Positions 1-64,000 of a DNA stretch of 64,000 bases are shown piece by piece. Each line of letters begins with the position of its first letter. Position 1 is the stretch's first letter. The notes below the pieces were generated by a model. That model ran no database searches, was not told the DNA's origin, and was given only the letters and a program-made list of their open reading frames with translations. Position numbers and translations under genes: made by a program. Source of the DNA: Saccharomycodes ludwigii (taxonomy: Eukaryota; Ascomycota; Saccharomycetes; Saccharomycodales; Saccharomycodaceae); NCBI RefSeq assembly GCF_020623625.1, contig NC_060201.1, forward strand, positions 372,001 through 436,000, given 5' to 3'.

Positions 1-507
1 CCCAAATGGCCGTGGTGGAATAAAGAGAATTTACAAGTTTTCAAAGAGGAGCCCGATAACTTAGAATCCCTCTGGTTCATGTTATTTCTGTTATTTATTA
101 TTTGCCTATTGTTATACATGTTTGCTGCTGGTTTACATCAAAATCTTTTTTTAAAACATAGATATAATTTAGGGAAAAAATATGCTGGTGACAAGGAACA
201 AAGGAAATCTTTTAGAGAAGAGTGTCTAACGCTGAGGCAGATTTTGGAATTACCTCCAAAGCAAAGAGACATTTATTTGGAGTATGCACAACTGCAATTT
301 GAAAAAGAATATAATATTACACATGCTTTGTATTTGAAGAAACACGAAAAAACATTAGAGGATATACGAATGGAAGCTCGATTGGAAAGGGAAAGTAGTC
401 ATAAGTGGATAAAAAAAATTACTGAGAAAAAAATGAAATTACTGCACTTTAATATGTTTGTTAAACATATTGGCAAGAAAAACACTATCATTGAAGATAT
501 GTGTTGA
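1..507 (+). CDS. C-terminal part of an unidentified single-pass membrane protein
   Basis: The reading frame is open from base 1, so the 5' end lies outside the window; the first Met at 79 is probably internal. The visible ~168 residues start with a Trp-rich stretch (PKWPWW), then a strongly hydrophobic segment of about 20 residues (LFLLFIICLLLYMFAAGL) that looks like one membrane span. A long charged, Lys/Glu-rich, probably helical tail follows and ends in TGA at 505-507. I do not recognise the family. It is on the + strand and faces the 3' end of NMA1, so the pair is convergent with 222 bp between stop codons. In S. cerevisiae no gene next to NMA1 or NMA2 that I recall fits, so this may mark the edge of the conserved block. 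Confidence 0.6.
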   Translation, partial: PKWPWWNKENLQVFKEEPDNLESLWFMLFLLFIICLLLYMFAAGLHQNLFLKHRYNLGKKYAGDKEQRKSFREECLTLRQILELPPKQRDIYLEYAQLQFEKEYNITHALYLKKHEKTLEDIRMEARLERESSHKWIKKITEKKMKLLHFNMFVKHIGKKNTIIEDMC

Positions 508-729
508 AACGAAGAGTCTTTCCCACCGGTACACAATTACTTATGTAAAAGAAAAGAAAAAAAAAAAAAAAATGACACATAAACCTTAAATTTTTTATTT
601 CATGCTTATACAATATCAAATTAAAAAAAAAAGAGAAAAAGAAAAAGAAAAAGAAAAGGAAAAAAAAATTACATAATATATAATACATAATAATAATAAT
701 AATACATTATTCTAACAGATACACAACTC

Positions 730-1980
730 TTAATCTTTATTACTCAACACATTTTTGACAGATTCGCTTGTATTAATATACAATCCATGTTCTTGGATAT
801 ACCTAATTACACTATTGGGCAAAAGATATTGCACACTCATACCTCTTCTAATAAAAAGACGGACTTTGGTAGAAGAAATATCATTGTAAATGAGTTGCTT
901 AATAACCAATATATTTCTACGATGCTCGTACATAATATCATGAGACAATAAAAAACTTCTAACGTCAGTACCGGTCCTTTCCACAATAAGACACCCGTAA
1001 TTACCCAAAATATGATGTAAATCAGCATCTGCCCAAACATTAGGCTCACCCATACTTTCAATCAAGTCACCACCAGCCAATAACATAATCTTGGCACCTA
1101 TTTTTTCACCAGTTATAGTTTGAACACCACCCCTTTTCAAGTTTATTTCTTCATTGAAATGATCCAAAACTTTGGCTGTTCTAGTATATTCAGGCTGTAA
1201 AGATTCCCAAGCGTCTACCATCAACCAATTACTAGTTCTTTCACTGGCTAGCTCGCACATACGCACCCTATGATTGGAGGGTGCTAATCCCGGTTTTTGA
1301 TAATTATCACTGACAGGACTGTAATATCCACCAACCACTTCAAATCTTGTCTGTTCACTAATTGAATCTAACGCCATTTCAAACATGCGCAGATGCAAAT
1401 AAGTGATAGGGCTAAAGGAACCGCAAGCGACGATAACTAGTGGGAATTTGTTTGGACTACTTAGTTTTTTTTGTAATCTATGGGTAGGAAACTCGTATTC
1501 GGCTAACGTTGAAGCTTGGCGGACTACACCGTGGGGAACTTCTTCTAAGTCAGCAATTTGATCCTTATTAATCTTCAAGTATGGGTTCTCATTGTAATGG
1601 AAAAAATCGTGAGTCTTGTGAATTTTGTCGTGATTGTTTTTACTAGTATCCTTGGTGGCAGACCCGTCATCTTGTTCCTCTTCGTTCGAGTCTTCTGATT
1701 CTGGAGAGGGTGTATTTGTTTGTAGGTCATTATGGACTCTGGGAATAATGCCATGTTTCACATTAGAATCTTTTCTATGCTCGTTGATTTCTCTTCTTCT
1801 CTGATCATGTGTATGTGGATGAAAAGGAGCGTCTATACCATAATTATAGTCAGCTAATACAATTGGTCGTATTGGTACTGCTTTAGGAATATCAGATTTT
1901 GGTGCCAAAGGAGATATTTTAATATCTTCGTTTTCAATTTCTGATGGCGGAATAAAATTTGGGTCTCTTGAAGGGTCCAT
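730..1980 (-). CDS. NMA1: Nicotinamide/nicotinate mononucleotide adenylyltransferase
   Basis: A 416-residue protein that should join NMN or NaMN to the AMP part of ATP, the last common step of NAD synthesis. The N-terminal ~170 residues are low-complexity and acidic. The nucleotidyltransferase fold begins near residue 183 with GSFSPITYLHLRMFEMA, the eukaryotic form of the ATP-binding motif, and the second signature ISSTKVR lies near residue 368. From memory the S. cerevisiae paralogues Nma1 and Nma2 are about 400 residues with the same layout. The ATG at 1980 follows a short A-run in the mRNA leader. The gene is divergent from TMA10, the same arrangement as NMA1/TMA10 on S. cerevisiae chromosome XII. 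One gene here stands for both NMA1 and NMA2. Confidence 0.95.
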   Translation of the reverse strand: MDPSRDPNFIPPSEIENEDIKISPLAPKSDIPKAVPIRPIVLADYNYGIDAPFHPHTHDQRRREINEHRKDSNVKHGIIPRVHNDLQTNTPSPESEDSNEEEQDDGSATKDTSKNNHDKIHKTHDFFHYNENPYLKINKDQIADLEEVPHGVVRQASTLAEYEFPTHRLQKKLSSPNKFPLVIVACGSFSPITYLHLRMFEMALDSISEQTRFEVVGGYYSPVSDNYQKPGLAPSNHRVRMCELASERTSNWLMVDAWESLQPEYTRTAKVLDHFNEEINLKRGGVQTITGEKIGAKIMLLAGGDLIESMGEPNVWADADLHHILGNYGCLIVERTGTDVRSFLLSHDIMYEHRRNILVIKQLIYNDISSTKVRLFIRRGMSVQYLLPNSVIRYIQEHGLYINTSESVKNVLSNKD

Positions 1981-3129
1981 TTTTTTTTTTAACGTTTACA
2001 GGTATATATAGAAATGATTTTTGTTTTCTTTTTTTTGGGTAAAACAAGTAGATACCTTTTATCGAAAATGCAAAGGAAGAAAAAAGAGAGAAAAAGAGAG
2101 AAAAAAAAGAATGAAAAAAGAGAATGGAAAAAATCTTGTTCTTATTTATATGTAAATATTTGTTTTCCAGTTGGCAGTATTTCGGAATAATAAAGAAAAA
2201 AGGAGGCCAAGTTGCGCACAAACACCGGGAAATGAAATTGCAGACAAGAATGCGCAACGGGAGAAGAAAAAAAAAGACAAAAGATACGAAAGGTCAAAAT
2301 TCTTAAGAAAACATTAAAAAGAAAAACAAAAAAAAGAGAAAGAAAAGATCTATTTATATATGTATTTTTTTTTTTTTCTTTATCTTGATTGATGAAATGG
2401 CTTAAGTCCATTTTTCCGATTTATTTATGAGATTTCCTTTTTTTTTTTTTTTTTTTTTTTAATATAGAAAACGAATAAATGAATAAATGAATAAAATCGG
2501 GGCAGGGGCAGTAGCCGAAGAAAGGGAAAAAAGAAAAGTTTGTTAGGTGGCTTTTTATTTTTTTAAAGGGAGAAAATAAAATTGTGTTTTTTATTTATGG
2601 ATAAATGGAAAAGTAGGACAAAATAAGGGGAGTGATGGCAAGAAATACATAATAAAGATAAGCATTGGTAACAAAGTGGAGTTATTTTGTAAATAGCAAA
2701 GCCCTATGCTAGCCCTTCCTTTACTTTGGTTTGCCACCTTTGAACAATCCATAATAAATAAATAAAGCAAAAAAATGATCGTCATTTTACTTTTAATTTT
2801 AATCTTAATCTTTCCACCCATTAAATTGCCCCCTTTCAAATTGCCCCCTTTCAAATCTGTCCTTTTAAATCCCCCCCTTTTAAATTCCCCTCCCCTTCAA
2901 ATCCCAAAAAAAATTAAATTAAATTAACTTAAATTGAAAACTACAAAACAGAGAAAAAAAAAGTATATATATATATAAATACATAATGGCTGTTAGATAT
3001 CTTCTTCCTCTCAATTTGACTTTATCACAACTTTTTTTAACAGCTATTTAAATGTTAGCTTAAAATACGCCAAAAACTATTAAAATAAAAATTAAAAACT
3101 ATAAACAAAAAAAAAAATAATATAAAAAA
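1981..3129. promoter_or_regulatory. Divergent NMA1/TMA10 intergenic region
   Basis: At 1149 bp this is the largest gene-free stretch in the window. It holds poly(A) and poly(T) tracts (for example around 2438-2460), a short AAATGAAT-type tandem near 2470-2495, and a CCCCT cluster described separately. Only short open frames are present and none looks like a real protein. In the S. cerevisiae chromosome VII counterpart SEC9 sits in this interval; no SEC9-like sequence is seen. Confidence 0.7.
2830..2896. promoter_or_regulatory. Cluster of five stress-response elements (CCCCT) upstream of TMA10
   Basis: The core CCCCT occurs at 2830-2834, 2845-2849, 2874-2878, 2887-2891 and 2892-2896, in a loosely repeated AAATTGCCCCCTTTC-like unit. 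CCCCT/AGGGG is the binding core of the yeast stress activators Msn2 and Msn4. The cluster ends about 235 bp before the TMA10 start codon, a normal distance for a yeast upstream activating sequence. STF2/TMA10 genes are known in S. cerevisiae as stress- and desiccation-related, so Msn2/4-type induction is a reasonable inference. Confidence 0.6.
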
Positions 3130-3390
3130 ATGACTAGAACTAACAAATGGACCATCCACGAAGCTAAATCAAACTCCAAGTTTTTTACTCATAACGGTAA
3201 TTTTGGTGAAGATCCAAATCATGTCAAGAAAGAGGGGTGCGGTAAGGGTAATTGGGGCAAAGCAGGTGACGAGATTAATGACTTGATTGATTCAGGCGAA
3301 ATTCCCCCAGTTTATGGCAAAGTTAGAAGAGGTTCCAATTCTCAGTACAATGAAGACAAATTTGAAGTTTTGCAACATTTTCACACCTAG
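3130..3390 (+). CDS. TMA10: STF2/TMA10 family small stress protein
   Basis: An 86-residue hydrophilic protein. The start MTRTNKWTIHEAKSN, the middle FTHNGNFGEDPNHVKK and the block GKGNWGKAGDEINDLIDSGE are near-identical to the S. cerevisiae paralogues Stf2 and Tma10. These are described as an ATP synthase-associated stabilising factor with hydrophilin-like desiccation tolerance (Stf2) and a ribosome-associated protein (Tma10). The ATG at 3130 is preceded by an A-rich leader. There is no membrane segment or signal peptide. The gene is convergent with ECT1 (76 bp apart), matching the STF2/ECT1 neighbourhood on S. cerevisiae chromosome VII. One copy here corresponds to both paralogues. Confidence 0.95.
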   Translation: MTRTNKWTIHEAKSNSKFFTHNGNFGEDPNHVKKEGCGKGNWGKAGDEINDLIDSGEIPPVYGKVRRGSNSQYNEDKFEVLQHFHT

Positions 3391-3466
3391 TTGGTATTAA
3401 ATATGTTTTTATAGATTTATTTTTATTAATATCTACTATTATATATGTGCGTGTATATGTTATAGG

Positions 3467-4567
3467 TTACTCATAACTCATGCCCTTTTTAATGTTTCTT
3501 TTAATATAGTGTTGAGAGTTGTCTTTAATCCTTTGCATAATTAAATCTCTAGTTAAATACTGGAACTTTAGGTCTTGTTTGTGATTAACAACAATTGTTT
3601 GTTTATCCAATTTACTGATTTGCACATTGTTTGTCATACTGCTAAATATGTCACTATCTGGATCAATTACAATACCGTCAATGTATTTACAGCTTAGCAA
3701 GCTCAAACAACGCTCAAGTAGAGTGTTGATACATCCCACATTGCTACTGCTCAACACTCCTACAATTAGTTTGGTATTAGAACCATATACAGCAGCGTAT
3801 TTGGATTTGATAGTTTGGAAAATTTCGATATCACCAACATTAAATAAATCAAAATAATCCTCGATGTAGTAACAACTCACTGCTGTGATTTTTCCTTTCT
3901 CGTCGTTTTTCACCAATTCGTATCCACCTTTAACAATAACGTTGTTAAAATTTTTATAAAAAACATAATCCCATACACTAATAGCATCTTTATCTTTACA
4001 AAATCTGGTCAACAATTGTAAATCCCACAATTTAGGATTATTAGCATTGTTTTCAATATCCTTAGTCTTGTAAGAATATGTATCCGTTAAAATTCTATGT
4101 ATGATATCCGTTGTACTGACCCCTTGAGTTCTTTTGACTACAACAAATCTGCCTAAATCTTTGACTATTTGATAACAATCATTCCCATCATGATCGGTGG
4201 TTATATCGTCACCATGAAGAACAAATTGACAACTATATTCATCCATTAACTGCGGATCAGTAACATATGGTGCAGCCGGTATTAATTTATCACACCATTT
4301 AATTGATTTCATATGGTCATATCTTTCTAATTCATTCATAACTGGAGAGCCACCCTTGTTGTAACATATATCTTCATCATTATGCACACCAACAAAAACC
4401 ATATGTGGAACACCATTCATGCTAGTACTTTCCTCTGGGTATTCAAGATATCCCTCCGGAAAGACCAGTTCAGAAATTTTTTCTTTTGATTGCAAAATTA
4501 CATTGCAGTGACCATAGTGGATAAAATCAAAACAACCATCTATCCATACTCTTTTCTCAAGGGGCAT
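3467..4567 (-). CDS. ECT1: Ethanolamine-phosphate cytidylyltransferase
   Basis: Converts phosphoethanolamine and CTP to CDP-ethanolamine in the Kennedy pathway for phosphatidylethanolamine. I take the ATG at 4567 (MPLEKRVWIDGCFDF), giving 366 residues. The open frame continues upstream, but that part is only translated poly(T)/poly(A) with Phe and Lys runs. The first nucleotidyltransferase domain starts at once and contains the CTP-binding HYGH motif; YVTDP, HGDD and RTxGVSTTDII are all present. The second half repeats the fold (YYIEDYFDLFNVGDIEIF) but its HxGH position reads NVGD, so it is probably non-catalytic. The end KRNIKKGMSYE matches the S. cerevisiae C-terminus. It lies upstream of the DUF4112 gene's 3' end on the same strand. 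Confidence 0.93.
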   Translation of the reverse strand: MPLEKRVWIDGCFDFIHYGHCNVILQSKEKISELVFPEGYLEYPEESTSMNGVPHMVFVGVHNDEDICYNKGGSPVMNELERYDHMKSIKWCDKLIPAAPYVTDPQLMDEYSCQFVLHGDDITTDHDGNDCYQIVKDLGRFVVVKRTQGVSTTDIIHRILTDTYSYKTKDIENNANNPKLWDLQLLTRFCKDKDAISVWDYVFYKNFNNVIVKGGYELVKNDEKGKITAVSCYYIEDYFDLFNVGDIEIFQTIKSKYAAVYGSNTKLIVGVLSSSNVGCINTLLERCLSLLSCKYIDGIVIDPDSDIFSSMTNNVQISKLDKQTIVVNHKQDLKFQYLTRDLIMQRIKDNSQHYIKRNIKKGMSYE

Positions 4568-4919
4568 TTTTTTTTTTTTTTTGCTTTGACTTTGAAGTGG
4601 TTGACTGTACTTTTTTTTTTTTTTTTTTTTTTTTAACTTTGTTCTTAATAAAAATAGAAAGAAAGAAAAAGAAAGAAAGAAAAGGGAAAAAAAAAAAAAA
4701 AAAAAAGCGGTAAAATGTTGCAAAAAAAAAAAAAAAAAAAAAAAAAAATTGTTTCAGCGTCATTGCATAAACATAAAATTAAGAATAAATTATTTAAAGC
4801 ATAATAATAAAAGTCCCGTACATACACTACGTATCTTACAATCCATCAATAATAAAAATAAAGAGGCAATGTGTGTATCCATTCGCTCACTGATAGTAGC
4901 ATAGCACTTTCCTCTTTTG
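4568..4919. promoter_or_regulatory. ECT1 upstream region with paired homopolymer tracts
   Basis: This 352-bp gap lies between the ECT1 start and the stop of the DUF4112 gene. It carries T-tracts at 4567-4582 (16) and 4611-4634 (24), then A-tracts at 4687-4706 (20) and 4722-4748 (27). On the ECT1 strand the A16 tract abuts the start codon. The T,T,A,A order could fold into a long imperfect hairpin. No gene is visible. Confidence 0.6.
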
Positions 4920-5720
4920 CTAATAGGATAATGGAGATGGTGTTCCCTGTGGTTTAGTTCCTGCTCTTTGTGGTACCCTCATAATCTTTTGTTGCTGAGC
5001 AGGACTTAATTCAAGACTTTCTAGTTCAATGCTTTGGTTGCTATTTAACAGAGTGTCAGGAGAATTAACATTGTTCATATTATTGTGAATATTGTTGTTG
5101 TAGTTCATAGAAGTGCCGTTGTTAGAGCCTTTATAAGTACCATTTGTACCACCTGTGTGTCCATTTTTGCCCGTATTACCAATTGTAGAGTCTGTTCTAC
5201 ATATTTCCGCACACAATGTTTGGTAAATTATGATAATATTTCTTGTAGAGCAACCATTCAGCCAAGTGAAAAAAGAGCCTATAACAGGGGCTAAAGAAAG
5301 CAATAAATCAAATGTAATATTACTGTGCATCTTTGCAATTTGCTTGGAAGTTAACAATTCAGGCATTTCCCTTTGGACTTTGGTGATTAATTTCATGTGA
5401 ATATAATACATTAATGCAGATCCAATTCCAGGAATTAATATCAACAAGGGGCACATTCCAATCCCACATGAACCAAAACTAAAGCAACCACAACAGGAAA
5501 GAAAACATTTGTCATCACGCCATGCTTTCATTTGACAATTTTTCCAAAATTTTTGTTGTTTTTTAGTAGCATTTGGTGGTAATTTAAGTCTTTTTCTGCT
5601 GTTTGGTTCATAAAATGGATCTTTAATCTTGAAAAGTTTATCATGAGCTACTTCATTCCACTTGTCGGTCAAATAGTCAACACCGGTGTCCTTTAAATAT
5701 CCTTCAATAAGTGATGTCAT
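4920..5720 (-). CDS. DUF4112 membrane protein (YLR326W-like)
   Basis: A 266-residue protein of unknown function. After a basic N-terminus (KDPFYEPNSRKRLKLP, KKQQKFWKNCQMKAWRDD) comes a Cys-rich patch (CFLSCCGCFSFGSCGIGMC) that could be palmitoylated, then hydrophobic segments (LLILIPGIGSALMYYIH and FDLLLSLAPVIGSFFTWL) typical of the DUF4112 family, with the ARGW-like N-G-C-S-T-R-N block after them. The C-terminal ~85 residues are low-complexity and Asn/Gly/Thr-rich. Its place between PRP18/RPL38 and ECT1/TMA10, on the expected strand, matches YLR326W on S. cerevisiae chromosome XII as I remember it. Membrane association is inferred from hydrophobicity; the molecular role is not known. Confidence 0.8.
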   Translation of the reverse strand: MTSLIEGYLKDTGVDYLTDKWNEVAHDKLFKIKDPFYEPNSRKRLKLPPNATKKQQKFWKNCQMKAWRDDKCFLSCCGCFSFGSCGIGMCPLLILIPGIGSALMYYIHMKLITKVQREMPELLTSKQIAKMHSNITFDLLLSLAPVIGSFFTWLNGCSTRNIIIIYQTLCAEICRTDSTIGNTGKNGHTGGTNGTYKGSNNGTSMNYNNNIHNNMNNVNSPDTLLNSNQSIELESLELSPAQQQKIMRVPQRAGTKPQGTPSPLSY

Positions 5721-6355
5721 TGTACTGCTATTATCTTTTGATATTATAAATTCTGACTACAAGGTACAGAGAAGAATGGATATTTTTATTTTTATATTGA
5801 ATAGCACCAATTCACCTAAAACAATTTATTGAGTGTATGTGAATATATTGTAGAAAGAGAGAAATGATTAAAAAAAAGAAATAATTAAAAAACTGTATTC
5901 TCGAATTTATAACTCGAACTGTCTTTTTGAATAACATTTGCATTATTTTATATTGCTAGTGATAATATTATCCATTTAACGGTCTCCTATTTTTGTTTTT
6001 TTTTATCGCAAAATTTATTGAAAAATTGATCCAAAAAAAGAAAAGCAATTTAAGAAAAAAAAAAAAAAAAAAAAAAAAAGGGAAAAAATAATTTAAAAAA
6101 AAAATGATAATAAAGGGAAGAAAGGAATTTGTTATAAGTGAAAAATTTAAAAATTACAAAATTACAAAATTCCAAAATTCCATCCAAAATTCACTATTTC
6201 TCGGTGATGGAGGGGGGGAACATACATAATATATTCATTATCTACCGGCTATTATTATATACCACTATTGACAACAAAGCAAAATAGAACCATATAAAAT
6301 AAATTTACCCGAGGAAACCTTTTCCAATAGTATTACATAGACACTATATCGCTGC
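5721..6355. promoter_or_regulatory. Upstream region of the DUF4112 gene
   Basis: A 635-bp gap between two minus-strand genes, so it holds the PRP18 3' end and the DUF4112 promoter. It shows a poly(A) tract of about 20 near 6057-6079, short AAAATTAC/AAAATTCC repeats at 6150-6190, and a Reb1-like site at 6305-6311. No coding or RNA gene is visible. Confidence 0.5.
6305..6311 (+). promoter_or_regulatory. Reb1-like site TTACCCG
   Basis: Exact TTACCCG core, 45 bp past the PRP18 stop codon. In S. cerevisiae Reb1 binds this core, clears nucleosomes and can block read-through transcription. Here it would separate PRP18 from the promoter of the next gene. One 7-mer could occur by chance. Confidence 0.4.
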
Positions 6356-7129
6356 TTAAACACTCTTTTCCGACTCCTGCAATAATGTTATCAACCTTTT
6401 AATATTGGTTATCCATAGTCTTGTTTCTTCGTCTATCATAATATTACTACTGGCATTGAAATTGTTGGATATTCTGGAATGATTACTTCTTTGGTGAATA
6501 CCGATACTTGCAACACCAATTGGCCAAGCAACATTACCGATGCTTAACTTCATATAACTTTCCAAGCAACTCTTATAATCTGCAAGTTGTAAATAATATA
6601 ACGTTGTAGATAATGTAACTAAAGTATTCCTATCCAGCGTTTTTTTTCTTAATTTTATTAACAATGGAAATAAGTTTATTCTGGTTTCCTTACATATGTT
6701 GTCATTGTCAGAATCAGCAATTTTGTCATCAGCAGTGTTATTGGTTTTGCTGTAACATTGTTCCTGAAGGTTTAAAAGATAATGAATGTATTGCAAGCTT
6801 TTGGAACACAAACATTCCAAGTTTTGAAAATCACTTTCGGTAAAAACATAAGACGTATCATTTGCCAGTTGTTCTGTATCTTTGATCATTTTTATAATTT
6901 TATTCTTTCTCTTTTTTTTATTATCATCTGTACCGGTAATTTTAGAAATGGTATTTTTCCTGTTATTTGGATTTGATAATAAAACAATTTTTTTTTTTTT
7001 TTTGCTCTGTTGATCATCGTTATTCTGTATGGTATTGGACGGGACATCCTTGTCAGTGTTTATTGCTTGCTGTACTTTCTGCACCCTTTTTTTTGCTATT
7101 TCATTTTTTAATATATCAGTTATATCCAT
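6356..7129 (-). CDS. PRP18: Pre-mRNA splicing factor Prp18
   Basis: A 257-residue second-step splicing factor, U5 snRNP-associated, which works with Slu7 in 3' splice-site use. S. cerevisiae Prp18 is about 250 residues. The N-terminal half is Lys/Asn-rich and poorly conserved. The helical C-terminal domain has the family signature LSIGNVAWPIGVASIGIHQRS near residues 195-215, a loop known to be required for step two, followed by DEETRLWITNIKRLITLLQ. The ATG at 7129 gives MDITDILKNEIAKKR, as expected for the family. It is divergent from TFG2; PRP18 and TFG2 are adjacent on S. cerevisiae chromosome VII too. Confidence 0.94.
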   Translation of the reverse strand: MDITDILKNEIAKKRVQKVQQAINTDKDVPSNTIQNNDDQQSKKKKKIVLLSNPNNRKNTISKITGTDDNKKKRKNKIIKMIKDTEQLANDTSYVFTESDFQNLECLCSKSLQYIHYLLNLQEQCYSKTNNTADDKIADSDNDNICKETRINLFPLLIKLRKKTLDRNTLVTLSTTLYYLQLADYKSCLESYMKLSIGNVAWPIGVASIGIHQRSNHSRISNNFNASSNIMIDEETRLWITNIKRLITLLQESEKSV

Positions 7130-7319
7130 AGTTTATTATTAATGATACTTGCTCGCTGCTATCTATCTTTTATCTTTTTTCTTCTACCAGTAATTTACCA
7201 AGTGGGAATTAGATGCCATTTTGTTACTTTTTAACAATTAAACTTTCAAATGCCTGAATGGAAATAGCATTTAGATTGGCTGTGTTTTTTACCCGGATTA
7301 CAAAAAAATTAAATTAATA

Positions 7320-7354
<35 letters not shown>

Positions 7355-7559
7355 CGCTACGTAATTTATAAAAAGCCTTTTCTTCCCTTTGATTTTAAAG
7401 CAAATGTCTTTTTTTATTATAAAACTCTTTCTTTTTTTAATTCTTTCCCCCCTTTTCTTATCTTGCTTATAGGTTTAAAAAGGAAAGTCTGGAGGGAAGG
7501 GGAAAAAAAAAAAAAGAAATAACAGCTTTCAACCTTGGTGACAACAACATATACACAAA
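7130..7559. promoter_or_regulatory. Divergent PRP18/TFG2 promoter
   Basis: A 430-bp region with one long A-tract (about 7323-7351) and a Reb1-like site. No gene is visible. The layout, a Reb1 site followed by poly(dA:dT), is the usual form of a nucleosome-depleted housekeeping promoter in yeasts. Confidence 0.5.
7289..7295 (+). promoter_or_regulatory. Reb1-like site TTACCCG in the PRP18/TFG2 promoter
   Basis: The sequence TTTACCCGGAT matches the extended Reb1 consensus. It lies 160 bp from the PRP18 ATG and about 265 bp from the TFG2 ATG, next to a long A-tract. The combination makes a real general-regulatory-factor site plausible. Confidence 0.5.
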
Positions 7560-8933
7560 ATGAGTTCAGAAAGAAAAGATGGCAGTGTAACTGTTCCTGC
7601 AAGTAACTCAAATGATAGTGGGGATGAGTATTTATCACAAGATGATGAAGTTTTTGATGGTAACGATATTGAGAATAATGAAACTAAAATTTACGAAGAA
7701 AGTTTAGATTTAGATTTGGGGAGTAGTGCCAAGCAAGTTTGGCTAGTTAGATTGCCAATGTTTTTAGCAAAAAAATGGAGAGACAGAGATAATTTAAAAG
7801 GTCAGGAATTAGGAAAAATTAGAATTAATAAAAAGGATCAAACTATTCGAATGGTATTGGATGACACTGGTGATGAAAATTTACCAAGAAATTATGATAT
7901 AGAATTGACTAAAAAAGTTGTTGAAAACGAATTTGTGTTTACAGAACAAAACTTGAAAAAATATGAGAAAAAGGCCAAAGAACTAGAAAATAATCCAGAA
8001 ATGCAAAAACAATTGTTTATCAAAAGACAAGAACGTCAAGAGGAAATTGAAAAGAAAAAGAAAAGACAGCAACAACAATATAAAAGAAATAAAAAAAAGT
8101 TTTTCAGAAGAGTCGTTGTTGACAGAGAAGGTAGAGATCGTTATATCCCATATGTCAAAACTATTCCTAAAAAGACAGCATTGGTTGGTACCATTTGTCA
8201 TGAGTGTCAAGTTATTCCCTCTATTGATGATCCAAATTACCACAACATTGTGGAGCAAAGAAGACAATTGGTTAGAAATGTTATGAAACCAACAATTACA
8301 GTCTTGGAAGAAACAGTAGGTGTAACCATGAGTAATGCTGGTATGAGTATGAGAACGGATAATTCTAATTTCTTAAAAGTGGGTAGAGAAAAACAGCAGA
8401 AAAACTCCTCAAGGGCGATACGTATGCCAAAAAAGGAACTATTGGATTTGCTATTCAAATTATTTGATGAATATGATTACTGGTCCTTGAAAGGGTTAAA
8501 GGAAAGAACCAAACAACCAGAAGTCTATTTAAAGGAATGTTTAGACCAGGTTGCTATGTTGGTTAAAAAGGGACCTTATGCTTTAAAATACACGTTGAAA
8601 ACAGAATATAAGAAACTAAAACAAGCAGAAAGAGATTTGACGTTAGGGGAATTGGCGAAAAGTGGGGAAGGTGGCAGTGACAACGAAAATCTGGCCAAGG
8701 ACGGAAATTCTGCTGTAACACAGGATGATGGTGTTAACAACCAGAATAAAGAAAAGGTGGTGCCAGGCGACACTTCTGCTGCTGATTCTGTTACTATTAA
8801 GAAGGAAGATGAAAACAGCAAAGTTAATGGCAGTGCAAATGTAGGGTATAGTAAAAGTACAAGTAATAACGGCAATGAGGATGATGATGATGATGAAGAT
8901 GATGAAGATATAGAGCTAGAAGATGTCGTATAG
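7560..8933 (+). CDS. TFG2: TFIIF small subunit Tfg2 (RAP30)
   Basis: A 457-residue subunit of RNA polymerase II initiation factor TFIIF; S. cerevisiae Tfg2 is about 400. After an acidic N-terminus the dimerisation domain begins near residue 59 with KQVWLVRLPMFLAKKWRD and ELGKIRI. A Lys/Gln-rich insertion follows (about residues 155-175), then GTICHECQVIP and the C-terminal winged helix (RMPKKELLDLLFKLFDEYDYWSLKGLKERTKQPEVYLKE read in pieces). The tail is low-complexity and ends in a run of Asp/Glu, longer than I recall for the S. cerevisiae protein. Divergent from PRP18; the next gene downstream is RPL38 on the same strand. Confidence 0.95.
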   Translation: MSSERKDGSVTVPASNSNDSGDEYLSQDDEVFDGNDIENNETKIYEESLDLDLGSSAKQVWLVRLPMFLAKKWRDRDNLKGQELGKIRINKKDQTIRMVLDDTGDENLPRNYDIELTKKVVENEFVFTEQNLKKYEKKAKELENNPEMQKQLFIKRQERQEEIEKKKKRQQQQYKRNKKKFFRRVVVDREGRDRYIPYVKTIPKKTALVGTICHECQVIPSIDDPNYHNIVEQRRQLVRNVMKPTITVLEETVGVTMSNAGMSMRTDNSNFLKVGREKQQKNSSRAIRMPKKELLDLLFKLFDEYDYWSLKGLKERTKQPEVYLKECLDQVAMLVKKGPYALKYTLKTEYKKLKQAERDLTLGELAKSGEGGSDNENLAKDGNSAVTQDDGVNNQNKEKVVPGDTSAADSVTIKKEDENSKVNGSANVGYSKSTSNNGNEDDDDDEDDEDIELEDVV

Positions 8934-9671
8934 GGAATAAATATATATGTGTCATAAATTCTGTTGGATGATTGAAGTAACTATTTTTTTTTTTTTTTTA
9001 CTAAAGGAAAATAATGGAATTTCTTGAATATTTTGTAGATATCAATAACTTTTAGGCTGCTTTAACGGAATATCGTTAGAAAATATGAGTTGGTTACGTT
9101 AGTTTGTGACATTTTTTACATCCGTACATATTTTAATTTTTTTATTATGTAATTGAAATTTTTCTTCTTTTTTTTTTTTTTTTGTTTTCTTTTTTTTCTG
9201 TTTTTTCTGTTTTTCTTGTCTTTTTTGCGTTTTGGCTGCGGGTGGAACAACTTTCCGATGATTTGTTACAGGTGGACATGTCCATAAATGGATCGATACG
9301 ACTCCTGCAAACTTTCATAATTTTTTTGTTTTTTTTCACTTTCTTTTTCGCCATATTTAAATACTTTTATTAATTTCCTTTTTCACCAATAAAATAAAAA
9401 AAAAAATTGTATATATATATTTTAAAAATTCAATTCTTACCCAAGAAAAAAACCTCTTGGAAATTTTGTTATGACCGTTGCTTTGTCGTATACCTTAAAT
9501 TTTCAGTTTTATTGTTAAACTATTAAAAAATTATACACGTAGCATTTCCTTCTTAATTCTTTTTTCCTTACTTTTTTTTTAATCTTGTCACATTTCCTTT
9601 GTTAGTTCTTAACATAATACCCTCATAACCAAGAGAACACTCGCAAACTCCTTTGAATAACAAGAATAAAA
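8934..9671. promoter_or_regulatory. RPL38 upstream region
   Basis: 738 bp between TFG2 and RPL38. A less AT-rich patch at about 9225-9320 stands out from the T-tracts around it and contains the palindrome GGACATGTCC at 9274-9283. A possible Rap1 site (ACATCCGTACAT, 9118-9129) lies further up. The open frames across this patch on both strands are short and unlike known proteins, so I read it as promoter. Confidence 0.4.
9118..9129 (+). promoter_or_regulatory. Possible Rap1 site in the RPL38 upstream region
   Basis: ACATCCGTACAT resembles the yeast ribosomal-protein Rap1 consensus ACACCCRYACAY with one change. It is about 540 bp from the RPL38 ATG, further than usual in S. cerevisiae, so the call is weak. 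Confidence 0.3.
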
Positions 9672-9908
9672 ATGGCTAGAGAAGTTACCGACATTAAGCA
9701 ATTTTTGGAATTGACCAGAAGAGCTGATATTAAAACTGCCACCATCAAGGTTAACAAGAAATTGAACAAGAAGGGTAAATCTTTTAGACAAACCAAATTT
9801 AAGGTCAGAGGTTCTAAAAACTTGTATACTTTGATCGTTGACGATGCCGCCAAAGCCAAGAAATTGATCCAAGCTTTGCCACCAACTTTGGAAGTTAACA
9901 AATTATAA
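9672..9908 (+). CDS. RPL38: Ribosomal protein L38 (eL38), 60S subunit
   Basis: A complete 78-residue protein, the usual eL38 length. It begins MAREVTDIKQFLELTRRADIK, includes KFKVRGSKNLYTLIVDDAAKAKKL and ends LPPTLEVNKL, essentially the canonical eukaryotic sequence. It is intronless here, as I recall for S. cerevisiae. Codon use is strongly biased (TTG for Leu, AAG/AAA, GCC/GCT), as expected of a highly expressed gene. It is convergent with PEX30, matching the RPL38 (YLR325C)/PEX30 (YLR324W) neighbourhood on chromosome XII. Confidence 0.98.
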   Translation: MAREVTDIKQFLELTRRADIKTATIKVNKKLNKKGKSFRQTKFKVRGSKNLYTLIVDDAAKAKKLIQALPPTLEVNKL

Positions 9909-10531
9909 AGTTAATAGCACACCATGTGACAATAAGTAGAATCTGAAAATTATTTGCTCACTTTGTTTGTTTAATTGATAATATACTTTTATATTTTTAT
10001 TTTTTTTCTGCCTCGTTTCCTTTTTGAAGGGATGAGACAGAAAGAAATCTGCTTTATAATGTTTTTATATTTTTTTTTTTTTTTTTTTTGTTTTTTTTTT
10101 CTAAAGGAAGAAGAAAAAAGAAGAAAAAAAGAGAAATACAAGGAATAAAAAAATTTTTTTTTCTTTTTTACAATTAACGGTTGAATTGTTTGTAAATCGG
10201 CATGATTTTAATTAGATGATTTAAAAAAAAAAAAAAAAAAAAAAGTGTATGTATATAATAAAAATTGGACTATAAAAATAACTAGAGCTATAAGGTACAA
10301 GAAGAAAAAGGATGTAGACTCGTAATATATGTCGGGAGGGGCAGAATGATGGTATCCTTTGTTTTGCAGAAGAAGTATTGCCTAAGAAAGTATAAAATAT
10401 AATTGATATCCACAGCCATCGTTATGCACAAGTAGATCCTCATTTTATCATCTACCATCTATTATAATGGCAAAGGATAGATGTGATATTAGTTTTTTTT
10501 TTTTCTCCCCCCCCCCCCCCTGTCCTTTAGT
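9909..10531. other. Convergent RPL38/PEX30 intergenic region
   Basis: 623 bp with T- and A-tracts, holding both 3' ends. A run of 14 C lies at 10507-10520, only 12 nt past the PEX30 stop codon. No gene is supported; the + frame starting at 10467 is a shadow of the PEX30 3' end. Confidence 0.5.
10507..10520. repeat. C14 homopolymer (G14 in the PEX30 3' UTR)
   Basis: Fourteen uninterrupted C on the + strand in a genome where G/C homopolymers are rare. On the PEX30 transcript it is G14 starting 12 nt after the stop codon. Confidence 0.9.
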
Positions 10532-12478
10532 TTATGTGCTTTTTCCAACTTGTTCGCCCATTTTTTGTTTGTTTTTGTCTTCCCCATCATCTAATGAATC
10601 ATTTTTCTTGCTACTATCTTGTTTTCCGAGATCGCTATCATTACAGGTATCGTCCTCACTGCTTAATCGTTCGGGGTTGTCGTTATCTTCTTTTATACTG
10701 CCGTCTTCATCAAACACTCGTATGTTTTTCTTACTGCTAAATGAAACTCTTCTTTTTGTAACAGGTCTAGAAGATAAAGAAGTTGCACTAGTGGCAACTC
10801 CGCTCGACGTTCCGACCTCAACCGAGATTTGCTGTGGCTGAGTTGTTGCTTCTGCCGAAGAAGGTTGTGGTAACAAAGCATCGCTGACTTTAATCAATTC
10901 GGCAGTACGGACCCATCTTCTTCTCCTAGTATATTTTGTATAAGTGTCTTCAGTAGATGGCTTCTTCCAAGTGTTATCATAATATATAAACCCTTCATCT
11001 GAATTGGGTGTTGCCGTTGTTTTCGGTTTAGAACTTGGTAATTGAATAGCTCCGTCATTAGTTAAATCCAGCCTCCAAGTTTTATCAACCCATCTCCAAA
11101 TCATTCCTGATGATGAATCGTCGGGTAATTTAAACTGATCTGGTTCAGGTGCTTCGTTCAAAAACTCATCCGTCCAAGCGGCTCGTTCATAACTTAACAT
11201 ATTTGGCTTCCAGCCAATACCTAACCAACGACGCTGATTTTCATATAAAACATAAGTAAATCTAATTGGTTTGTTGTTAATGTAATCGTTATCACCATTA
11301 CCACCACCATTCGTGCCATTGATTATACTATTATAACCTTCTGTCTTCAATAACTTTTTGTGTACAGCAGAAAATAACCCTCCGTTTCTTTTTTTAAATC
11401 TATTTATTCCATCGATGTCCAGACCTGTAATGTAAAAGGCCAGCAATCTTACAATTTTAAATTTCCACATTAAAGCTCTTGTGACTTTACTCCACGAAGA
11501 ATGATAAGTTAAAAAAAAAATACCAATAATCAAAACTAATTTTTCCTTAGGAAGAAAGAAAATCGTGATAAGCATATAAAACGGAGAAAGAAATATTGTC
11601 GTTATCAACACTCTTTTAATATCCTGGGTGGTTAGCACCGTTATTGGTGAAAACAGAAGATCAAACTTAGCAGCCACGGACGAAACAATATATATAATAT
11701 CATCCAAAGTGGGATGCAATTCCATTTCCTCGCCAACGTTTTTATCTAGCATTGAATACAACCATAATAAAATTACAATAGTTAGATGACCAAAGTAGGT
11801 AATTATTTGTTGAAAGTATAAATTTATAGTTATGTAAACGCAAAGTAGTAAAACGCTACCCCATATATTATCGTTTGTCCAAGTTAATAAACCCAAAACT
11901 TTGTCAAATACGATTAAGTAAGGGTACAATCGAATCAAGGACCTAGAGATACTTGGAGGCGTGGATGTTAAAAGTGGCGATGACTGTATTATTTCATACG
12001 AGGGTGTGTTATTGCTAGTGGTTGAAGCCGCAGTGGTAGACCCGTGCAAGGAAGAGACTGCCACGTTTTTCTTCAATACACCACGCAACGGTCTATCCTT
12101 GTTAGTCTTGGCTCGATGATTAAACCCTAATCTTTCTGAATTAGAAACCCGGTTGCCGTCTAACAAAACAGCTCTTTTTTTAATGCTAGGGTCAATCAAC
12201 CTAGACTCAAATGGAGGTGTATTGTTTTTATTAGATTCAGAATGATTGTTAGGGTTACCAGGTGCAGGTGTGGTATTAGGATTGTTTTTGTTAGCAGCAA
12301 AGCTAGACTGTGGTTGTTCTTGTGTTGATGAAGTTTCCAGAGTATTTTTCGATTGATCGTCTGGTTTTTGCTCTTTGATGTCATCTGTCGATGTTTCATT
12401 ACTTAAGCTATTCTTAGTCATGGGACTGTTATTTGACATATCTAATGGGCTATTTTTAGCTGCAACCGTATTGCTCAT
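10532..12478 (-). CDS. PEX30: Peroxisome/ER membrane peroxin of the Pex30/Pex31 family
   Basis: A 648-residue reticulon-like ER protein that, in S. cerevisiae, shapes ER subdomains where pre-peroxisomal vesicles and lipid droplets form. The first ~165 residues are Ser/Asn/Thr-rich. The Pex24p domain (about 175-365) has paired hydrophobic hairpins (GSVLLLCVYITINLYFQQ, LTIVILLWLYSML, FLSPFYMLITIFFLP, LVLIIGIFFLTYHSSW). The dysferlin domain (about 405-540) shows its split DysF-N/DysF-C signature: RFTYVLYENQRRWLGIGW, ERAAWTDEF, WRWVDKTWRLD, GFIYYDNTWKKP and RRRRWVRTAEL. S. cerevisiae Pex30 and Pex31 are about 520 and 460 residues; the excess here is in disordered ends and linkers. It stands for both duplicates (YLR324W and YGR004W), which the flanking genes support. 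Confidence 0.9.
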   Translation of the reverse strand: MSNTVAAKNSPLDMSNNSPMTKNSLSNETSTDDIKEQKPDDQSKNTLETSSTQEQPQSSFAANKNNPNTTPAPGNPNNHSESNKNNTPPFESRLIDPSIKKRAVLLDGNRVSNSERLGFNHRAKTNKDRPLRGVLKKNVAVSSLHGSTTAASTTSNNTPSYEIIQSSPLLTSTPPSISRSLIRLYPYLIVFDKVLGLLTWTNDNIWGSVLLLCVYITINLYFQQIITYFGHLTIVILLWLYSMLDKNVGEEMELHPTLDDIIYIVSSVAAKFDLLFSPITVLTTQDIKRVLITTIFLSPFYMLITIFFLPKEKLVLIIGIFFLTYHSSWSKVTRALMWKFKIVRLLAFYITGLDIDGINRFKKRNGGLFSAVHKKLLKTEGYNSIINGTNGGGNGDNDYINNKPIRFTYVLYENQRRWLGIGWKPNMLSYERAAWTDEFLNEAPEPDQFKLPDDSSSGMIWRWVDKTWRLDLTNDGAIQLPSSKPKTTATPNSDEGFIYYDNTWKKPSTEDTYTKYTRRRRWVRTAELIKVSDALLPQPSSAEATTQPQQISVEVGTSSGVATSATSLSSRPVTKRRVSFSSKKNIRVFDEDGSIKEDNDNPERLSSEDDTCNDSDLGKQDSSKKNDSLDDGEDKNKQKMGEQVGKST

Positions 12479-12912
12479 TAATAAAAGTAGTGTATGTTTT
12501 TTTTTATTTTATTTTTTTTTAATTTTTATATTTAAGTGGGTACTTTATGTATCTTATAAAAAAAAAAAAAAAAAAAGAAAATTATATAATATCAATAAAT
12601 TTAATTCTTAGAGGGAGGGTAAGATCATATATATTTTCCATAAAAAAAATAAATAAAAAAATAAATAAACATTTAGTCCGAAGCAGATTGTCCTTGAGCA
12701 TCTTCGGTTTAACTCAAATTACAAATTACAAATTACAAATTACAAATTACAAAAAAAAGTTTAGCTTAATCAAATTGAATCATTATAATTTATGAATGGT
12801 CTTACCACTTTATATCTCTACAAAAAACTAAATTAACAGCTTATACTTCAAAGCAAGGAAAGAAAAATAATATATTCCAAATATAAATAACTAAGATAAA
12901 GTCACTTTTATC
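12479..12912. promoter_or_regulatory. Divergent PEX30/CWC24 promoter
   Basis: 434 bp, very AT-rich, with an A-tract (about 12558-12575), a CGAAGCAGATTGTCCTTGAG patch and a 7-bp tandem repeat listed separately. No gene visible. Confidence 0.4.
12716..12753. repeat. AAATTAC 7-bp tandem repeat, about 5 copies
   Basis: Five in-phase copies of AAATTAC followed by AAA, about 160 bp upstream of the CWC24 start. Short perfect minisatellite in a promoter. Confidence 0.85.
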
Positions 12913-13638
12913 ATGTTTAAAAAAAGGACTGTTAAACACCAAAATGGAACGAAACCTGACAAAAGAATACTATTAACGCCTGATAGTGATGAGCAAAAAC
13001 AGCAGCAGCAACTGATCCCGGCAGAAGAAACTGAGAACGAAACCATTTGGTCTGTTAAAAAAAGAAGGAAGCTTACAAATCCCATTAAAACCTCCTTAAA
13101 AAAAGAAGATTTAAAGGAGTCGGAAAAGAAAGCTAAAGAAGTACATGTCGAACAATTAAATAATAATATCAAAGAGATTCGTGTTACCAATAATAAACGT
13201 TTACCCACTATTAAAGATAAAATATTGGTTGATTATCAACCGGATGTATGCAAAGATTTTAAAGAAACCGGGTTTTGTGGGTATGGCGACAGTTGTAAAT
13301 TTCTGCACTCAAGGGATGATTATATTAAGGGCCTAGGGAACGCTACTTTTACAACTACTAAATGGAATTCAGATATTATGACACATAAAAAAATTAAAAA
13401 TATTGATGATAAAAGTATAGATCAAAAGGATATCGTCCCCTTTAAATGTATTATATGTAAACAAAAGTACGAGTCCCCGATTGAGACCAATTGTGGACAT
13501 TCCTTTTGCAAAAAATGTTTTTTGAATACAATCCAAGGTAATGACAACCAAAAATGTTTAATTTGTGGTAAAGACACACAAGGAATAATGAAACCATTGA
13601 GGAAAGGGCATGTATTTAAAAAGATCCCAAAATGTTGA
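12913..13638 (+). CDS. CWC24: Splicing factor Cwc24 (CCCH zinc finger plus RING)
   Basis: A 241-residue protein; S. cerevisiae Cwc24 is about 259. It joins the activated spliceosome (Cef1/Prp19-associated) and contacts the 5' splice site before step one; the human homologue is RNF113A. The N-terminal third is basic and disordered. A CCCH zinc finger follows (PDVCKDFKETGFCGYGDSC, KFLH, about residues 114-135), and then a RING finger (CIICKQKYESP, TNCGHSFCKKCF, KCLICGKD, about 179-225). Both metal-binding sets look complete. It is convergent with the cullin gene (180 bp). In S. cerevisiae CWC24 is YLR323C, next to PEX30, as here. Confidence 0.93.
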   Translation: MFKKRTVKHQNGTKPDKRILLTPDSDEQKQQQQLIPAEETENETIWSVKKRRKLTNPIKTSLKKEDLKESEKKAKEVHVEQLNNNIKEIRVTNNKRLPTIKDKILVDYQPDVCKDFKETGFCGYGDSCKFLHSRDDYIKGLGNATFTTTKWNSDIMTHKKIKNIDDKSIDQKDIVPFKCIICKQKYESPIETNCGHSFCKKCFLNTIQGNDNQKCLICGKDTQGIMKPLRKGHVFKKIPKC

Positions 13639-13698
13639 TAAATTGAAAATGTTGAATCGCAAAAATTATATGATAAATAAGCATAAAAAATTTGTAAT

Positions 13699-13731
<33 letters not shown>

Positions 13732-13818
13732 TATGAATAATTATTAAAATTAAAAATAGAGGTGATATCTCTAACTAGGGAGAAGTGAAAGAGAAAGGCA
13801 CTGCCCTGTATTTTTCTT

Positions 13819-16167
13819 TTAAACTACATAATGAAGCGTGGCATCTTCATTTCTCGCCAAGTGACCTTTGTTCAATAAATACTCTAGAGATTCTTGTAAT
13901 ATGGTGTTTCCTGCAGGGCTATCCAAATCAAAAGGAAAACGTGATTTTAGTTCCAATATTAAGTCAGAGATCGGTAAATCTTTCTTCTCTTTCATAATAA
14001 GAATAACGGCCGATTTTATTTGCCATTTGGTGGAATCTTTAGCCGAAGTCTTCATAACGTTAAAATTTCTATTAGGATTTGATTTTTGCTTTTCTTCGTG
14101 CTCTGCTTTGGTCATGACATTCATTAATTTGACATTTTCGCTTGGTGCTGTGAAATTATCATTAATGGAAAACACATCATGGTCTTTAATCATTCTGGAT
14201 AACGGTTCCTTTATTAAAATTTGCGTTTTAGGTGCCAAGGCCATGGTTGCCAAATGTTTAGTTATTGTTTTTTTTGGTAAACGAGTTAATGTCTCGATTT
14301 GCCTAACCGTTAAGGTATCAAATTCTTCAAACAACAATAATATAATCGCAGCATAAACTGGCATGGTAATAACATGATAGCTTTTTGTAAATTGATACCC
14401 AAGATCCATGTACCCCAAATTTTGTGCCCATTTCAATGTCCTACCCTTGTGGCATTTCATATAGCTTTTCTCAAATTCAACTTGCAACTCCTTCATTCCA
14501 GGGGGAAAGCATACGTCCGGATAATCAATTCTATCCTTTTCGTCATATGGCCAACTAGTCTTGGTCAATACGCATGTATTCAATTCAAATCCTTCTGGTA
14601 GATGGTATCTTCCAACATCTGCAGGTGTATATACCTTATTTGTGTATGTTTGTGACAGCAAAATATCATGTATCATACTTTCCATCTTAACAGTGTAGCT
14701 ACCACCAAAATCCTTGCGTATTCTAGCGACAACCCATTTTTCAGCTTCAATGTTAGAACGATGTTGAAGTAGACGTTTAGCTAACTGTTCTTTGTATACT
14801 TTTTCAAAAGAATCTATATCTTTGATTAGTTGAAACAATCTAACACACTTGTTTAAAATGTCTTGCAGCTCGCGTAAAATACCACCATTGTTACCTGTAA
14901 TGGTTTTCGTATTTTCCGACTTTTCATTAACATCATTTTTTAAGTAGCTATCGATATATTGGCATAAATACTCTACTGGTTTATATTCCTCAAGGTTCAA
15001 ATAATTGGAAATCGACTCATTAATAGCTCTTAGCATTTGCACTTTGTAGTCTGGAAACTTGATCCTTTCTTCAAGTACAATAAACTTTTGTTGGCCAACT
15101 ATAAAATCTTCAATCCATTTGATTTGTGACTTTCTGCGTGTTAATTGCTTATCTTCCTTAATTTGCGAAAAATAGCCTCCTACAATATTAGTAAACGCTG
15201 CAATGAATTTTTTACTATTCTTTTCCTCATCTAGAGATAGCAAGCTGATAAATTCATTAGTATTTTCGTAATCATCATGTTCTATAAAATATTTTAATAC
15301 CTCAGTGATTAAATAATCCAAATTATCGTCAATGAAAACAGTTTGAACAAAATTAGTAAACTTTGTGATAACATCTTCATTTGTAAAAATTTTCCGAAGA
15401 TTGTCCTTTTCAATTAATATCACAGAAGTGGTAAATTTCAGGTACTTTTCCGGGGTTAAGTGATTTGTTTTGAATTTTTGATCACGCAAACTTGTATAGA
15501 ACTTTTTGGTTTCTCCCAGTAAAACATGTTCAAAGTGATATTCAAAAACTGTGGTATTATTATTTAAATCTAATAATTCCAAGACATTAACTACCTTATG
15601 CAACACATCATATACGCTTTCTATGTCTGGGTAAAGGAGCTCTGGATCTAAACCATCCAGCATATTTACTCCATATTCTCTAATCAAGTAAAAGTCTTTG
15701 ATCATATCATTTTTAATATAATCAATATTAGGTAAAATTATTGAATCTCTAAAAGTTAATAAACACATATCATAAGTGGAAGGGATTGGTGTGCCTGTAG
15801 AGTAGACTTTATCTAAATATATAAAAATGCTTGCCAAGACTTTTGATTTATTTTTGAAACCAGTCCATAGCGTTAGCAACTCAGTCAAAGTGGTATACTT
15901 CTTATATTCGTCTAGAAACCTGGTTATTTCCTCATGTAAATTATCATACAGTATTTTTGATTGTTGTAGTACACAAATTTGATAAACGTTATTGTATAAA
16001 GTTTGGTACGATAGTTGTTTGGAACTTTTTTCATCAGATAATAATTTGATAATGGCGTCCTTAAAGGAAGGCCAGTTCTTATTGAAAAATACTTTTTGAT
16101 CAGTATTATCCAGCCAAATCATTTTATTTGGAGGGTTAATTTTAATTTTCTTGGATGTTGTGGTCAT
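13819..16167 (-). CDS. CUL3: Cullin, CUL3 type (ubiquitin ligase scaffold)
   Basis: Scaffold of a cullin-RING ubiquitin ligase. The frame extends to 16233 only through a TTG; the first ATG is at 16167 (MTTTSKKIKINPP), giving 782 residues. The N-terminal cullin repeats include YQTLYNNVYQICVLQQSK and FRDSII, closest to CUL3 among cullins. The cullin homology domain is marked by DIDSFEKVYKEQLAKRLLQ. The C-terminal winged helix keeps the neddylation segment IKSAVILIMKEKK with the acceptor-type Lys near residue 726, then LLNKGHLARNED. The end YVV replaces the usual Y-A/S-Y-x-A. S. cerevisiae Cul3 (YGR003W, about 744 residues) acts with Elc1/Ela1, for example on Rpb1. Assignment to CUL3 over CDC53 rests on the N-terminal motifs and on adjacency to SWC4 and PEX30/31, the chromosome VII order. 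Confidence 0.88.
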   Translation of the reverse strand: MTTTSKKIKINPPNKMIWLDNTDQKVFFNKNWPSFKDAIIKLLSDEKSSKQLSYQTLYNNVYQICVLQQSKILYDNLHEEITRFLDEYKKYTTLTELLTLWTGFKNKSKVLASIFIYLDKVYSTGTPIPSTYDMCLLTFRDSIILPNIDYIKNDMIKDFYLIREYGVNMLDGLDPELLYPDIESVYDVLHKVVNVLELLDLNNNTTVFEYHFEHVLLGETKKFYTSLRDQKFKTNHLTPEKYLKFTTSVILIEKDNLRKIFTNEDVITKFTNFVQTVFIDDNLDYLITEVLKYFIEHDDYENTNEFISLLSLDEEKNSKKFIAAFTNIVGGYFSQIKEDKQLTRRKSQIKWIEDFIVGQQKFIVLEERIKFPDYKVQMLRAINESISNYLNLEEYKPVEYLCQYIDSYLKNDVNEKSENTKTITGNNGGILRELQDILNKCVRLFQLIKDIDSFEKVYKEQLAKRLLQHRSNIEAEKWVVARIRKDFGGSYTVKMESMIHDILLSQTYTNKVYTPADVGRYHLPEGFELNTCVLTKTSWPYDEKDRIDYPDVCFPPGMKELQVEFEKSYMKCHKGRTLKWAQNLGYMDLGYQFTKSYHVITMPVYAAIILLLFEEFDTLTVRQIETLTRLPKKTITKHLATMALAPKTQILIKEPLSRMIKDHDVFSINDNFTAPSENVKLMNVMTKAEHEEKQKSNPNRNFNVMKTSAKDSTKWQIKSAVILIMKEKKDLPISDLILELKSRFPFDLDSPAGNTILQESLEYLLNKGHLARNEDATLHYVV

Positions 16168-16559
16168 TTTTGAATTCTGGTGTTGTTCCTTTCTTTTGTA
16201 TATATATTTTAAAAGGATGAATATGAAAAACAAATGATTAACGTTTCACTTTAAGCTGTTGGTTTATGTTTGAAACATTATTTTACTTGTTTTTAGAATT
16301 AGCTACTAAAAAAAAAAATAAAAAATAAAAAAAAAAATAAAAAGGAAAAGAAAAGCAGAAAAAAGAACGATCAGATTTACAATTTTTGCTATTTTCCATC
16401 ATTATTATTATTATTATTAATTTTTTTTTTTTTTTTTGCCTCTATTTTACTTTTTACATATCTCCCATCGCCATCCTAATAGGCTTTTAATAATACAATC
16501 CCCCCCCCCCCCCCCCATCCTTGAAAATAACCAGACATACACTAAAGAACAGTTCAACA
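16168..16559. promoter_or_regulatory. Divergent CUL3/SWC4 promoter
   Basis: 392 bp with an ATT trinucleotide run near 16401-16420, a T-tract at about 16422-16437 and the C17 tract at 16500-16516. No gene is visible. Confidence 0.45.
16500..16516. repeat. C17 homopolymer just upstream of the SWC4 start
   Basis: Seventeen uninterrupted C, ending 43 nt before the SWC4 ATG, so probably within or at the edge of the SWC4 5' leader. The second G/C homopolymer of this kind in 6 kb. Confidence 0.9.
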
Positions 16560-18005
16560 ATGGCATCATCCAATGATTTGTTTGATATGTTAAATATCCA
16601 AAAGAAAAATTCGGAATCACCAGTTCCAAGTAGCGCAAACTCAAAGAAAAAGCAATTAACTCCTAAAATACCTGTACCACCAATGACAGGCTTACAACGA
16701 GAGTTGTACAGCTTATTGGGGGATAGTTTACCCCCCAGTGTAATACATAGTAATAACATTGGGACTCAATTCAAAACTTCATTTAAAATGAAAACACAAG
16801 GAAAGCCCTCTCCATGGACGTATGCGCCATTCAGGCCTAATGAGAAAAGTTCTTTCACTTTGCGTCACTGGGTAAAGGGCTCTAAAGATCTGCTTGATGC
16901 TGAATCACAGGTATCCATGTACTCTAAATTCAATATTCATTACAAAATCCCGCAATTTGATCAGCAAGAGTTTGAAAAATTCATGTCTGAAGAAGATAGA
17001 AAAACTTATGAATTCAAAGAAATTCAATACCTTTTTGATTTATGCAGGCTCTATGATTTGAAATGGATTGTCATTTTAGATAGATACGATTTTGAGGGGA
17101 AACAAAGAAGTGTGGAGGATTTAAAAGACATGTTTTATTTTGTCTGCAGAAAATATATGCAACACATAGATCCAGAAAATAAAGAAATACTAAAGTTTTT
17201 AGATTTTCCTAAAGAAAAGGAGATTGAACGCAAACAATATTTAAATAGGCTTCTATCTAGATCATCTGCAGAAATAGCAGAAGAGGAAGCTTTAGTAATA
17301 GAGGCCAAAAGATTTGAAATGGCTGCTAAACGAACGTTAGCGGAAAGAGAACAATTATTACGTCTGCTAGATTCTCCAACTGCCGTTGATGATATATCCA
17401 TTCAACAATTTTTAACTTCACATGGTATGACCCAATTCTATAATAGTTTGTTAGCAGACAAGTCTCGTAAACGTAAGTATGATTCAGTCGCAGAAAATCC
17501 ATGGGTTAAACAACAGCAACAATTCAGGAAACAGCAAAAAACAAGGAAAATTGAAGATGAAAGTAAAAAAGAACAAGAAAACAAAAAAAACTCTGCGAAA
17601 ACAAAGAGTCAAGATAATCAGGAAAACAATGGTGGCAGTAGCGGTAGTAATGGCACTAAGAGGAGACAAGAATCGGAAAAGGCAGTTCAACTTATCAATG
17701 ATCCTGTTACTAGTTTGCTACGAGAATTTAATAAGGATGAAAGGAAAAGTCTTGGGATACATTTGTATGAAAACAAGCTATCACCCGGTGTTTTCTTACG
17801 CTCTACTAAAATCAGTTCATTCAAACCTGCTGTCCAAAATAAAGTTCAAGTTGCTTTAAATGAATTGCAAATTCCGACAAGACCAGTAATGCCAACTTTT
17901 GACGTAGTGAAAAAACATGATCAGTTGTTGAAAAAAATTACAATACTATTGGATTTAAAGAAACAAGTGGATAAATTGGAAGCAGAAAATAGAATTAGAG
18001 GTTAA
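16560..18005 (+). CDS. SWC4: SWR1/NuA4 complex subunit Swc4 (Eaf2, DMAP1 homologue)
   Basis: A shared subunit of the SWR1 remodeler (H2A.Z deposition) and the NuA4 acetyltransferase. An in-frame ATG lies at 16521, but MASSNDLFDMLNIQKK at 16560 matches the S. cerevisiae start (about 476 residues), giving 481. TGLQRELYSLLGD and KPSPWTYAPFRPNEKSSF come next, then the SANT-like domain near residues 100-195 (LRHWVKGSKDLLDAE, FNIHYKIPQF, LFDLCRLYDLKWIVILDRYDF), where the family binds Yaf9 and Arp4/actin modules. A Lys/Glu-rich stretch and a predicted C-terminal helix finish the protein. It is convergent with MMS22, leaving only 23 bp between stops. SWC4 (YGR002C) is next to CUL3 (YGR003W) in S. cerevisiae. 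Confidence 0.94.
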   Translation: MASSNDLFDMLNIQKKNSESPVPSSANSKKKQLTPKIPVPPMTGLQRELYSLLGDSLPPSVIHSNNIGTQFKTSFKMKTQGKPSPWTYAPFRPNEKSSFTLRHWVKGSKDLLDAESQVSMYSKFNIHYKIPQFDQQEFEKFMSEEDRKTYEFKEIQYLFDLCRLYDLKWIVILDRYDFEGKQRSVEDLKDMFYFVCRKYMQHIDPENKEILKFLDFPKEKEIERKQYLNRLLSRSSAEIAEEEALVIEAKRFEMAAKRTLAEREQLLRLLDSPTAVDDISIQQFLTSHGMTQFYNSLLADKSRKRKYDSVAENPWVKQQQQFRKQQKTRKIEDESKKEQENKKNSAKTKSQDNQENNGGSSGSNGTKRRQESEKAVQLINDPVTSLLREFNKDERKSLGIHLYENKLSPGVFLRSTKISSFKPAVQNKVQVALNELQIPTRPVMPTFDVVKKHDQLLKKITILLDLKKQVDKLEAENRIRG

Positions 18006-18028
18006 TTACATTAATAATAATAATAAAT

Positions 18029-21000
18029 CTATAAACAAATATCCTCTATTTTCGATGAAAACATTTCATAATCTTTTTCTTCGTAAAATTTCTCAATTTC
18101 AATGGTGGACTCGAATTTTTTAATTAATTCCAGTACCTGATGCGATACAATATTATCTAGTTTCAAATCCTCTATTCTAGATGATTCTTTGCATCTTCCC
18201 ATAAATTTATCTATACTTTCTTCGATAATTTCAGACTCTTTAAATCCAGACCCGATATATTTCAGATCAAGATAAAAGCAGGATAAACAATAATAAAATG
18301 GCAGTAAAGCAGTCAAATTTTTTTTAAACCTAATATTATTGCTGATATTATGCAAAAACTTTAAAAGAATTAAAAATTCATTATTGGTGGTAACCATCAT
18401 TTTTTGCTCCAATACATTTGAAATTATTGCAAATAAGATAGTTGAAATATAGAAAGATAGTGCACTATTTCCATATATACAACATAAAATTATCTTCAAT
18501 AGTAAATTAAACTCATCTGCGTAATCTTTTTTTTTCAAGGCAAATAATGATTCTATTTTTAATTTTGTCTCTTCAATATCTAATTTATTTTCCAACACTT
18601 GTAAGATCTCCAAAAGAATTAAATTGACTTTATCCTGAATATTGGATAGGGTAATATATTTTTGTTTAAAAGCACTTTTCTCTGTCTCAAAGTTTGAGAT
18701 TTTAAACTCCTTTTTCAAAAATTCAAAAATTTGATTACTTCTAACCAAATTATTCAATGATGCGTTGATGAAAATAGTTATTTCCCGACACAATTCAACT
18801 TTAACTTTATTTAAATACTTGGCCTTTAGCAACTTTAAAAACTCGTTGAAAAATCCCAGATTATGTGCTTCATCAAAGCCCAATAGTATCTGTTTGATGC
18901 TAGTAAAAGTGGAATGCAAGGCCAAAACTCGAAACGGAGTCTTTATTGATGGATCCTTATCGAAAAAGGATTTGACTAGTTTCAAAAATTTTAAATCAAA
19001 TTTATCGTTAAAAATATTGGAAAGTATAATTTTCATAACAGCAGGTTTAATTAACAAAAATGAAGATTCTTCGTTGCATACTTCTAACAAACTTTCATAA
19101 TAATAGCATTGTTGTTCTACTGGTAGTTTCGCAACACTGCTATTATAAGATAAAACACTCCATAGCGTTAGAATATGACTCTGGATCAAATACTTGACTA
19201 CATCACAATATATTTTGAAAAGTTTGAAATTTTGAAAACAAACCGTTGATAATAACTGGTAAAGATTTGATTCTACCCATCTCGGTGGTAACAGTTTTAG
19301 GTTCTTAGTAACCAACCCCAGTATCATAATGAGCACTACACTGTCATAGTTCCCATCCTTGGCCATCTGCGATGCAACATGGCGCAATGAATATAGTAAA
19401 TGTTGCTTATTCGTGCCAAAATTAGGCAAAATCTTACATAGATGGCCAATAAAATCGCACCAAACTTCAGAATAACTTCCTTTGACATTGGGTTTATTCT
19501 TTTGGTATTCATAAAAGATTAAAATACAATTTCCATTGATAGTCTGGTTTTTTTGATTACTTACTTCGAATAATGATAGTAGACCCTCCAGCATATATTT
19601 ATAGTTAAAGACACCTATATCGGGGAAACCGCTTAGAGCTGATGTTATTAGTTGTTCGTATTTTTTTTCAAACAAAAAGTCTGACTTTAATGTTAAAGTT
19701 AACAATAAATTAATTCTGTTTGGAATTTGGGATCCGTCCATGGTGGTGATACTCCCCAAGGGTGTAATTTTCTCTATTAATGAGTCTGTTATTACAAAAT
19801 TGTTCAAAACAGTTAAGTAAAAATTGAATATTGTATCTGGTTCAATTCCAAAATTTTTATTTACAATTCTGCAAACACCATCTTTATTATTACATTCTTG
19901 TTCAAAATTTGTGAAAGATCTGCTTTTAAATAATAAATGTAGTTTTAGTACCAACTCCTTTGTTATTATCCAGTCATAATCATTTATTGCAAATTGGATG
20001 AAATTAATCGAGGCAGATACAAGTGGAAAATCTTGATTTTCTAATGAAATAATATTCCAATATGGGGTTTTAGTTGGAAATAGATAGAGCACAGTATTTA
20101 AAATCTTGGGTGATAAGCAGCGTTTAGAGCTTATTTCCGCCCAAAATTTATCCTTCATATTCAGCTTATTAATGAGAAAAGAAACAATAAAATGGCTTTC
20201 AGCTAAAAAATCCGTCTGTCCAAATCGAGAAACGGTAACTGACATGTTAGATAATAGTTCAAAATACTTTTCGCTGTCCCTTAAAATTTTGCTCTCAATA
20301 TTGGACCTAAACGAACTTGTAATAGAACTATAATTGGATACTTCAAATTCAATTAACAAGCAAACGGAAAGTGTGAAAAAATGGATCGGTTTTGCTCTTT
20401 GAGCCACCTGTCTTAGTTTTGATCTAAAGGAAGTTTGAAAGGAATCTAAGATTGGTAATATATCAGAGTTATTGCGGTGATAGCAAAACTCTATCAATTT
20501 GCCTAGAAAATCTAATAATTCCACATCAGTTATACCTACTCTTACAATTTTATCAAAGGAGGCAGCTAATTGCTTCAGGAATTCATTAGAAAATGAAGAC
20601 AAAGTTATTTTTTCCTGTGCTATGAAATATGAAATTGTATCAGGGGCCTGGAAAAGTGAATTTGTTGATAAAGCTTTAAAAATGGGGGTGTCAAGTAGTA
20701 CACTTTTATTGGTTGCTATTCTCTCAGCTGAACTATCTGAAACGTCTGTGTGGCCTCCAGCAGGAACAGCAGGTTTTCTTTTCACTTTGTTTAATACGTA
20801 CTTATTCCCAGGAGCTTCTACAATTGTGGTAAATGCATTTATTTTCCTATTTAATTCTATATCATCGCCAAGTAGCATATCTGTTGTATATAACCCAATT
20901 TTCCTTTTTCCTTTTTTATCATTTTCTTTATTATTATTTTTTGTCTTATTCAGTTTGTGTGTATCCTTTGTTTCTGGTGTTGTTGTTTTTGCAAAAACGT

Positions 21001-22834
21001 TTATACCATTTCCTGATCTGCCATTCCCAATTCTTTTAACCGAACCAGACTGGGCATATTCAACATTATTACCAAAAGCACTAGTTTCAGCGATACTTTC
21101 CACAATTGAAGGAGCAGCATGTCCAATTGAACTTAAATCATTATTTTTTGAAATATTCCTCCCAATTTTAAAAAATTTTGGGGCATTGAAATTCCGTGTT
21201 TGTCTTTTATCTCTAAGAATTCGGGTTCTCCTTGTAACATTCTTCTTTCTTTTAGATGTACCGTTATTAATAGTATTGCTGCTGGATCCCCTTATTTTGG
21301 AACGTTTACTCAGCATATAATCTATCTGAGGATAATCGTGCAAATCAATTATACTACCTTCCATTTTCTTTATGTTAATAGAATCATCCGAACTATCGAT
21401 ATTGTTTTTAAAAGTATGAACAGAAATATTTTCAGCGCCAGATGAATGTCTCCTTAAATTTTGATTTGATAAATCAGTGGAGCTCTGTTTCTGTTGAGCA
21501 ATTGACTTATCATTTGAAGACAAAGATAAATAATCGCTTGTATAAAATTCATTATATTTCTTTTCAAAATATTCATTAATTTCTGCAGCTGCTTTTGCAT
21601 CTTCAATTCCAGCATTGATAGTATGTAACATTATGCTATCGCTGGAATTAGTGCTAATGTTACTATTAGCGTTATTTGTTTCCGAAGGCTCTTCGTCATC
21701 AGAGGCCAGTATGTCATTCAATAATTCTTGGTATTGATTGTTTCGGGGATTGCGTGTTATTTTCCTTTTAGCAACACCCTTATGTGGTACTGTGTTATTT
21801 ATATAGCCTCTAGTTTTTTTCCCACCATTTGGAACAACTGTTCCCTCGGTAGCTTTAATTTGTTTTTCCCAAATTGCCTTAGGCAATACACCTTTATATC
21901 CGTTTTTCAAGCTAATCACTCTCCCTCTAAATATAATATTATCTGTCTCCTTTTTTGAAGTATCTTCAGATAATTGGGAGATTTTTGATGTTGAAACATC
22001 ATTTTCATCAGAGTTTGTATTGGAACAGCTTAATAAAGTCATATTGTTGTCACTATTTCCTTCCTCAAGAATGCCCTGTTTTGCCAATTTTCTTGGTAAA
22101 ATAATGCTCTCTTCAGAATCAGTAGATCTATTATCGCTACTATCTGTATGTGTAGCGCTATTCTGAAAAGAAATATTTCTTTGGATTTCGAAATCATAGT
22201 CATCATCGCTATCCTGCCAGAAATCATCCTGGGTTGATAGTAGAGGATGTTGTGTATGTTGTTGTTTATTTGTAAATTTGTTATGGTTTTTTTCTCCAAA
22301 GGAAAGTGAAATCTCAGGTAAATCGTTTACATTAATACTGTCAAAGTTAAGGACTTCGTACCCTTTTAACAACTGTTTATGTTTTAATCTATCTAAACTG
22401 TAGGGCATTTTTTGGATAGCTTTACGTTTACGTAGTGACCATCTTAAAGGTCTTTCTTGTTTGTCAAGAATATTATTATGTTGATTGTATAATTGCTCGG
22501 TTGATTCAGCTTCTTTCTGCTTATTCATTATAGGGATGTCTAAAGAATGCCGTATAACACTATCCGGATGCTCGATGTTTGTGTTTAAATCAAATGAAGC
22601 ATTGTTTGATGAAATTTTGTTATTAGAAAGGTTAGCGTTACAATTAAAAGCATCTTCTGTATCTGAAGTTGAAAATTCGCTATTATTATCAGGAATGATA
22701 TTTGTAGATGATGTAGAACATAGTTGGAAATTCTTTCCATTGCTAGTATCGCTGGGATACCAAAATACAATTTCTTGAGATTCTCCTTCTGAATCAGGGA
22801 CTATTGTTAGCTCATTTTTCAATCCACTAGTCAT
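18029..22834 (-). CDS. MMS22: Replication-fork repair protein Mms22
   Basis: A 1601-residue protein; S. cerevisiae Mms22 is about 1450. It is the adaptor of the Rtt101-Mms1 cullin ubiquitin ligase that acts at stalled forks. The frame extends two codons further to a GTG; the ATG is at 22834 (MTSGLKNELTIVPDSEGE). Recognition is firm in the N-terminal half: RWSLRKRKAIQKMPYSLDR followed by LKHKQLLKGYEVLNFDS, then IIFRGRVISLKNGYKGVLPK and HKGVAKRK are all family signatures. The region to about residue 680 is Ser/Asn-rich and disordered; the rest is a long helical domain with few motifs. It is divergent from BUD6 and convergent with SWC4. MMS22, BUD6 and EST2 are consecutive on S. cerevisiae chromosome XII (YLR320W, 319C, 318W). 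Confidence 0.93.
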   Translation of the reverse strand: MTSGLKNELTIVPDSEGESQEIVFWYPSDTSNGKNFQLCSTSSTNIIPDNNSEFSTSDTEDAFNCNANLSNNKISSNNASFDLNTNIEHPDSVIRHSLDIPIMNKQKEAESTEQLYNQHNNILDKQERPLRWSLRKRKAIQKMPYSLDRLKHKQLLKGYEVLNFDSINVNDLPEISLSFGEKNHNKFTNKQQHTQHPLLSTQDDFWQDSDDDYDFEIQRNISFQNSATHTDSSDNRSTDSEESIILPRKLAKQGILEEGNSDNNMTLLSCSNTNSDENDVSTSKISQLSEDTSKKETDNIIFRGRVISLKNGYKGVLPKAIWEKQIKATEGTVVPNGGKKTRGYINNTVPHKGVAKRKITRNPRNNQYQELLNDILASDDEEPSETNNANSNISTNSSDSIMLHTINAGIEDAKAAAEINEYFEKKYNEFYTSDYLSLSSNDKSIAQQKQSSTDLSNQNLRRHSSGAENISVHTFKNNIDSSDDSINIKKMEGSIIDLHDYPQIDYMLSKRSKIRGSSSNTINNGTSKRKKNVTRRTRILRDKRQTRNFNAPKFFKIGRNISKNNDLSSIGHAAPSIVESIAETSAFGNNVEYAQSGSVKRIGNGRSGNGINVFAKTTTPETKDTHKLNKTKNNNKENDKKGKRKIGLYTTDMLLGDDIELNRKINAFTTIVEAPGNKYVLNKVKRKPAVPAGGHTDVSDSSAERIATNKSVLLDTPIFKALSTNSLFQAPDTISYFIAQEKITLSSFSNEFLKQLAASFDKIVRVGITDVELLDFLGKLIEFCYHRNNSDILPILDSFQTSFRSKLRQVAQRAKPIHFFTLSVCLLIEFEVSNYSSITSSFRSNIESKILRDSEKYFELLSNMSVTVSRFGQTDFLAESHFIVSFLINKLNMKDKFWAEISSKRCLSPKILNTVLYLFPTKTPYWNIISLENQDFPLVSASINFIQFAINDYDWIITKELVLKLHLLFKSRSFTNFEQECNNKDGVCRIVNKNFGIEPDTIFNFYLTVLNNFVITDSLIEKITPLGSITTMDGSQIPNRINLLLTLTLKSDFLFEKKYEQLITSALSGFPDIGVFNYKYMLEGLLSLFEVSNQKNQTINGNCILIFYEYQKNKPNVKGSYSEVWCDFIGHLCKILPNFGTNKQHLLYSLRHVASQMAKDGNYDSVVLIMILGLVTKNLKLLPPRWVESNLYQLLSTVCFQNFKLFKIYCDVVKYLIQSHILTLWSVLSYNSSVAKLPVEQQCYYYESLLEVCNEESSFLLIKPAVMKIILSNIFNDKFDLKFLKLVKSFFDKDPSIKTPFRVLALHSTFTSIKQILLGFDEAHNLGFFNEFLKLLKAKYLNKVKVELCREITIFINASLNNLVRSNQIFEFLKKEFKISNFETEKSAFKQKYITLSNIQDKVNLILLEILQVLENKLDIEETKLKIESLFALKKKDYADEFNLLLKIILCCIYGNSALSFYISTILFAIISNVLEQKMMVTTNNEFLILLKFLHNISNNIRFKKNLTALLPFYYCLSCFYLDLKYIGSGFKESEIIEESIDKFMGRCKESSRIEDLKLDNIVSHQVLELIKKFESTIEIEKFYEEKDYEMFSSKIEDICL

Positions 22835-23297
22835 ATCCACATTTAGGAAACTTGAAAGATTCAGGATTATTTATGTTTTGCGTATTCTATATACATATAT
22901 ATATATTTTTTTAAAAAAAAAAAAAAAAAGGAACAAGTTAAGCTTAGAAAGTATGACAAGATTCAAATTGGCGCGTTTTTCGTTTTTCGTTTTTCTTTTT
23001 TCGTTTTTCGTTCTTTTTTTTTTATTTTTTATTTTTCCTTTTTTTTTTTTCCTTTTTTAAAAAATTTCCAGCTTTAAAGATAACGTCTTACAATTACTAT
23101 CTTTATAATTCAATTATGGAAAAAAAGAAATAAAATAAAGTAACGAAATTACGATTTGTATATAATTATACTAACGCATTTACACACACACAAAGATCTA
23201 TATTTATTTTGCTATATTTTATAATAAAAGAAAGTAGGACATACCGTTTTTCTTTTTATTTTTGAAGAATTTCAAGAGAATATAAATTTATTAATTG
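22835..23297. promoter_or_regulatory. Divergent MMS22/BUD6 promoter
   Basis: 463 bp. Holds an A-tract (about 22911-22929), a CGTTTTTCGTTTTTC tandem stretch at 22976-23012 and T-tracts. No gene is supported. Confidence 0.4.
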
Positions 23298-24075
23298 ATG
23301 TCTGAAGAACAATCAACAAGTGAACGTCCTCGTCGTCGTCATCATCATCATCATCACCACCATCATACTGAAAAAACAGGTAACAGCAGCGGCAGTAGCA
23401 CTACTAATCTAACTGAGGGCAACAGTAGTCGTATTCCATCTGTTACCAGTTTACAAACTACTCAGGAAAATGGCACTAGTAGCAGAGTCGTATCTTCTAT
23501 TAGTAATAATAGCGCAATAAGCAGTAGTAGCGGTTATAAAACAGCAAATAGTATTGAAAGTAGTGTTACCAAGTTAATTATCTCTACAAAACAGTTATTG
23601 CAAAAATTAACTGCGTGGACTAGAGGTCAGGAATCACAAAAAAATATTTCAGATGCCTATGTTCAACTAGGAAATGATTTTCAAATTGTGGTAAAGTATT
23701 TTTTACATGCTGGAATTGATATGAGCGATATGCGAAATGTTCCCAAAGAATTGCGTGCCATCTTAGAAAAAGCTTTGAGAGAGAAACCATCGCCAGAGGC
23801 TTTAGACAAGTATTGGCCGGATATTAAGGATATTATTGAGAGCCTATTGACCAATATTAAGGTAAAAAGAAATTTATTGAAAAATATGGAGGAAGACAAA
23901 AAAAGATCGATTTCTTCTACCTCTGTCACCAACATTGGTAATGGCACGCATTCTGCTATTCCTCCTGCTATTCCTCCTGCCATTCCTCCTGCCATTCCTC
24001 CTGCCCAGAGTACTGGGAGGAGAGTAAGTAAAACAAATACAACTGCCCTGAGTGAGCATCAGCAGCAGCAGCAGC

Positions 24076-24115
<40 letters not shown>

Positions 24116-26351
24116 GCAACAACAGCAACAACAGCAACAGCCACAACAACAGCAACAACAGTATTTATCACCGGAAACAAACCGATCACCAGGGACCTCT
24201 GGTAAAAAGGATATTTTATCCAGTCCTGTATTGTCTCCGGAAGGTGTTAGGGAAAGTGAAATAAGTGTCGGAAAAGATTCCTTAAAAAAAAATGCAACTG
24301 TTACTAATGAGCCTAAAAATAACTTAACGGTTCCTTCTCAAAATATGGAACATACTACTGATGATTATGGCAGTAGCGATGAAAGTCAAGCATTGCAACA
24401 GTTAAAAAAGGGAGACACCATTCAAAGAAGAGCTTCCAAGAGATTTTCTGCTTATCATTTGGCTAAATTGACCTCTCAAAATGCACCACCGACACCATCA
24501 CCACATCGTCCAATCTCTACCTTTTCAGATGATGGAACTGACAATAAAAATAGTGTTAATAAGTCTATTATGGTTGATAATGCACCAGCTTCCAACACGG
24601 ATTTTGTTGAAACTAATAATAGCAACAATGTTAGGAATTCTAGGATTCTCAGCGCATCTGTAGGTACTAGTAACCAATATTCTCAGAAAAGAAGAAATTC
24701 CAGACTAGACCCCGATAGGGCCTCCTTATCTTCATTCAACTCTACGAATAATTCCTCATCTACAGTTGTTCCGTCAACGAATGTTGATAATGAGGGGAGG
24801 AACGGTAGAATGAGTAGCGTTGGTAGCAATACAAAACACAAATTAATTACTATATTTTTGAAACTAAATTCGCAAACTAAAAAATGCGACGCTACATACC
24901 CACTAACCATGAGTTCTATTCGGCTATTATTCACTGAAAAATTCACATATAGATATAAGTCACCATCGCAATTCCCCGATATCATTTACGTGAAGGATCC
25001 TGCCTATCCTCATATATCTTATGAATTAGAGGACAATGATATTTGTAAAATATCGGACGGATTTGTGTTAGAAATTGAGGATAAAGGTCCTCGCGATGGA
25101 GCATCCGCTAATATAGATGTCTCATTGAAGGAAAAGGTTGATGCCGAACAAAAAACAACCTCTATTTCTTCTCCCCTTGCTCATCACTCTCCTTCCACGT
25201 CTTCTCTCCAGCCATCTGAAACTATTTCTAATACCGGCTTTGAGCATTTGGAAAATAAATTGATCCAGCAGCAAAAAGAATTTTTGAGTAAACTACAAGC
25301 TATGGTGACAGAAACCACACATTCCTTACAACAGCAGCAACAACAACATACATTGCCAGCCACATCTTCATCGGTGTTGCCCTTAGATTTTACTACACCA
25401 CAATCCCAATCTGTTACTGATGTTGGTACGAGTAATTCCAATGGTAAACTTTCTGAGGCCGTTGCTGCTGATTTGAAAAGGGACTTAAGGGTTCTAAAAC
25501 AATTGCACTCAGATAATAAATTGAAAACGGAAACTGTGGTGGCAAATTTATCCTCTCAATTAACCAAGTTCAAGAATTTGGCGTCATCTGCAAATACGAC
25601 ATTGGATATTACTAAGAACAATAATAACAAAGATATTAAGGAAAGAATATATTTGGAAAATTCGCAAGGGAAATTGTCTAGGATGTCAGACGATTTATTA
25701 ACTAAAGTGGACAATTTGCAAGACACTATTGAGTTGCTACGGAAGGATGTGGCTGTTAGAGGATCATTGCCTGTGAACAAAAGATTAGAAGATGTTTCGA
25801 GCGATTTAAAAGTTGCGATGGCTAACTTGAAAGATATGGAAGAATTTGTTAATTTAGAAAAGCCACGTTGGAAAATGATCTGGGAACGTGAATTGGATAA
25901 AGTTTGCGAAGAACAACAATTTCTGAATTTACAGGAAGATTTGGGTTTTGATTTGAGGGAGGATTTGAAGAGATGTAGTGAGACTTTCGAATTGGTAAAA
26001 TTGTGTTGTGAGGAACAATTGAAAAACCCTAGTATTAAAAAGAAGCCCAAGCCAGTTTTGTTGCCAATTGCCAAACCAGGTACCTTTAATAATATTAGAG
26101 ATGCTGTTCTAGAGGAAGTACAGAGCTTGAAACCAGACCATGACAGCAGAGTCCAAGCCATTGAAAAATCAGAGAAGTTGCGTGTCAAGGAAAAGGAATA
26201 TTTAATAAGAGATGAGTTTCAAGATGAACTAGGTAATTTTGTGGAGGCTGGTAATTTGAATAAATCTGGCGGCATTGAGGAATTGGAAAAAATGAGAAGG
26301 GAAAAGGATGAACGTAATTTGAAATTTATGCTTCAAAAGAATGGGTTTTAG
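23298..26351 (+). CDS. BUD6: Polarity and actin nucleation-promoting factor Bud6 (Aip3)
   Basis: A 1017-residue polarisome protein that binds G-actin and the formin Bni1 to promote actin cable nucleation. The ATG is at 23298; the codon before it is TTG. The sequence starts with a nine-His run, and SSVTKLIISTKQLLQKLTAWTRGQ marks the conserved N-terminal region. Then come four IPPA repeats (about 23955-24004), a run of 27 Gln, Pro and 6 Gln more. The conserved middle domain begins at KHKLITIFLKLNSQTKKC with YPLTMSSIRLLFTEKF and PHISYELEDNDICKISDG. The C-terminal coiled-coil core (FVNLEKPRWKMIWERELDKV) binds actin and formin. S. cerevisiae Bud6 is about 788 residues; the surplus is mostly low-complexity. 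Its 3' end overlaps EST2. Confidence 0.94.
24060..24161 (+). repeat. CAG/CAA tract in BUD6 encoding Q27-P-Q6
   Basis: Mixed CAG and CAA codons give 27 Gln from residue 255, one Pro, then 6 Gln. The CAA core is a pure trinucleotide run of about a dozen codons, so length polymorphism between strains is likely. Confidence 0.95.
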
Positions 26352-29226
26352 ATACGGACCATTTAATAATCTTTATAAACTTATTCCTTTGATTACTTTT
26401 GTTCAAAGTGTATATTATTGTAGATAGTACAATGTTGTCAATCTTGTCGTGAAATCTCCAAAATATTTTGCTATTAGTTGGATCAAATTTAAATGACCTT
26501 GGTGTGTTTTTCTCCAAATGTTCCCTGATCATGTAAATAACGTCTTGAATGAATTTTCCAAACGTACTGACATGCAATTGATCAACATTTTTTTTAAAAT
26601 ATCCTGTAAAGGAATCTAAAATGTTTATAATGGATGTTATAATATATTGCAAAATGGATTCTTCGCTGTTTAACTTCATATCTAATAGTTTATATGCCAA
26701 TCTTATTTGCAGTAGGTTGAGCAATCTTGAATATACAATTTTAGCCGACGTTTGATATTTGTAATCAACGGTGTTAATGGTTTCTATTTGCTTATGTATT
26801 TCTAGTCTATCTACATCAATATTCAACCCACAAAATGATACAAAGTTAAACGGTGATAATGGGTCTGATTTTTCCAATTTATCTTTGTTTACAAACGCGT
26901 TGTACTCGGCAAATCCAGATTTACAACATTCTTCTATATCATTTATTTGCTTCAAGTTATTAGTTATGACCAAAAAATCATCAGCAAAGCGTATAACTAA
27001 CGTATTAGTTCCAGGATCATAATTTTCAGATCTGAAAACTGAATACTGGCTCAGCAAATCATTGTATAACAAGTCCACTACTGTAGATGATAGATAACTA
27101 CCTTGGTATATACCTAATTTCCTTAAAAAACATTTGTTTCCAATTGACATGGCAGTTTCTAAAACATCTTTCTCCACGATATATATTATATCCTCCTTAG
27201 TGAAAAAGTGTCTTTTTTTTAAATCATCGGAAATGGAGGGTTGAAATATGATTTTCAGGTTATTGCGGTTGTTGGTGCTGACCATAGTGTTAGTTCTGGC
27301 ATAGTCACTCGCACCATTTATATAATATTCTGTTTTATGAACTATTTGCGATTGATTGAAATCTGAATTTTCGTATAATTTAAATGGTAGTAGAGCAATT
27401 TGATTTTCCTTTACATGATATTGTAAGTTGTCATCTAACAAATCGTCTAGAACTTCATATATTTTATTCCTTGGAATGGAGTCATAGCATGATTTAATAT
27501 CAAATTTTAAAAAGTGCAATTTATCAAACGACTTGTTATTGCCTGTATTAAGCAACGTTTCTTTGAACCTTCGGATAACTGGTGCAATTTGATAAAGAGA
27601 AGAAAGTATAGGGATGATTGTGGAGTTTTTATTATCGGCAGCATCCATATCATTGTGTTTCGCGTACCTTAGCTGTTTTAAAATGGTTCTTGTGGGTATA
27701 ATATAATTATCTAATAATTTTTTTTTATCCCAATAGGACTGGCCCTTGCTAGATGGCACACAAAGAATTCTATATTCGTTATTGCTTGATTTGGGCAAAA
27801 TCCTTATATTACCATGTAGAAAAAGATCGAAATCATGCTCCCTAGACTCATCTATATTATGGGCACATAGATTATTGGGCAAAAGGTAATCTTTAATATA
27901 TTTGTTAATCACTGGACGAACCATATTGAACCAAACATCGTGTCTAAAAAACAAAACTTCCAAATTGGAGGAGACTTCAGAACAATAAAAAAAAGTAGAT
28001 ATCAAATTTGTTAAAAATTTGCAATAAAACCACTTGAAAAATTTTAAAGCCAAAAATCTGTTGAATTGAAAATCAGTCAAAGTACGGTGATTGTTGTTGT
28101 TTTTGTCATTATATTTATAAATCCAAGGAAATTCATTGATTTTTATTTTTTGGAAAATAAATTGATTACTGGGAATGCTATTGATGTTTTCCATGCTAGG
28201 TATATTTGGCAGTGGAATCTTATCAGAGGTTTTTAGTCTTAGAATATGTGTGATGTTTTTGAAAATTACTGATTTGTTTTTATTGGAACCAAAAAACCCC
28301 TTGGGGAATATTTTTTCTATCAATACCAAAATAAACTTCTCTACTGATCTAATTGGGACTTGGTTAGCTAAATGATTGAAGTTATCAGTAGTGTTTTCCA
28401 AATGTCTTTTAGGACATATGTTATTAAAAATGCTCGTGTACCTTAAAGATTTATGTTGTTTTTGTATTTTTGATAAAAAGTGTTTCAAATTTTTACACTT
28501 GGATAAAATTTTGTCGCTGGCCAATATGCCACTTTTAACACCTGTGGCATTAGTGGTATGTTCTTCGGTCAAGTTAGCGTCACTGGATAAAATGGTTCTT
28601 AATAACCTTAAAGGTGTTTTTTCGGGGATTATAAATCTAATTTTATCTTTATGAGTTGAAGTTAATTTATACATGAATAAATTGGGGGACACAACATATG
28701 AGGGTGAGCTACTATTTGTGTTGTTTGTATTATGATATTTTTTGTTGAATTTATTACCTGATATTTGTATAAATTCAGAATCGTTGTGGTAAAAAAAAAC
28801 AGAATAATTTAATAGAATGTCTAAGAAATTTGCAGAACCTACTACTTGATGTAAGTAAAACCAGTAGATATTGTTAAGATAGTAGTAATTTATAAAATCT
28901 CTTTCTCCCTCTTTGCATAATGGTAGTAAAAGATTAGACTTGTAAAGGCTAATGTTAAGTAATAAGTATCTATAACATAGCTGCAAAACTTGGCAATGTA
29001 AGTTGATGTCGATTGGTGTAGGGGTGTCAATTGTGATATTTACAATTTTTGATAACAATTTTTTGATTTTGGTATAGCTAACAGATTTATTTTTAACAAT
29101 GTAATGGCAGTTTAAGAAATGATTTTGGAAATAAACATTGTTAAGGATCAATGGATTTGTTTTGTTGATATTGGTTGATTCTGCAATAATGGTATGTAAG
29201 TATTCACCTATGCTTTGTAGACACAT
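26326..29226 (-). CDS. EST2: Telomerase reverse transcriptase Est2 (TERT)
   Basis: A 966-residue catalytic subunit of telomerase; S. cerevisiae Est2 is 884. The N-terminal ~250 residues would be the TEN domain. The RNA-binding domain contains motif T near residues 398-420 (KWFYCKFLTNLISTFFYCSE). The reverse transcriptase core shows motif 1/2 (YRILCVPSSKG), motif A (HFLKFDIKSCYDSIP, catalytic Asp about 576), motif B' (GIYQGSYLSSTVVDLLYNDL, about 706-724), motif C (VIRFADDFLVITN, Asp about 749-750) and motif D/E (FVSFCGLNIDVD). All three catalytic Asp are present. The region between motifs A and B' (the TERT-specific IFD) has an Asn-rich insertion. Neighbour BUD6 is convergent, as in S. cerevisiae, but here the coding ends overlap by 26 bp. 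Confidence 0.95.
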   Translation of the reverse strand: MCLQSIGEYLHTIIAESTNINKTNPLILNNVYFQNHFLNCHYIVKNKSVSYTKIKKLLSKIVNITIDTPTPIDINLHCQVLQLCYRYLLLNISLYKSNLLLPLCKEGERDFINYYYLNNIYWFYLHQVVGSANFLDILLNYSVFFYHNDSEFIQISGNKFNKKYHNTNNTNSSSPSYVVSPNLFMYKLTSTHKDKIRFIIPEKTPLRLLRTILSSDANLTEEHTTNATGVKSGILASDKILSKCKNLKHFLSKIQKQHKSLRYTSIFNNICPKRHLENTTDNFNHLANQVPIRSVEKFILVLIEKIFPKGFFGSNKNKSVIFKNITHILRLKTSDKIPLPNIPSMENINSIPSNQFIFQKIKINEFPWIYKYNDKNNNNHRTLTDFQFNRFLALKFFKWFYCKFLTNLISTFFYCSEVSSNLEVLFFRHDVWFNMVRPVINKYIKDYLLPNNLCAHNIDESREHDFDLFLHGNIRILPKSSNNEYRILCVPSSKGQSYWDKKKLLDNYIIPTRTILKQLRYAKHNDMDAADNKNSTIIPILSSLYQIAPVIRRFKETLLNTGNNKSFDKLHFLKFDIKSCYDSIPRNKIYEVLDDLLDDNLQYHVKENQIALLPFKLYENSDFNQSQIVHKTEYYINGASDYARTNTMVSTNNRNNLKIIFQPSISDDLKKRHFFTKEDIIYIVEKDVLETAMSIGNKCFLRKLGIYQGSYLSSTVVDLLYNDLLSQYSVFRSENYDPGTNTLVIRFADDFLVITNNLKQINDIEECCKSGFAEYNAFVNKDKLEKSDPLSPFNFVSFCGLNIDVDRLEIHKQIETINTVDYKYQTSAKIVYSRLLNLLQIRLAYKLLDMKLNSEESILQYIITSIINILDSFTGYFKKNVDQLHVSTFGKFIQDVIYMIREHLEKNTPRSFKFDPTNSKIFWRFHDKIDNIVLSTIIYTLNKSNQRNKFIKIIKWSVSKTHSFEA

Positions 29227-30065
29227 AGTGTGTGAATGTGTTGTGCTGAATGCATTTAGTTATTTTTACAAAAGTTAAAGTTACAAACAACGACAAGAAG
29301 AAGAAATGTGAGTTAGAAAGAAAGAGAGTAATAATAATAATAATAGGATTAATATTGCCGCCGATGTGAAACTGGCATTTGTATTGGTATAAGCCCTCTT
29401 TTAGGTCATGTGTTTGTGATTTGTATAAAAAAATAGAAAAAAAAAAGCCCCAATTTTAAAAATTATAAAAAAAGTTTTTTTTTTTTTATTTTTTATTTTT
29501 TTCTTCTCCAAAAGGGAAATTTGCTATTGGAAAAAAAAAAAAGCCCTGCTTAAAAAGATTGGGGTGCCAGTTGGCCAGCCACAAGAAAGCGCGTAGAGAG
29601 AGAGAGGGGGCTAACGGTCAGTTTGTTGCTGACAAAGAAAATCAGGTAAAAGAAAACGCTAACAAATTAAAACTTTTTTTTTTATATTTTTTTTTTTTCT
29701 TTCTTTCTTTATTGCTCTTTTTTTAACAATTTAAATTTACAGCAATTTTCTATCCAGTTTTCTCTTTTTTTGTTTTCATTAATCTTTTTTCTCTTTCTTT
29801 GTTAAAAAAAAAATTTTTTTTTTATTTGTTGATCGTTCGCATTGCAACTTTACATTAATTCATCTGATTTCCCCAACTCTATTCATCTGAAACCCTTCAT
29901 TTATTAATCATGGTTTTATCTTAGTGGTTTTGAAATCATTCCTATTATCACTGTTTCTTTCCTTTTTTTTTTTTCTTTTGGAAATATTCTCAACACTTTT
30001 TTTCTTCTTAACAAGAGAAAGTCTATATCTATCACTCCGCATTCCAAAGAATACATACAATAAAA
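29227..30065. promoter_or_regulatory. Divergent EST2/EFB1 promoter region
   Basis: 839 bp with long T-tracts near EFB1, as expected of a strongly expressed translation gene. A G/C-richer patch at about 29555-29635 (GGGGTGCCAGTTGGCCAGCC, then an AG repeat) is a candidate activator region. The heptamer TCATCTGA occurs twice around 29858-29890. No clear Rap1 site is seen. This is also where the first conserved gene-order block ends. Confidence 0.45.
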
Positions 30066-31201
30066 ATGTCTTTTTCTGATTTTTCTAAGGTTGAAACTTT
30101 AAAGGAATTAAACACCTTTTTAGCTGACAAATCATATATTGATGGGTATGTTTAACTTTCTAGTATTTCAATTGTTCCATAATTGAAAGAAAATACGGTT
30201 TTATTTTTACATATATTTTTTTCTTTTTTTAAAAAAGAAAAAAGCAGATTTATGTGCTTTTGGTAGCATTCTGGATATTACAATTCATATTGTTAATATA
30301 GCCCTTTTTTTCGTTGAAATTTTCACCTATATGACAATACAAATGATGATGTACATTCTTTGGTCCGTGTTTATGAAGGGAAGTAAGACCCCCAGCATGA
30401 CTGAAAAAAGAAAGGTAGAAGGATTAGACCCCTTCGCTTATATCTGATGAATATAAAATTTATTGTATTATATTTTTTGATTTTCAACAAAAAAATCCGA
30501 GCAATGCTCGTAGTATTGGCTGTCTAAATTATTACCTGCATTATCTGCAAACAAAAAAAAATAAATTATCACCGATTTTAAAGTGTGTCTATGTTTACTA
30601 ACATTATATTCATGTATTTATCTGTAATATTCTACAATCGTTTTTTGAATATAGTACTGCTGCCACTCAAGCCGATGTTACTGTCTACAATGCTTTCAAG
30701 CAAGCTTATCCAAACTTTGCTAGATGGTTCAACCATTTAGGTGCTAGAGCTGAGGAATTCGCTGAATTCCCAGCCGGTAAAGCCCCAGCTGCTGCTGCTG
30801 CTGAAGAAGAAGATGATGAAGATGTTGACTTGTTTGGTTCTGATGATGAAGTTGATGAAGAAGCTGAAAAGTTAAAGGCTCAAAGATTGGCTGAATATAA
30901 CAAGAAAAAAGCCGCCAAACCACCAAAGCCAGCTGCTAAATCTATTGTTACTTTGGATGTTAAACCATGGGATGATGAAACCGATATGGACGAATTGTTG
31001 GCCAACGTTAAGAATGTTACCATGGATGGTTTAACTTGGGGTGCTCATCAATTAATCCCAATTGGTTTTGGTATTAAAAAATTGCAAATCAACTGTGTTG
31101 TTGAAGATTCCAAGGTTTCTGTCGATGCCTTACAAGAAGAAATTGAATCTGATGAAGATCATGTTCAATCCACTGATGTTGCTGCCATGCAAAAATTATA
31201 G
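30066..31201 (+). CDS. EFB1: Translation elongation factor 1B alpha (eEF1B alpha), with one intron
   Basis: The nucleotide exchange factor for eEF1A. Exon 1 is 30066-30145 ([18 protein letters not shown] to the first two bases of a Gly codon) and exon 2 is 30655-31201. Joined they give 627 nt and 208 residues; S. cerevisiae Efb1 is 206. The N-terminal GST-C-like domain binds eEF1B gamma. The acidic linker [16 protein letters not shown] follows, then the catalytic C-terminal domain ([52 protein letters not shown]). The splice junction is in a Gly-Thr codon pair at the same place as in S. cerevisiae. Codon bias is strong. It stands between two synteny blocks. Confidence 0.97.
30146..30654 (+). 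other. EFB1 intron (509 nt)
   Basis: 5' splice site GTATGT at 30146, branch point TACTAAC at 30596-30602 and TAG at 30652-30654, all canonical for budding yeast. The intron hosts the U18 snoRNA. Downstream of it there is a perfect small hairpin, CGAGCA-A-TGCTCG, at 30498-30510. Confidence 0.95.
30339..30449 (+). ncRNA. SNR18: Box C/D snoRNA U18 (snR18) inside the EFB1 intron
   Basis: Box C ATGATGA at 30343-30349. The guide CTTTGGTCCGTGTTT at 30358-30372 is followed at once by a D'-like ATGA (30373-30376). The guide is complementary to the conserved 25S rRNA sequence around A649/C650 (AAACACGGACCAA), and counting five bases up from D' lands on the A, as known for U18. Box D CTGA at 30444-30447 gives a length near the ~102 nt of yeast snR18. 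The block GGGAAGTAAGACCCCC after D' also agrees with my memory of the S. cerevisiae gene, which lies in the EFB1 intron as well. Another CTGA at 30401-30404 makes the 3' end slightly uncertain. Confidence 0.9.
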
Positions 31202-31725
31202 AAACAATAGGATCTTGTTGTTTTTTTTTTTTTTTGCAAATTTATTATTTTGAGGAATTTTTGTTATATAAATAAATATAAATAGTTGTATATTTTTATT
31301 AAGTTAAACTCGAGTTTTTTTTTAATATTAATATTTTATTCTATATATATGGTTCGTTGTAATTCTCTATGAGTAATTATGGCCTATGTCCTGCTGTAAT
31401 TTTATGTACATTTTTATCTAATGATTGTGCTACGTTTTAATTATTCATATATTTACTTTGGGTAATTGACAACGCTTTCATAGGCCTTTAAATTTTAACG
31501 GGATATTTTCTTCGGAAGTTATGAATAATCAAGTTAAAGTTAAAGCAATTCCTTATAATACATGTTCTTAATGACATTTTTTTTCCCCTCCCTCAACTTC
31601 TAATAAATCACTTTCTTATATACTGAGAGAAGTGGTAATAAATTCAAAAAATTTCTGACCGGCTGTTTCCATTTATTTGATATTAAATTATGTTGGCTCA
31701 AGTATTCCAAAGCCAATTCCCTGAT

Positions 31726-31783
31726 TAAAAATAAAAATAAAAATAAAAATAAAAATAAAATAAAAATAAAAATAAAAATAAAA
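31726..31783. repeat. AAAAT microsatellite with interruptions
   Basis: About ten units of AAAAAT/AAAAT downstream of PGD1. Confidence 0.85.
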
Positions 31784-31825
31784 TCAAATGAATACAAAAA
31801 TCAAATGAAATTATCAAAAAAATAA

Positions 31826-31832
31826 TTACCCG
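31826..31832 (+). terminator. Reb1-like site between convergent genes
   Basis: TTACCCG lies 54 bp beyond the PGD1 stop in a convergent gap, where no promoter is expected. In S. cerevisiae Reb1 bound in such places stops read-through polymerase (roadblock termination). Inference from one motif. Confidence 0.35.
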
Positions 31833-31885
31833 CTACACAAATATTCAAATATTAAAATACAATATATATATATATAATCCTAATA

Positions 31886-33667
31886 TCATTGTAAAAAGTC
31901 TTCTATATGACCTAGATCAAGATTGTTAAGATCCACCAAATCATCTCCTCCATCAAAAACATTGTTGGTGCTAGTATTGGAAAGATTATTATTGCTACCA
32001 TTATTCATCATCATACTACTTGGCATGAATGAAGTGTTATTGCTGCTGTTATTTGATAGACTCACTCCTTTGTTCGTAGTGTTGCCGTTTTGATTCTGAT
32101 AAATGTTATTATTCATTATTCCATCTGTGTCCATTGTTGTATTACCCATTAAACCACTTAATATATTAGCAGGAGTAATATTGTTGTTGGTACTATTATT
32201 ATTATTAGTATTATTAGTATTATTAGTATTAGTGCCATTGTTAGAAATATTGGCACTGGTGCTAATATTATTGTTAGAAAGTTTGCTATTCATGGTGTTC
32301 ATACCGTTCATGGCACCCGCATTATATAATATATCCGCTGGACTGTTGATTAACATAGATTGACCGCCACTATTGCTGTTGTTATTGTTGGAGTTGTTAC
32401 CATTGTTCATTATTGTACCATTTCCATTATTAGCAGTTTCGCCTCTATTCATACTAGGATTAATAGTATTATAATTGTTATTATTATTATTATTATTATT
32501 ATCAAGCATCATCATCATATTTCCCGGGGAAGATAGAGTAGCACCGCTACTACTATTATTGGTATTGTTGTTGTTGTTGTTGTTACTATTACCCATAGTA
32601 CTGCTCTTTTTACTATTTCTACTGGTAGAAATCACATTCCCTGATGTAGCAGCGATAGTAGATGGTGTCATCATGTTCATTGGAGAAATAGTGTTTTGGA
32701 AACTAGGTGTAATGCCATTGTTGTTAGTAGCAACAGTGCTGGTGTTTACAGACATATTGGCATTTTTCTTACTTGCAGCAGATGTCTTCTTTCCAGCAGT
32801 ATTCACATTAGCACCTGTAACATTTCCAGTAGTAGTAGTATTATTCTTGCCCTGATTACGTGGCGTGTTAGGGTTGCTATTTGTTCCTTTGGTATTTGCT
32901 TTGGAAGTATTAGTTGCCACGACTGGTGATTTAGCCGTAGCAACATTTACGTTGGGGGAACCCCTGTTGCCTTTGCTAGTACTGTTGGTAGTAGTATTAG
33001 TAGTACCATTACTGCTACCACCATTACTACCAGTCCCAGTTTTATTATTTGACGCACTTGAAACGGGCGTGGAGACGTTGCTATTGTTGTTATTTACAGT
33101 GGCATTCGGTTTAGGTTGAAATGATTTAGGCAATGGCACTGGCGGATCTGGTAGCGGCAGCTCAGGTAATGTTTCTAATATAGCATAGGGCGTATTAAAC
33201 CTGAATTCTAGGTCATCATTTTCATTTTTTTCAGTATCGCCACCACTTTTTTGTTCACGTTGTAATTGTAACTGCTGTTGATCCTTGATTAACAAGAGTA
33301 TAGGACGTAAATTTTTCATTTTAGCGCACAATAATTGTATTTTAGTGTTTATATCAAATAATCTTGTCCTGATTTTAAAATATTGTTCTTTATTGGGTAT
33401 ATTTGTCACGATACCTATTTGGGATAAACTTTGCAATAGCATATTGAACTCTAGGCGTAATGGTAATATTTCGTTTTGTAATTCTTTCATAGAACTCTCA
33501 ATTATTTCAGAATAGCATTTGTTTTTCCCCACTTCTGTGGCTGTATTATCCTTTGATTGTTCTTGTTGGTCTGGTTGTTGCTCTTGTTTTTTTAAAATTA
33601 GTCTTTCTAAACTAGTCAAGTCCGTTGGCACTTCGAACCCTTTCAACAACGATATAGTACTACTCAT
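31886..33667 (-). CDS. PGD1: Mediator tail subunit Pgd1 (Med3)
   Basis: A 593-residue Mediator tail subunit, which with Med2 and Med15 receives activator signals; S. cerevisiae Pgd1 is 397. The conserved helical N-terminus is present (MKELQNEILPLRLEFNMLLQ, IRTRLFDINTKIQLLCAKM). A Pro-rich LPELPLPDPPVPLPKSF block follows near residue 165. The long middle (about 190-570) is Asn/Ser/Thr/Gly-rich, with NNNN runs in place of the Gln/Ala-rich middle of S. cerevisiae. The family motif NNITPANIL and the acidic end DLVDLNNLDLGHIEDFLQ secure the identity. Divergent from FMT1. PGD1 (YGL025C) is near PIB2 (YGL023C) in S. cerevisiae and here. Confidence 0.9.
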   Translation of the reverse strand: MSSTISLLKGFEVPTDLTSLERLILKKQEQQPDQQEQSKDNTATEVGKNKCYSEIIESSMKELQNEILPLRLEFNMLLQSLSQIGIVTNIPNKEQYFKIRTRLFDINTKIQLLCAKMKNLRPILLLIKDQQQLQLQREQKSGGDTEKNENDDLEFRFNTPYAILETLPELPLPDPPVPLPKSFQPKPNATVNNNNSNVSTPVSSASNNKTGTGSNGGSSNGTTNTTTNSTSKGNRGSPNVNVATAKSPVVATNTSKANTKGTNSNPNTPRNQGKNNTTTTGNVTGANVNTAGKKTSAASKKNANMSVNTSTVATNNNGITPSFQNTISPMNMMTPSTIAATSGNVISTSRNSKKSSTMGNSNNNNNNNTNNSSSGATLSSPGNMMMMLDNNNNNNNNNYNTINPSMNRGETANNGNGTIMNNGNNSNNNNSNSGGQSMLINSPADILYNAGAMNGMNTMNSKLSNNNISTSANISNNGTNTNNTNNTNNNNSTNNNITPANILSGLMGNTTMDTDGIMNNNIYQNQNGNTTNKGVSLSNNSSNNTSFMPSSMMMNNGSNNNLSNTSTNNVFDGGDDLVDLNNLDLGHIEDFLQ

Positions 33668-34002
33668 TTGGTATAGTTAGTTTTGTCTTTAAGTTTCCTC
33701 TGTGAGTTTAAATGTGAGGTTTTTTTTTTTTTCACATTACGATTAAATATTTAATTAAAGTGCATTCAAAAAATAAAAAATAAAAAAAAAACATGAAAAT
33801 GAAAATAGAAATAGAAATGAAATTTCGTGGAAAATGATTTTGATTTCAAATTTTTAAACAAAAAAAAAAAAGAAAAAAAAAAAAAAAAGGACTTGCGAGG
33901 GAATCGAATTGGATTTGTCTTTGATTTTCACCCAAATTTGAATAAGTTCAACTCTCTCTCCATAAAGATTGCAATACCTTCAAAAGAAACGAATAAAACA
34001 AA
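33668..34002. promoter_or_regulatory. Divergent PGD1/FMT1 promoter
   Basis: 335 bp with A-tracts (about 33861-33888) and GAAAT repeats. Nothing else recognisable. Confidence 0.4.
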
Positions 34003-35256
34003 ATGAAGATACTATTCTTTGGATCCGACCTATTCAGCATTAAATCATTAATACCGTTGTATAATAACCTACAAAAAAATGGTATGATCTCACATATTCA
34101 AGTAATTACACCACCTCCTAAAAGAACAGGTCGTAATTTGTTAAAATTAAAACAAACAATATTAGATAAATCAATGCCATTGTTATTTCAAAATTTGCCA
34201 CCTCCAATATATTCTTTGGAAGAATTAAGTATTAATAAAGATAGTGACTCGTCAATGTTTGATATGTGTATTGCTGTTTCTTACGGTAAATTAATTCCAG
34301 CAGAGTTGATTAATAAATTAAAATATTCTATAAATGTTCACCCGTCCTTACTACCTCAATACAGAGGATCAAGTCCTCTGCAATATACTTTATTAAACAA
34401 TGATATTTATACTGGTTGCTCAATTCAGACGCTACATCCCTCCAAATTTGATCATGGTAGGATAATTGTACAAACATTACCTCTAAAGGTAGATGAAATC
34501 TTGCAACCAGAGAATGTCAATAATGAAACCGGCACTTTGGTTAAATATAGATATGATAACGATGATTCGCATGTTGGAAAGTTTTTTCTCAGTGAGAACG
34601 TTATTGTTGAAAACTCTTTAAAAATACCGGACAGTTTAATGCTCGAAGAACAATCAGGAAACGATGGTCCTCTATTATTAGATTTGAAAGACAAAATGGG
34701 TAATGTGGGCAGTCTATTATTAAACGAGGTTATATCTAAACAATTATATCAATGCCTAGATACTGTAACTGATAATAAATGTTTTATACCCCATTATAAA
34801 CCAAGTTATGCAAAAAAAATTAAAAATACTGACAGAGAAATTAATTGGAATAAAGATACCGCTTCTACAATAGTTAATAAAATTAACGTTCTAAAGTCAG
34901 TTTATGTACGGAAAGAAGTCAACCCCAAGAGAAAAGATGTAAATGATAGCAAATCAGTAATAACTAAATTAATCTTGTTGCACGATGCAACAGAAATTAG
35001 AGATATAGATTCACTGGAAAATACTGAACAAGATGCTTCTGTTAAGCAAGTTTTGAAATGTCCTGGTGACGCTAAGTATATAGATTCTTTGAGACAGCTA
35101 ATAATTAAATGTCACGGAGATACTTATATTGGTTGCAAAAATTTACAATTTGAAGGTTTTAAAATTGAACCAGCTTGTAAATTTATCAAAGGTATATATA
35201 AAAGGTCACGTATGCCAAAAGTCCCTGAACATAACAATGTAATAACTTTTGTTTAA
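34003..35256 (+). CDS. FMT1: Methionyl-tRNA formyltransferase, mitochondrial
   Basis: A 417-residue enzyme that formylates initiator Met-tRNA with 10-formyl-THF for mitochondrial translation; S. cerevisiae Fmt1 is about 400. The formyltransferase domain begins at the first residue (MKILFFGSDLFSIKSL). The catalytic signature INVHPSLLPQYRGSSP lies near residue 109 and the second catalytic segment LHPSKFDHGRIIVQ near 145. The C-terminal OB-like domain (CHGDTYIGCKNLQFEGFK) is recognisable. There is no N-terminal extension before the catalytic domain, and an in-frame stop lies three codons upstream of the ATG, so a classical presequence is not visible. The middle holds an insertion (about residues 170-240) unlike bacterial Fmt. 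FMT1 (YBL013W) belongs to the YBL half of the synteny. Confidence 0.92.
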   Translation: MKILFFGSDLFSIKSLIPLYNNLQKNGMISHIQVITPPPKRTGRNLLKLKQTILDKSMPLLFQNLPPPIYSLEELSINKDSDSSMFDMCIAVSYGKLIPAELINKLKYSINVHPSLLPQYRGSSPLQYTLLNNDIYTGCSIQTLHPSKFDHGRIIVQTLPLKVDEILQPENVNNETGTLVKYRYDNDDSHVGKFFLSENVIVENSLKIPDSLMLEEQSGNDGPLLLDLKDKMGNVGSLLLNEVISKQLYQCLDTVTDNKCFIPHYKPSYAKKIKNTDREINWNKDTASTIVNKINVLKSVYVRKEVNPKRKDVNDSKSVITKLILLHDATEIRDIDSLENTEQDASVKQVLKCPGDAKYIDSLRQLIIKCHGDTYIGCKNLQFEGFKIEPACKFIKGIYKRSRMPKVPEHNNVITFV

Positions 35257-35616
35257 TATGGATGATTATTGTAAATATTTCATTTGTGGTAAATGCTACC
35301 AATTTTTTTTTATTTTCTTTTCTTTTTTTTTTTTTTTTGTTTATTTTTTAATCTTTTTAATTGTCGGTTAAGAGTAAAATTCATCATTAATAAAAAATTA
35401 ATTTTATAAAACTTAAAATAAACAAAAATAAGAAAAATGTATAAATTTTCAATTTTTTTTTTTTTATAATCTTGAAAAAAATGTCTATATAAATCACTAA
35501 ATGCATGTTACAAAAAAAAAAAAAAAAAAATCCATAAATCTCAAAAATATAACGTAACATCAAGACTTTATTTTAACCCCCCTCCCCTCCGCTCAAAAAA
35601 CTTCTTTCTCTAAGTG
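35257..35616. other. Convergent FMT1/YOR1 intergenic region
   Basis: 360 bp of T- and A-tracts (35321-35338, 35511-35530) with a short CCCCCCTCCCC patch at 35577-35587 beside the YOR1 end. No gene visible. Confidence 0.5.
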
Positions 35617-38600
35617 CTACTCACCGTATGAGCATTTTATATCATTTCTTTGAATACCTGATCTATCGCACATTTCTCTAAATATTCCCTTCTCTTTATC
35701 AAATAAGTTAATCGGAGAATCAAATTCTTGAATCTCCCCCTTTTCTAAAACTAAAATACGATCATAATTCAAAATAGTTTTCAATCTATGTGCAATACAC
35801 AATATGGTACAGTGTGGAAACTCTTTAACAATCCTGGCTTGTATATTAGCATCTGTTTCATAATCAACACTACTTGTGGCTTCATCTAAAATTAAAATTT
35901 TAGATTTCCTCACTAAAGCTCTGCTTAGTGCTAGAATTTGTCTTTCCCCTAAAGAAAAATTTGAACCTTCATCCTCAACAGTTTGATCCAGATGGAATTT
36001 ATGTAACTCAGTGTTACCATCTTCTTTGCTTTTTGTTTGTGACCTGACGTCTTTTATGATATCTTCAGTAATTGCACCACTTCTGACTAAGGCATTCCAT
36101 AAAATGTCGTCGTTACATTCACCAAATGGATCCAAATTTTTCCTAATAGTACCCTTAAATAATACAGGATCTTGTGGAATAATGGTCAGTTTGGAACGCA
36201 AGTCAAATAAACCAATCTTATTGATATCAATACCATCAATAATAATTTTACCATGTGTCAATTCCACCAATCTATATAGTGCACTCATAATTGTACTTTT
36301 ACCAGCGCCTGTTCTGCCACAAACACCAATTTTCTCACCGCCTTTAATATCTATACTTAAGTCCTTCAGTACAAATGGTAATTCTGGTCTGTATTTCAAA
36401 CTAACATTTTGGAAAATTATATTGGCATTGATGGGCCAATTGTTGTCGGGTTTTAATTCCATTATGCGATATGGTGCCTCTTGAGGTAAATCTGAGGCAT
36501 AATAAACTAACCTCTCCACACTATTCATATCATTTTCAGCTTGCGTTATTGACCGCAATAACGAGTTTAATAAGCCGGGAAATTGCAAAACGTAAGATAA
36601 CAAAACCCCAGTACTAGATGCACCAATACGGAATTGTCTGGTAACACACAACAAAGTGATAATTAAAGCATAACAGACGGCAACAATATCCATACAAATA
36701 GAAACCCACCTTTGGGTGGCAACAGTCAAGTACGTTGCTTCATTTTGTTTATTAATCAAATAATCGTTTTTCTTTAAAAACATCTCTTGCAGGCTATATG
36801 CTTTAACAGTATCAATGCCAGTCAAAACTTCATTAAAATTATTATAGACAAATGACCGTTGAACTGCCTCCAATCTTTTTATTTCTCTCCCACTACTTTG
36901 GTAATGATCCGAAATGAAAACAAACGATAACATAATAAAAGGAACAGCAATGGCAAACCAAGGCAAATAAATAATACACATAATCATCACACCAATAACC
37001 ATAAAGGCCTCGTTTATTGTCATTCTTAATTGTTCTAAAATTTCACTATCTAAAACCTCGGTATCTTTGGTAAAACGGTTTAAAATACGACCGATGGGGG
37101 TGGTGTCGATAAAACTCATTGGTGTGTGTAATACGGTCTCTACAGCCTTTATATTTAGATTTCTGCTGGCTCTTAGGGCAACTTCACAAATCAGGACAAA
37201 TTGAAGCACCAAAAATAGTAAAGAGCTGAATACCCATAAAATATACAAGCCCATATAAAAGCCATCTTTTCTTCCTTTGAACTTTTCTTCTGTCCAAAAG
37301 GAAAGCCAAACAGAACTAAACAGTTCAGTAAATGTGGAAAAAGCGACAAATAATAAATACATTATGGTGGCTAGTAAATACCATTTACCTGAACCAGCCT
37401 TTAAATATTTCTTGTAAATATTCAAACTCATACTATTAATTGCCCTTTCTTCTTTAAGAATGGTTTGTCCCATTTTGGCCATCATTTTTGTATCTTGCGA
37501 TCTATACTTTTCCTCGATATCCGAAGTGCTGCTACTGCTACTAACTGACTGAATCTCCATAGCTTCATCTTCTTGCGTTTTTATATGTTCTTTGTCGGCT
37601 TCCCTTTTGGAAAAATCCATTAATTGTGAAAATCCATTGTTTGTCGATAATAGTTCATCGACTGTGCCTATGTTAAACGAACCACCTGCACCCAAATAAA
37701 TAACCCTATCAGCTTTTTCAATAAGACTTAATTGATGTGTAGCTAAAATTCTAGTCTTACCGTTCAAAAACTTAATAATGCACTCATCCATAATATGCTT
37801 ACCAACTCTAGCATCAACAGCACTTAAAACATCATCAAACAGATATATATCCTTATCTCTGTAAACACTTCTTGCCAAATTGATACGTGCTTTTTGACCA
37901 CCAGATAGTGTAACACCGCGCTCGCCAATCTCAGTGAAATCACCTGCTGGCAAATTACTTAAATCAGTAGTTAAAGAACATGCTTTAATAACTTTATCGT
38001 ATTTGATAGGGTCAAACTTGGAACCAAACAAAATGTTATTTCTAACTGTTGTGTTTTGGACCCAAGGATAGCCACACAATAGCAATGTGCCTGTTTGTTT
38101 AAACGTAGAGGTGCTTTCGTCACTTGTTCGGGTCATGAATCTTGCCAAAGCTAATAATAAAGATGATTTACCAGTACCTATACCGCCTGTAACAATAATC
38201 AACTCACCCCTTTTCACTTCAAACGAAATATCATGGAACCCTTTAATAGGATTTGCAACGTTGTTATTGGTCGTGATTTTCTTCTTATTGTTTTTGTCCT
38301 CAGAGATACAGTCCTGTTGCTTTTCACTTGTTGTGTTTTTTTTCTTTACAAAACTAAACTTGATAGATTTCGATTTTTTTTGCTTTTCCTCGTCTTCCTC
38401 TTCTTTTTGAATAAGAGCTTCATAATCTTGCCATTCAAAAGAACAGTTTTCCAATTCTAATACATTATCCTTAGACAAATCACAAGGGGGTAATGGCTTT
38501 AATTTTTCTTCCTCTTCGGCTAATAAAAAATCTTGTACTCTACTAAGGGCAATTAACCCATCAATACCAGTACCCAGAGCAATGGGAACAAATATCATTT

Positions 38601-39915
38601 GCAAGCTCAAAACTTCAAATAATGATAAAGAGGAAAAAATCTGACCCGTATTTTTCCCCTGAAATCCATTACCGTTAATTTTATATAGTGCCAAAAATAC
38701 AATTAATGAAGATAAACTAGGCAAGACAATAGCAAAAGCAGTAAATATATTTCTAATGTTTTGCATTTTAACTACCAAGCTAACTTCATTTTTCCTAATA
38801 TCTTTGACATTTTTATCATAAGCATCTTCCCAAGCGTAATATTTGATCATTTTTAAACTGTTTAGGATTTCTCTCATTAATGAAACCCTTTGGTCGGTGA
38901 ATTTGTTGGTCTTGACTCTTAGCTGAATAATTTGGTTGAATGCAAATAAAATCAGTACAACGATAACAAAAAAAGTGCCGAAACCAATGAGCGAAATTGC
39001 ACCCAAATTGATAATCAATAAAACAATACAAATAATTAGTGGTCCAGGGAATGACCACAGCAATGGTTGGAAAGCCCATGCCAATTCCATTCTACTTAAA
39101 TCAGTACTCATGATAGATGTTATTTTACCATTACTGTACTTATGGTGAGAGTACTGGGAAATTTTAAAAGTCTTGGTAAAAACAGCTCTGGTTAGGACGC
39201 TACGTACCTGATATCCAGTCATTATTGAATTGTGGAAGAAATGATTAAATAATAGTCCTGTAGTTAGCATTAATACGGAAGTACCAATAGCATAACCTAC
39301 ACCATTATTTACATGTAAATGTGGGATAAATTGTTTTTCTTCAACAAAATTAATTAGTTTTTTAGTTAGCAACGGTGTCAACGCTTGGCCACAACTATAT
39401 ATTATTGAAATTAGAATTGAAGAACCAAACATATATCTGAATGTTCTCAATAGAGTAATGACTAAGGCAAATTTAGGGATTTTGCCATTATGGATTTTTA
39501 ATATTCTATTCCAATTGTTTTCAAAATCATTGTATAAGGATTCGATACTTAATCTGTCGTCTAGTTTAAATAGATCGTTTGGTTGTAATGTTCTTTTATA
39601 ACCTATTTTAATCAGCGGAATGATCCAAAGAAAGAATATTCTACTGATCCAATTTACGTGATAGAGTGGATAAATAGGTCTTTCATCACTCTGATCGTTG
39701 TTACTGTTTGTATTATAGGTTGGTATTTCAGGTATTTTTTTGGAATGCAAAAAACTAAACAATCTTTTTTGAGGAATAATATTTGAATCTGTTACCTTTT
39801 CCAAGTCATCAATATTTAAGTTTAACAAAGTTTCTTGTTGACTTTTCTCTGTAGTGATAGAAGTGTCAACGACCACAGAATTGGTAGTAACAACTTCTGG
39901 TTTTTTAGAAGACAT
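35617..39915 (-). CDS. YOR1: ABCC-type multidrug transporter, Yor1-like
   Basis: A 1432-residue full ABC transporter; S. cerevisiae Yor1 is 1477 and exports oligomycin and other organic anions at the plasma membrane. Layout: cytosolic N-terminus, first membrane domain (from about 85), nucleotide domain 1 with Walker A GGIGTGKSSL near 575, signature LSGGQKARINLARS and Walker B YLFDDVLSAVD; then the second membrane domain and nucleotide domain 2 with Walker A GRTGAGKSTI near 1200, FSLGERQILALSRAL and Walker B ILILDEATSSVD. The Asp in place of the catalytic Glu after Walker B in domain 1, and the degenerate signature of domain 2, are usual in ABCC proteins and match Yor1. A Lys/Glu/Asn-rich insertion precedes Walker A of domain 1. 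YOR1 (YGR281W) does not belong to the flanking synteny. Confidence 0.92.
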   Translation of the reverse strand: MSSKKPEVVTTNSVVVDTSITTEKSQQETLLNLNIDDLEKVTDSNIIPQKRLFSFLHSKKIPEIPTYNTNSNNDQSDERPIYPLYHVNWISRIFFLWIIPLIKIGYKRTLQPNDLFKLDDRLSIESLYNDFENNWNRILKIHNGKIPKFALVITLLRTFRYMFGSSILISIIYSCGQALTPLLTKKLINFVEEKQFIPHLHVNNGVGYAIGTSVLMLTTGLLFNHFFHNSIMTGYQVRSVLTRAVFTKTFKISQYSHHKYSNGKITSIMSTDLSRMELAWAFQPLLWSFPGPLIICIVLLIINLGAISLIGFGTFFVIVVLILFAFNQIIQLRVKTNKFTDQRVSLMREILNSLKMIKYYAWEDAYDKNVKDIRKNEVSLVVKMQNIRNIFTAFAIVLPSLSSLIVFLALYKINGNGFQGKNTGQIFSSLSLFEVLSLQMIFVPIALGTGIDGLIALSRVQDFLLAEEEEKLKPLPPCDLSKDNVLELENCSFEWQDYEALIQKEEEDEEKQKKSKSIKFSFVKKKNTTSEKQQDCISEDKNNKKKITTNNNVANPIKGFHDISFEVKRGELIIVTGGIGTGKSSLLLALARFMTRTSDESTSTFKQTGTLLLCGYPWVQNTTVRNNILFGSKFDPIKYDKVIKACSLTTDLSNLPAGDFTEIGERGVTLSGGQKARINLARSVYRDKDIYLFDDVLSAVDARVGKHIMDECIIKFLNGKTRILATHQLSLIEKADRVIYLGAGGSFNIGTVDELLSTNNGFSQLMDFSKREADKEHIKTQEDEAMEIQSVSSSSSTSDIEEKYRSQDTKMMAKMGQTILKEERAINSMSLNIYKKYLKAGSGKWYLLATIMYLLFVAFSTFTELFSSVWLSFWTEEKFKGRKDGFYMGLYILWVFSSLLFLVLQFVLICEVALRASRNLNIKAVETVLHTPMSFIDTTPIGRILNRFTKDTEVLDSEILEQLRMTINEAFMVIGVMIMCIIYLPWFAIAVPFIMLSFVFISDHYQSSGREIKRLEAVQRSFVYNNFNEVLTGIDTVKAYSLQEMFLKKNDYLINKQNEATYLTVATQRWVSICMDIVAVCYALIITLLCVTRQFRIGASSTGVLLSYVLQFPGLLNSLLRSITQAENDMNSVERLVYYASDLPQEAPYRIMELKPDNNWPINANIIFQNVSLKYRPELPFVLKDLSIDIKGGEKIGVCGRTGAGKSTIMSALYRLVELTHGKIIIDGIDINKIGLFDLRSKLTIIPQDPVLFKGTIRKNLDPFGECNDDILWNALVRSGAITEDIIKDVRSQTKSKEDGNTELHKFHLDQTVEDEGSNFSLGERQILALSRALVRKSKILILDEATSSVDYETDANIQARIVKEFPHCTILCIAHRLKTILNYDRILVLEKGEIQEFDSPINLFDKEKGIFREMCDRSGIQRNDIKCSYGE

Positions 39916-40547
39916 TTTAAGGCCTCTATCCTTGGTTTATGTGTTTATTGATATTATTTTTGGGTAGTTTTTTTTTTTTTTTTTAATTATTTAAAAAACT
40001 GTTTATTTGAAAGCAACAAAAGCAGTCAAGATCTGGAAAGAATTATAGAGTCTGAGCCATTGTTTTGGAAGCTGTTTAAAAGGAAAAAAAGAAAAAAGAA
40101 AAAAGGAAAAAGAAAATAAAAAAAAAGGGCTTTGGTTTTTTATTTAATTTTTGTATAATTGTTACTGGCATGAAGTGAAAGAGGGGTAATAATTGATAAA
40201 ATGACGTTATTAACGCAAATTTATTATTAACCGTACAACTATTTCCATACCGATCAGTATACCGAAGTACCTATAAAGACCGATGCCGAAATAATTAGGA
40301 AAAAGGGGTTGAATAAAAAAGGAAAAAGAGAGCGGAATTATTATTAGTATTACAGCAAGCCGGGTTACGTTATTTTTATCCTTTTCTTTTCCTTTTTCCT
40401 TTTCCTTCTTTTTTTTTTCTTTTTTTCCTTTATAAAAAAAAATAATTATTACTATTACTATTATTATTATTATTATTATTATTAACAACTTAATTAAAAA
40501 AATCAACTTTACAGCCTTAATGACTTTACGTATCCTAGCAAGGAAAA
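39916..40547. promoter_or_regulatory. Divergent YOR1/PIB2 promoter with a CCG cluster
   Basis: 632 bp. Five CCG triplets lie at 40231, 40250, 40262, 40280 and 40286 within 60 bp of otherwise AT-rich DNA. CCG/CGG are the half-sites of zinc-cluster regulators such as Pdr1/Pdr3, which control YOR1 in S. cerevisiae, but no full TCCGYGGA element is seen. An ATT trinucleotide run at about 40446-40482 precedes PIB2. Confidence 0.4.
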
Positions 40548-41557
40548 ATGACAACTCTAATGACCAACCTTCCTGTTGATTCTAGGGCCCCTTTAAAACA
40601 AGAACATAACACTTTAATAATGTCTAATAATAATAACAATAACTTGCTACAAAGTGAAAATGAGGATGAAGAACACGAAAATAATATAAATCATCATAAT
40701 AAAAATATCTTAACTGAAGAAGAGGAAAAAGAAGAAGTTAGTATAGATAGCCAAGAAAATATTATTACTCATACCTATACTCCTACTAGTGTTAGTAGTA
40801 CAAGTAGTACAAGTACTAATAATAGTAATATTATCAATAATGATAAAAATAACAGCGATAATAATGCCAGTATTAATAGCAATATAGGTAGCATAGTCAG
40901 TGCTACTGCTAGTCCTATTAATAATCAAGAGAGCCAAGATAGTAATGTTGGTACTGATATTGAAACTTGCAGTACTGCTATAAGTACGAATAACTTAAAT
41001 GTTATGACAACTCATAATAGTAATAATAATAATAATAATAACACTGCCGCTGAAACCAATGCTATTAATGACACCACAGTGGAGGAAATGTTGAATGAAG
41101 GCGGTAAAACTTTATCTAATGAGGATGATACTCATATACAGATTAATACTTATACTAATTCTAGTAATGCTATTACCAATGCTAATAATGACAATATTAA
41201 TGCTGATGTTAATGCTAATACCAATCCTGTTAGTGTTAGTACCAACACCAACAATAATCCTGGTACTATTAGTACGTCCACTAATGCCAACATCAAAAAC
41301 ATAAAAACCAACAATAACAATCAAGGAAAATCCATTGTTAAATTCAAAAATAACACCGCTAACAATAATACCAAAAATAACGCCACTTCGGTAAATACGA
41401 GAACTAAATCAAATTCTTCTGCTAGTTCAAACGAAAGTGCTGCCTCTAGTACATGTTCTTTAACTTTTAAAAAGGAAAAAGTTGTATCAAAACAAAGAAC
41501 CCAGTCTATACAGAGTGTGCTAAGCAATATTTCATTAAGAAGTGCATTATTAAATCA

Positions 41558-41593
<36 letters not shown>

Positions 41594-43505
41594 CCAGGAT
41601 GATGCAAATGATAATAATATTAGAAAGGTCAATAGTTGCGCCGATGTTTCACAGCAAATCCAATCGCCTGCAATGGCCAGCACTTATAGGAAGAGAATCA
41701 TATCTTCCAATGTTGCTAATGCCACTACTAATAATAATGCTTTAGTTAGAACATCTTCCATTGTTAATGCTCAAGATAAAGGTAACAACAACCAGAATTT
41801 GTATTATTATGATGGACTAGCAGTCGATGAAGATAATATAGGAAAAAAGTTACCTTTTACCAATAATAAGAATCATAATATTTATAAAGATGGCGTAAAA
41901 AGCAATTCCGCTACTCTTAGCGCTATTAGAACCACCAATAATGATAAAAATATTAACTACAAAAATCCAAGTTTAAGTAGATTAAGCGATACTGCAATTA
42001 ATTTTTATAACACCAACATTAATAATAACAATAATAGTGACAATAATAGTGTTAATACATCTGTGGATACATCTTTGCTATTACAACAACCTATTATAGA
42101 TATGGATGCTGAGTATGAAGAGGACCCAGTCTCTCAAAAAAGACTAACGACCGATGCCTTGCGTAGATTATCCAGCTTAAAACAAAAACAACAACAACAA
42201 CAGCAGCAGCAGCAGCAGCAGCAAAATGCCACAAATAATATGAAAAACAAGTGTAGTAACACAAAGGAATTGAAGTTTGGCGGGAAGAACATCATTATGG
42301 ATTCATCTATAGTTCACAGGAAACATTCTATAATACCGGGTGCTGCTACCAACACCATAATTGATAATATCAATGCTCATAATAGTTCCAACACTGCATT
42401 TACTCCCAGTTCTAGGGCTACTAGCAACAATGGTAATAGCAGCAACAACAACAATAATACTGAAAATCACAATGAAAAAAAAATGAATAAGCATGATAGA
42501 TCTCATGAGCGAATAGATTCACCCAAAAAACCCTTATATACACCGGCTGTATTGAGAGATATCGGAGAGACTAATTTAAAGAATGACACTCTATTGAAAA
42601 GGGCTGTTTCCCCAATGTCAATGAGGAATAATACTACTGTTGATTCTATTACCAATCATGAGACTAATTCTATTTCTTCTGCACAGCTCAGTGTTCCTGC
42701 TTCTATTGGCTCAACATCATCTAAACTTACCTTTTTGTCGAAGCTAGAAAATTGGATAATTGGAGGCATCAGTAATGCTAATAATCACGAAAATTCGTCG
42801 GTTTACAGTAACAATACACATACTACTAACAGCATTATTGCTAAAAAACCCACTCCATTCCCACAACCATTGGTATTGCCACGGCCTACAAGAAAACATT
42901 GGGTTCAAGATAGCCAAAGGTCGTCTTGCCAAGAATGTCATAAAACTTTTACATTTTGGGATAGAAGACATCATTGTAGACATTGTGGGGATATTTATTG
43001 TGGACTGCATTTAAGACACTGGTTATATTTGAACAGAAATGCCAAATTTATTATTGGTGGGGGTGGTTGTGACAGGGATGGCGTTTTGTCTAAAGTTTGT
43101 GATTTCTGTAGTAAAGAGTATGAAAACAAGTTGATGAATAAGGATTATTTACTGAAAGACAATGAGGATGATAGTAATACTAGGAATCCTGTGGATGATA
43201 ATGTATTTGATGATGAAGATGAGAATGAGGAAGGGGAGCATCATCTCATTGCGTCAACAACCAGATCCGATCATGGTTCCAATAAAACAACTGTAGGAAA
43301 TTTATCTTTTACCAATAGTCACAACGCTGGCACAGAAAATGGAGCCGTTGCTGCTACCGGTGCGGATGCTGAAAACCTGGGTAATGCCGAGCTGGGACGA
43401 GTTGGAAATAACAATGATAACGGAGGCAATAAATCTAAACAACAAAAGAGATTTGATAGTATTATAGGTAGTATTCCTATTGATTGGAATTGGAGTAGTT
43501 TCTAG
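40548..43505 (+). CDS. PIB2: FYVE-domain TORC1 regulator Pib2
   Basis: A 985-residue vacuolar protein; S. cerevisiae Pib2 is 635. Pib2 binds PI3P on the vacuole and activates TORC1 in response to glutamine. The N-terminal ~780 residues are strongly Asn/Ser/Thr-rich with several N runs and one Q11 run (about 42190-42225). The conserved helical segment DPVSQKRLTTDALRRLSSLK lies near residue 527. The FYVE zinc finger spans about 783-870: WVQDSQRSSCQECHKTFTFW, RRHHCRHCGDIYC, KVCDFCSKEY, with the R-R-H-H-C-R-H-C-G lipid-binding motif intact. The C-terminal tail motif ends SIPIDWNWSSF, which in Pib2 is needed for TORC1 activation. Convergent with SCT1. Confidence 0.93.
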
Positions 43506-43809
43506 GACCCATAAATATGAATATTTGTGATACCATTAGTATTATTTAGGAGAAGACTACGAATATATATGAATAATAATAATAATAATAATAACAATAG
43601 TAATAATAATAATGGTGGTCTCAATATAATTATGTAGTGCAACGGCTTGAAAAAAACTATTTCTAAGGGAACGACAATTGCTATTTCTTAAACAAACAAT
43701 CAATTCATATACATTTATTTATTTATTTATTTATTCACTTCCGCCTTCTATTATTTATAAGGTTCAATTATTTATTTTATTCATTGTTCCAATTTAGTAC
43801 ACATTTATT

Positions 43810-43863
<54 letters not shown>

Positions 43864-43864
43864 A
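43506..43864. other. Convergent PIB2/SCT1 intergenic region
   Basis: 359 bp of simple repeats: AAT units at 43573-43613, TTTA units at 43713-43735 and the A49 tract. No gene visible. Confidence 0.6.
43814..43862. repeat. A49 homopolymer directly after the SCT1 stop
   Basis: Forty-nine consecutive A on the + strand, the longest homopolymer in the window. On the SCT1 transcript it is U49 starting two nucleotides after the stop codon. Confidence 0.85.
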
Positions 43865-46219
43865 TCATGTTTGATTTCTATTTTCTCTTAGAGTCTTTAC
43901 AATTTTAGAACTCAACTTGCGTTGTTTAGAAATACTATTCTCTACACTGGAATCACTATCAAATTCTTCTTCTGGATGGGAATCAACAATTTCAAAATCT
44001 GACGAGATACTGCCAGCAGTACTACTCACACTACTGCTTATATTAACACTATTTGAAAAGATTGGGATATTAGACAATGAATTATCGCTATTGATCAAAG
44101 AGACAGCATCTGAATCATCAGTAACAGTCAAACTACTGGCGGTATTAGTATTAGCACCTGATTTTTGTGACCGCTTTCTATTATGTTGTTGTAACTTCTT
44201 TCTACGTTTCAATTCGTTGGTGATCGACTCCTGTAAGTCGTCATCATTATCATTGGTACTGTCTTTATTTATTTCATATAGTTTTTCTCTTAACCCCTCA
44301 GCTGTAAAATCTGGAAACAATTCCGGACCCAAAGTATTAACCAGCTCAGTGATTTTTAAGGCTAAAATCTCCCGCTCCTTTTCCAACTCAGAGATTGTTG
44401 ATGGTTTAACAATAGATAAATACAATGGCTTTAAGCTTTTGAAAGTATCCATACCGATATCACCAAAGATTAGAGCACTATAAGTAACTGTACAACATAA
44501 TATATATGAGATGGCAAATTTAACGAAATACGAAACGTTATTCGTTGGGTTGATTACGTTATTATAACCGTACACCAAAATAACAGACCATCCAATGTAT
44601 AAAATTGGAGCTAATCCCATTGCAATCAAAATTTTCCAGGTGGCAACCACATCATTTGCCTTAATTTTAACCGTAGAATTGGCCAAAGCTTCGGCTGCCT
44701 TTCTACTGGAGATTTTCTTAGACGCAATAAAGATGGGTGAAAACATAATGAAACCAGGTAGACTCAGTAGGGATAAAAATAAAATACGCACACTTCTTTG
44801 GATTAGAACCATTAAATTTGTTTTCCAATTAGTATTGGCGAAAATTTTTGCGGACTCAACTTGATGATCTGGAATGTTGTAATTCATCAAATGGGAATTG
44901 TAAAGTAACACATCTTTTTTTAAACTTTTAATACGATCGTCATTTTTGAAAGTTTCATAACCAATAACCAATCTTCTGTTCATTTCAATAATCATAGACA
45001 AAGGCATATTGCTGGACAAATACCCTGAATATAATCTCCTTGTAGCTTGTATGGCCATTAAAGTTTCATAATCTGGACAAGTGACCGTGACTGCTTTTAA
45101 TCCTTTTGTAATTAGGTCTAACAACTCTTTCACTTGTTGTCTATTTGACTCAGGATTTTCATAGTTGAGCACCATTTTTTTTGTGATTTCAATTGGTTCA
45201 CCGAATTCAACCACAGCCCTACTTCTAAATTTATGAGGATGGAAATAATTCATACCACAAGGAACGATTTTAACGTTTAAATCTTTATGTTTGGACATAG
45301 CACCAAGAGCCATCAATGCCACGCCTGCTTTTAATGGTAAAAGATCAGTTCTGTCATGCGAACCTCCTTCAGGGAAAATACCAATGTTTTTACCTTGATT
45401 TAAATGTTCAAAAACTTTATGATATACTTTACTTTGATCGATCTTGGGGGAATACTTGAAAGTGGTTCCATTCTTCAAAAGTTTAACAACTTCAGGTTTG
45501 TTCATTTTAAACTCTTTACGAAGAAGTAATTCATGCTTATTCAATATCTTATCAATAGCTGTACTGCCTAAGCCTTTTGGTAAACTAATTAATCCCCTTT
45601 CCTGAAGTTTTGTAAAATCGGTATCTTCGTCACCAACAATTTTCAACGAATTGTTACTTTCTGGATCAATGTATATTTTGCCGGGCATCAATTTCATATT
45701 ATCTTGAGGTCTAGTGACACCAATAGACATTAAAAATCTAGCCAAAGTACCAACTGCTGGCCTATGTAGCGATTTTTCGGCAATTAAAAAACTCATGATT
45801 TTATTCACGTTTTTTTTAACTTGTCCAACTAAAATGATTGGGTCAACAAATTGATTGGCATGTGGTGCAGCAACAAATATAATGGGGTCATCTCTGCCTG
45901 TTTTGGGATTGATTGTTTTCGGAATGTGATATGCTCCTCTTGTTCTGATTTCCCTAAAGAAACAGTCAAAAATATGGACCATTACCCACAAGAAACAATT
46001 ATACATCAATATTCTATACCATGGTTGCTCACCCTCGTTGGTAGCAACATTACTATTTTCAAGGTTTTTGTTGGGAGTGGTTTGTATTTTAGGAGATTTT
46101 TCATTTTCAAAAGATTTATTAACATTGGTATTGATTGGATCAATACTAGTATGTAGTTGTTGTTTCTTATTTTCTCTCTTTCTTTTCTCTGAGAGTAGTA
46201 AGGGTTGTTCTGAAGACAT
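43865..46219 (-). CDS. SCT1: Glycerol-3-phosphate/dihydroxyacetone phosphate acyltransferase Sct1
   Basis: A 784-residue ER enzyme for the first step of glycerolipid synthesis; S. cerevisiae Sct1 (Gat2) is 759. The N-terminus is basic, followed by a hydrophobic stretch (MYNCFLWVMVHIFDCFF). The acyltransferase motifs are FVAAPHANQFVDP, SFLIAEKSL, NIGIFPEGGSHDRTDLLPLKAG and VKIVPCGMNYFHPHKFRSRAVVEFGEPIEI. Two or three C-terminal membrane segments follow (near 470-500 and 535-595). The phosphoregulatory-type tail has SLINSDNSLSNIPIFS, as in Sct1. PQDNMKLMPGKI and PDHQVESAK fit Sct1 better than its relative Gpt2. SCT1 is YBL011W, next to LAA2 in S. cerevisiae but separated from it here by the inverted block. 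Confidence 0.93.
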   Translation of the reverse strand: MSSEQPLLLSEKRKRENKKQQLHTSIDPINTNVNKSFENEKSPKIQTTPNKNLENSNVATNEGEQPWYRILMYNCFLWVMVHIFDCFFREIRTRGAYHIPKTINPKTGRDDPIIFVAAPHANQFVDPIILVGQVKKNVNKIMSFLIAEKSLHRPAVGTLARFLMSIGVTRPQDNMKLMPGKIYIDPESNNSLKIVGDEDTDFTKLQERGLISLPKGLGSTAIDKILNKHELLLRKEFKMNKPEVVKLLKNGTTFKYSPKIDQSKVYHKVFEHLNQGKNIGIFPEGGSHDRTDLLPLKAGVALMALGAMSKHKDLNVKIVPCGMNYFHPHKFRSRAVVEFGEPIEITKKMVLNYENPESNRQQVKELLDLITKGLKAVTVTCPDYETLMAIQATRRLYSGYLSSNMPLSMIIEMNRRLVIGYETFKNDDRIKSLKKDVLLYNSHLMNYNIPDHQVESAKIFANTNWKTNLMVLIQRSVRILFLSLLSLPGFIMFSPIFIASKKISSRKAAEALANSTVKIKANDVVATWKILIAMGLAPILYIGWSVILVYGYNNVINPTNNVSYFVKFAISYILCCTVTYSALIFGDIGMDTFKSLKPLYLSIVKPSTISELEKEREILALKITELVNTLGPELFPDFTAEGLREKLYEINKDSTNDNDDDLQESITNELKRRKKLQQHNRKRSQKSGANTNTASSLTVTDDSDAVSLINSDNSLSNIPIFSNSVNISSSVSSTAGSISSDFEIVDSHPEEEFDSDSSVENSISKQRKLSSKIVKTLRENRNQT

Positions 46220-46418
46220 TGGTTAGTGTATATTTATGAGCAATTAGAAAGTGTAATTGGGATAAATTATTCAGTATAAAGGGAAAATACTGGGAAAAGC
46301 AAGCAAGCAAACAAACAAACTTGTATGGGATAAATGTATGTAATTCAATTTAATCTAAAATTAAAAAAAAAAAAAAAAAAAAATTTAAAAAAAAAGAAAT
46401 AAAAATGATAAAAAATTA

Positions 46419-46490
46419 CTCCGATACGGGGAGTCGAACCCCGATCTCCACGGTGAAAGCGTGATGTGATAGCCGCTACACTATATCGGA
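46419..46490 (-). tRNA. tRNA-Glu (anticodon TTC)
   Basis: 72 nt, read on the minus strand from TCCGATA (46490) to TATCGGA plus discriminator G (46419). The acceptor stem is perfect; the anticodon loop CTTTCAC gives TTC at positions 34-36, and the T arm is GGGGTTCGACTCCCC. The sequence matches yeast tRNA-Glu(UUC) almost base for base. A T-run follows on the same strand (46407-46411 and beyond) as a pol III terminator candidate. It is identical to the second copy at 58346. Confidence 0.97.
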
Positions 46491-46577
46491 AATATCCGGA
46501 AAATTGTCAATTTTTGTGTTAGTTACTAAAGAAAAAAACAAACATACCATACAAATCGACAGAATTTAACATTTTAA

Positions 46578-46608
<31 letters not shown>

Positions 46609-46793
46609 GCCTTTTTTCTGTCCCTTAACATCGCTGCAACATATTTTTAAAAGAAAATAAAGAATCAAATTAAAAAAATATATGATTTACTTTTCTAACA
46701 ACTGGCTGACTGACTCACATCTCTAATTCTCAAAAACCAAAAAAAAAAAAAGGAAAGAAAAATATATCCCTTTCTCCCACTCCATTTTTAATC
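46491..46793. promoter_or_regulatory. Region between tRNA-Glu and JAC1
   Basis: 303 bp that include a T-tract (about 46582-46608) and the JAC1 promoter. No LTR-like remnant is evident near the tRNA. Confidence 0.4.
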
Positions 46794-47477
46794 ATGCTTA
46801 GAATCATACTAAAGGAAGCCAATAAAGGTCAAATCAACAAATTTCATCCCACTACTTTTTTAACCCATTCCTTACGTTATATATCATACTTTCAAATATT
46901 CCCCAAATCATTTCCAAATATCACAGATCTCACCACTAGTATCGATTTAAACACTGGAAATAATATCAAACGTAATCACGCTTTATTATCCAAATTATGG
47001 AATGTAGATTTATATAAGCTAAGAAGAGAATACAGATCGCTACAAAGTAAATCACACCCTGATTTGATTAAACAACAGTCTACTACCATTGATGGTGATA
47101 CCAATAAAAGTATCGATAGTTCTTTATTGAACAGAGCATATCAAACACTTAAATCTCCTTTGAAAAGAGCACAATATATACTTAAGGAAGCCACAGGAGT
47201 TGATTTGACCAGCGAGGAGTTTCCAGAAAAGTTCAAACCAGACGCACAAATACTAATGCAAATAATGATGGTTCATGAAACCTTGGAAGAAATAACTACC
47301 GAAGAAGAAATTATTAAGCTAAAACAAGAAAATAGAGCAAGAATGAGTGAAATAATTAATAACTTGACAGATGCATTTAATAAAGGTGATTTGGACAAAA
47401 CTATTGAATTAGCTGTTGCCTTAAAATATTGGACAAATTTAGACGATGCTATTAAGGAATGGGAGCCAAAAAACTAG
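46794..47477 (+). CDS. JAC1: Mitochondrial Fe-S J-protein co-chaperone Jac1 (HscB)
   Basis: A 227-residue type III J-protein; S. cerevisiae Jac1 is 184. It delivers the Isu scaffold to the Hsp70 Ssq1 during Fe-S cluster transfer. The N-terminal ~60 residues are rich in Lys/Arg/Ser/Thr with few acids and probably form the presequence. The J domain runs from about 62 (LLSKLWNVDLYKLRREYRSLQ) with the HPD triad at 88-90, then LLNRAYQTLKSPLKRAQYIL, the family's equivalent of helix IV. The C-terminal helical bundle (LMQIMMVHETLEEI) is the Isu-binding part. Divergent from tRNA-Glu and convergent with CKB1. Confidence 0.94.
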   Translation: MLRIILKEANKGQINKFHPTTFLTHSLRYISYFQIFPKSFPNITDLTTSIDLNTGNNIKRNHALLSKLWNVDLYKLRREYRSLQSKSHPDLIKQQSTTIDGDTNKSIDSSLLNRAYQTLKSPLKRAQYILKEATGVDLTSEEFPEKFKPDAQILMQIMMVHETLEEITTEEEIIKLKQENRARMSEIINNLTDAFNKGDLDKTIELAVALKYWTNLDDAIKEWEPKN

Positions 47478-47558
47478 AAGACATATGACTACTAATTTGT
47501 TGCTGTAAAACATGTCCCTTATTTATGTATTAAAATCTGCAATTAAAATTAGACTTAA

Positions 47559-47583
47559 ATATATATATATATATATATATATA
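47559..47583. repeat. AT dinucleotide repeat
   Basis: About 12 AT units in the convergent gap between JAC1 and CKB1. Confidence 0.9.
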
Positions 47584-47659
47584 AATCTTGTAAATAATAC
47601 AAAAATAAAAATATAATAAATGAAAAATATAGGGGGGAAAAAATGCCCTTTGTTGACTT

Positions 47660-48297
47660 TTACTTTTCAGTGTTGTTACCATTTTCTTCTATCCCTCCAT
47701 CATTTTCGTTAGAATTGAGATCTCTCTCACCATTGGCCAATAATCCTCTAGGTAAGCTAAATTCACATAATTTAAACTCGTCTATTTCTTGAGCATCACA
47801 AGGCCATTGTCTCAGCCACTTCATTCTACTACCACTAGGAGAAACTTCACTAATCTTAAAACCAAACACTTTTAATTGGAATTGTAATTGTATAGGATTC
47901 TTATTATTTTTCCTATTGTCACAATAATCATCCAACTCTTTAAAATTATTTAAAAAAACACCTGGAAAACTAGTACCCCAAAATGAACCATCTAAAAATA
48001 AGTGAATAGATGACCTGGGCATATATATATCTTGACAATTTGGACAATATAGTTTAACAGTGCTTTCCCCCAAAGTATCGCTTAACCCAGTTGGTAATAG
48101 TTGCATCCCCCCACATAAGTATCTGGGGCAACATCCGAACATTTTATTATCATACTTTTCAGCCATTGCTTGTAGCCCTTGCCTTGTTAAAATGTATCTG
48201 GCATGAATTAAGCCATACAATTGTTCTGCATAATGTTCTATAAGTGTTCTTTTGTTTGTCGTAGCTGTGTTTCCATTAGACTTGATACTTTTGCTAC

Positions 48298-48344
<47 letters not shown>

Positions 48345-48793
48345 CCACTATTATTACTAGTAACAGTTGTCTTAGAAGCGGTACCATCATTATTGTTGAT
48401 ACTTAACATATCTTGATCACCATCGTTATCAACACTTACGCTCATCTCTGTTTGTTCTTTGCCGTCCATTTCTTCGTCATCATCGTCATCTTCGTCATCA
48501 CTTTCCAAATCTAAGATCAAATCCAATGCCTTTCTATAATATGGAATTTCATTTGATAACCCAGTTAAATTAAAATCATCCTCTATAAATTCAGGTGGAA
48601 CTTCACAAAAATATTCATGACCAAAACGTGATACGAATGCAGGAATCCATTCTTCATAAGAGGACGTAGAGGCAGAAGAGGAATTTGAATTTGAATTAGA
48701 TGTTGCTGTTGTGTTAGCGGATACTGCAGAGGAGGACGAAGAAGAGGTTACACTTGATGATAAATTACTATTGTTAGTAGCTGATGGCTTCAT
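47660..48793 (-). CDS. CKB1: Casein kinase 2 regulatory (beta) subunit Ckb1
   Basis: A 377-residue CK2 beta subunit; S. cerevisiae Ckb1 is 278. After a Ser/Asn/Thr-rich start, the conserved body begins with YEEWIPAFVSRFGHEYFCEVP and FIEDDFNLTGL, RKALDLILDLE. The acidic loop (EDDDDDEEMDG) is expanded by an Asn-rich insertion of about 35 residues. Then come EHYAEQLYGLIHARYILT and the zinc-binding set CPRYLCGGMQLLPTGLSD and YCPNCQDIY, which forms the dimer interface. GTSFPGVFLNNFKE and the end MKWLRQWPCDAQE match Ckb1 rather than Ckb2. It is divergent from GET1, as CKB1 (YGL019W)/GET1 (YGL020C) in S. cerevisiae. Confidence 0.93.
48301..48350. repeat. ATT/AAT trinucleotide tract in CKB1 encoding an Asn run
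   Basis: A nearly pure ATT (AAT on the coding strand) run that encodes 4 Asn, Thr, then about 10 Asn. Likely length-polymorphic. Confidence 0.85.
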
Positions 48794-49217
48794 TGTGCAT
48801 ATAGTACTGGCTTGATAAATTCTTTGTTGATATTGTTGCTGTTGTTTGCAAGAATTGTTTTTTTTTTTTTTTTAATTTTAATTTTATTTTTTTCCTCTTT
48901 TTTTCTTTTTATGCGTTCTCTTTGTCTTGTGTGTATAACCCGGCCAAAAACAACATCAATAGCAGTTTATGTCCGCTAGCCGAAGTGCCAGAATGTCCGA
49001 GATGATTTTTGTAATTTAAAAGTTTTTTTTTTTTTCAAGTTTTTTTTTTCCAGTTTTTTTTTTTCCAGTTTTTTTTTTTTTCATAAATTTTTTTCTATTT
49101 TTGTTTTATTTTTTTTGCTTGTTTTTGTATTCTACTTTTTTTTTTTTTGCTTAATCTTACAAAAAAAAAGGCTTAATAACAGACAATCACGCTAGTACAG
49201 CAACTCTGAAAAACATT
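48794..49217. promoter_or_regulatory. Divergent CKB1/GET1 promoter
   Basis: 424 bp. A G/C-richer patch at 48935-49010 includes ATAACCCGG, a Reb1-like site with one mismatch, flanked by long T-tracts. No gene visible. Confidence 0.45.
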
Positions 49218-49952
49218 ATGGACTTTCATATTTATCTGACTTTGCTTTTCATTTTTATAATAAGATTAACTAAACACATCACAGTTCCAGAATCTTTAAT
49301 AACCGCTATATTTGCACCATCAGCATACAATGTACAATTAAAAGAATATAACGAATTGTTGAAGCAAAGAAGAGAGCTAAACAATGAGCAAAACTTACTA
49401 AGTGCTAAAGATCATTACGCCAAATGGACAAAAAACAACCGTAAGTTGGATAAACTAAACAAAGAAATCTCCAGTAAGGGAGAACAATTACTGAATATGA
49501 AGAATACCTTTATAAACAACGCTGGCAAGTATAAAGTCATTTTGATCACTTTGCCCTTTTTTTTTGTCAAATTTTATTTTGGCAAAAGATTGGTCTATAG
49601 CTTTAACACTACTGACATTGGTACCCACAATAATATTGATAAAATGTTTCCCAAATATTTCCAAGTGTTATGTACTGTTGGTTGGTTTGGTCTTCCTATT
49701 TTATTCATCAAAAAGTTTCTTTTGGAAATTTTTGGTGAAAATTCAACCCTTGGTATGAAGTTGGCTGGTAACAATAATTTTCTTTTAACTTCTGGTGTTT
49801 CTTTAGGAATTTGGATTTGGGCATTGGAAAAAATAATTGATGAAATTGAATTTGTTGTACAGAACTTGTTTGTTAAAATCGATAAACCAACAATTGCGAA
49901 CGATAAAGAATATACCACTTCAGCTGTCCCATCTACTGCTGAATTAGATTAA
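49218..49952 (+). CDS. GET1: GET complex receptor subunit Get1
   Basis: A 244-residue ER membrane protein; S. cerevisiae Get1 is 235. With Get2 it receives Get3 loaded with tail-anchored proteins and inserts them. The first membrane segment is at residues 4-22. The cytosolic coiled coil follows (about 45-100) with the diagnostic SAKDHYAKWTKNNRKLDKLNKEI, which contacts Get3. The second segment is at about 108-125 (VILITLPFFFVKFYFG) and the third near 190-215 (TSGVSLGIWIWALEKIIDEIEFV). The order and lengths fit the family. The promoter is shared with CKB1. Confidence 0.93.
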   Translation: MDFHIYLTLLFIFIIRLTKHITVPESLITAIFAPSAYNVQLKEYNELLKQRRELNNEQNLLSAKDHYAKWTKNNRKLDKLNKEISSKGEQLLNMKNTFINNAGKYKVILITLPFFFVKFYFGKRLVYSFNTTDIGTHNNIDKMFPKYFQVLCTVGWFGLPILFIKKFLLEIFGENSTLGMKLAGNNNFLLTSGVSLGIWIWALEKIIDEIEFVVQNLFVKIDKPTIANDKEYTTSAVPSTAELD

Positions 49953-50412
49953 GGCTTGTTCGCTTTTAATTAAAAAAAAAAAAAAATAGTTTTTATATAA
50001 GCATATTGAATAATGATAGTGATAAAAATAACAGTTTATTCTTCCCTTTTCCACTTTACCTTATTATAAACTTATATAAATAGATAATAACTAAAAAAAA
50101 AAAAAAAAAAGATAATCCTTCACTAAAAGGTTTATATTCAATAAAAATTACTATACATGTGCATATTATAATACCAGAAACAAAAAAAAAAAAAAAAAAA
50201 AAAGGCTAAAATTAAAACCAAAAATAAAAGTAAAATTAAATTTAAAAATATCGAAGTGAATAAATGTATAAATAATAATAATAATAATAATAAAGTATAT
50301 TGCTAATAAAATACTCTATTGTATGGGAGAAGTGAAAGATTTATCAAAAAAATATACATATGTGCGTCTATATGCACAATAATGTGCCAAAAGGCAGTAC
50401 TATTCATCATAG
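49953..50412. other. Convergent GET1/haspin intergenic region
   Basis: 460 bp with three A-tracts (49970-49986, 50094-50110, 50185-50204) and an AAT run at 50275-50294. No gene visible. Confidence 0.5.
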
Positions 50413-53400
50413 CTATTTACCATGCGTTTTTAAATCTTGGCAACTTAATATCTCACCTTGATGATTTAAAATCATAGCATACCATTTACATAAAACATCA
50501 TAATGTTTATCCCTAATCTTGCATGATTTAACCATTTGTTGTAGAATATATTTAATCCACACAACATTTGCCCATCCAATTAATTCGGTGACAGCACCAT
50601 TACTGGTATTGTTTTGTAACATGTACGGTTCTAATTGTCGTAATTCAGAATAAACATCATAATGTGGTGATCTGATAAAAAATAAAGGATGATCCAACCT
50701 TGTGTATATTTGCGTATCGCCACCCATTTTACACAATTTATAATCTATAACGGTCACTTTACCATTTGAATCAACCAAAATATTATCTAAATTCAAATCC
50801 CTATGCTCAAACTGATATTTAACTTCCCAACTAGCTAAAACATTAACTAATTGCCAAAATATCTTGGACAATGTTCTTGATGGGACATTAGGTTTTTCAA
50901 TTAATACTTGTGATAGCGGTTTGCCCCTACTTTCCATTTCTATAATCAACAGGCAACTATGTCCATCTCGCTCGTCATTATCTAACAAATTTGTCCTATC
51001 CAGCTGATCTGCAGTACAATTTGTAGTACTAGTTACTCTTCGTTTCGTAATTATCAACCACTTTTTAGAGATTATGGAAGATCCTGTCTCATTCATCAAT
51101 TTGTGTGATATTTTTATGTCGTTAACTATCACTGGTAACATAATATGATCTGTACAATCGAACGCGACTAATTTGTAAATTTTGTTTTTTACAGGATTAA
51201 ACAAAACTCTGGTATTTCCACGCTCATACAGAATATCCCCATCCAACACATCTTTAGGTAATTTATATGATTTTTCATCGACTAATTGTTGCAATTCCTG
51301 GTACGCTTTTTCGGATATAGCCATGTTGTTATTATTCATAGCCACAATAAAACTATTATTACTACTACTTACCGATGTTATTGTAGAATTTAATGTGGAT
51401 GTAGATACAGAAAGTTTAATAGATTCTGATGTGTTGTTAATCATACTCGTGTTATCGCTACCATTTGAAATCGAGGAGTTATTGTAGCTAGCAGTAGCGT
51501 TAGTGGTTGAGCTTCCCAATTTCATTCTAATTTTTTCTAAAGAAGCTTTATCGGGTATTGGAAGTGAGATATTACTATTACTACTATTGCCAAAATTAAA
51601 ACTATAAGTAGAACTATTGGATAATGGTGTATTTGGTGGGGTAATATTGCTATTGCCGCCACTATTCAGGTTTATCTGTGATGTTAATTTTTTCAATGAA
51701 GGGTTACTTGTTCTATTTCTTAGACCTAAGGATGTTTGTGAATTTCTATTTCTTAAACTTGCCTGTGAACTTCTATTTCTTAAACTTGCCTGCGAACTTC
51801 TATTTCTTAAACTTGCCTGCGAACTTCTATTTCTTAAGCTTGTTGAGGAAGCCCTATTTTTCAAGGAATTGTTCGTTGCTGTATTAGTAGATGAGGATGA
51901 TGAAACTAAGGTAGAGCAGTCGTTATCATTGCTGTTGCTAATGGCAACAGTAGCGTTATTATTATTATTATTGTTACCACTATTGAAAAACAATTGTTTT
52001 TTTAATTCACTGAATGACTTTTTATGTTTTGCAGAAGGTGGTATGTTGCTCATACTTTGACTATGTTGGTGTCTTAGGGTATTATCGGGGTTAGTATTAT
52101 TACCAATAGTCGTTGCTGGTACAAAAAAGACATTAGCTCCATCGTTAGTAGTTGAAACTGCAGCATCATTCTGAAAGTTAAGATTCCCGTCGCTATGTGC
52201 TGCCTCATACAAATTAGAGACAGAACTTCTTCTTTTCCAAAATTTCCATGATCTACCAGATGCTATACTACCCAAGCTAGATAATGATGGTGATTGGTTT
52301 AATCGTCTATTAGTATTGTAGCTAGTAGTGTTTTCGCGGTCGATGGATAAATTTTCCGCACCAAGTTTTTTATTACTGGCAGTATTTCTAAAAATCGATG
52401 ACTTCTTGGTAGCAATTCCCCTAATGTTTGTCTTAATAGCGTTATTTGTGACGCTAGTATTACCGTTGTTATTGCCCGTAATGTTAATAGTGGCTGCATT
52501 TTTCATTTTACCAGTAACATTTATTCTTTTACTGTTAATGCCATCAACATTGCCCACGATTTTTTTGTTTTTGACAAGTGTAGCAGTAAAACCATTACTA
52601 CTGGCTGTTCCGCCGGAAATATTATGATGATCCGAAGTAATAACAACTTCAGGGACAACTTTCTGCTCTTCCACAGATGGACTACTTATCGAGAAAAAAG
52701 TTTTCAAACTACTCGCTGTGGATGATGTTTTTTTCAACGATTGCAAACTGGAAGTCGAGAATCTTTTACTTTTGGTGGAAGATGGTGTATTGGTAGAATG
52801 TTTGTTAATGTTGGCGTTCTCCCCAGAAGTGTAGCTGTCTCTTTTATTATTATTAGAGCTAGCATTAGTATTGGCAGTTCCATTGCTGGTACTGGTACTG
52901 TTGTTGATGCTAGTGCCAAGGGTGGTGATAGTTCCGGAAGAATATCTTTTCTTGGAAGATGAGGAAAAACTATTTTCGGATCTAAATGATAAAGTGGACC
53001 ATCTTTTCTTTGAGGATGAGTTATGTGCACCGGTGCTAATAGTGCTTACGTGTGCATTTCTAGTAGGTGTTACAGTGATCGAATTAGTCACAATAGTTGA
53101 GGAAGTGCCATTATTGGACGTAGTAACGCCCGAAGTGATTGTTGTGGAACCAGATTCCTCATACTCTACTTCTTCTTTCGCCTGCTCCTCGACATCTTTT
53201 ATGAATATAGGTGAATTGATGACAAGACCATTGTTACTATGATTATTTTCATTAGTGTTCCCTGACAATTGTTCATTATGAACAATATTTGTAATATTTT
53301 TCATTGAAATCTTTCTTTCACCAACACTTGAAGTACTCCTCCTTTTAATACTGTTATTCGATCCAACCTTGGTGCTAAGAACAGTGGTCGTGTTATTATT

Positions 53401-53652
53401 TGAAGTGCCAGTAATAATAAGGTCAGAATCAACACTTTTTATCCTAGGAATGATATTTTCCTTTTCATTTTCATACTCACAATCGGAATCTTTCATACTG
53501 TCATCATCATCATCTTCTTCGTCATCATAATTAATTTCCATGGCAATAAATTTTCTACTAATAGAATCATTTTTATTATCATTGGCATCGGAAAAAAACT
53601 CAAAAGATGTATCGGAAGTTAAGGTTGTTGTTGTGGGAGTGGGGGTTTGCAT
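50413..53652 (-). CDS. ALK1: Haspin-family protein kinase (ALK1/ALK2)
   Basis: A 1079-residue kinase; S. cerevisiae Alk1 and Alk2 are 760 and 676. Haspin phosphorylates histone H3 Thr3 in animals; the yeast enzymes act in mitotic polarity and the metaphase checkpoint. About 780 residues of Ser/Asn/Thr-rich sequence come first. They include a KEN box at 64-66 (EYENEKENIIPR), an APC/C degron known to matter in Alk1, and a 9-residue tandem repeat of the LRNRSSQAS type near 597-650. The divergent kinase domain is C-terminal: catalytic loop HRDLNLDNILVDSNG near 947, then VIDYKLCKM with DYK at the DFG position, as in haspins. WKF WKRRSSVSNL near 480 is a basic motif. LAA2 follows, as at ALK2 in S. 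cerevisiae. Confidence 0.92.
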   Translation of the reverse strand: MQTPTPTTTTLTSDTSFEFFSDANDNKNDSISRKFIAMEINYDDEEDDDDDSMKDSDCEYENEKENIIPRIKSVDSDLIITGTSNNNTTTVLSTKVGSNNSIKRRSTSSVGERKISMKNITNIVHNEQLSGNTNENNHSNNGLVINSPIFIKDVEEQAKEEVEYEESGSTTITSGVTTSNNGTSSTIVTNSITVTPTRNAHVSTISTGAHNSSSKKRWSTLSFRSENSFSSSSKKRYSSGTITTLGTSINNSTSTSNGTANTNASSNNNKRDSYTSGENANINKHSTNTPSSTKSKRFSTSSLQSLKKTSSTASSLKTFFSISSPSVEEQKVVPEVVITSDHHNISGGTASSNGFTATLVKNKKIVGNVDGINSKRINVTGKMKNAATINITGNNNGNTSVTNNAIKTNIRGIATKKSSIFRNTASNKKLGAENLSIDRENTTSYNTNRRLNQSPSLSSLGSIASGRSWKFWKRRSSVSNLYEAAHSDGNLNFQNDAAVSTTNDGANVFFVPATTIGNNTNPDNTLRHQHSQSMSNIPPSAKHKKSFSELKKQLFFNSGNNNNNNNATVAISNSNDNDCSTLVSSSSSTNTATNNSLKNRASSTSLRNRSSQASLRNRSSQASLRNRSSQASLRNRNSQTSLGLRNRTSNPSLKKLTSQINLNSGGNSNITPPNTPLSNSSTYSFNFGNSSNSNISLPIPDKASLEKIRMKLGSSTTNATASYNNSSISNGSDNTSMINNTSESIKLSVSTSTLNSTITSVSSSNNSFIVAMNNNNMAISEKAYQELQQLVDEKSYKLPKDVLDGDILYERGNTRVLFNPVKNKIYKLVAFDCTDHIMLPVIVNDIKISHKLMNETGSSIISKKWLIITKRRVTSTTNCTADQLDRTNLLDNDERDGHSCLLIIEMESRGKPLSQVLIEKPNVPSRTLSKIFWQLVNVLASWEVKYQFEHRDLNLDNILVDSNGKVTVIDYKLCKMGGDTQIYTRLDHPLFFIRSPHYDVYSELRQLEPYMLQNNTSNGAVTELIGWANVVWIKYILQQMVKSCKIRDKHYDVLCKWYAMILNHQGEILSCQDLKTHGK
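51700..51865. repeat. 27-bp tandem repeat inside the haspin gene
   Basis: Five or six copies of a unit that encodes LRNRSSQAS. The central three are nearly identical at the DNA level, which indicates recent tandem duplication; outer copies are diverged. Confidence 0.85.
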
Positions 53653-53924
53653 AAATACAGAGGAAGATGAGTAATATTCTTTGGTTTTGATCCAAAAAAA
53701 GAAAAAAAATAAATTTCCCCTTACAAGTTAGGAATATATTAAAAGGTGGGATAAAGTGTTTTTTTTTTTAATTAGCTGAACCTTTGGCAAGTGATGGTAT
53801 GTTGTTGAGATGTTGTTATTAAAAGAATCAAAAAGAAAAAAGAAAAAAGAGGAAAAAAAAGAAAAAAAAAAAAAACCAAGAGTGTTATTTAAAAGAAAAG
53901 GATAAATTTGTTTCCTACTTTGAA

Positions 53925-53930
<6 letters not shown>

Positions 53931-53955
<25 letters not shown>

Positions 53956-53960
53956 CAAAA
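53931..53960. repeat. CAAAA pentanucleotide repeat, about 6 copies
   Basis: Perfect CAAAA units upstream of the haspin gene. Confidence 0.9.
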
Positions 53961-54233
53961 TCTAAAACAAACAAAAACAAAAACAAAATCTTTGTGAAAA
54001 AAAAAAAAGGGAAAAAACCACCAAAAATCACCAAAAACAAAACAAAACAAAAATAAAAAACGCAATTTGTGCCACAGAATAATTGCCAGCCTGGCCTTAT
54101 AAAAACATCCGTACCTTTGAAGTTAGTAATTTCGCGTGTTTCATGATGTACTGCGCGATGTCTGAGCAACAATGCGTTTAGATCGGATCTATTGATTGAT
54201 TTATGATACTTATTCCAAATATACGCGGAATAT

Positions 54234-54239
54234 ACGCGT
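54234..54239. promoter_or_regulatory. MluI cell-cycle box ACGCGT
   Basis: Palindromic ACGCGT, the binding core of the yeast G1/S factor MBF (Mbp1-Swi6), with a near copy ACGCGG 11 bp before. Haspin-type kinases are cell-cycle regulated, but the site is 580 bp from that ATG and 257 bp from the LAA2 ATG. Confidence 0.35.
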
Positions 54240-54495
54240 GTTCGGAATTCGGAACAAGAATTATTGCGTGCATTTTCTTTTTTCATTGAATACCAAAATA
54301 AATCATTTTATACAAAATTTTGTTGTGTCAATTATTTATTACAGTGCCTAAAAGTATCAAATTGTTTTTGGTCCAGTATCTATAATAAATATATCGGAAA
54401 TCATCTTCTTTTTCCCTTCAAAGCAACTAACTCTTTATTTTATTTTACTTTATTTTTGGAACAGTTGAGAAGAAGAAAAAGAAAAAGAAAAAGTA

Positions 54496-55491
54496 ATGAG
54501 CTCTGATAGTGATAGTGATTTCGGTAATTTTTCAGATGCATCTTTTGAAGAAGAAAATGATTTTAAAACTGAGAATGAAGTCGCTAATCAAATATTGGAG
54601 AAAGATTTAAAAGATGGAACAGAAAAAAAACAACAATTAACTGTTGGAAATCAAAATGACATACTTGAACGACCAACTAAGGTAGCTTCTCATGTGAATT
54701 ATGATGATCTGATTAATAATTATTTGAATGATTTGTTATCTACACCAAACCCAACCTATAAGACTGATGATCCTGCCGAAAATAGCACCGAGAAATATAC
54801 TTTTCAATTGGACGAAAGAAGTACCATTATTTATCAACAATTAGTATGCTTACCATTCCAAGTACATCCCTTTAATTGGAATCAATCTCATTTACGTATT
54901 TTACTTTTACAAATATTGAAAATAAAAGACCATACTTTAAATGCTGCTGCTGCTGCTGCTGATAAAAATGACGATAATTTGAGTGCTATTAATAAAAGCA
55001 ATGCAGCTTGCTATGACGAACAACCCAACATTGTTAACAGTGATAAGCTAGACAAATTAAGAGATCATACTTTATTCGATAAACTTATGCAAAAAATACC
55101 AACAACACTAAAAAATGCAGATGGTGATGTCAACCCTACTACTATAAGTTCTGGAATTTGTCAGGAATTAGACATTCCAACCGACATTTTCCATGAATAT
55201 ATAGAAAAATTAGTTAGTTTACAAATAAAACAAGCCAACCTATTGGATATCAAATCCACCTATGAACAAGTTATTACGAATCTAGTGGGACATACTCAAC
55301 GTATTAGGAGAGAAGAGATTGAAAAGTACAATAAAAAAAAGAATAGTAACAACAGCAGCATCAATAGTAGAAACGGGAGTGGTCTACTTAGGAGACGAAG
55401 TATCAAAAATAACCCTGGAACAAAGGGAAATGACGGTAACACGTCTACAAATACCAGTAAAAGTAAAAGATTCAGTTGGATAATGGGATGA
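54496..55491 (+). CDS. LAA2: Laa2-like clathrin adaptor accessory protein
   Basis: A 331-residue soluble protein. The N-terminus MSSDSDSDFGNFSDASFEEE carries the acidic FGNFSDA motif, the type that binds the gamma-ear of AP-1 adaptors; this fits Laa2/aftiphilin proteins, which link Laa1 to AP-1 at the trans-Golgi and endosomes. The middle (VNYDDLINNYLNDLL, IIYQQLVCLPFQVHPFNWNQSHLRILLLQILKIK) looks helical and conserved, and the C-terminus is basic and Ser/Asn-rich. The identification rests on the motif plus position: in S. cerevisiae LAA2 (YBL010C) is next to ALK2 (YBL009W) on the opposite strand, exactly as here. I do not remember the Laa2 sequence well enough to confirm it residue by residue. 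Confidence 0.65.
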   Translation: MSSDSDSDFGNFSDASFEEENDFKTENEVANQILEKDLKDGTEKKQQLTVGNQNDILERPTKVASHVNYDDLINNYLNDLLSTPNPTYKTDDPAENSTEKYTFQLDERSTIIYQQLVCLPFQVHPFNWNQSHLRILLLQILKIKDHTLNAAAAAADKNDDNLSAINKSNAACYDEQPNIVNSDKLDKLRDHTLFDKLMQKIPTTLKNADGDVNPTTISSGICQELDIPTDIFHEYIEKLVSLQIKQANLLDIKSTYEQVITNLVGHTQRIRREEIEKYNKKKNSNNSSINSRNGSGLLRRRSIKNNPGTKGNDGNTSTNTSKSKRFSWIMG

Positions 55492-55560
55492 AACTTATAC
55501 TCTACGGGAAGCTCGTTTCTTTTTTCATTTTTTATTTTCATTCTAAAATGATTTTAAATG

Positions 55561-55566
55561 ACATAC

Positions 55567-55601
<35 letters not shown>
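55561..55601. repeat. ACAT/AT compound microsatellite
   Basis: Four CATA units followed by about ten AT units in the convergent gap between LAA2 and STT3, which is otherwise free of genes. Confidence 0.9.
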
Positions 55602-55730
55602 AAGAAAATAAAGTAAAACCACACAGATAAAATAGTTTTAAATGATAATGTAATATAGAAAAAAATATGAATAGATATTGTTGTCACATAGTTATACATA
55701 ACTAACAAAAAAAGAAAAAATAGACGGTTA

Positions 55731-57935
55731 TTATAACAACCTTGGTTCCAAACGTGGTTTTTTAACAATTTTTTTCTGAGCAGCACCAGTTCTTTCAAAA
55801 TCAGCAACATCTTTCAAATTTCTGCCTTCAGGATCCAAGTCTTTCAACTTGTATATTCTAACCATCCAGTTTTCACTGGTAAAAGCCTCCTCAAAGTAAT
55901 CTAAATTACCAACATCCTGTGATCTAATAGTAGCCCCTCTAACTCTATCTACAGCGGGCATATTGCCTGCGGAAAATAACTCAGGGAAATTATGATAACT
56001 CAATTTGTACATCAAACTGTTTTTCATGGTATCGGTAGCAAATTCATCAACACGATATTGCCCATTTTCAGTGAAAAATTTTCTTTCTTGAATTTCCTCC
56101 GGCCAAATGCCCTCACTAATTCTAATCATCCACAGAAATTTATTAATATCATCACCGCTGTAGCCTAAAAGCCCGCCAAAGACAACTAGGACATAGTCTA
56201 CGTCTAATTCCTTATATATTTCATAAGCCTTGGCTTCAGGTGATGACATGGCCCTACCAACTATAGCAATGTGTGTATTGTTCCATGTGTTGTTATCAAC
56301 CAATGTAGTTCTATCAGCCATACCACCAATTTGGTAGCCGTAATCCCACCATGATGCAACTTTGCTATCTTCAGCGGTATTAGAACGCAACCAGTAGTAA
56401 GCTTCTCTGAAATCATCAATATAAACTGGGGAGCCGTCTTGATTAGTTTGGCCCGATAGTAGAACAACTGATGGAGAGGAATAAGCGTTGGAAGTAACCC
56501 AGGTACAATGGTACACAAAGAAAATCAAATAGCTCAAAAATACAGAACTAACAATCAAATTAGTAACCGTTTTGATTAGTCTATCAGTCTTGTTTTTGAT
56601 CACAGAGTCGCGGAAATCTAAATAAACGTGGAATAGCTTAGAAATTGTAATTGCAGCACAGACACATATAATCGGAGTTAATGTCAACATCAATCTGACC
56701 ATGACACCAGCAAAATACGAACACAACACAGAATAAGCGATAACAAATACATGCTCATCACGCAATTCAGTAAATAATAGAAAGACACCAACTGGGAATA
56801 GCCAAATCAAAAATTGCGTGTCAAAAAAAAAGGAAGACCAAGCAGTTGGCTGATGTTCAGAAACCGAGGCAATGATTGGAATGTGAATCTTGGCATAACT
56901 TGTATCCCATAAAGAGTAAAATCTACCGGTCCATGGTGCAATGAGGCCTAAATAGGTTAATCCCACAACACCCAAGATACCTATCCCGATTAAAATTAAA
57001 ATGGAAGAAGTTATAAAAATCTTGAAGTGGGCGCTGCTAATCTTACTTTTAATATGGTCAGCAATCATAACAAATTGCAATAAACCAAAAACACCCAAGG
57101 CACTCATATGGTCGTTAGATCTGATAGGTAGAAATCCAACAAATGGGATTTGCATTGAAGCCAAAGTACCGATACTAAACCAAGTGCAATATGCAGAATA
57201 TAATTTATGATTATATCTACCCATTAAAATCAAAAGAAAAACATGGAATGGAATTAAGTTGGTAATGAAAACATATCCACCCCAGGCGCTAACCATGTAA
57301 AAATACGATAGAGCAGCAAAAGTACCAAATGCAATACTACCGGTTTTCATGGCTTTAATCCATAAATAGAAGGAGGTCATTAATAATGTAATAGCGATAG
57401 CCTCATTATCGTATGAGCCCGCAACACTTCTGCTGATATAACCAGGGGCAATAGCAATAAAGGCAGCACTTAAAAATGCGGCAATTTCATCGTTGTGATA
57501 AACTTGTTTTGTGAATAGATATGTAGCTAATGCAGTAATACCGCTGAAGGCAGGTGCAAACAAAACACAGATGTTACGAATATCAATTGGTAAACCCAAA
57601 TAGTTGTTGAAAATATGCCAGACTAAACCAGAAGTGGTCATTAAACCTGGGTATAGGGTACCACCAGTAACTCTACCCAATGGATACCATGTCTTGTCAT
57701 CAAACCAATTTAGGAATTTATGGAACCCGTTGGCCACCAAATATTTAGTAGCTCTGAAATTAAACCATGGATCAAATTCGTGGATGATTGACTCAAAACG
57801 GATAACTGAAAACAAACGATTAGACGTTGCAGCACCTATTATACAAATAAATATAACAAGCTTCAAAAATGCTTTTATACCAAGCAATAACTGTTGTGAC
57901 GTGCAACAAGGAGAGGGGGAAGAAACAGTAGCCAT
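55731..57935 (-). CDS. STT3: Oligosaccharyltransferase catalytic subunit Stt3
   Basis: A 734-residue ER enzyme that transfers the dolichol-linked glycan to Asn-X-Ser/Thr sites; S. cerevisiae Stt3 is 718. The first membrane segment is at about 20-40. The first luminal loop has IHEFDPWFNFRATKYL with the metal-binding Asp near residue 55, and SYDNEAIAI follows in the next. About a dozen hydrophobic segments come next (to about 480). The luminal domain has the signature WWDYGYQIGGMADRTTLVDNNTWNN near 529 (shown here as the family motif, WWDYG at its head) and DK/MI-type residues after it. The family is almost invariant and this copy looks intact. The position next to LAA2/haspin matches YGL022W. 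Confidence 0.97.
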   Translation of the reverse strand: MATVSSPSPCCTSQQLLLGIKAFLKLVIFICIIGAATSNRLFSVIRFESIIHEFDPWFNFRATKYLVANGFHKFLNWFDDKTWYPLGRVTGGTLYPGLMTTSGLVWHIFNNYLGLPIDIRNICVLFAPAFSGITALATYLFTKQVYHNDEIAAFLSAAFIAIAPGYISRSVAGSYDNEAIAITLLMTSFYLWIKAMKTGSIAFGTFAALSYFYMVSAWGGYVFITNLIPFHVFLLILMGRYNHKLYSAYCTWFSIGTLASMQIPFVGFLPIRSNDHMSALGVFGLLQFVMIADHIKSKISSAHFKIFITSSILILIGIGILGVVGLTYLGLIAPWTGRFYSLWDTSYAKIHIPIIASVSEHQPTAWSSFFFDTQFLIWLFPVGVFLLFTELRDEHVFVIAYSVLCSYFAGVMVRLMLTLTPIICVCAAITISKLFHVYLDFRDSVIKNKTDRLIKTVTNLIVSSVFLSYLIFFVYHCTWVTSNAYSSPSVVLLSGQTNQDGSPVYIDDFREAYYWLRSNTAEDSKVASWWDYGYQIGGMADRTTLVDNNTWNNTHIAIVGRAMSSPEAKAYEIYKELDVDYVLVVFGGLLGYSGDDINKFLWMIRISEGIWPEEIQERKFFTENGQYRVDEFATDTMKNSLMYKLSYHNFPELFSAGNMPAVDRVRGATIRSQDVGNLDYFEEAFTSENWMVRIYKLKDLDPEGRNLKDVADFERTGAAQKKIVKKPRLEPRLL

Positions 57936-58345
57936 TGTGAAGCGATTGAGTCAATTATGTTTTTGTTTCTTGATGGTGTATTTCTTCGATGCTTGTGAAT
58001 TGTTTATGTAGCGTATTTGTGGGTAACCTTTAAAGAACAAAAATAAAAATGAAAATGAAAATGAAAATGAAAATGAAAATGAAGAGAGAAAACGATAGGT
58101 TTTGCTTTTTCATGGAATAAAAAAAAAAAAAAAAATAAAACAAAGGCGCAGTATGAAATTGTAATAAAATACAATTTTTTTTTTAATCAAGTGCGTGTGT
58201 TGTTCTCATTTTTTTTTTTTTCTTTCTTTCTTTCTTTCTTTGTTTTGAATGCGTGTATTTACAATTTTATGTAATAAAAATATTGTTGTGAGGAATTTGT
58301 ATTTAACACCAAGAAGCAATCAATAGAAGGAAAATCAAGAATATT
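57936..58345. promoter_or_regulatory. Region between STT3 and tRNA-Glu
   Basis: 410 bp with the STT3 promoter. Contains an AAAATG repeat at 58051-58082, an A-tract at about 58119-58135 and a CTTT repeat at 58221-58240. No gene visible. Confidence 0.5.
58051..58082. repeat. GAAAAT hexanucleotide repeat, about 5 copies
   Basis: Perfect GAAAAT units upstream of STT3. Confidence 0.9.
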
Positions 58346-58417
58346 TCCGATATAGTGTAGCGGCTATCACATCACGCTTTCACCGTGGAGATCGGGGTTC
58401 GACTCCCCGTATCGGAG
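58346..58417 (+). tRNA. tRNA-Glu (anticodon TTC), second copy
   Basis: 72 nt and identical to the copy at 46419-46490, but on the opposite strand, about 11.9 kb away. Acceptor stem TCCGATA/TATCGGA, anticodon TTC, discriminator G. The few bases just 5' (ATATT) are also shared. A T-run at 58453-58460 could end transcription. Confidence 0.97.
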
Positions 58418-58658
58418 TTAATATGACTCACAAACACAATTAATGTGTTTTATTTTTTTTACAGCTGTTACGATTACTCGCTTATTATTATTAGTATTAT
58501 TATTAGTATTATTGTTTTTGTATTCCGTTCTATACACACGCAGGTATAATTAAAAGTTTTTTTTTAGCTTCATATTTAATGTTTATTTAAAGGAGAGAGG
58601 GAAATAGGGAAAAAAAAAAACAATTAAAAAACATCTAGCTTTATATATGTCAACATAT

Positions 58659-59699
58659 CTAAGTAGCCTTTGTTTTAGTACGACCAGTAAAACCAGGAAT
58701 ACTTTTAGCAAAATCCTCATCAATATGTCTAAATGGGTTTTTAATACCGATTTGATTAATGTTGTCAACATCCTCATCCGTCAATAAAATATAATTTTGG
58801 AAATCTTTGGCAATTCTTTGCAAATTCAATGATCTTGGAATAACCACGATACCCCTCCTGATTAAATACGATATAACAATGTCATTGCCACTGCAATTGT
58901 ATTTCTTGGCCAACTCAACAATTTCAGGCAATTTTAAAATAGGAGCACCACTAGACCCCATTGGAGAATAAGCGGTCATCAAAATACCCTTTTCATGACA
59001 AAACTCAGCCAATTCCAACTGTGGACACTGTGGGTTAATTTCTACTTGATTGATTGCTGGGGTAATTTTGATATCTGGGTCAGATAACAACTTATTCAAA
59101 TATCCAATAGGATAGTTAGATACCCCAATGTTCTTGACTCTATGGTCGCGAGGATCTAGAACAATGGATTGTAATTGCTTGTATGTAGTTAAATAATCCT
59201 TTTCGGATTCAACAAGAGGCTCACCAGTTTCCGAGTCATGTGGTACACCAATATATTGAGGAACACCATTGCCATTGCTACCAGGCTTTAAAATTTTTGG
59301 AAAACACAATGGCCAATGTTGTAGGACTAAATCAACATAGTCCAATTGTAAATCTTTCAAACTTATGTCGATAGATTCACTGGCATTATCCCAATAAACT
59401 GGCCAAACTTTGGTAGTGATGAATAAATCCTCTCTTTTAACTTTACCTCTAGAGAAGACCTCTTGTAATGCTTCTCCAATGAACTTTTCAGTACCATAAA
59501 ACCAAGCAGTATCTATATGTCTTAGTCCACCTTTTTCAATAGCTGTAATTACGGCTTCTTTTGTTTCCGGTGCTCTATCACTAGGAGATGCGGTACCTAA
59601 TCCAACCACCGGGATGATTTGTGAGCCTAAACCTGGCACGTTATTTTTTAGAGTAAAATAGATTTCGGTTGTTGAGGGATGACTTTGACTTTTAGACAT
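58659..59699 (-). CDS. ARA1: NADP-dependent aldo-keto reductase, D-arabinose dehydrogenase type
   Basis: A 346-residue enzyme; S. cerevisiae Ara1 is 344 and oxidises D-arabinose and reduces diketones. It starts with TTEIYFTLKNNVPG, as in Ara1. The AKR catalytic set is present: HIDTAWFYGTE (Asp and Tyr), ITTKVWP (Lys) and LVLQHWPLCF (His). IGVSNYPIGYL, INQVEINPQCPQ and the cofactor-binding IVVIPRSLNLQRI complete the TIM barrel. The end IDEDFAKSIPGFTGR matches Ara1. Divergent from ATE1. ARA1 (YBR149W) does not belong to the flanking gene order, so this gene or its neighbourhood has moved. Exact substrate cannot be told from sequence, as the family is broad. Confidence 0.88.
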   Translation of the reverse strand: MSKSQSHPSTTEIYFTLKNNVPGLGSQIIPVVGLGTASPSDRAPETKEAVITAIEKGGLRHIDTAWFYGTEKFIGEALQEVFSRGKVKREDLFITTKVWPVYWDNASESIDISLKDLQLDYVDLVLQHWPLCFPKILKPGSNGNGVPQYIGVPHDSETGEPLVESEKDYLTTYKQLQSIVLDPRDHRVKNIGVSNYPIGYLNKLLSDPDIKITPAINQVEINPQCPQLELAEFCHEKGILMTAYSPMGSSGAPILKLPEIVELAKKYNCSGNDIVISYLIRRGIVVIPRSLNLQRIAKDFQNYILLTDEDVDNINQIGIKNPFRHIDEDFAKSIPGFTGRTKTKAT

Positions 59700-60462
59700 T
59701 TTCTTTTTGTTATTATTATTATTATTATTGTTATTTTTTTTTTTGTAATTTAATGATGTTAGTAAAAGGGAAGGAAAGGAAAGGAAAGGAAAGGGAAGAA
59801 CAAAAGGTATATAAGGATATTAAAAAGGGACACGGTGATATATATACTGTTTATTACAATTGTGAAATTAAAGTAGGGGGGAATAAACAAGGCAAAAAAA
59901 AAAAAAGTGTATTAAAATATAAACGGATTTAACTAATTATGTATCTCCTTTTAACCAAAAACTATTTAAAAAATTGTTATAATATACAAAACTGTGCTTA
60001 CATCTCCGCACATATATTTAATTAGTCATAATTTATTTTCCAATATTGCCACAATCCACCGTATACCGAATCAAAAATACGGATATAAATACGCATACAA
60101 ATACGCATACAAATACGGATTACGGTTTTTTATTCCCTCTCGTACGGTATTAATAAGCTTACTAATTCCAAAGGTAAAAAAAAAAATTCATAAATAGAGC
60201 AAAGTTCAAAATAACTAACTAACTAAAGAAAATTGCCATCTTTATTCTCCTCTATAATATTTTTTTTTTTTTTTTTTTTTTCACAACCTATCTCTCTTAT
60301 TACCGCCTACATTCTATACAAACTCATTAACTATTTAATAATCTATCTTTTTCTAAACGTTATCTTGACAAGTTAAGAAAAGGAAAAAAAAAAAAAAAAA
60401 TACAACAATAACGAAAACTGTATCAATAATACGACTAACGCCACTTACATAACAACAAAGCA
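59700..60462. promoter_or_regulatory. Divergent ARA1/ATE1 promoter
   Basis: 763 bp. Contains a GGAAA repeat (59769-59796), a T-tract at about 60260-60280, an A-tract at about 60383-60400 and the 12-bp tandem repeat at 60075-60122. The short + frame at 59994-60197 spans that repeat and is not a convincing gene. Confidence 0.5.
60075..60122. repeat. 12-bp tandem repeat AAATACGCATAC, four copies
   Basis: Four in-phase 12-bp units: AAATACGGATAT, AAATACGCATAC twice, AAATACGGATTA. Lies midway between ARA1 and ATE1. Confidence 0.9.
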
Positions 60463-62250
60463 ATGGAATTATCAGATAGAGTAATCATCTCAAAACCTTT
60501 ATATATCAAAGAACCTGCTAAACATTGTGGCTATTGTAAAGGAATGAAGGATGAAAGTTTCAGAAGTTATTTTAGTTTAGATTCATGGTACAATTTACAC
60601 AATAAGAATGGTAGAGATGATCTGGATAATTTGGAATTTAATAATTGTACACTAGGGCTCCAAGCAGAACTAATTCCAGTTGAGATATATGATGAATTGT
60701 GCAACATGGGATTCAGAAGGAGTGGCAATTTTTTGTATAAACAAGATTTACTAAGAAATTGCTGCAGATTATTCACCATTAGGACTACCTTTGAACAATG
60801 TAAATTATCTAAGGAATTGAAAAGTTGTATAAAAAGGTTTAAAAAAAAAATGGTAACACAACAAATACCGTTACCATCGCGCAAACAACAGCGCAAACAG
60901 GAAGCTTTTGACATGATGAAGGAATTGTATGAAATTGAAAAATACAGCGACACTTTTTATACCAAGTTCGAGCCTAGTGTTTTCTCAAAGGCAAAATATG
61001 AATTGTTTATTAAATACCAAAATCAAGTTCATAATGATTATAAAACTAGTGAAGAGTCATTTAAGAGATTTTTGTGTCAAAGTCCATTCCCCGAAGACGT
61101 GGTGGCAGGCACAAAAGAGGAATGGGAAGAATTAAATAATTGGCAAAAAACTTATGAGGAGGAATTTATTGATTGCACTGTCGATAGCAAAATACGAAAA
61201 CCCTTTAAAAGAATCGGACCAGTCCATGAATGCTATTATTACAATGATAAGTTAATTGCACTTGGTGTTTTGGATTTTTTGCCCAGTGGTATTTCGTCAG
61301 TTTATTTTATCTGGGACCCTGACTTCCATAAACTCAATTTAGGGAAAATTAGTGCCCTACATGAATTAAGTCTAGTTGAATTATCTAAAAAAAATTATTA
61401 TTATTTGGGATATTATATTGAAGATTGTACAAAGATGGTTTATAAGAAGAAATTTGGTGGAGAATTATTGGATGTTTGTAATAATCAATATGTTCCATTA
61501 CATATAGTTGAACATATGATCCAACATGGAAAATTCTTTGTATTGTCTAATCGTAAAGGTCGGGGGATCGTCAATAAAGAGCAAGAGGGGGAGGAGAAGG
61601 GAGAGGACACTTATGACGATGATGAAGAAGAAGACGAAGAAGACGAAGAAGATCACTATGAGCTACCTATAAATAACAAGATCAAATTTGATTTAAATAA
61701 ACCATTAATTAATATAGCCGAAAAGATATATGGAGAAAAGGAGGGCTTAGCTACTCATAGTGCCAACTTGTCAATTAATAAATTGATGGATTATGGTATT
61801 GAATATACTCCCGAAATTTTCAACGATTTATATAAGTTAAAACCACTAAAATTACCAATTGTTTTGAACAATAATAACAGGTTTTTTGATGGTGGTGCTA
61901 CTGATAACGATGACAATATTTTAACAAACAACAAAATGGAAGATGAGGAAAGCAGTGAAGAGGAATTTTTTGAAGAAGAAGATGGCGATGTACCGGGATA
62001 TACTAAAGAGATATATAGCATTCCAAATGTGGTTCCAGGACTATTGCCGATGTGGCAAATATTACAAATAATTGAGAGTGGTGAGATTGACCGGTTGAAC
62101 AACAAATTAATGATTTATAACACTAGAAATGGACAGGTTAGATTGGTTAGAGATTTTTCAAAGGAAAGTAAAAGAACTAAAAGATGTATTTGCAATGTTA
62201 TTAGATTACTGGGACTAAAGATAACCGCTAAATCCTTGATTATTATTTAG
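60463..62250 (+). CDS. ATE1: Arginyl-tRNA--protein transferase Ate1
   Basis: A 595-residue enzyme; S. cerevisiae Ate1 is 503. It adds Arg to N-terminal Asp, Glu or oxidised Cys, which makes Arg/N-degrons. The N-terminal domain keeps HCGYCKG (Cys 22 and 25) and LLRNCCRLFTIR (Cys 100-101), the cysteines reported to bind an Fe-S cluster. GFRRSGNFLYK lies between them. The C-terminal GNAT-like domain has GVLDFLPSGISSVYFIWDPD and YYLGYYIEDCTKMVYK. Two acidic insertions, near residues 370-400 and 490-505, account for most of the extra length. The extreme C-terminus is basic. In S. cerevisiae ATE1 (YGL017W) precedes KAP122 (YGL016W), as here, on the same strand. Confidence 0.94.
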   Translation: MELSDRVIISKPLYIKEPAKHCGYCKGMKDESFRSYFSLDSWYNLHNKNGRDDLDNLEFNNCTLGLQAELIPVEIYDELCNMGFRRSGNFLYKQDLLRNCCRLFTIRTTFEQCKLSKELKSCIKRFKKKMVTQQIPLPSRKQQRKQEAFDMMKELYEIEKYSDTFYTKFEPSVFSKAKYELFIKYQNQVHNDYKTSEESFKRFLCQSPFPEDVVAGTKEEWEELNNWQKTYEEEFIDCTVDSKIRKPFKRIGPVHECYYYNDKLIALGVLDFLPSGISSVYFIWDPDFHKLNLGKISALHELSLVELSKKNYYYLGYYIEDCTKMVYKKKFGGELLDVCNNQYVPLHIVEHMIQHGKFFVLSNRKGRGIVNKEQEGEEKGEDTYDDDEEEDEEDEEDHYELPINNKIKFDLNKPLINIAEKIYGEKEGLATHSANLSINKLMDYGIEYTPEIFNDLYKLKPLKLPIVLNNNNRFFDGGATDNDDNILTNNKMEDEESSEEEFFEEEDGDVPGYTKEIYSIPNVVPGLLPMWQILQIIESGEIDRLNNKLMIYNTRNGQVRLVRDFSKESKRTKRCICNVIRLLGLKITAKSLIII

Positions 62251-62615
62251 TAGTTTTGACAAGAATGCTATGTGTGAATATATATATTGTTTTCATTTCG
62301 CATATCAATAAAATTTACATATTACTAACTGAGATTTTTTATTTTTACCATAAAAAAAAAAAAAATTCACGGATTAGAAAATTTTTAACGGAGACCGTAG
62401 ACAATACGATGCCTGGACAAATTTGAATTAGTTTCTCGGACACAATTTTTTTTTAGTTTTCGAAATATTGCGAAAAAAAATGTTTTTTTTTTTTTTTTTT
62501 TTATATCTCTTGTCTTGACTTATCTTATACATTGAAACTTTTCATACCTAAACTTCACCCTCATTTAGTTACAAAAAAAAAAAAAAAAAAAAAAAAAAAA
62601 CACATTATCACTATC
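62251..62615. promoter_or_regulatory. KAP122 promoter
   Basis: 365 bp between same-strand genes. A less AT-rich patch (62392-62440) precedes a T-tract (about 62484-62502) and an A-tract (about 62572-62600) just before the start codon. No gene visible. Confidence 0.45.
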
Positions 62616-64000
62616 ATGTCTGACATTAATGAGCTAGTAAATCTTATTGAATTGCTTTATTCACCTGAAAGGCCAGCCAATTTCAATGATATTCAAAAAC
62701 ATTTACTTTCCATCCAAAAATCACCACAAGGTGCACACTTAGCAAATCAATTATTGTCATTTTCAAACAGTACCAATGGCCCTACCTTATCTTCAAATGT
62801 TCAATATTTTGCTGCTTTGACATTGACTGTTCAAATTAATCATTATTTTGTCAATAACAGCAATAATACGGGTGAAGAAGAACAAGAGCGTGAAAAATTT
62901 GGCTTGGTTATATTAAAAGATAATTTAAATCATTTAATTACTTATATTTTAAACTATTTAAACTCTCAACAGCAACAAACAACAAGTGATAATGGTTTAC
63001 TTGTCATTAAAAAATTAATGTCGAATTTGGCTTTAATCTTTATGTATATTAATGAAAAAAAACTTGTTTGGAAAAATCCAATTTTTACCTTAATCTATTT
63101 GTTACAACAAAATTATAACCCCAACAACGATAGTATTGATAATAACAATGTTTTATTTCAAAGTTTAAATGTCGATATTTCATATGAAGATTTAATTAAC
63201 TTTATCAAGGTGGGGAATGTAGCTGACAACAGCAACAACAAATTGTTATTATTTTTTACGAGCATTATTGTTGAAGAGTTAGTCAAGTGTCAATCTAGTA
63301 GAAGCTCATTCATAAAATTGGCAAATGTTTTTCAAGTTGTTCACGATAGTTTGTACACTTGTACTTTTTCCATATTTGCTGAAAATTTACGTTGTCTATT
63401 ATATAATAAGGGATCCAAAGATCTTAACGCATATTTGACAGATTTATTATTTCGTTGCATTTCTAGTTGGTGTGATTACGTTATTACCATCAGTGAGCAT
63501 GCTGGCAGCGATGCTAGAATTGATTTAAATAATTTTTTTGAGATTTTGATCCAACTATTGACAAACGATACTGTTGACTTCCAATACACCGCTGAAATAA
63601 TTAAAATTTTAAAGGATATTATCACTACAAGCCCATATATGCTTAATTACGAAATCCGTACCAAATTAGAGGTTCTATTATTGCCAACAAATAATGCCGA
63701 TTCCTGGATGTTGAAATATATGAACCATTGCGTTACTAATGAATTATACGAGGGTCCATTAAAAGACTTGTCTACCTTATTAGTCACATTATTATTGGTG
63801 TATGTTATTAGAACATGCAACAGGCTATTCACCAATATTCCGACGGACAATAACAGCCAGAATAAGAACGAACTAGAAGTTCAGGAATATATTAAAGTTT
63901 TGTTACAACTGACTAATTTCCCACTTATTCCGGTGTTGCAGGAGTCTTTCAGTGTTGAAATGGTTGATTTTTGGACTGATTTGGCAGAAAGTTATCAATC
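62616..64000 (+). CDS. KAP122: Karyopherin Kap122/Pdr6 (importin beta family), 5' part
   Basis: An open frame from ATG 62616 runs off the window end, giving 461 residues without a stop; S. cerevisiae Kap122 is about 1081. It is a nuclear import receptor of the importin-13/transportin-SR type, whose known cargo includes the TFIIA subunits. MSDINELVNLIELLYSPE and LSSNVQYFAALTLTVQIN form the N-terminal Ran-binding HEAT repeats. KKLMSNLALIFMYI, FAENLRCLL and MVDFWTDLAESYQ follow in the expected order. Identification rests on these motifs plus adjacency to ATE1. The start codon follows a long A-tract leader. Confidence 0.8.
   Translation, partial: MSDINELVNLIELLYSPERPANFNDIQKHLLSIQKSPQGAHLANQLLSFSNSTNGPTLSSNVQYFAALTLTVQINHYFVNNSNNTGEEEQEREKFGLVILKDNLNHLITYILNYLNSQQQQTTSDNGLLVIKKLMSNLALIFMYINEKKLVWKNPIFTLIYLLQQNYNPNNDSIDNNNVLFQSLNVDISYEDLINFIKVGNVADNSNNKLLLFFTSIIVEELVKCQSSRSSFIKLANVFQVVHDSLYTCTFSIFAENLRCLLYNKGSKDLNAYLTDLLFRCISSWCDYVITISEHAGSDARIDLNNFFEILIQLLTNDTVDFQYTAEIIKILKDIITTSPYMLNYEIRTKLEVLLLPTNNADSWMLKYMNHCVTNELYEGPLKDLSTLLVTLLLVYVIRTCNRLFTNIPTDNNSQNKNELEVQEYIKVLLQLTNFPLIPVLQESFSVEMVDFWTDLAESYQ

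Follow-up and report, generated by a model that had tools for sequence, protein, structure and literature searches.

A reversed block between two identical, inverted tRNA-Glu genes in Saccharomycodes ludwigii: a candidate tRNA-mediated inversion within a larger reversed set of genes

Background

Kellis and colleagues reportedly found, in 2003, inversions between Saccharomyces species that were flanked by tRNA genes of the same isoacceptor in opposite orientation. The reported pattern is the same as the one described here, although theirs lay between close relatives and our comparison spans a far greater distance.

In the S. cerevisiae lineage, passages of Gordon, Byrne and Wolfe 2009 (PMC2675101) report that breakpoints coincide with tRNA genes at about three times the frequency expected by chance, and recombination between tRNA copies is named there as one possible cause. 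The same passages resemble our locus in describing small local inversions with tRNAs at the junctions as well as breakpoint reuse, and their gene-gain sites recall the ARA1-like gene that unexpectedly lies beside a tRNA gene here. The differences are that our case comes from another yeast family and that its two ends have tRNA genes of one isoacceptor, inverted relative to each other, a detail for which the passages of PMC2675101 give no numbers. Regarding Ashbya/Eremothecium, the relevant part of PMC3276169, citing Dietrich et al. 2004, describes the ends of synteny clusters as marked by tRNA genes. As here, the yeast has not undergone whole-genome duplication, and recombination between tRNAs is proposed to drive changes of its gene order; however, that case covers synteny-cluster ends in general, whereas ours is one single inversion. 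In the Phaffomycetales, rearrangements near the centromeres tend to be small inversions, indels or arm exchanges, according to a passage of PMC12711049, and this tendency agrees with the block being an ordinary one.

Among the titles and abstract beginnings returned by our literature searches there was no paper on this locus, and the word "inversion" does not occur in the main text of either of the two S. ludwigii genome papers (PMC8567612, PMC7903802). Nevertheless, tRNA genes at synteny breakpoints of yeasts have already been described and therefore the block is to be seen as a new instance of a known phenomenon.

Results and Discussion

The tRNA genes and the genes between them

The window is the whole analysed stretch of 64,000 nucleotides of S. 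ludwigii, and all positions refer to it unless otherwise indicated. The left tRNA-Glu(TTC) gene (46419-46490, minus strand) lies between an SCT1-like gene and JAC1, and the right one (58346-58417, plus strand) between STT3 and an ARA1-like gene. Both were found by ARAGORN and by Rfam (RF00005, 61.9 bits each) and are identical in 72 of 72 bases, which bears out the earlier note, where the two genes had been described as identical and inverted. Thus, the pair shows the same isoacceptor (Glu-TTC) and the opposite strands that a tRNA-mediated inversion calls for.

The identity itself carries no weight: 11 copies of tRNA-Glu(TTC) were found in the genome, and all have the same sequence. The flank common to the pair, 5 bases upstream and 1 downstream (6 in total), makes a run of 78 consecutive identical bases. 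We considered whether this flank might testify to recent recombination and rejected the idea: 4 other pairs, among the 55 that can be formed from the 11 copies, share more, so the flank of this pair is not special.

Six genes lie between the tRNAs, on strands that alternate from plus to minus along the block. These are JAC1, the HSCB co-chaperone (46794..47477, plus; Pfam HSCB_C, PDB JAC1 with E 2e-28), a regulatory subunit of CK2 (47660..48793, minus; Pfam CK_II_beta and a PDB relative), GET1 (49218..49952, plus; Pfam CHD5, PDB GET1), the haspin kinase (50413..53652, minus; Pfam, and the sole match above the cut-off in a genome search), LAA2 (54496..55491, plus; Pfam YBL010C_LAA2) and STT3 (55731..57935, minus; Pfam, PDB STT3 6c26 with 1155 bits, one match in the genome). 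An open frame of 123 residues between haspin and LAA2 had no Pfam match.

For the comparison with the gene order and strands of S. cerevisiae, we take the CK2 subunit for CKB1 by its position, name SCT1 likewise, and name PIB2 by exclusion. On that basis the six genes from JAC1 to STT3 are reversed both in order and in strand, so that this claim of the earlier note agrees with the Pfam and PDB identities and with the strands. The new junctions, SCT1 to JAC1 and STT3 to ARA1, are presumably both absent from S. cerevisiae.

Extent of the reversal

On the left, FMT1 (34003..35256, plus; Pfam Formyl_trans) is an anchor with unreversed strand. It is followed by an ABCC-type transporter (35617..39915, minus; Pfam and PDB) and then by a FYVE protein, PIB2 by exclusion (40548..43505, plus; Pfam FYVE and FYVE domains in the PDB), and an acyltransferase that is SCT1-like by position (43865..46219, minus; Pfam Acyltransferase). 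These last two genes lie outside the tRNA pair, and their strands are also reversed against the S. cerevisiae strands, like those of the inner six genes; the earlier note mentions PIB2 solely as a neighbour to be expected in the ancestral order. The whole reversed set therefore comprises eight genes and the left tRNA is inside it: a tRNA stands at each end of the six-gene block, whereas the eight-gene set contains the left one. The earlier statement that the reversed segment ends exactly at the two tRNAs was consequently too strong.

On the right, the tRNA is separated from ATE1, the other unreversed anchor (60463..62250, plus; Pfam and PDB), by the ARA1-like aldo-keto reductase (58659..59699, minus; Pfam, PDB 4ijc with E 5e-108, 4ijc being the D-arabinose dehydrogenase heavy chain). 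It had also been claimed that PGD1, FMT1, ATE1 and KAP122 keep one orientation. The sense of this claim holds, with FMT1 and ATE1 confirmed in their identities, PGD1/Med3 (minus) weakly supported (E 9e-4), and KAP122, which had no Pfam match, named by position.

Farther to the right, LEU1, SCL1, MPO1, ERG4 and PUF4 are reversed too, and ARAGORN found no tRNA in this extension (C2:434001-464000). Therefore, local reversals also occur without tRNAs.

Repeats and tRNA remnants at the junctions

Four junction queries (46300-46600, 46492-46793, 57936-58344 and 58419-58658; positions 46220-46299 fall outside them) were searched as DNA against the own genome, with simple repeats skipped and the best candidates scored. 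Apart from the queries themselves, all matches were either further tRNA-Glu genes or short stretches of AT-rich or simple sequence; no LTR-like or other dispersed repeat appeared among these candidates. When the junctions were compared with each other, the sole long match, of 78 bases, was the tRNA plus its short common flank. Within these queries and this comparison there is thus no other shared repeat, such as an LTR, that would explain the junctions.

At the outer junction on the left, which lies between FMT1 and PIB2, neither Rfam nor a short-word BLAST of the window revealed a tRNA or a tRNA remnant. Rfam gave one sub-threshold CrcZ match within the FYVE gene, and the BLAST recovered the two tRNA genes and elsewhere merely matches of 10 and 11 bases. 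The PIB2-SCT1 event therefore needs another cause.

Mechanism and alternatives

We favour, with a probability of roughly 0.6, an old small inversion through ectopic recombination between inverted tRNA-Glu genes, together with a separate reversal of PIB2-SCT1. Two inverted tRNA-Glu(UUC) genes would formerly have stood at both ends of a segment running from STT3 to JAC1, an ancestral order that we infer. They would then have recombined ectopically, either by a crossover or because a break or a stalled fork at one of the tRNAs was repaired with the help of its partner, and the 12-kb segment would have turned over in place, so that both new junctions kept a tRNA. The PIB2-SCT1 pair would have been reversed in a separate event using the same left junction; if so, this tRNA site has probably taken part in two rearrangements. 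Recombination between the tRNAs, which the earlier note had also put forward, is the best-supported mechanism because the isoacceptor and the inverted orientation match at both new junctions and no other dispersed repeat was found there by the junction queries, even though the exact bounding that accompanied the proposal fails.

How often such a pair would arise by chance depends on the number of tRNA genes. For 133 to 316 of them, and if an isoacceptor family is assumed to make up 1/25 of the total on average, two given junctions would carry one isoacceptor in inverted orientation with a chance of roughly 1.4e-5 to 7.9e-5; restricted to Glu-TTC, the figure is 2.2e-6. The lower number is the 169 hits of a second B-box pattern search minus 36 control hits (the first patterns gave 79 hits against 4 in the control), and the higher one is the difference between 5347 and 5031 genes in PMC8567612. 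Our own genome-wide tRNA count is a lower bound, with 63 of 914 candidates scored by Rfam.

In a rival reading, the tRNAs mark fragile junctions, where forks stall and the DNA breaks, and end-joining inverted the segment, the same kind of tRNA being a coincidence or a product of later gene conversion. Passages of Gordon et al. 2009 (PMC2675101) and of PMC8150848 put forward the stalling of forks at tRNA genes, and gene conversion among copies fits the identity of 11 out of 11 tRNA-Glu(TTC) genes found. Breakage alone, however, gives no reason to expect an inverted pair of one isoacceptor at the two ends, and such a coincidence costs a further factor of about 50 (assumed share 1/25, orientation 1/2), and we regard this reading as unlikely.

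Somewhat less probable again is that the order in the window is ancestral, or the result of a multi-step rearrangement, and that it was the S. cerevisiae lineage that inverted, with the tRNAs present for other reasons. The Saccharomycodaceae lie outside the Saccharomycetaceae, so a two-way comparison cannot set the polarity; moreover, eight genes rather than six are reversed and two extra genes are found at the junctions. Against this, PGD1, FMT1, ATE1 and KAP122 run in the same sense around the block, which is what a local inversion in either of the two lineages would produce.

Finally, a living flip-flop, with both orientations in the species today, is very improbable despite the intact and identical inverted copies, since the identity extends over a mere 72-78 bp and is general to the copies found, and high collinearity between two S. 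ludwigii strains is reported (PMC8567612, section 5, which does not address the 12-kb resolution). In the one assembly analysed here, the idea of the earlier note that the block may still flip finds no support.

Implications for gene-order change

The tRNA-Glu gene might have served as a reusable hinge for two adjacent in-place inversions sharing the left tRNA site. Given the low fertility cost discussed below, tRNA-mediated inversions might then be freer to drift or flip in this yeast than elsewhere; this is a speculative idea and we regard it as improbable.

The block adds one candidate tRNA-mediated inversion in the Saccharomycodaceae, outside the family for which the passages cited above describe the link between tRNAs and breakpoints. 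In S. ludwigii meiotic crossing over is reported to be almost absent (PMC8567612), and therefore heterozygotes for an inversion should lose little or no fertility. A tally of such inversions in this species would thus test whether the gene order of other yeasts is kept from changing by this cost.

Gene order and extent of the reversal

Starting with PGD1/Med3 (minus strand, a weak match), the order from left to right is FMT1 (+), an ABCC transporter (35617-39915, -), a presumed PIB2 (FYVE protein, +), a presumed SCT1 (acyltransferase, -), the left tRNA-Glu (-), JAC1 (+), the CK2 regulatory subunit CKB1 (-), GET1 (+), haspin (-; a single match over the cut-off in a genome search), a 123-residue open frame (-) without a Pfam match, LAA2 (+), STT3 (-), the right tRNA-Glu (+), an ARA1-like reductase (58659-59699, -), ATE1 (+) and KAP122 (+, no Pfam match). 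The names CKB1, PIB2, SCT1 and KAP122 are assumed from position and exclusion.

Compared with the S. cerevisiae strands, PGD1, FMT1, ATE1 and KAP122 keep their sense, whereas eight genes are reversed, namely PIB2, SCT1, JAC1, CKB1, GET1, haspin, LAA2 and STT3. The earlier note, which left SCT1, the transporter and the reductase unmentioned, had listed the last six; these stand, and PIB2 and SCT1 have to be added. Because these two are reversed as well, the reversal does not stop at the left tRNA, as the note's block "bounded exactly" by the tRNA pair required; this tRNA sits between the reversed pieces PIB2-SCT1 and JAC1-to-STT3. Each piece is inverted in place and, assuming the ancestral order FMT1, SCT1, PIB2, STT3, the most economical reading is a pair of neighbouring inversions with a common SCT1|JAC1 junction. 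The correction to eight genes depends on the FYVE protein and the acyltransferase being orthologous to PIB2 and SCT1, and would fall otherwise.

The transporter and the reductase adjoin junctions of the reversed pieces and are not known at these places in S. cerevisiae, a situation resembling gene gain at breakpoints.

The tRNA-Glu pair

ARAGORN found two tRNA genes in the 64-kb window, both tRNA-Glu(TTC), at 46418-46491 (-) and 58345-58418 (+). Rfam placed the same two, and no other tRNA in the window, at 46419-46490 and 58346-58417, the coordinates given in the earlier note. The pair is identical across 72 bases. Actually, this is a trait of the whole Glu-TTC family, because all the copies found in the genome, at least 11 (the two in the window and nine of ten further fetched loci, the remaining one being Glu-CTC), are identical over these 72 bases. 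Outside the gene, the two copies agree over 5 upstream bases and 1 downstream base; of the 55 pairs that 11 copies can form, four others share more.

Elsewhere in the genome, similarity between the tRNA-Glu regions of three loci reaches well past the tRNA: L015 aligns with L021 over 243 bases and with L022 over 288 bases, at around 79%. These stretches are possibly relics of tRNA-targeted LTRs. Extended flank likeness of this kind was not seen at the window pair.

Mechanism

Searches of the own genome with four junction queries (46300-46600, 46492-46793, 57936-58344 and 58419-58658) turned up neither an LTR nor any further long dispersed repeat; the matches were confined to other tRNA-Glu genes and to short stretches of AT-rich or simple sequence. 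The longest junction-to-junction match was the tRNA plus a few shared bases (78 bases), with no other long match. The chance of finding one isoacceptor, inverted, at two given junctions is around 1.4e-5 to 7.9e-5 (for 133-316 tRNA genes in 5030 intergenic spaces, with each family assumed to make up 1/25 of them on average), a rough figure which leaves aside how many junctions there are to choose from. Since the tRNA is the only long match and this chance is low, we favour ectopic recombination between the two tRNA-Glu genes over simple breakage, with a probability of about 0.6.

Reversals free of tRNAs do occur next door. To the right (C2:442413-460455), LEU1, SCL1, MPO1, ERG4 and PUF4 are reversed with respect to the S. 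cerevisiae strands, and the adjoining HIR1 and SLA1, which lies amid these genes, are not; MPO1, without a Pfam match, is a presumed identity. ARAGORN found no tRNA in C2:434001-464000 or C2:352001-372000. Several junctions here depart from the S. cerevisiae arrangement, and the tRNA link therefore covers two of them.

Nothing here supports the suggestion that the block is still flipping: the homology between the tRNA copies is short, there is one assembly, and two sequenced strains of Saccharomycodes ludwigii are described as highly collinear, in a statement not made at 12-kb resolution (PMC8567612).

Genomic surroundings

Left of PGD1 we found, in order, the families of NMA, ECT1, a DUF4112 gene, PRP18, TFG2, PEX30/31, CWC24, CUL3, SWC4, MMS22, BUD6 and EST2 (yeast gene names presumed), which track the interleaved YGR002-010 and YLR318-328 order. 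The local order interleaves genes from two S. cerevisiae chromosomes.

The long EST2-PGD1 gap (29260-31885) holds a U18-type snoRNA (SNORD18, 30338-30451, +), directly followed downstream by an EFB1-like (translation factor) open frame (30602-31201, +). Since the U18 of S. cerevisiae is carried by the intron of EFB1, its placement within this host gene seems to have been kept. In another stretch of the genome (L010, 437-6994, -), an open frame of 2185 residues perhaps encodes a cell-wall protein: it starts with 30 residues that resemble a signal peptide, and serine/threonine-rich sequence follows.

The window covers bases 372001-436000 of contig C2, which has 2,348,663 bases, in a genome of 12,500,424 bases and 8 contigs; the window GC is 31-32%, and MATalpha gave one match in the genome, on contig C5. 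These values, the single haspin match and the interleaved gene order agree with the published genome of Saccharomycodes ludwigii, for which 12.5 Mb, 7 chromosomes, 30.9% GC, MATalpha on chrE, and a synteny resembling pre-duplication yeasts are given (PMC8567612).

A known kind of rearrangement

The window block is a fresh example of the tRNA-associated rearrangement already known in yeasts. Inversions between inverted tRNA genes were reportedly described by Kellis and colleagues in 2003. Gordon et al. 2009 (PMC2675101) inferred 73 inversions along the lineage leading to S. cerevisiae, with tRNA genes at breakpoints around three times the expectation, and reported breakpoint reuse. Between A. 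gossypii and S. cerevisiae, tRNAs often mark the ends of synteny clusters, for which recombination via tRNAs has been suggested (PMC3276169), and among S. cerevisiae strains the junctions of structural variants are described as enriched in repeats, including tRNAs (PMC10412453).
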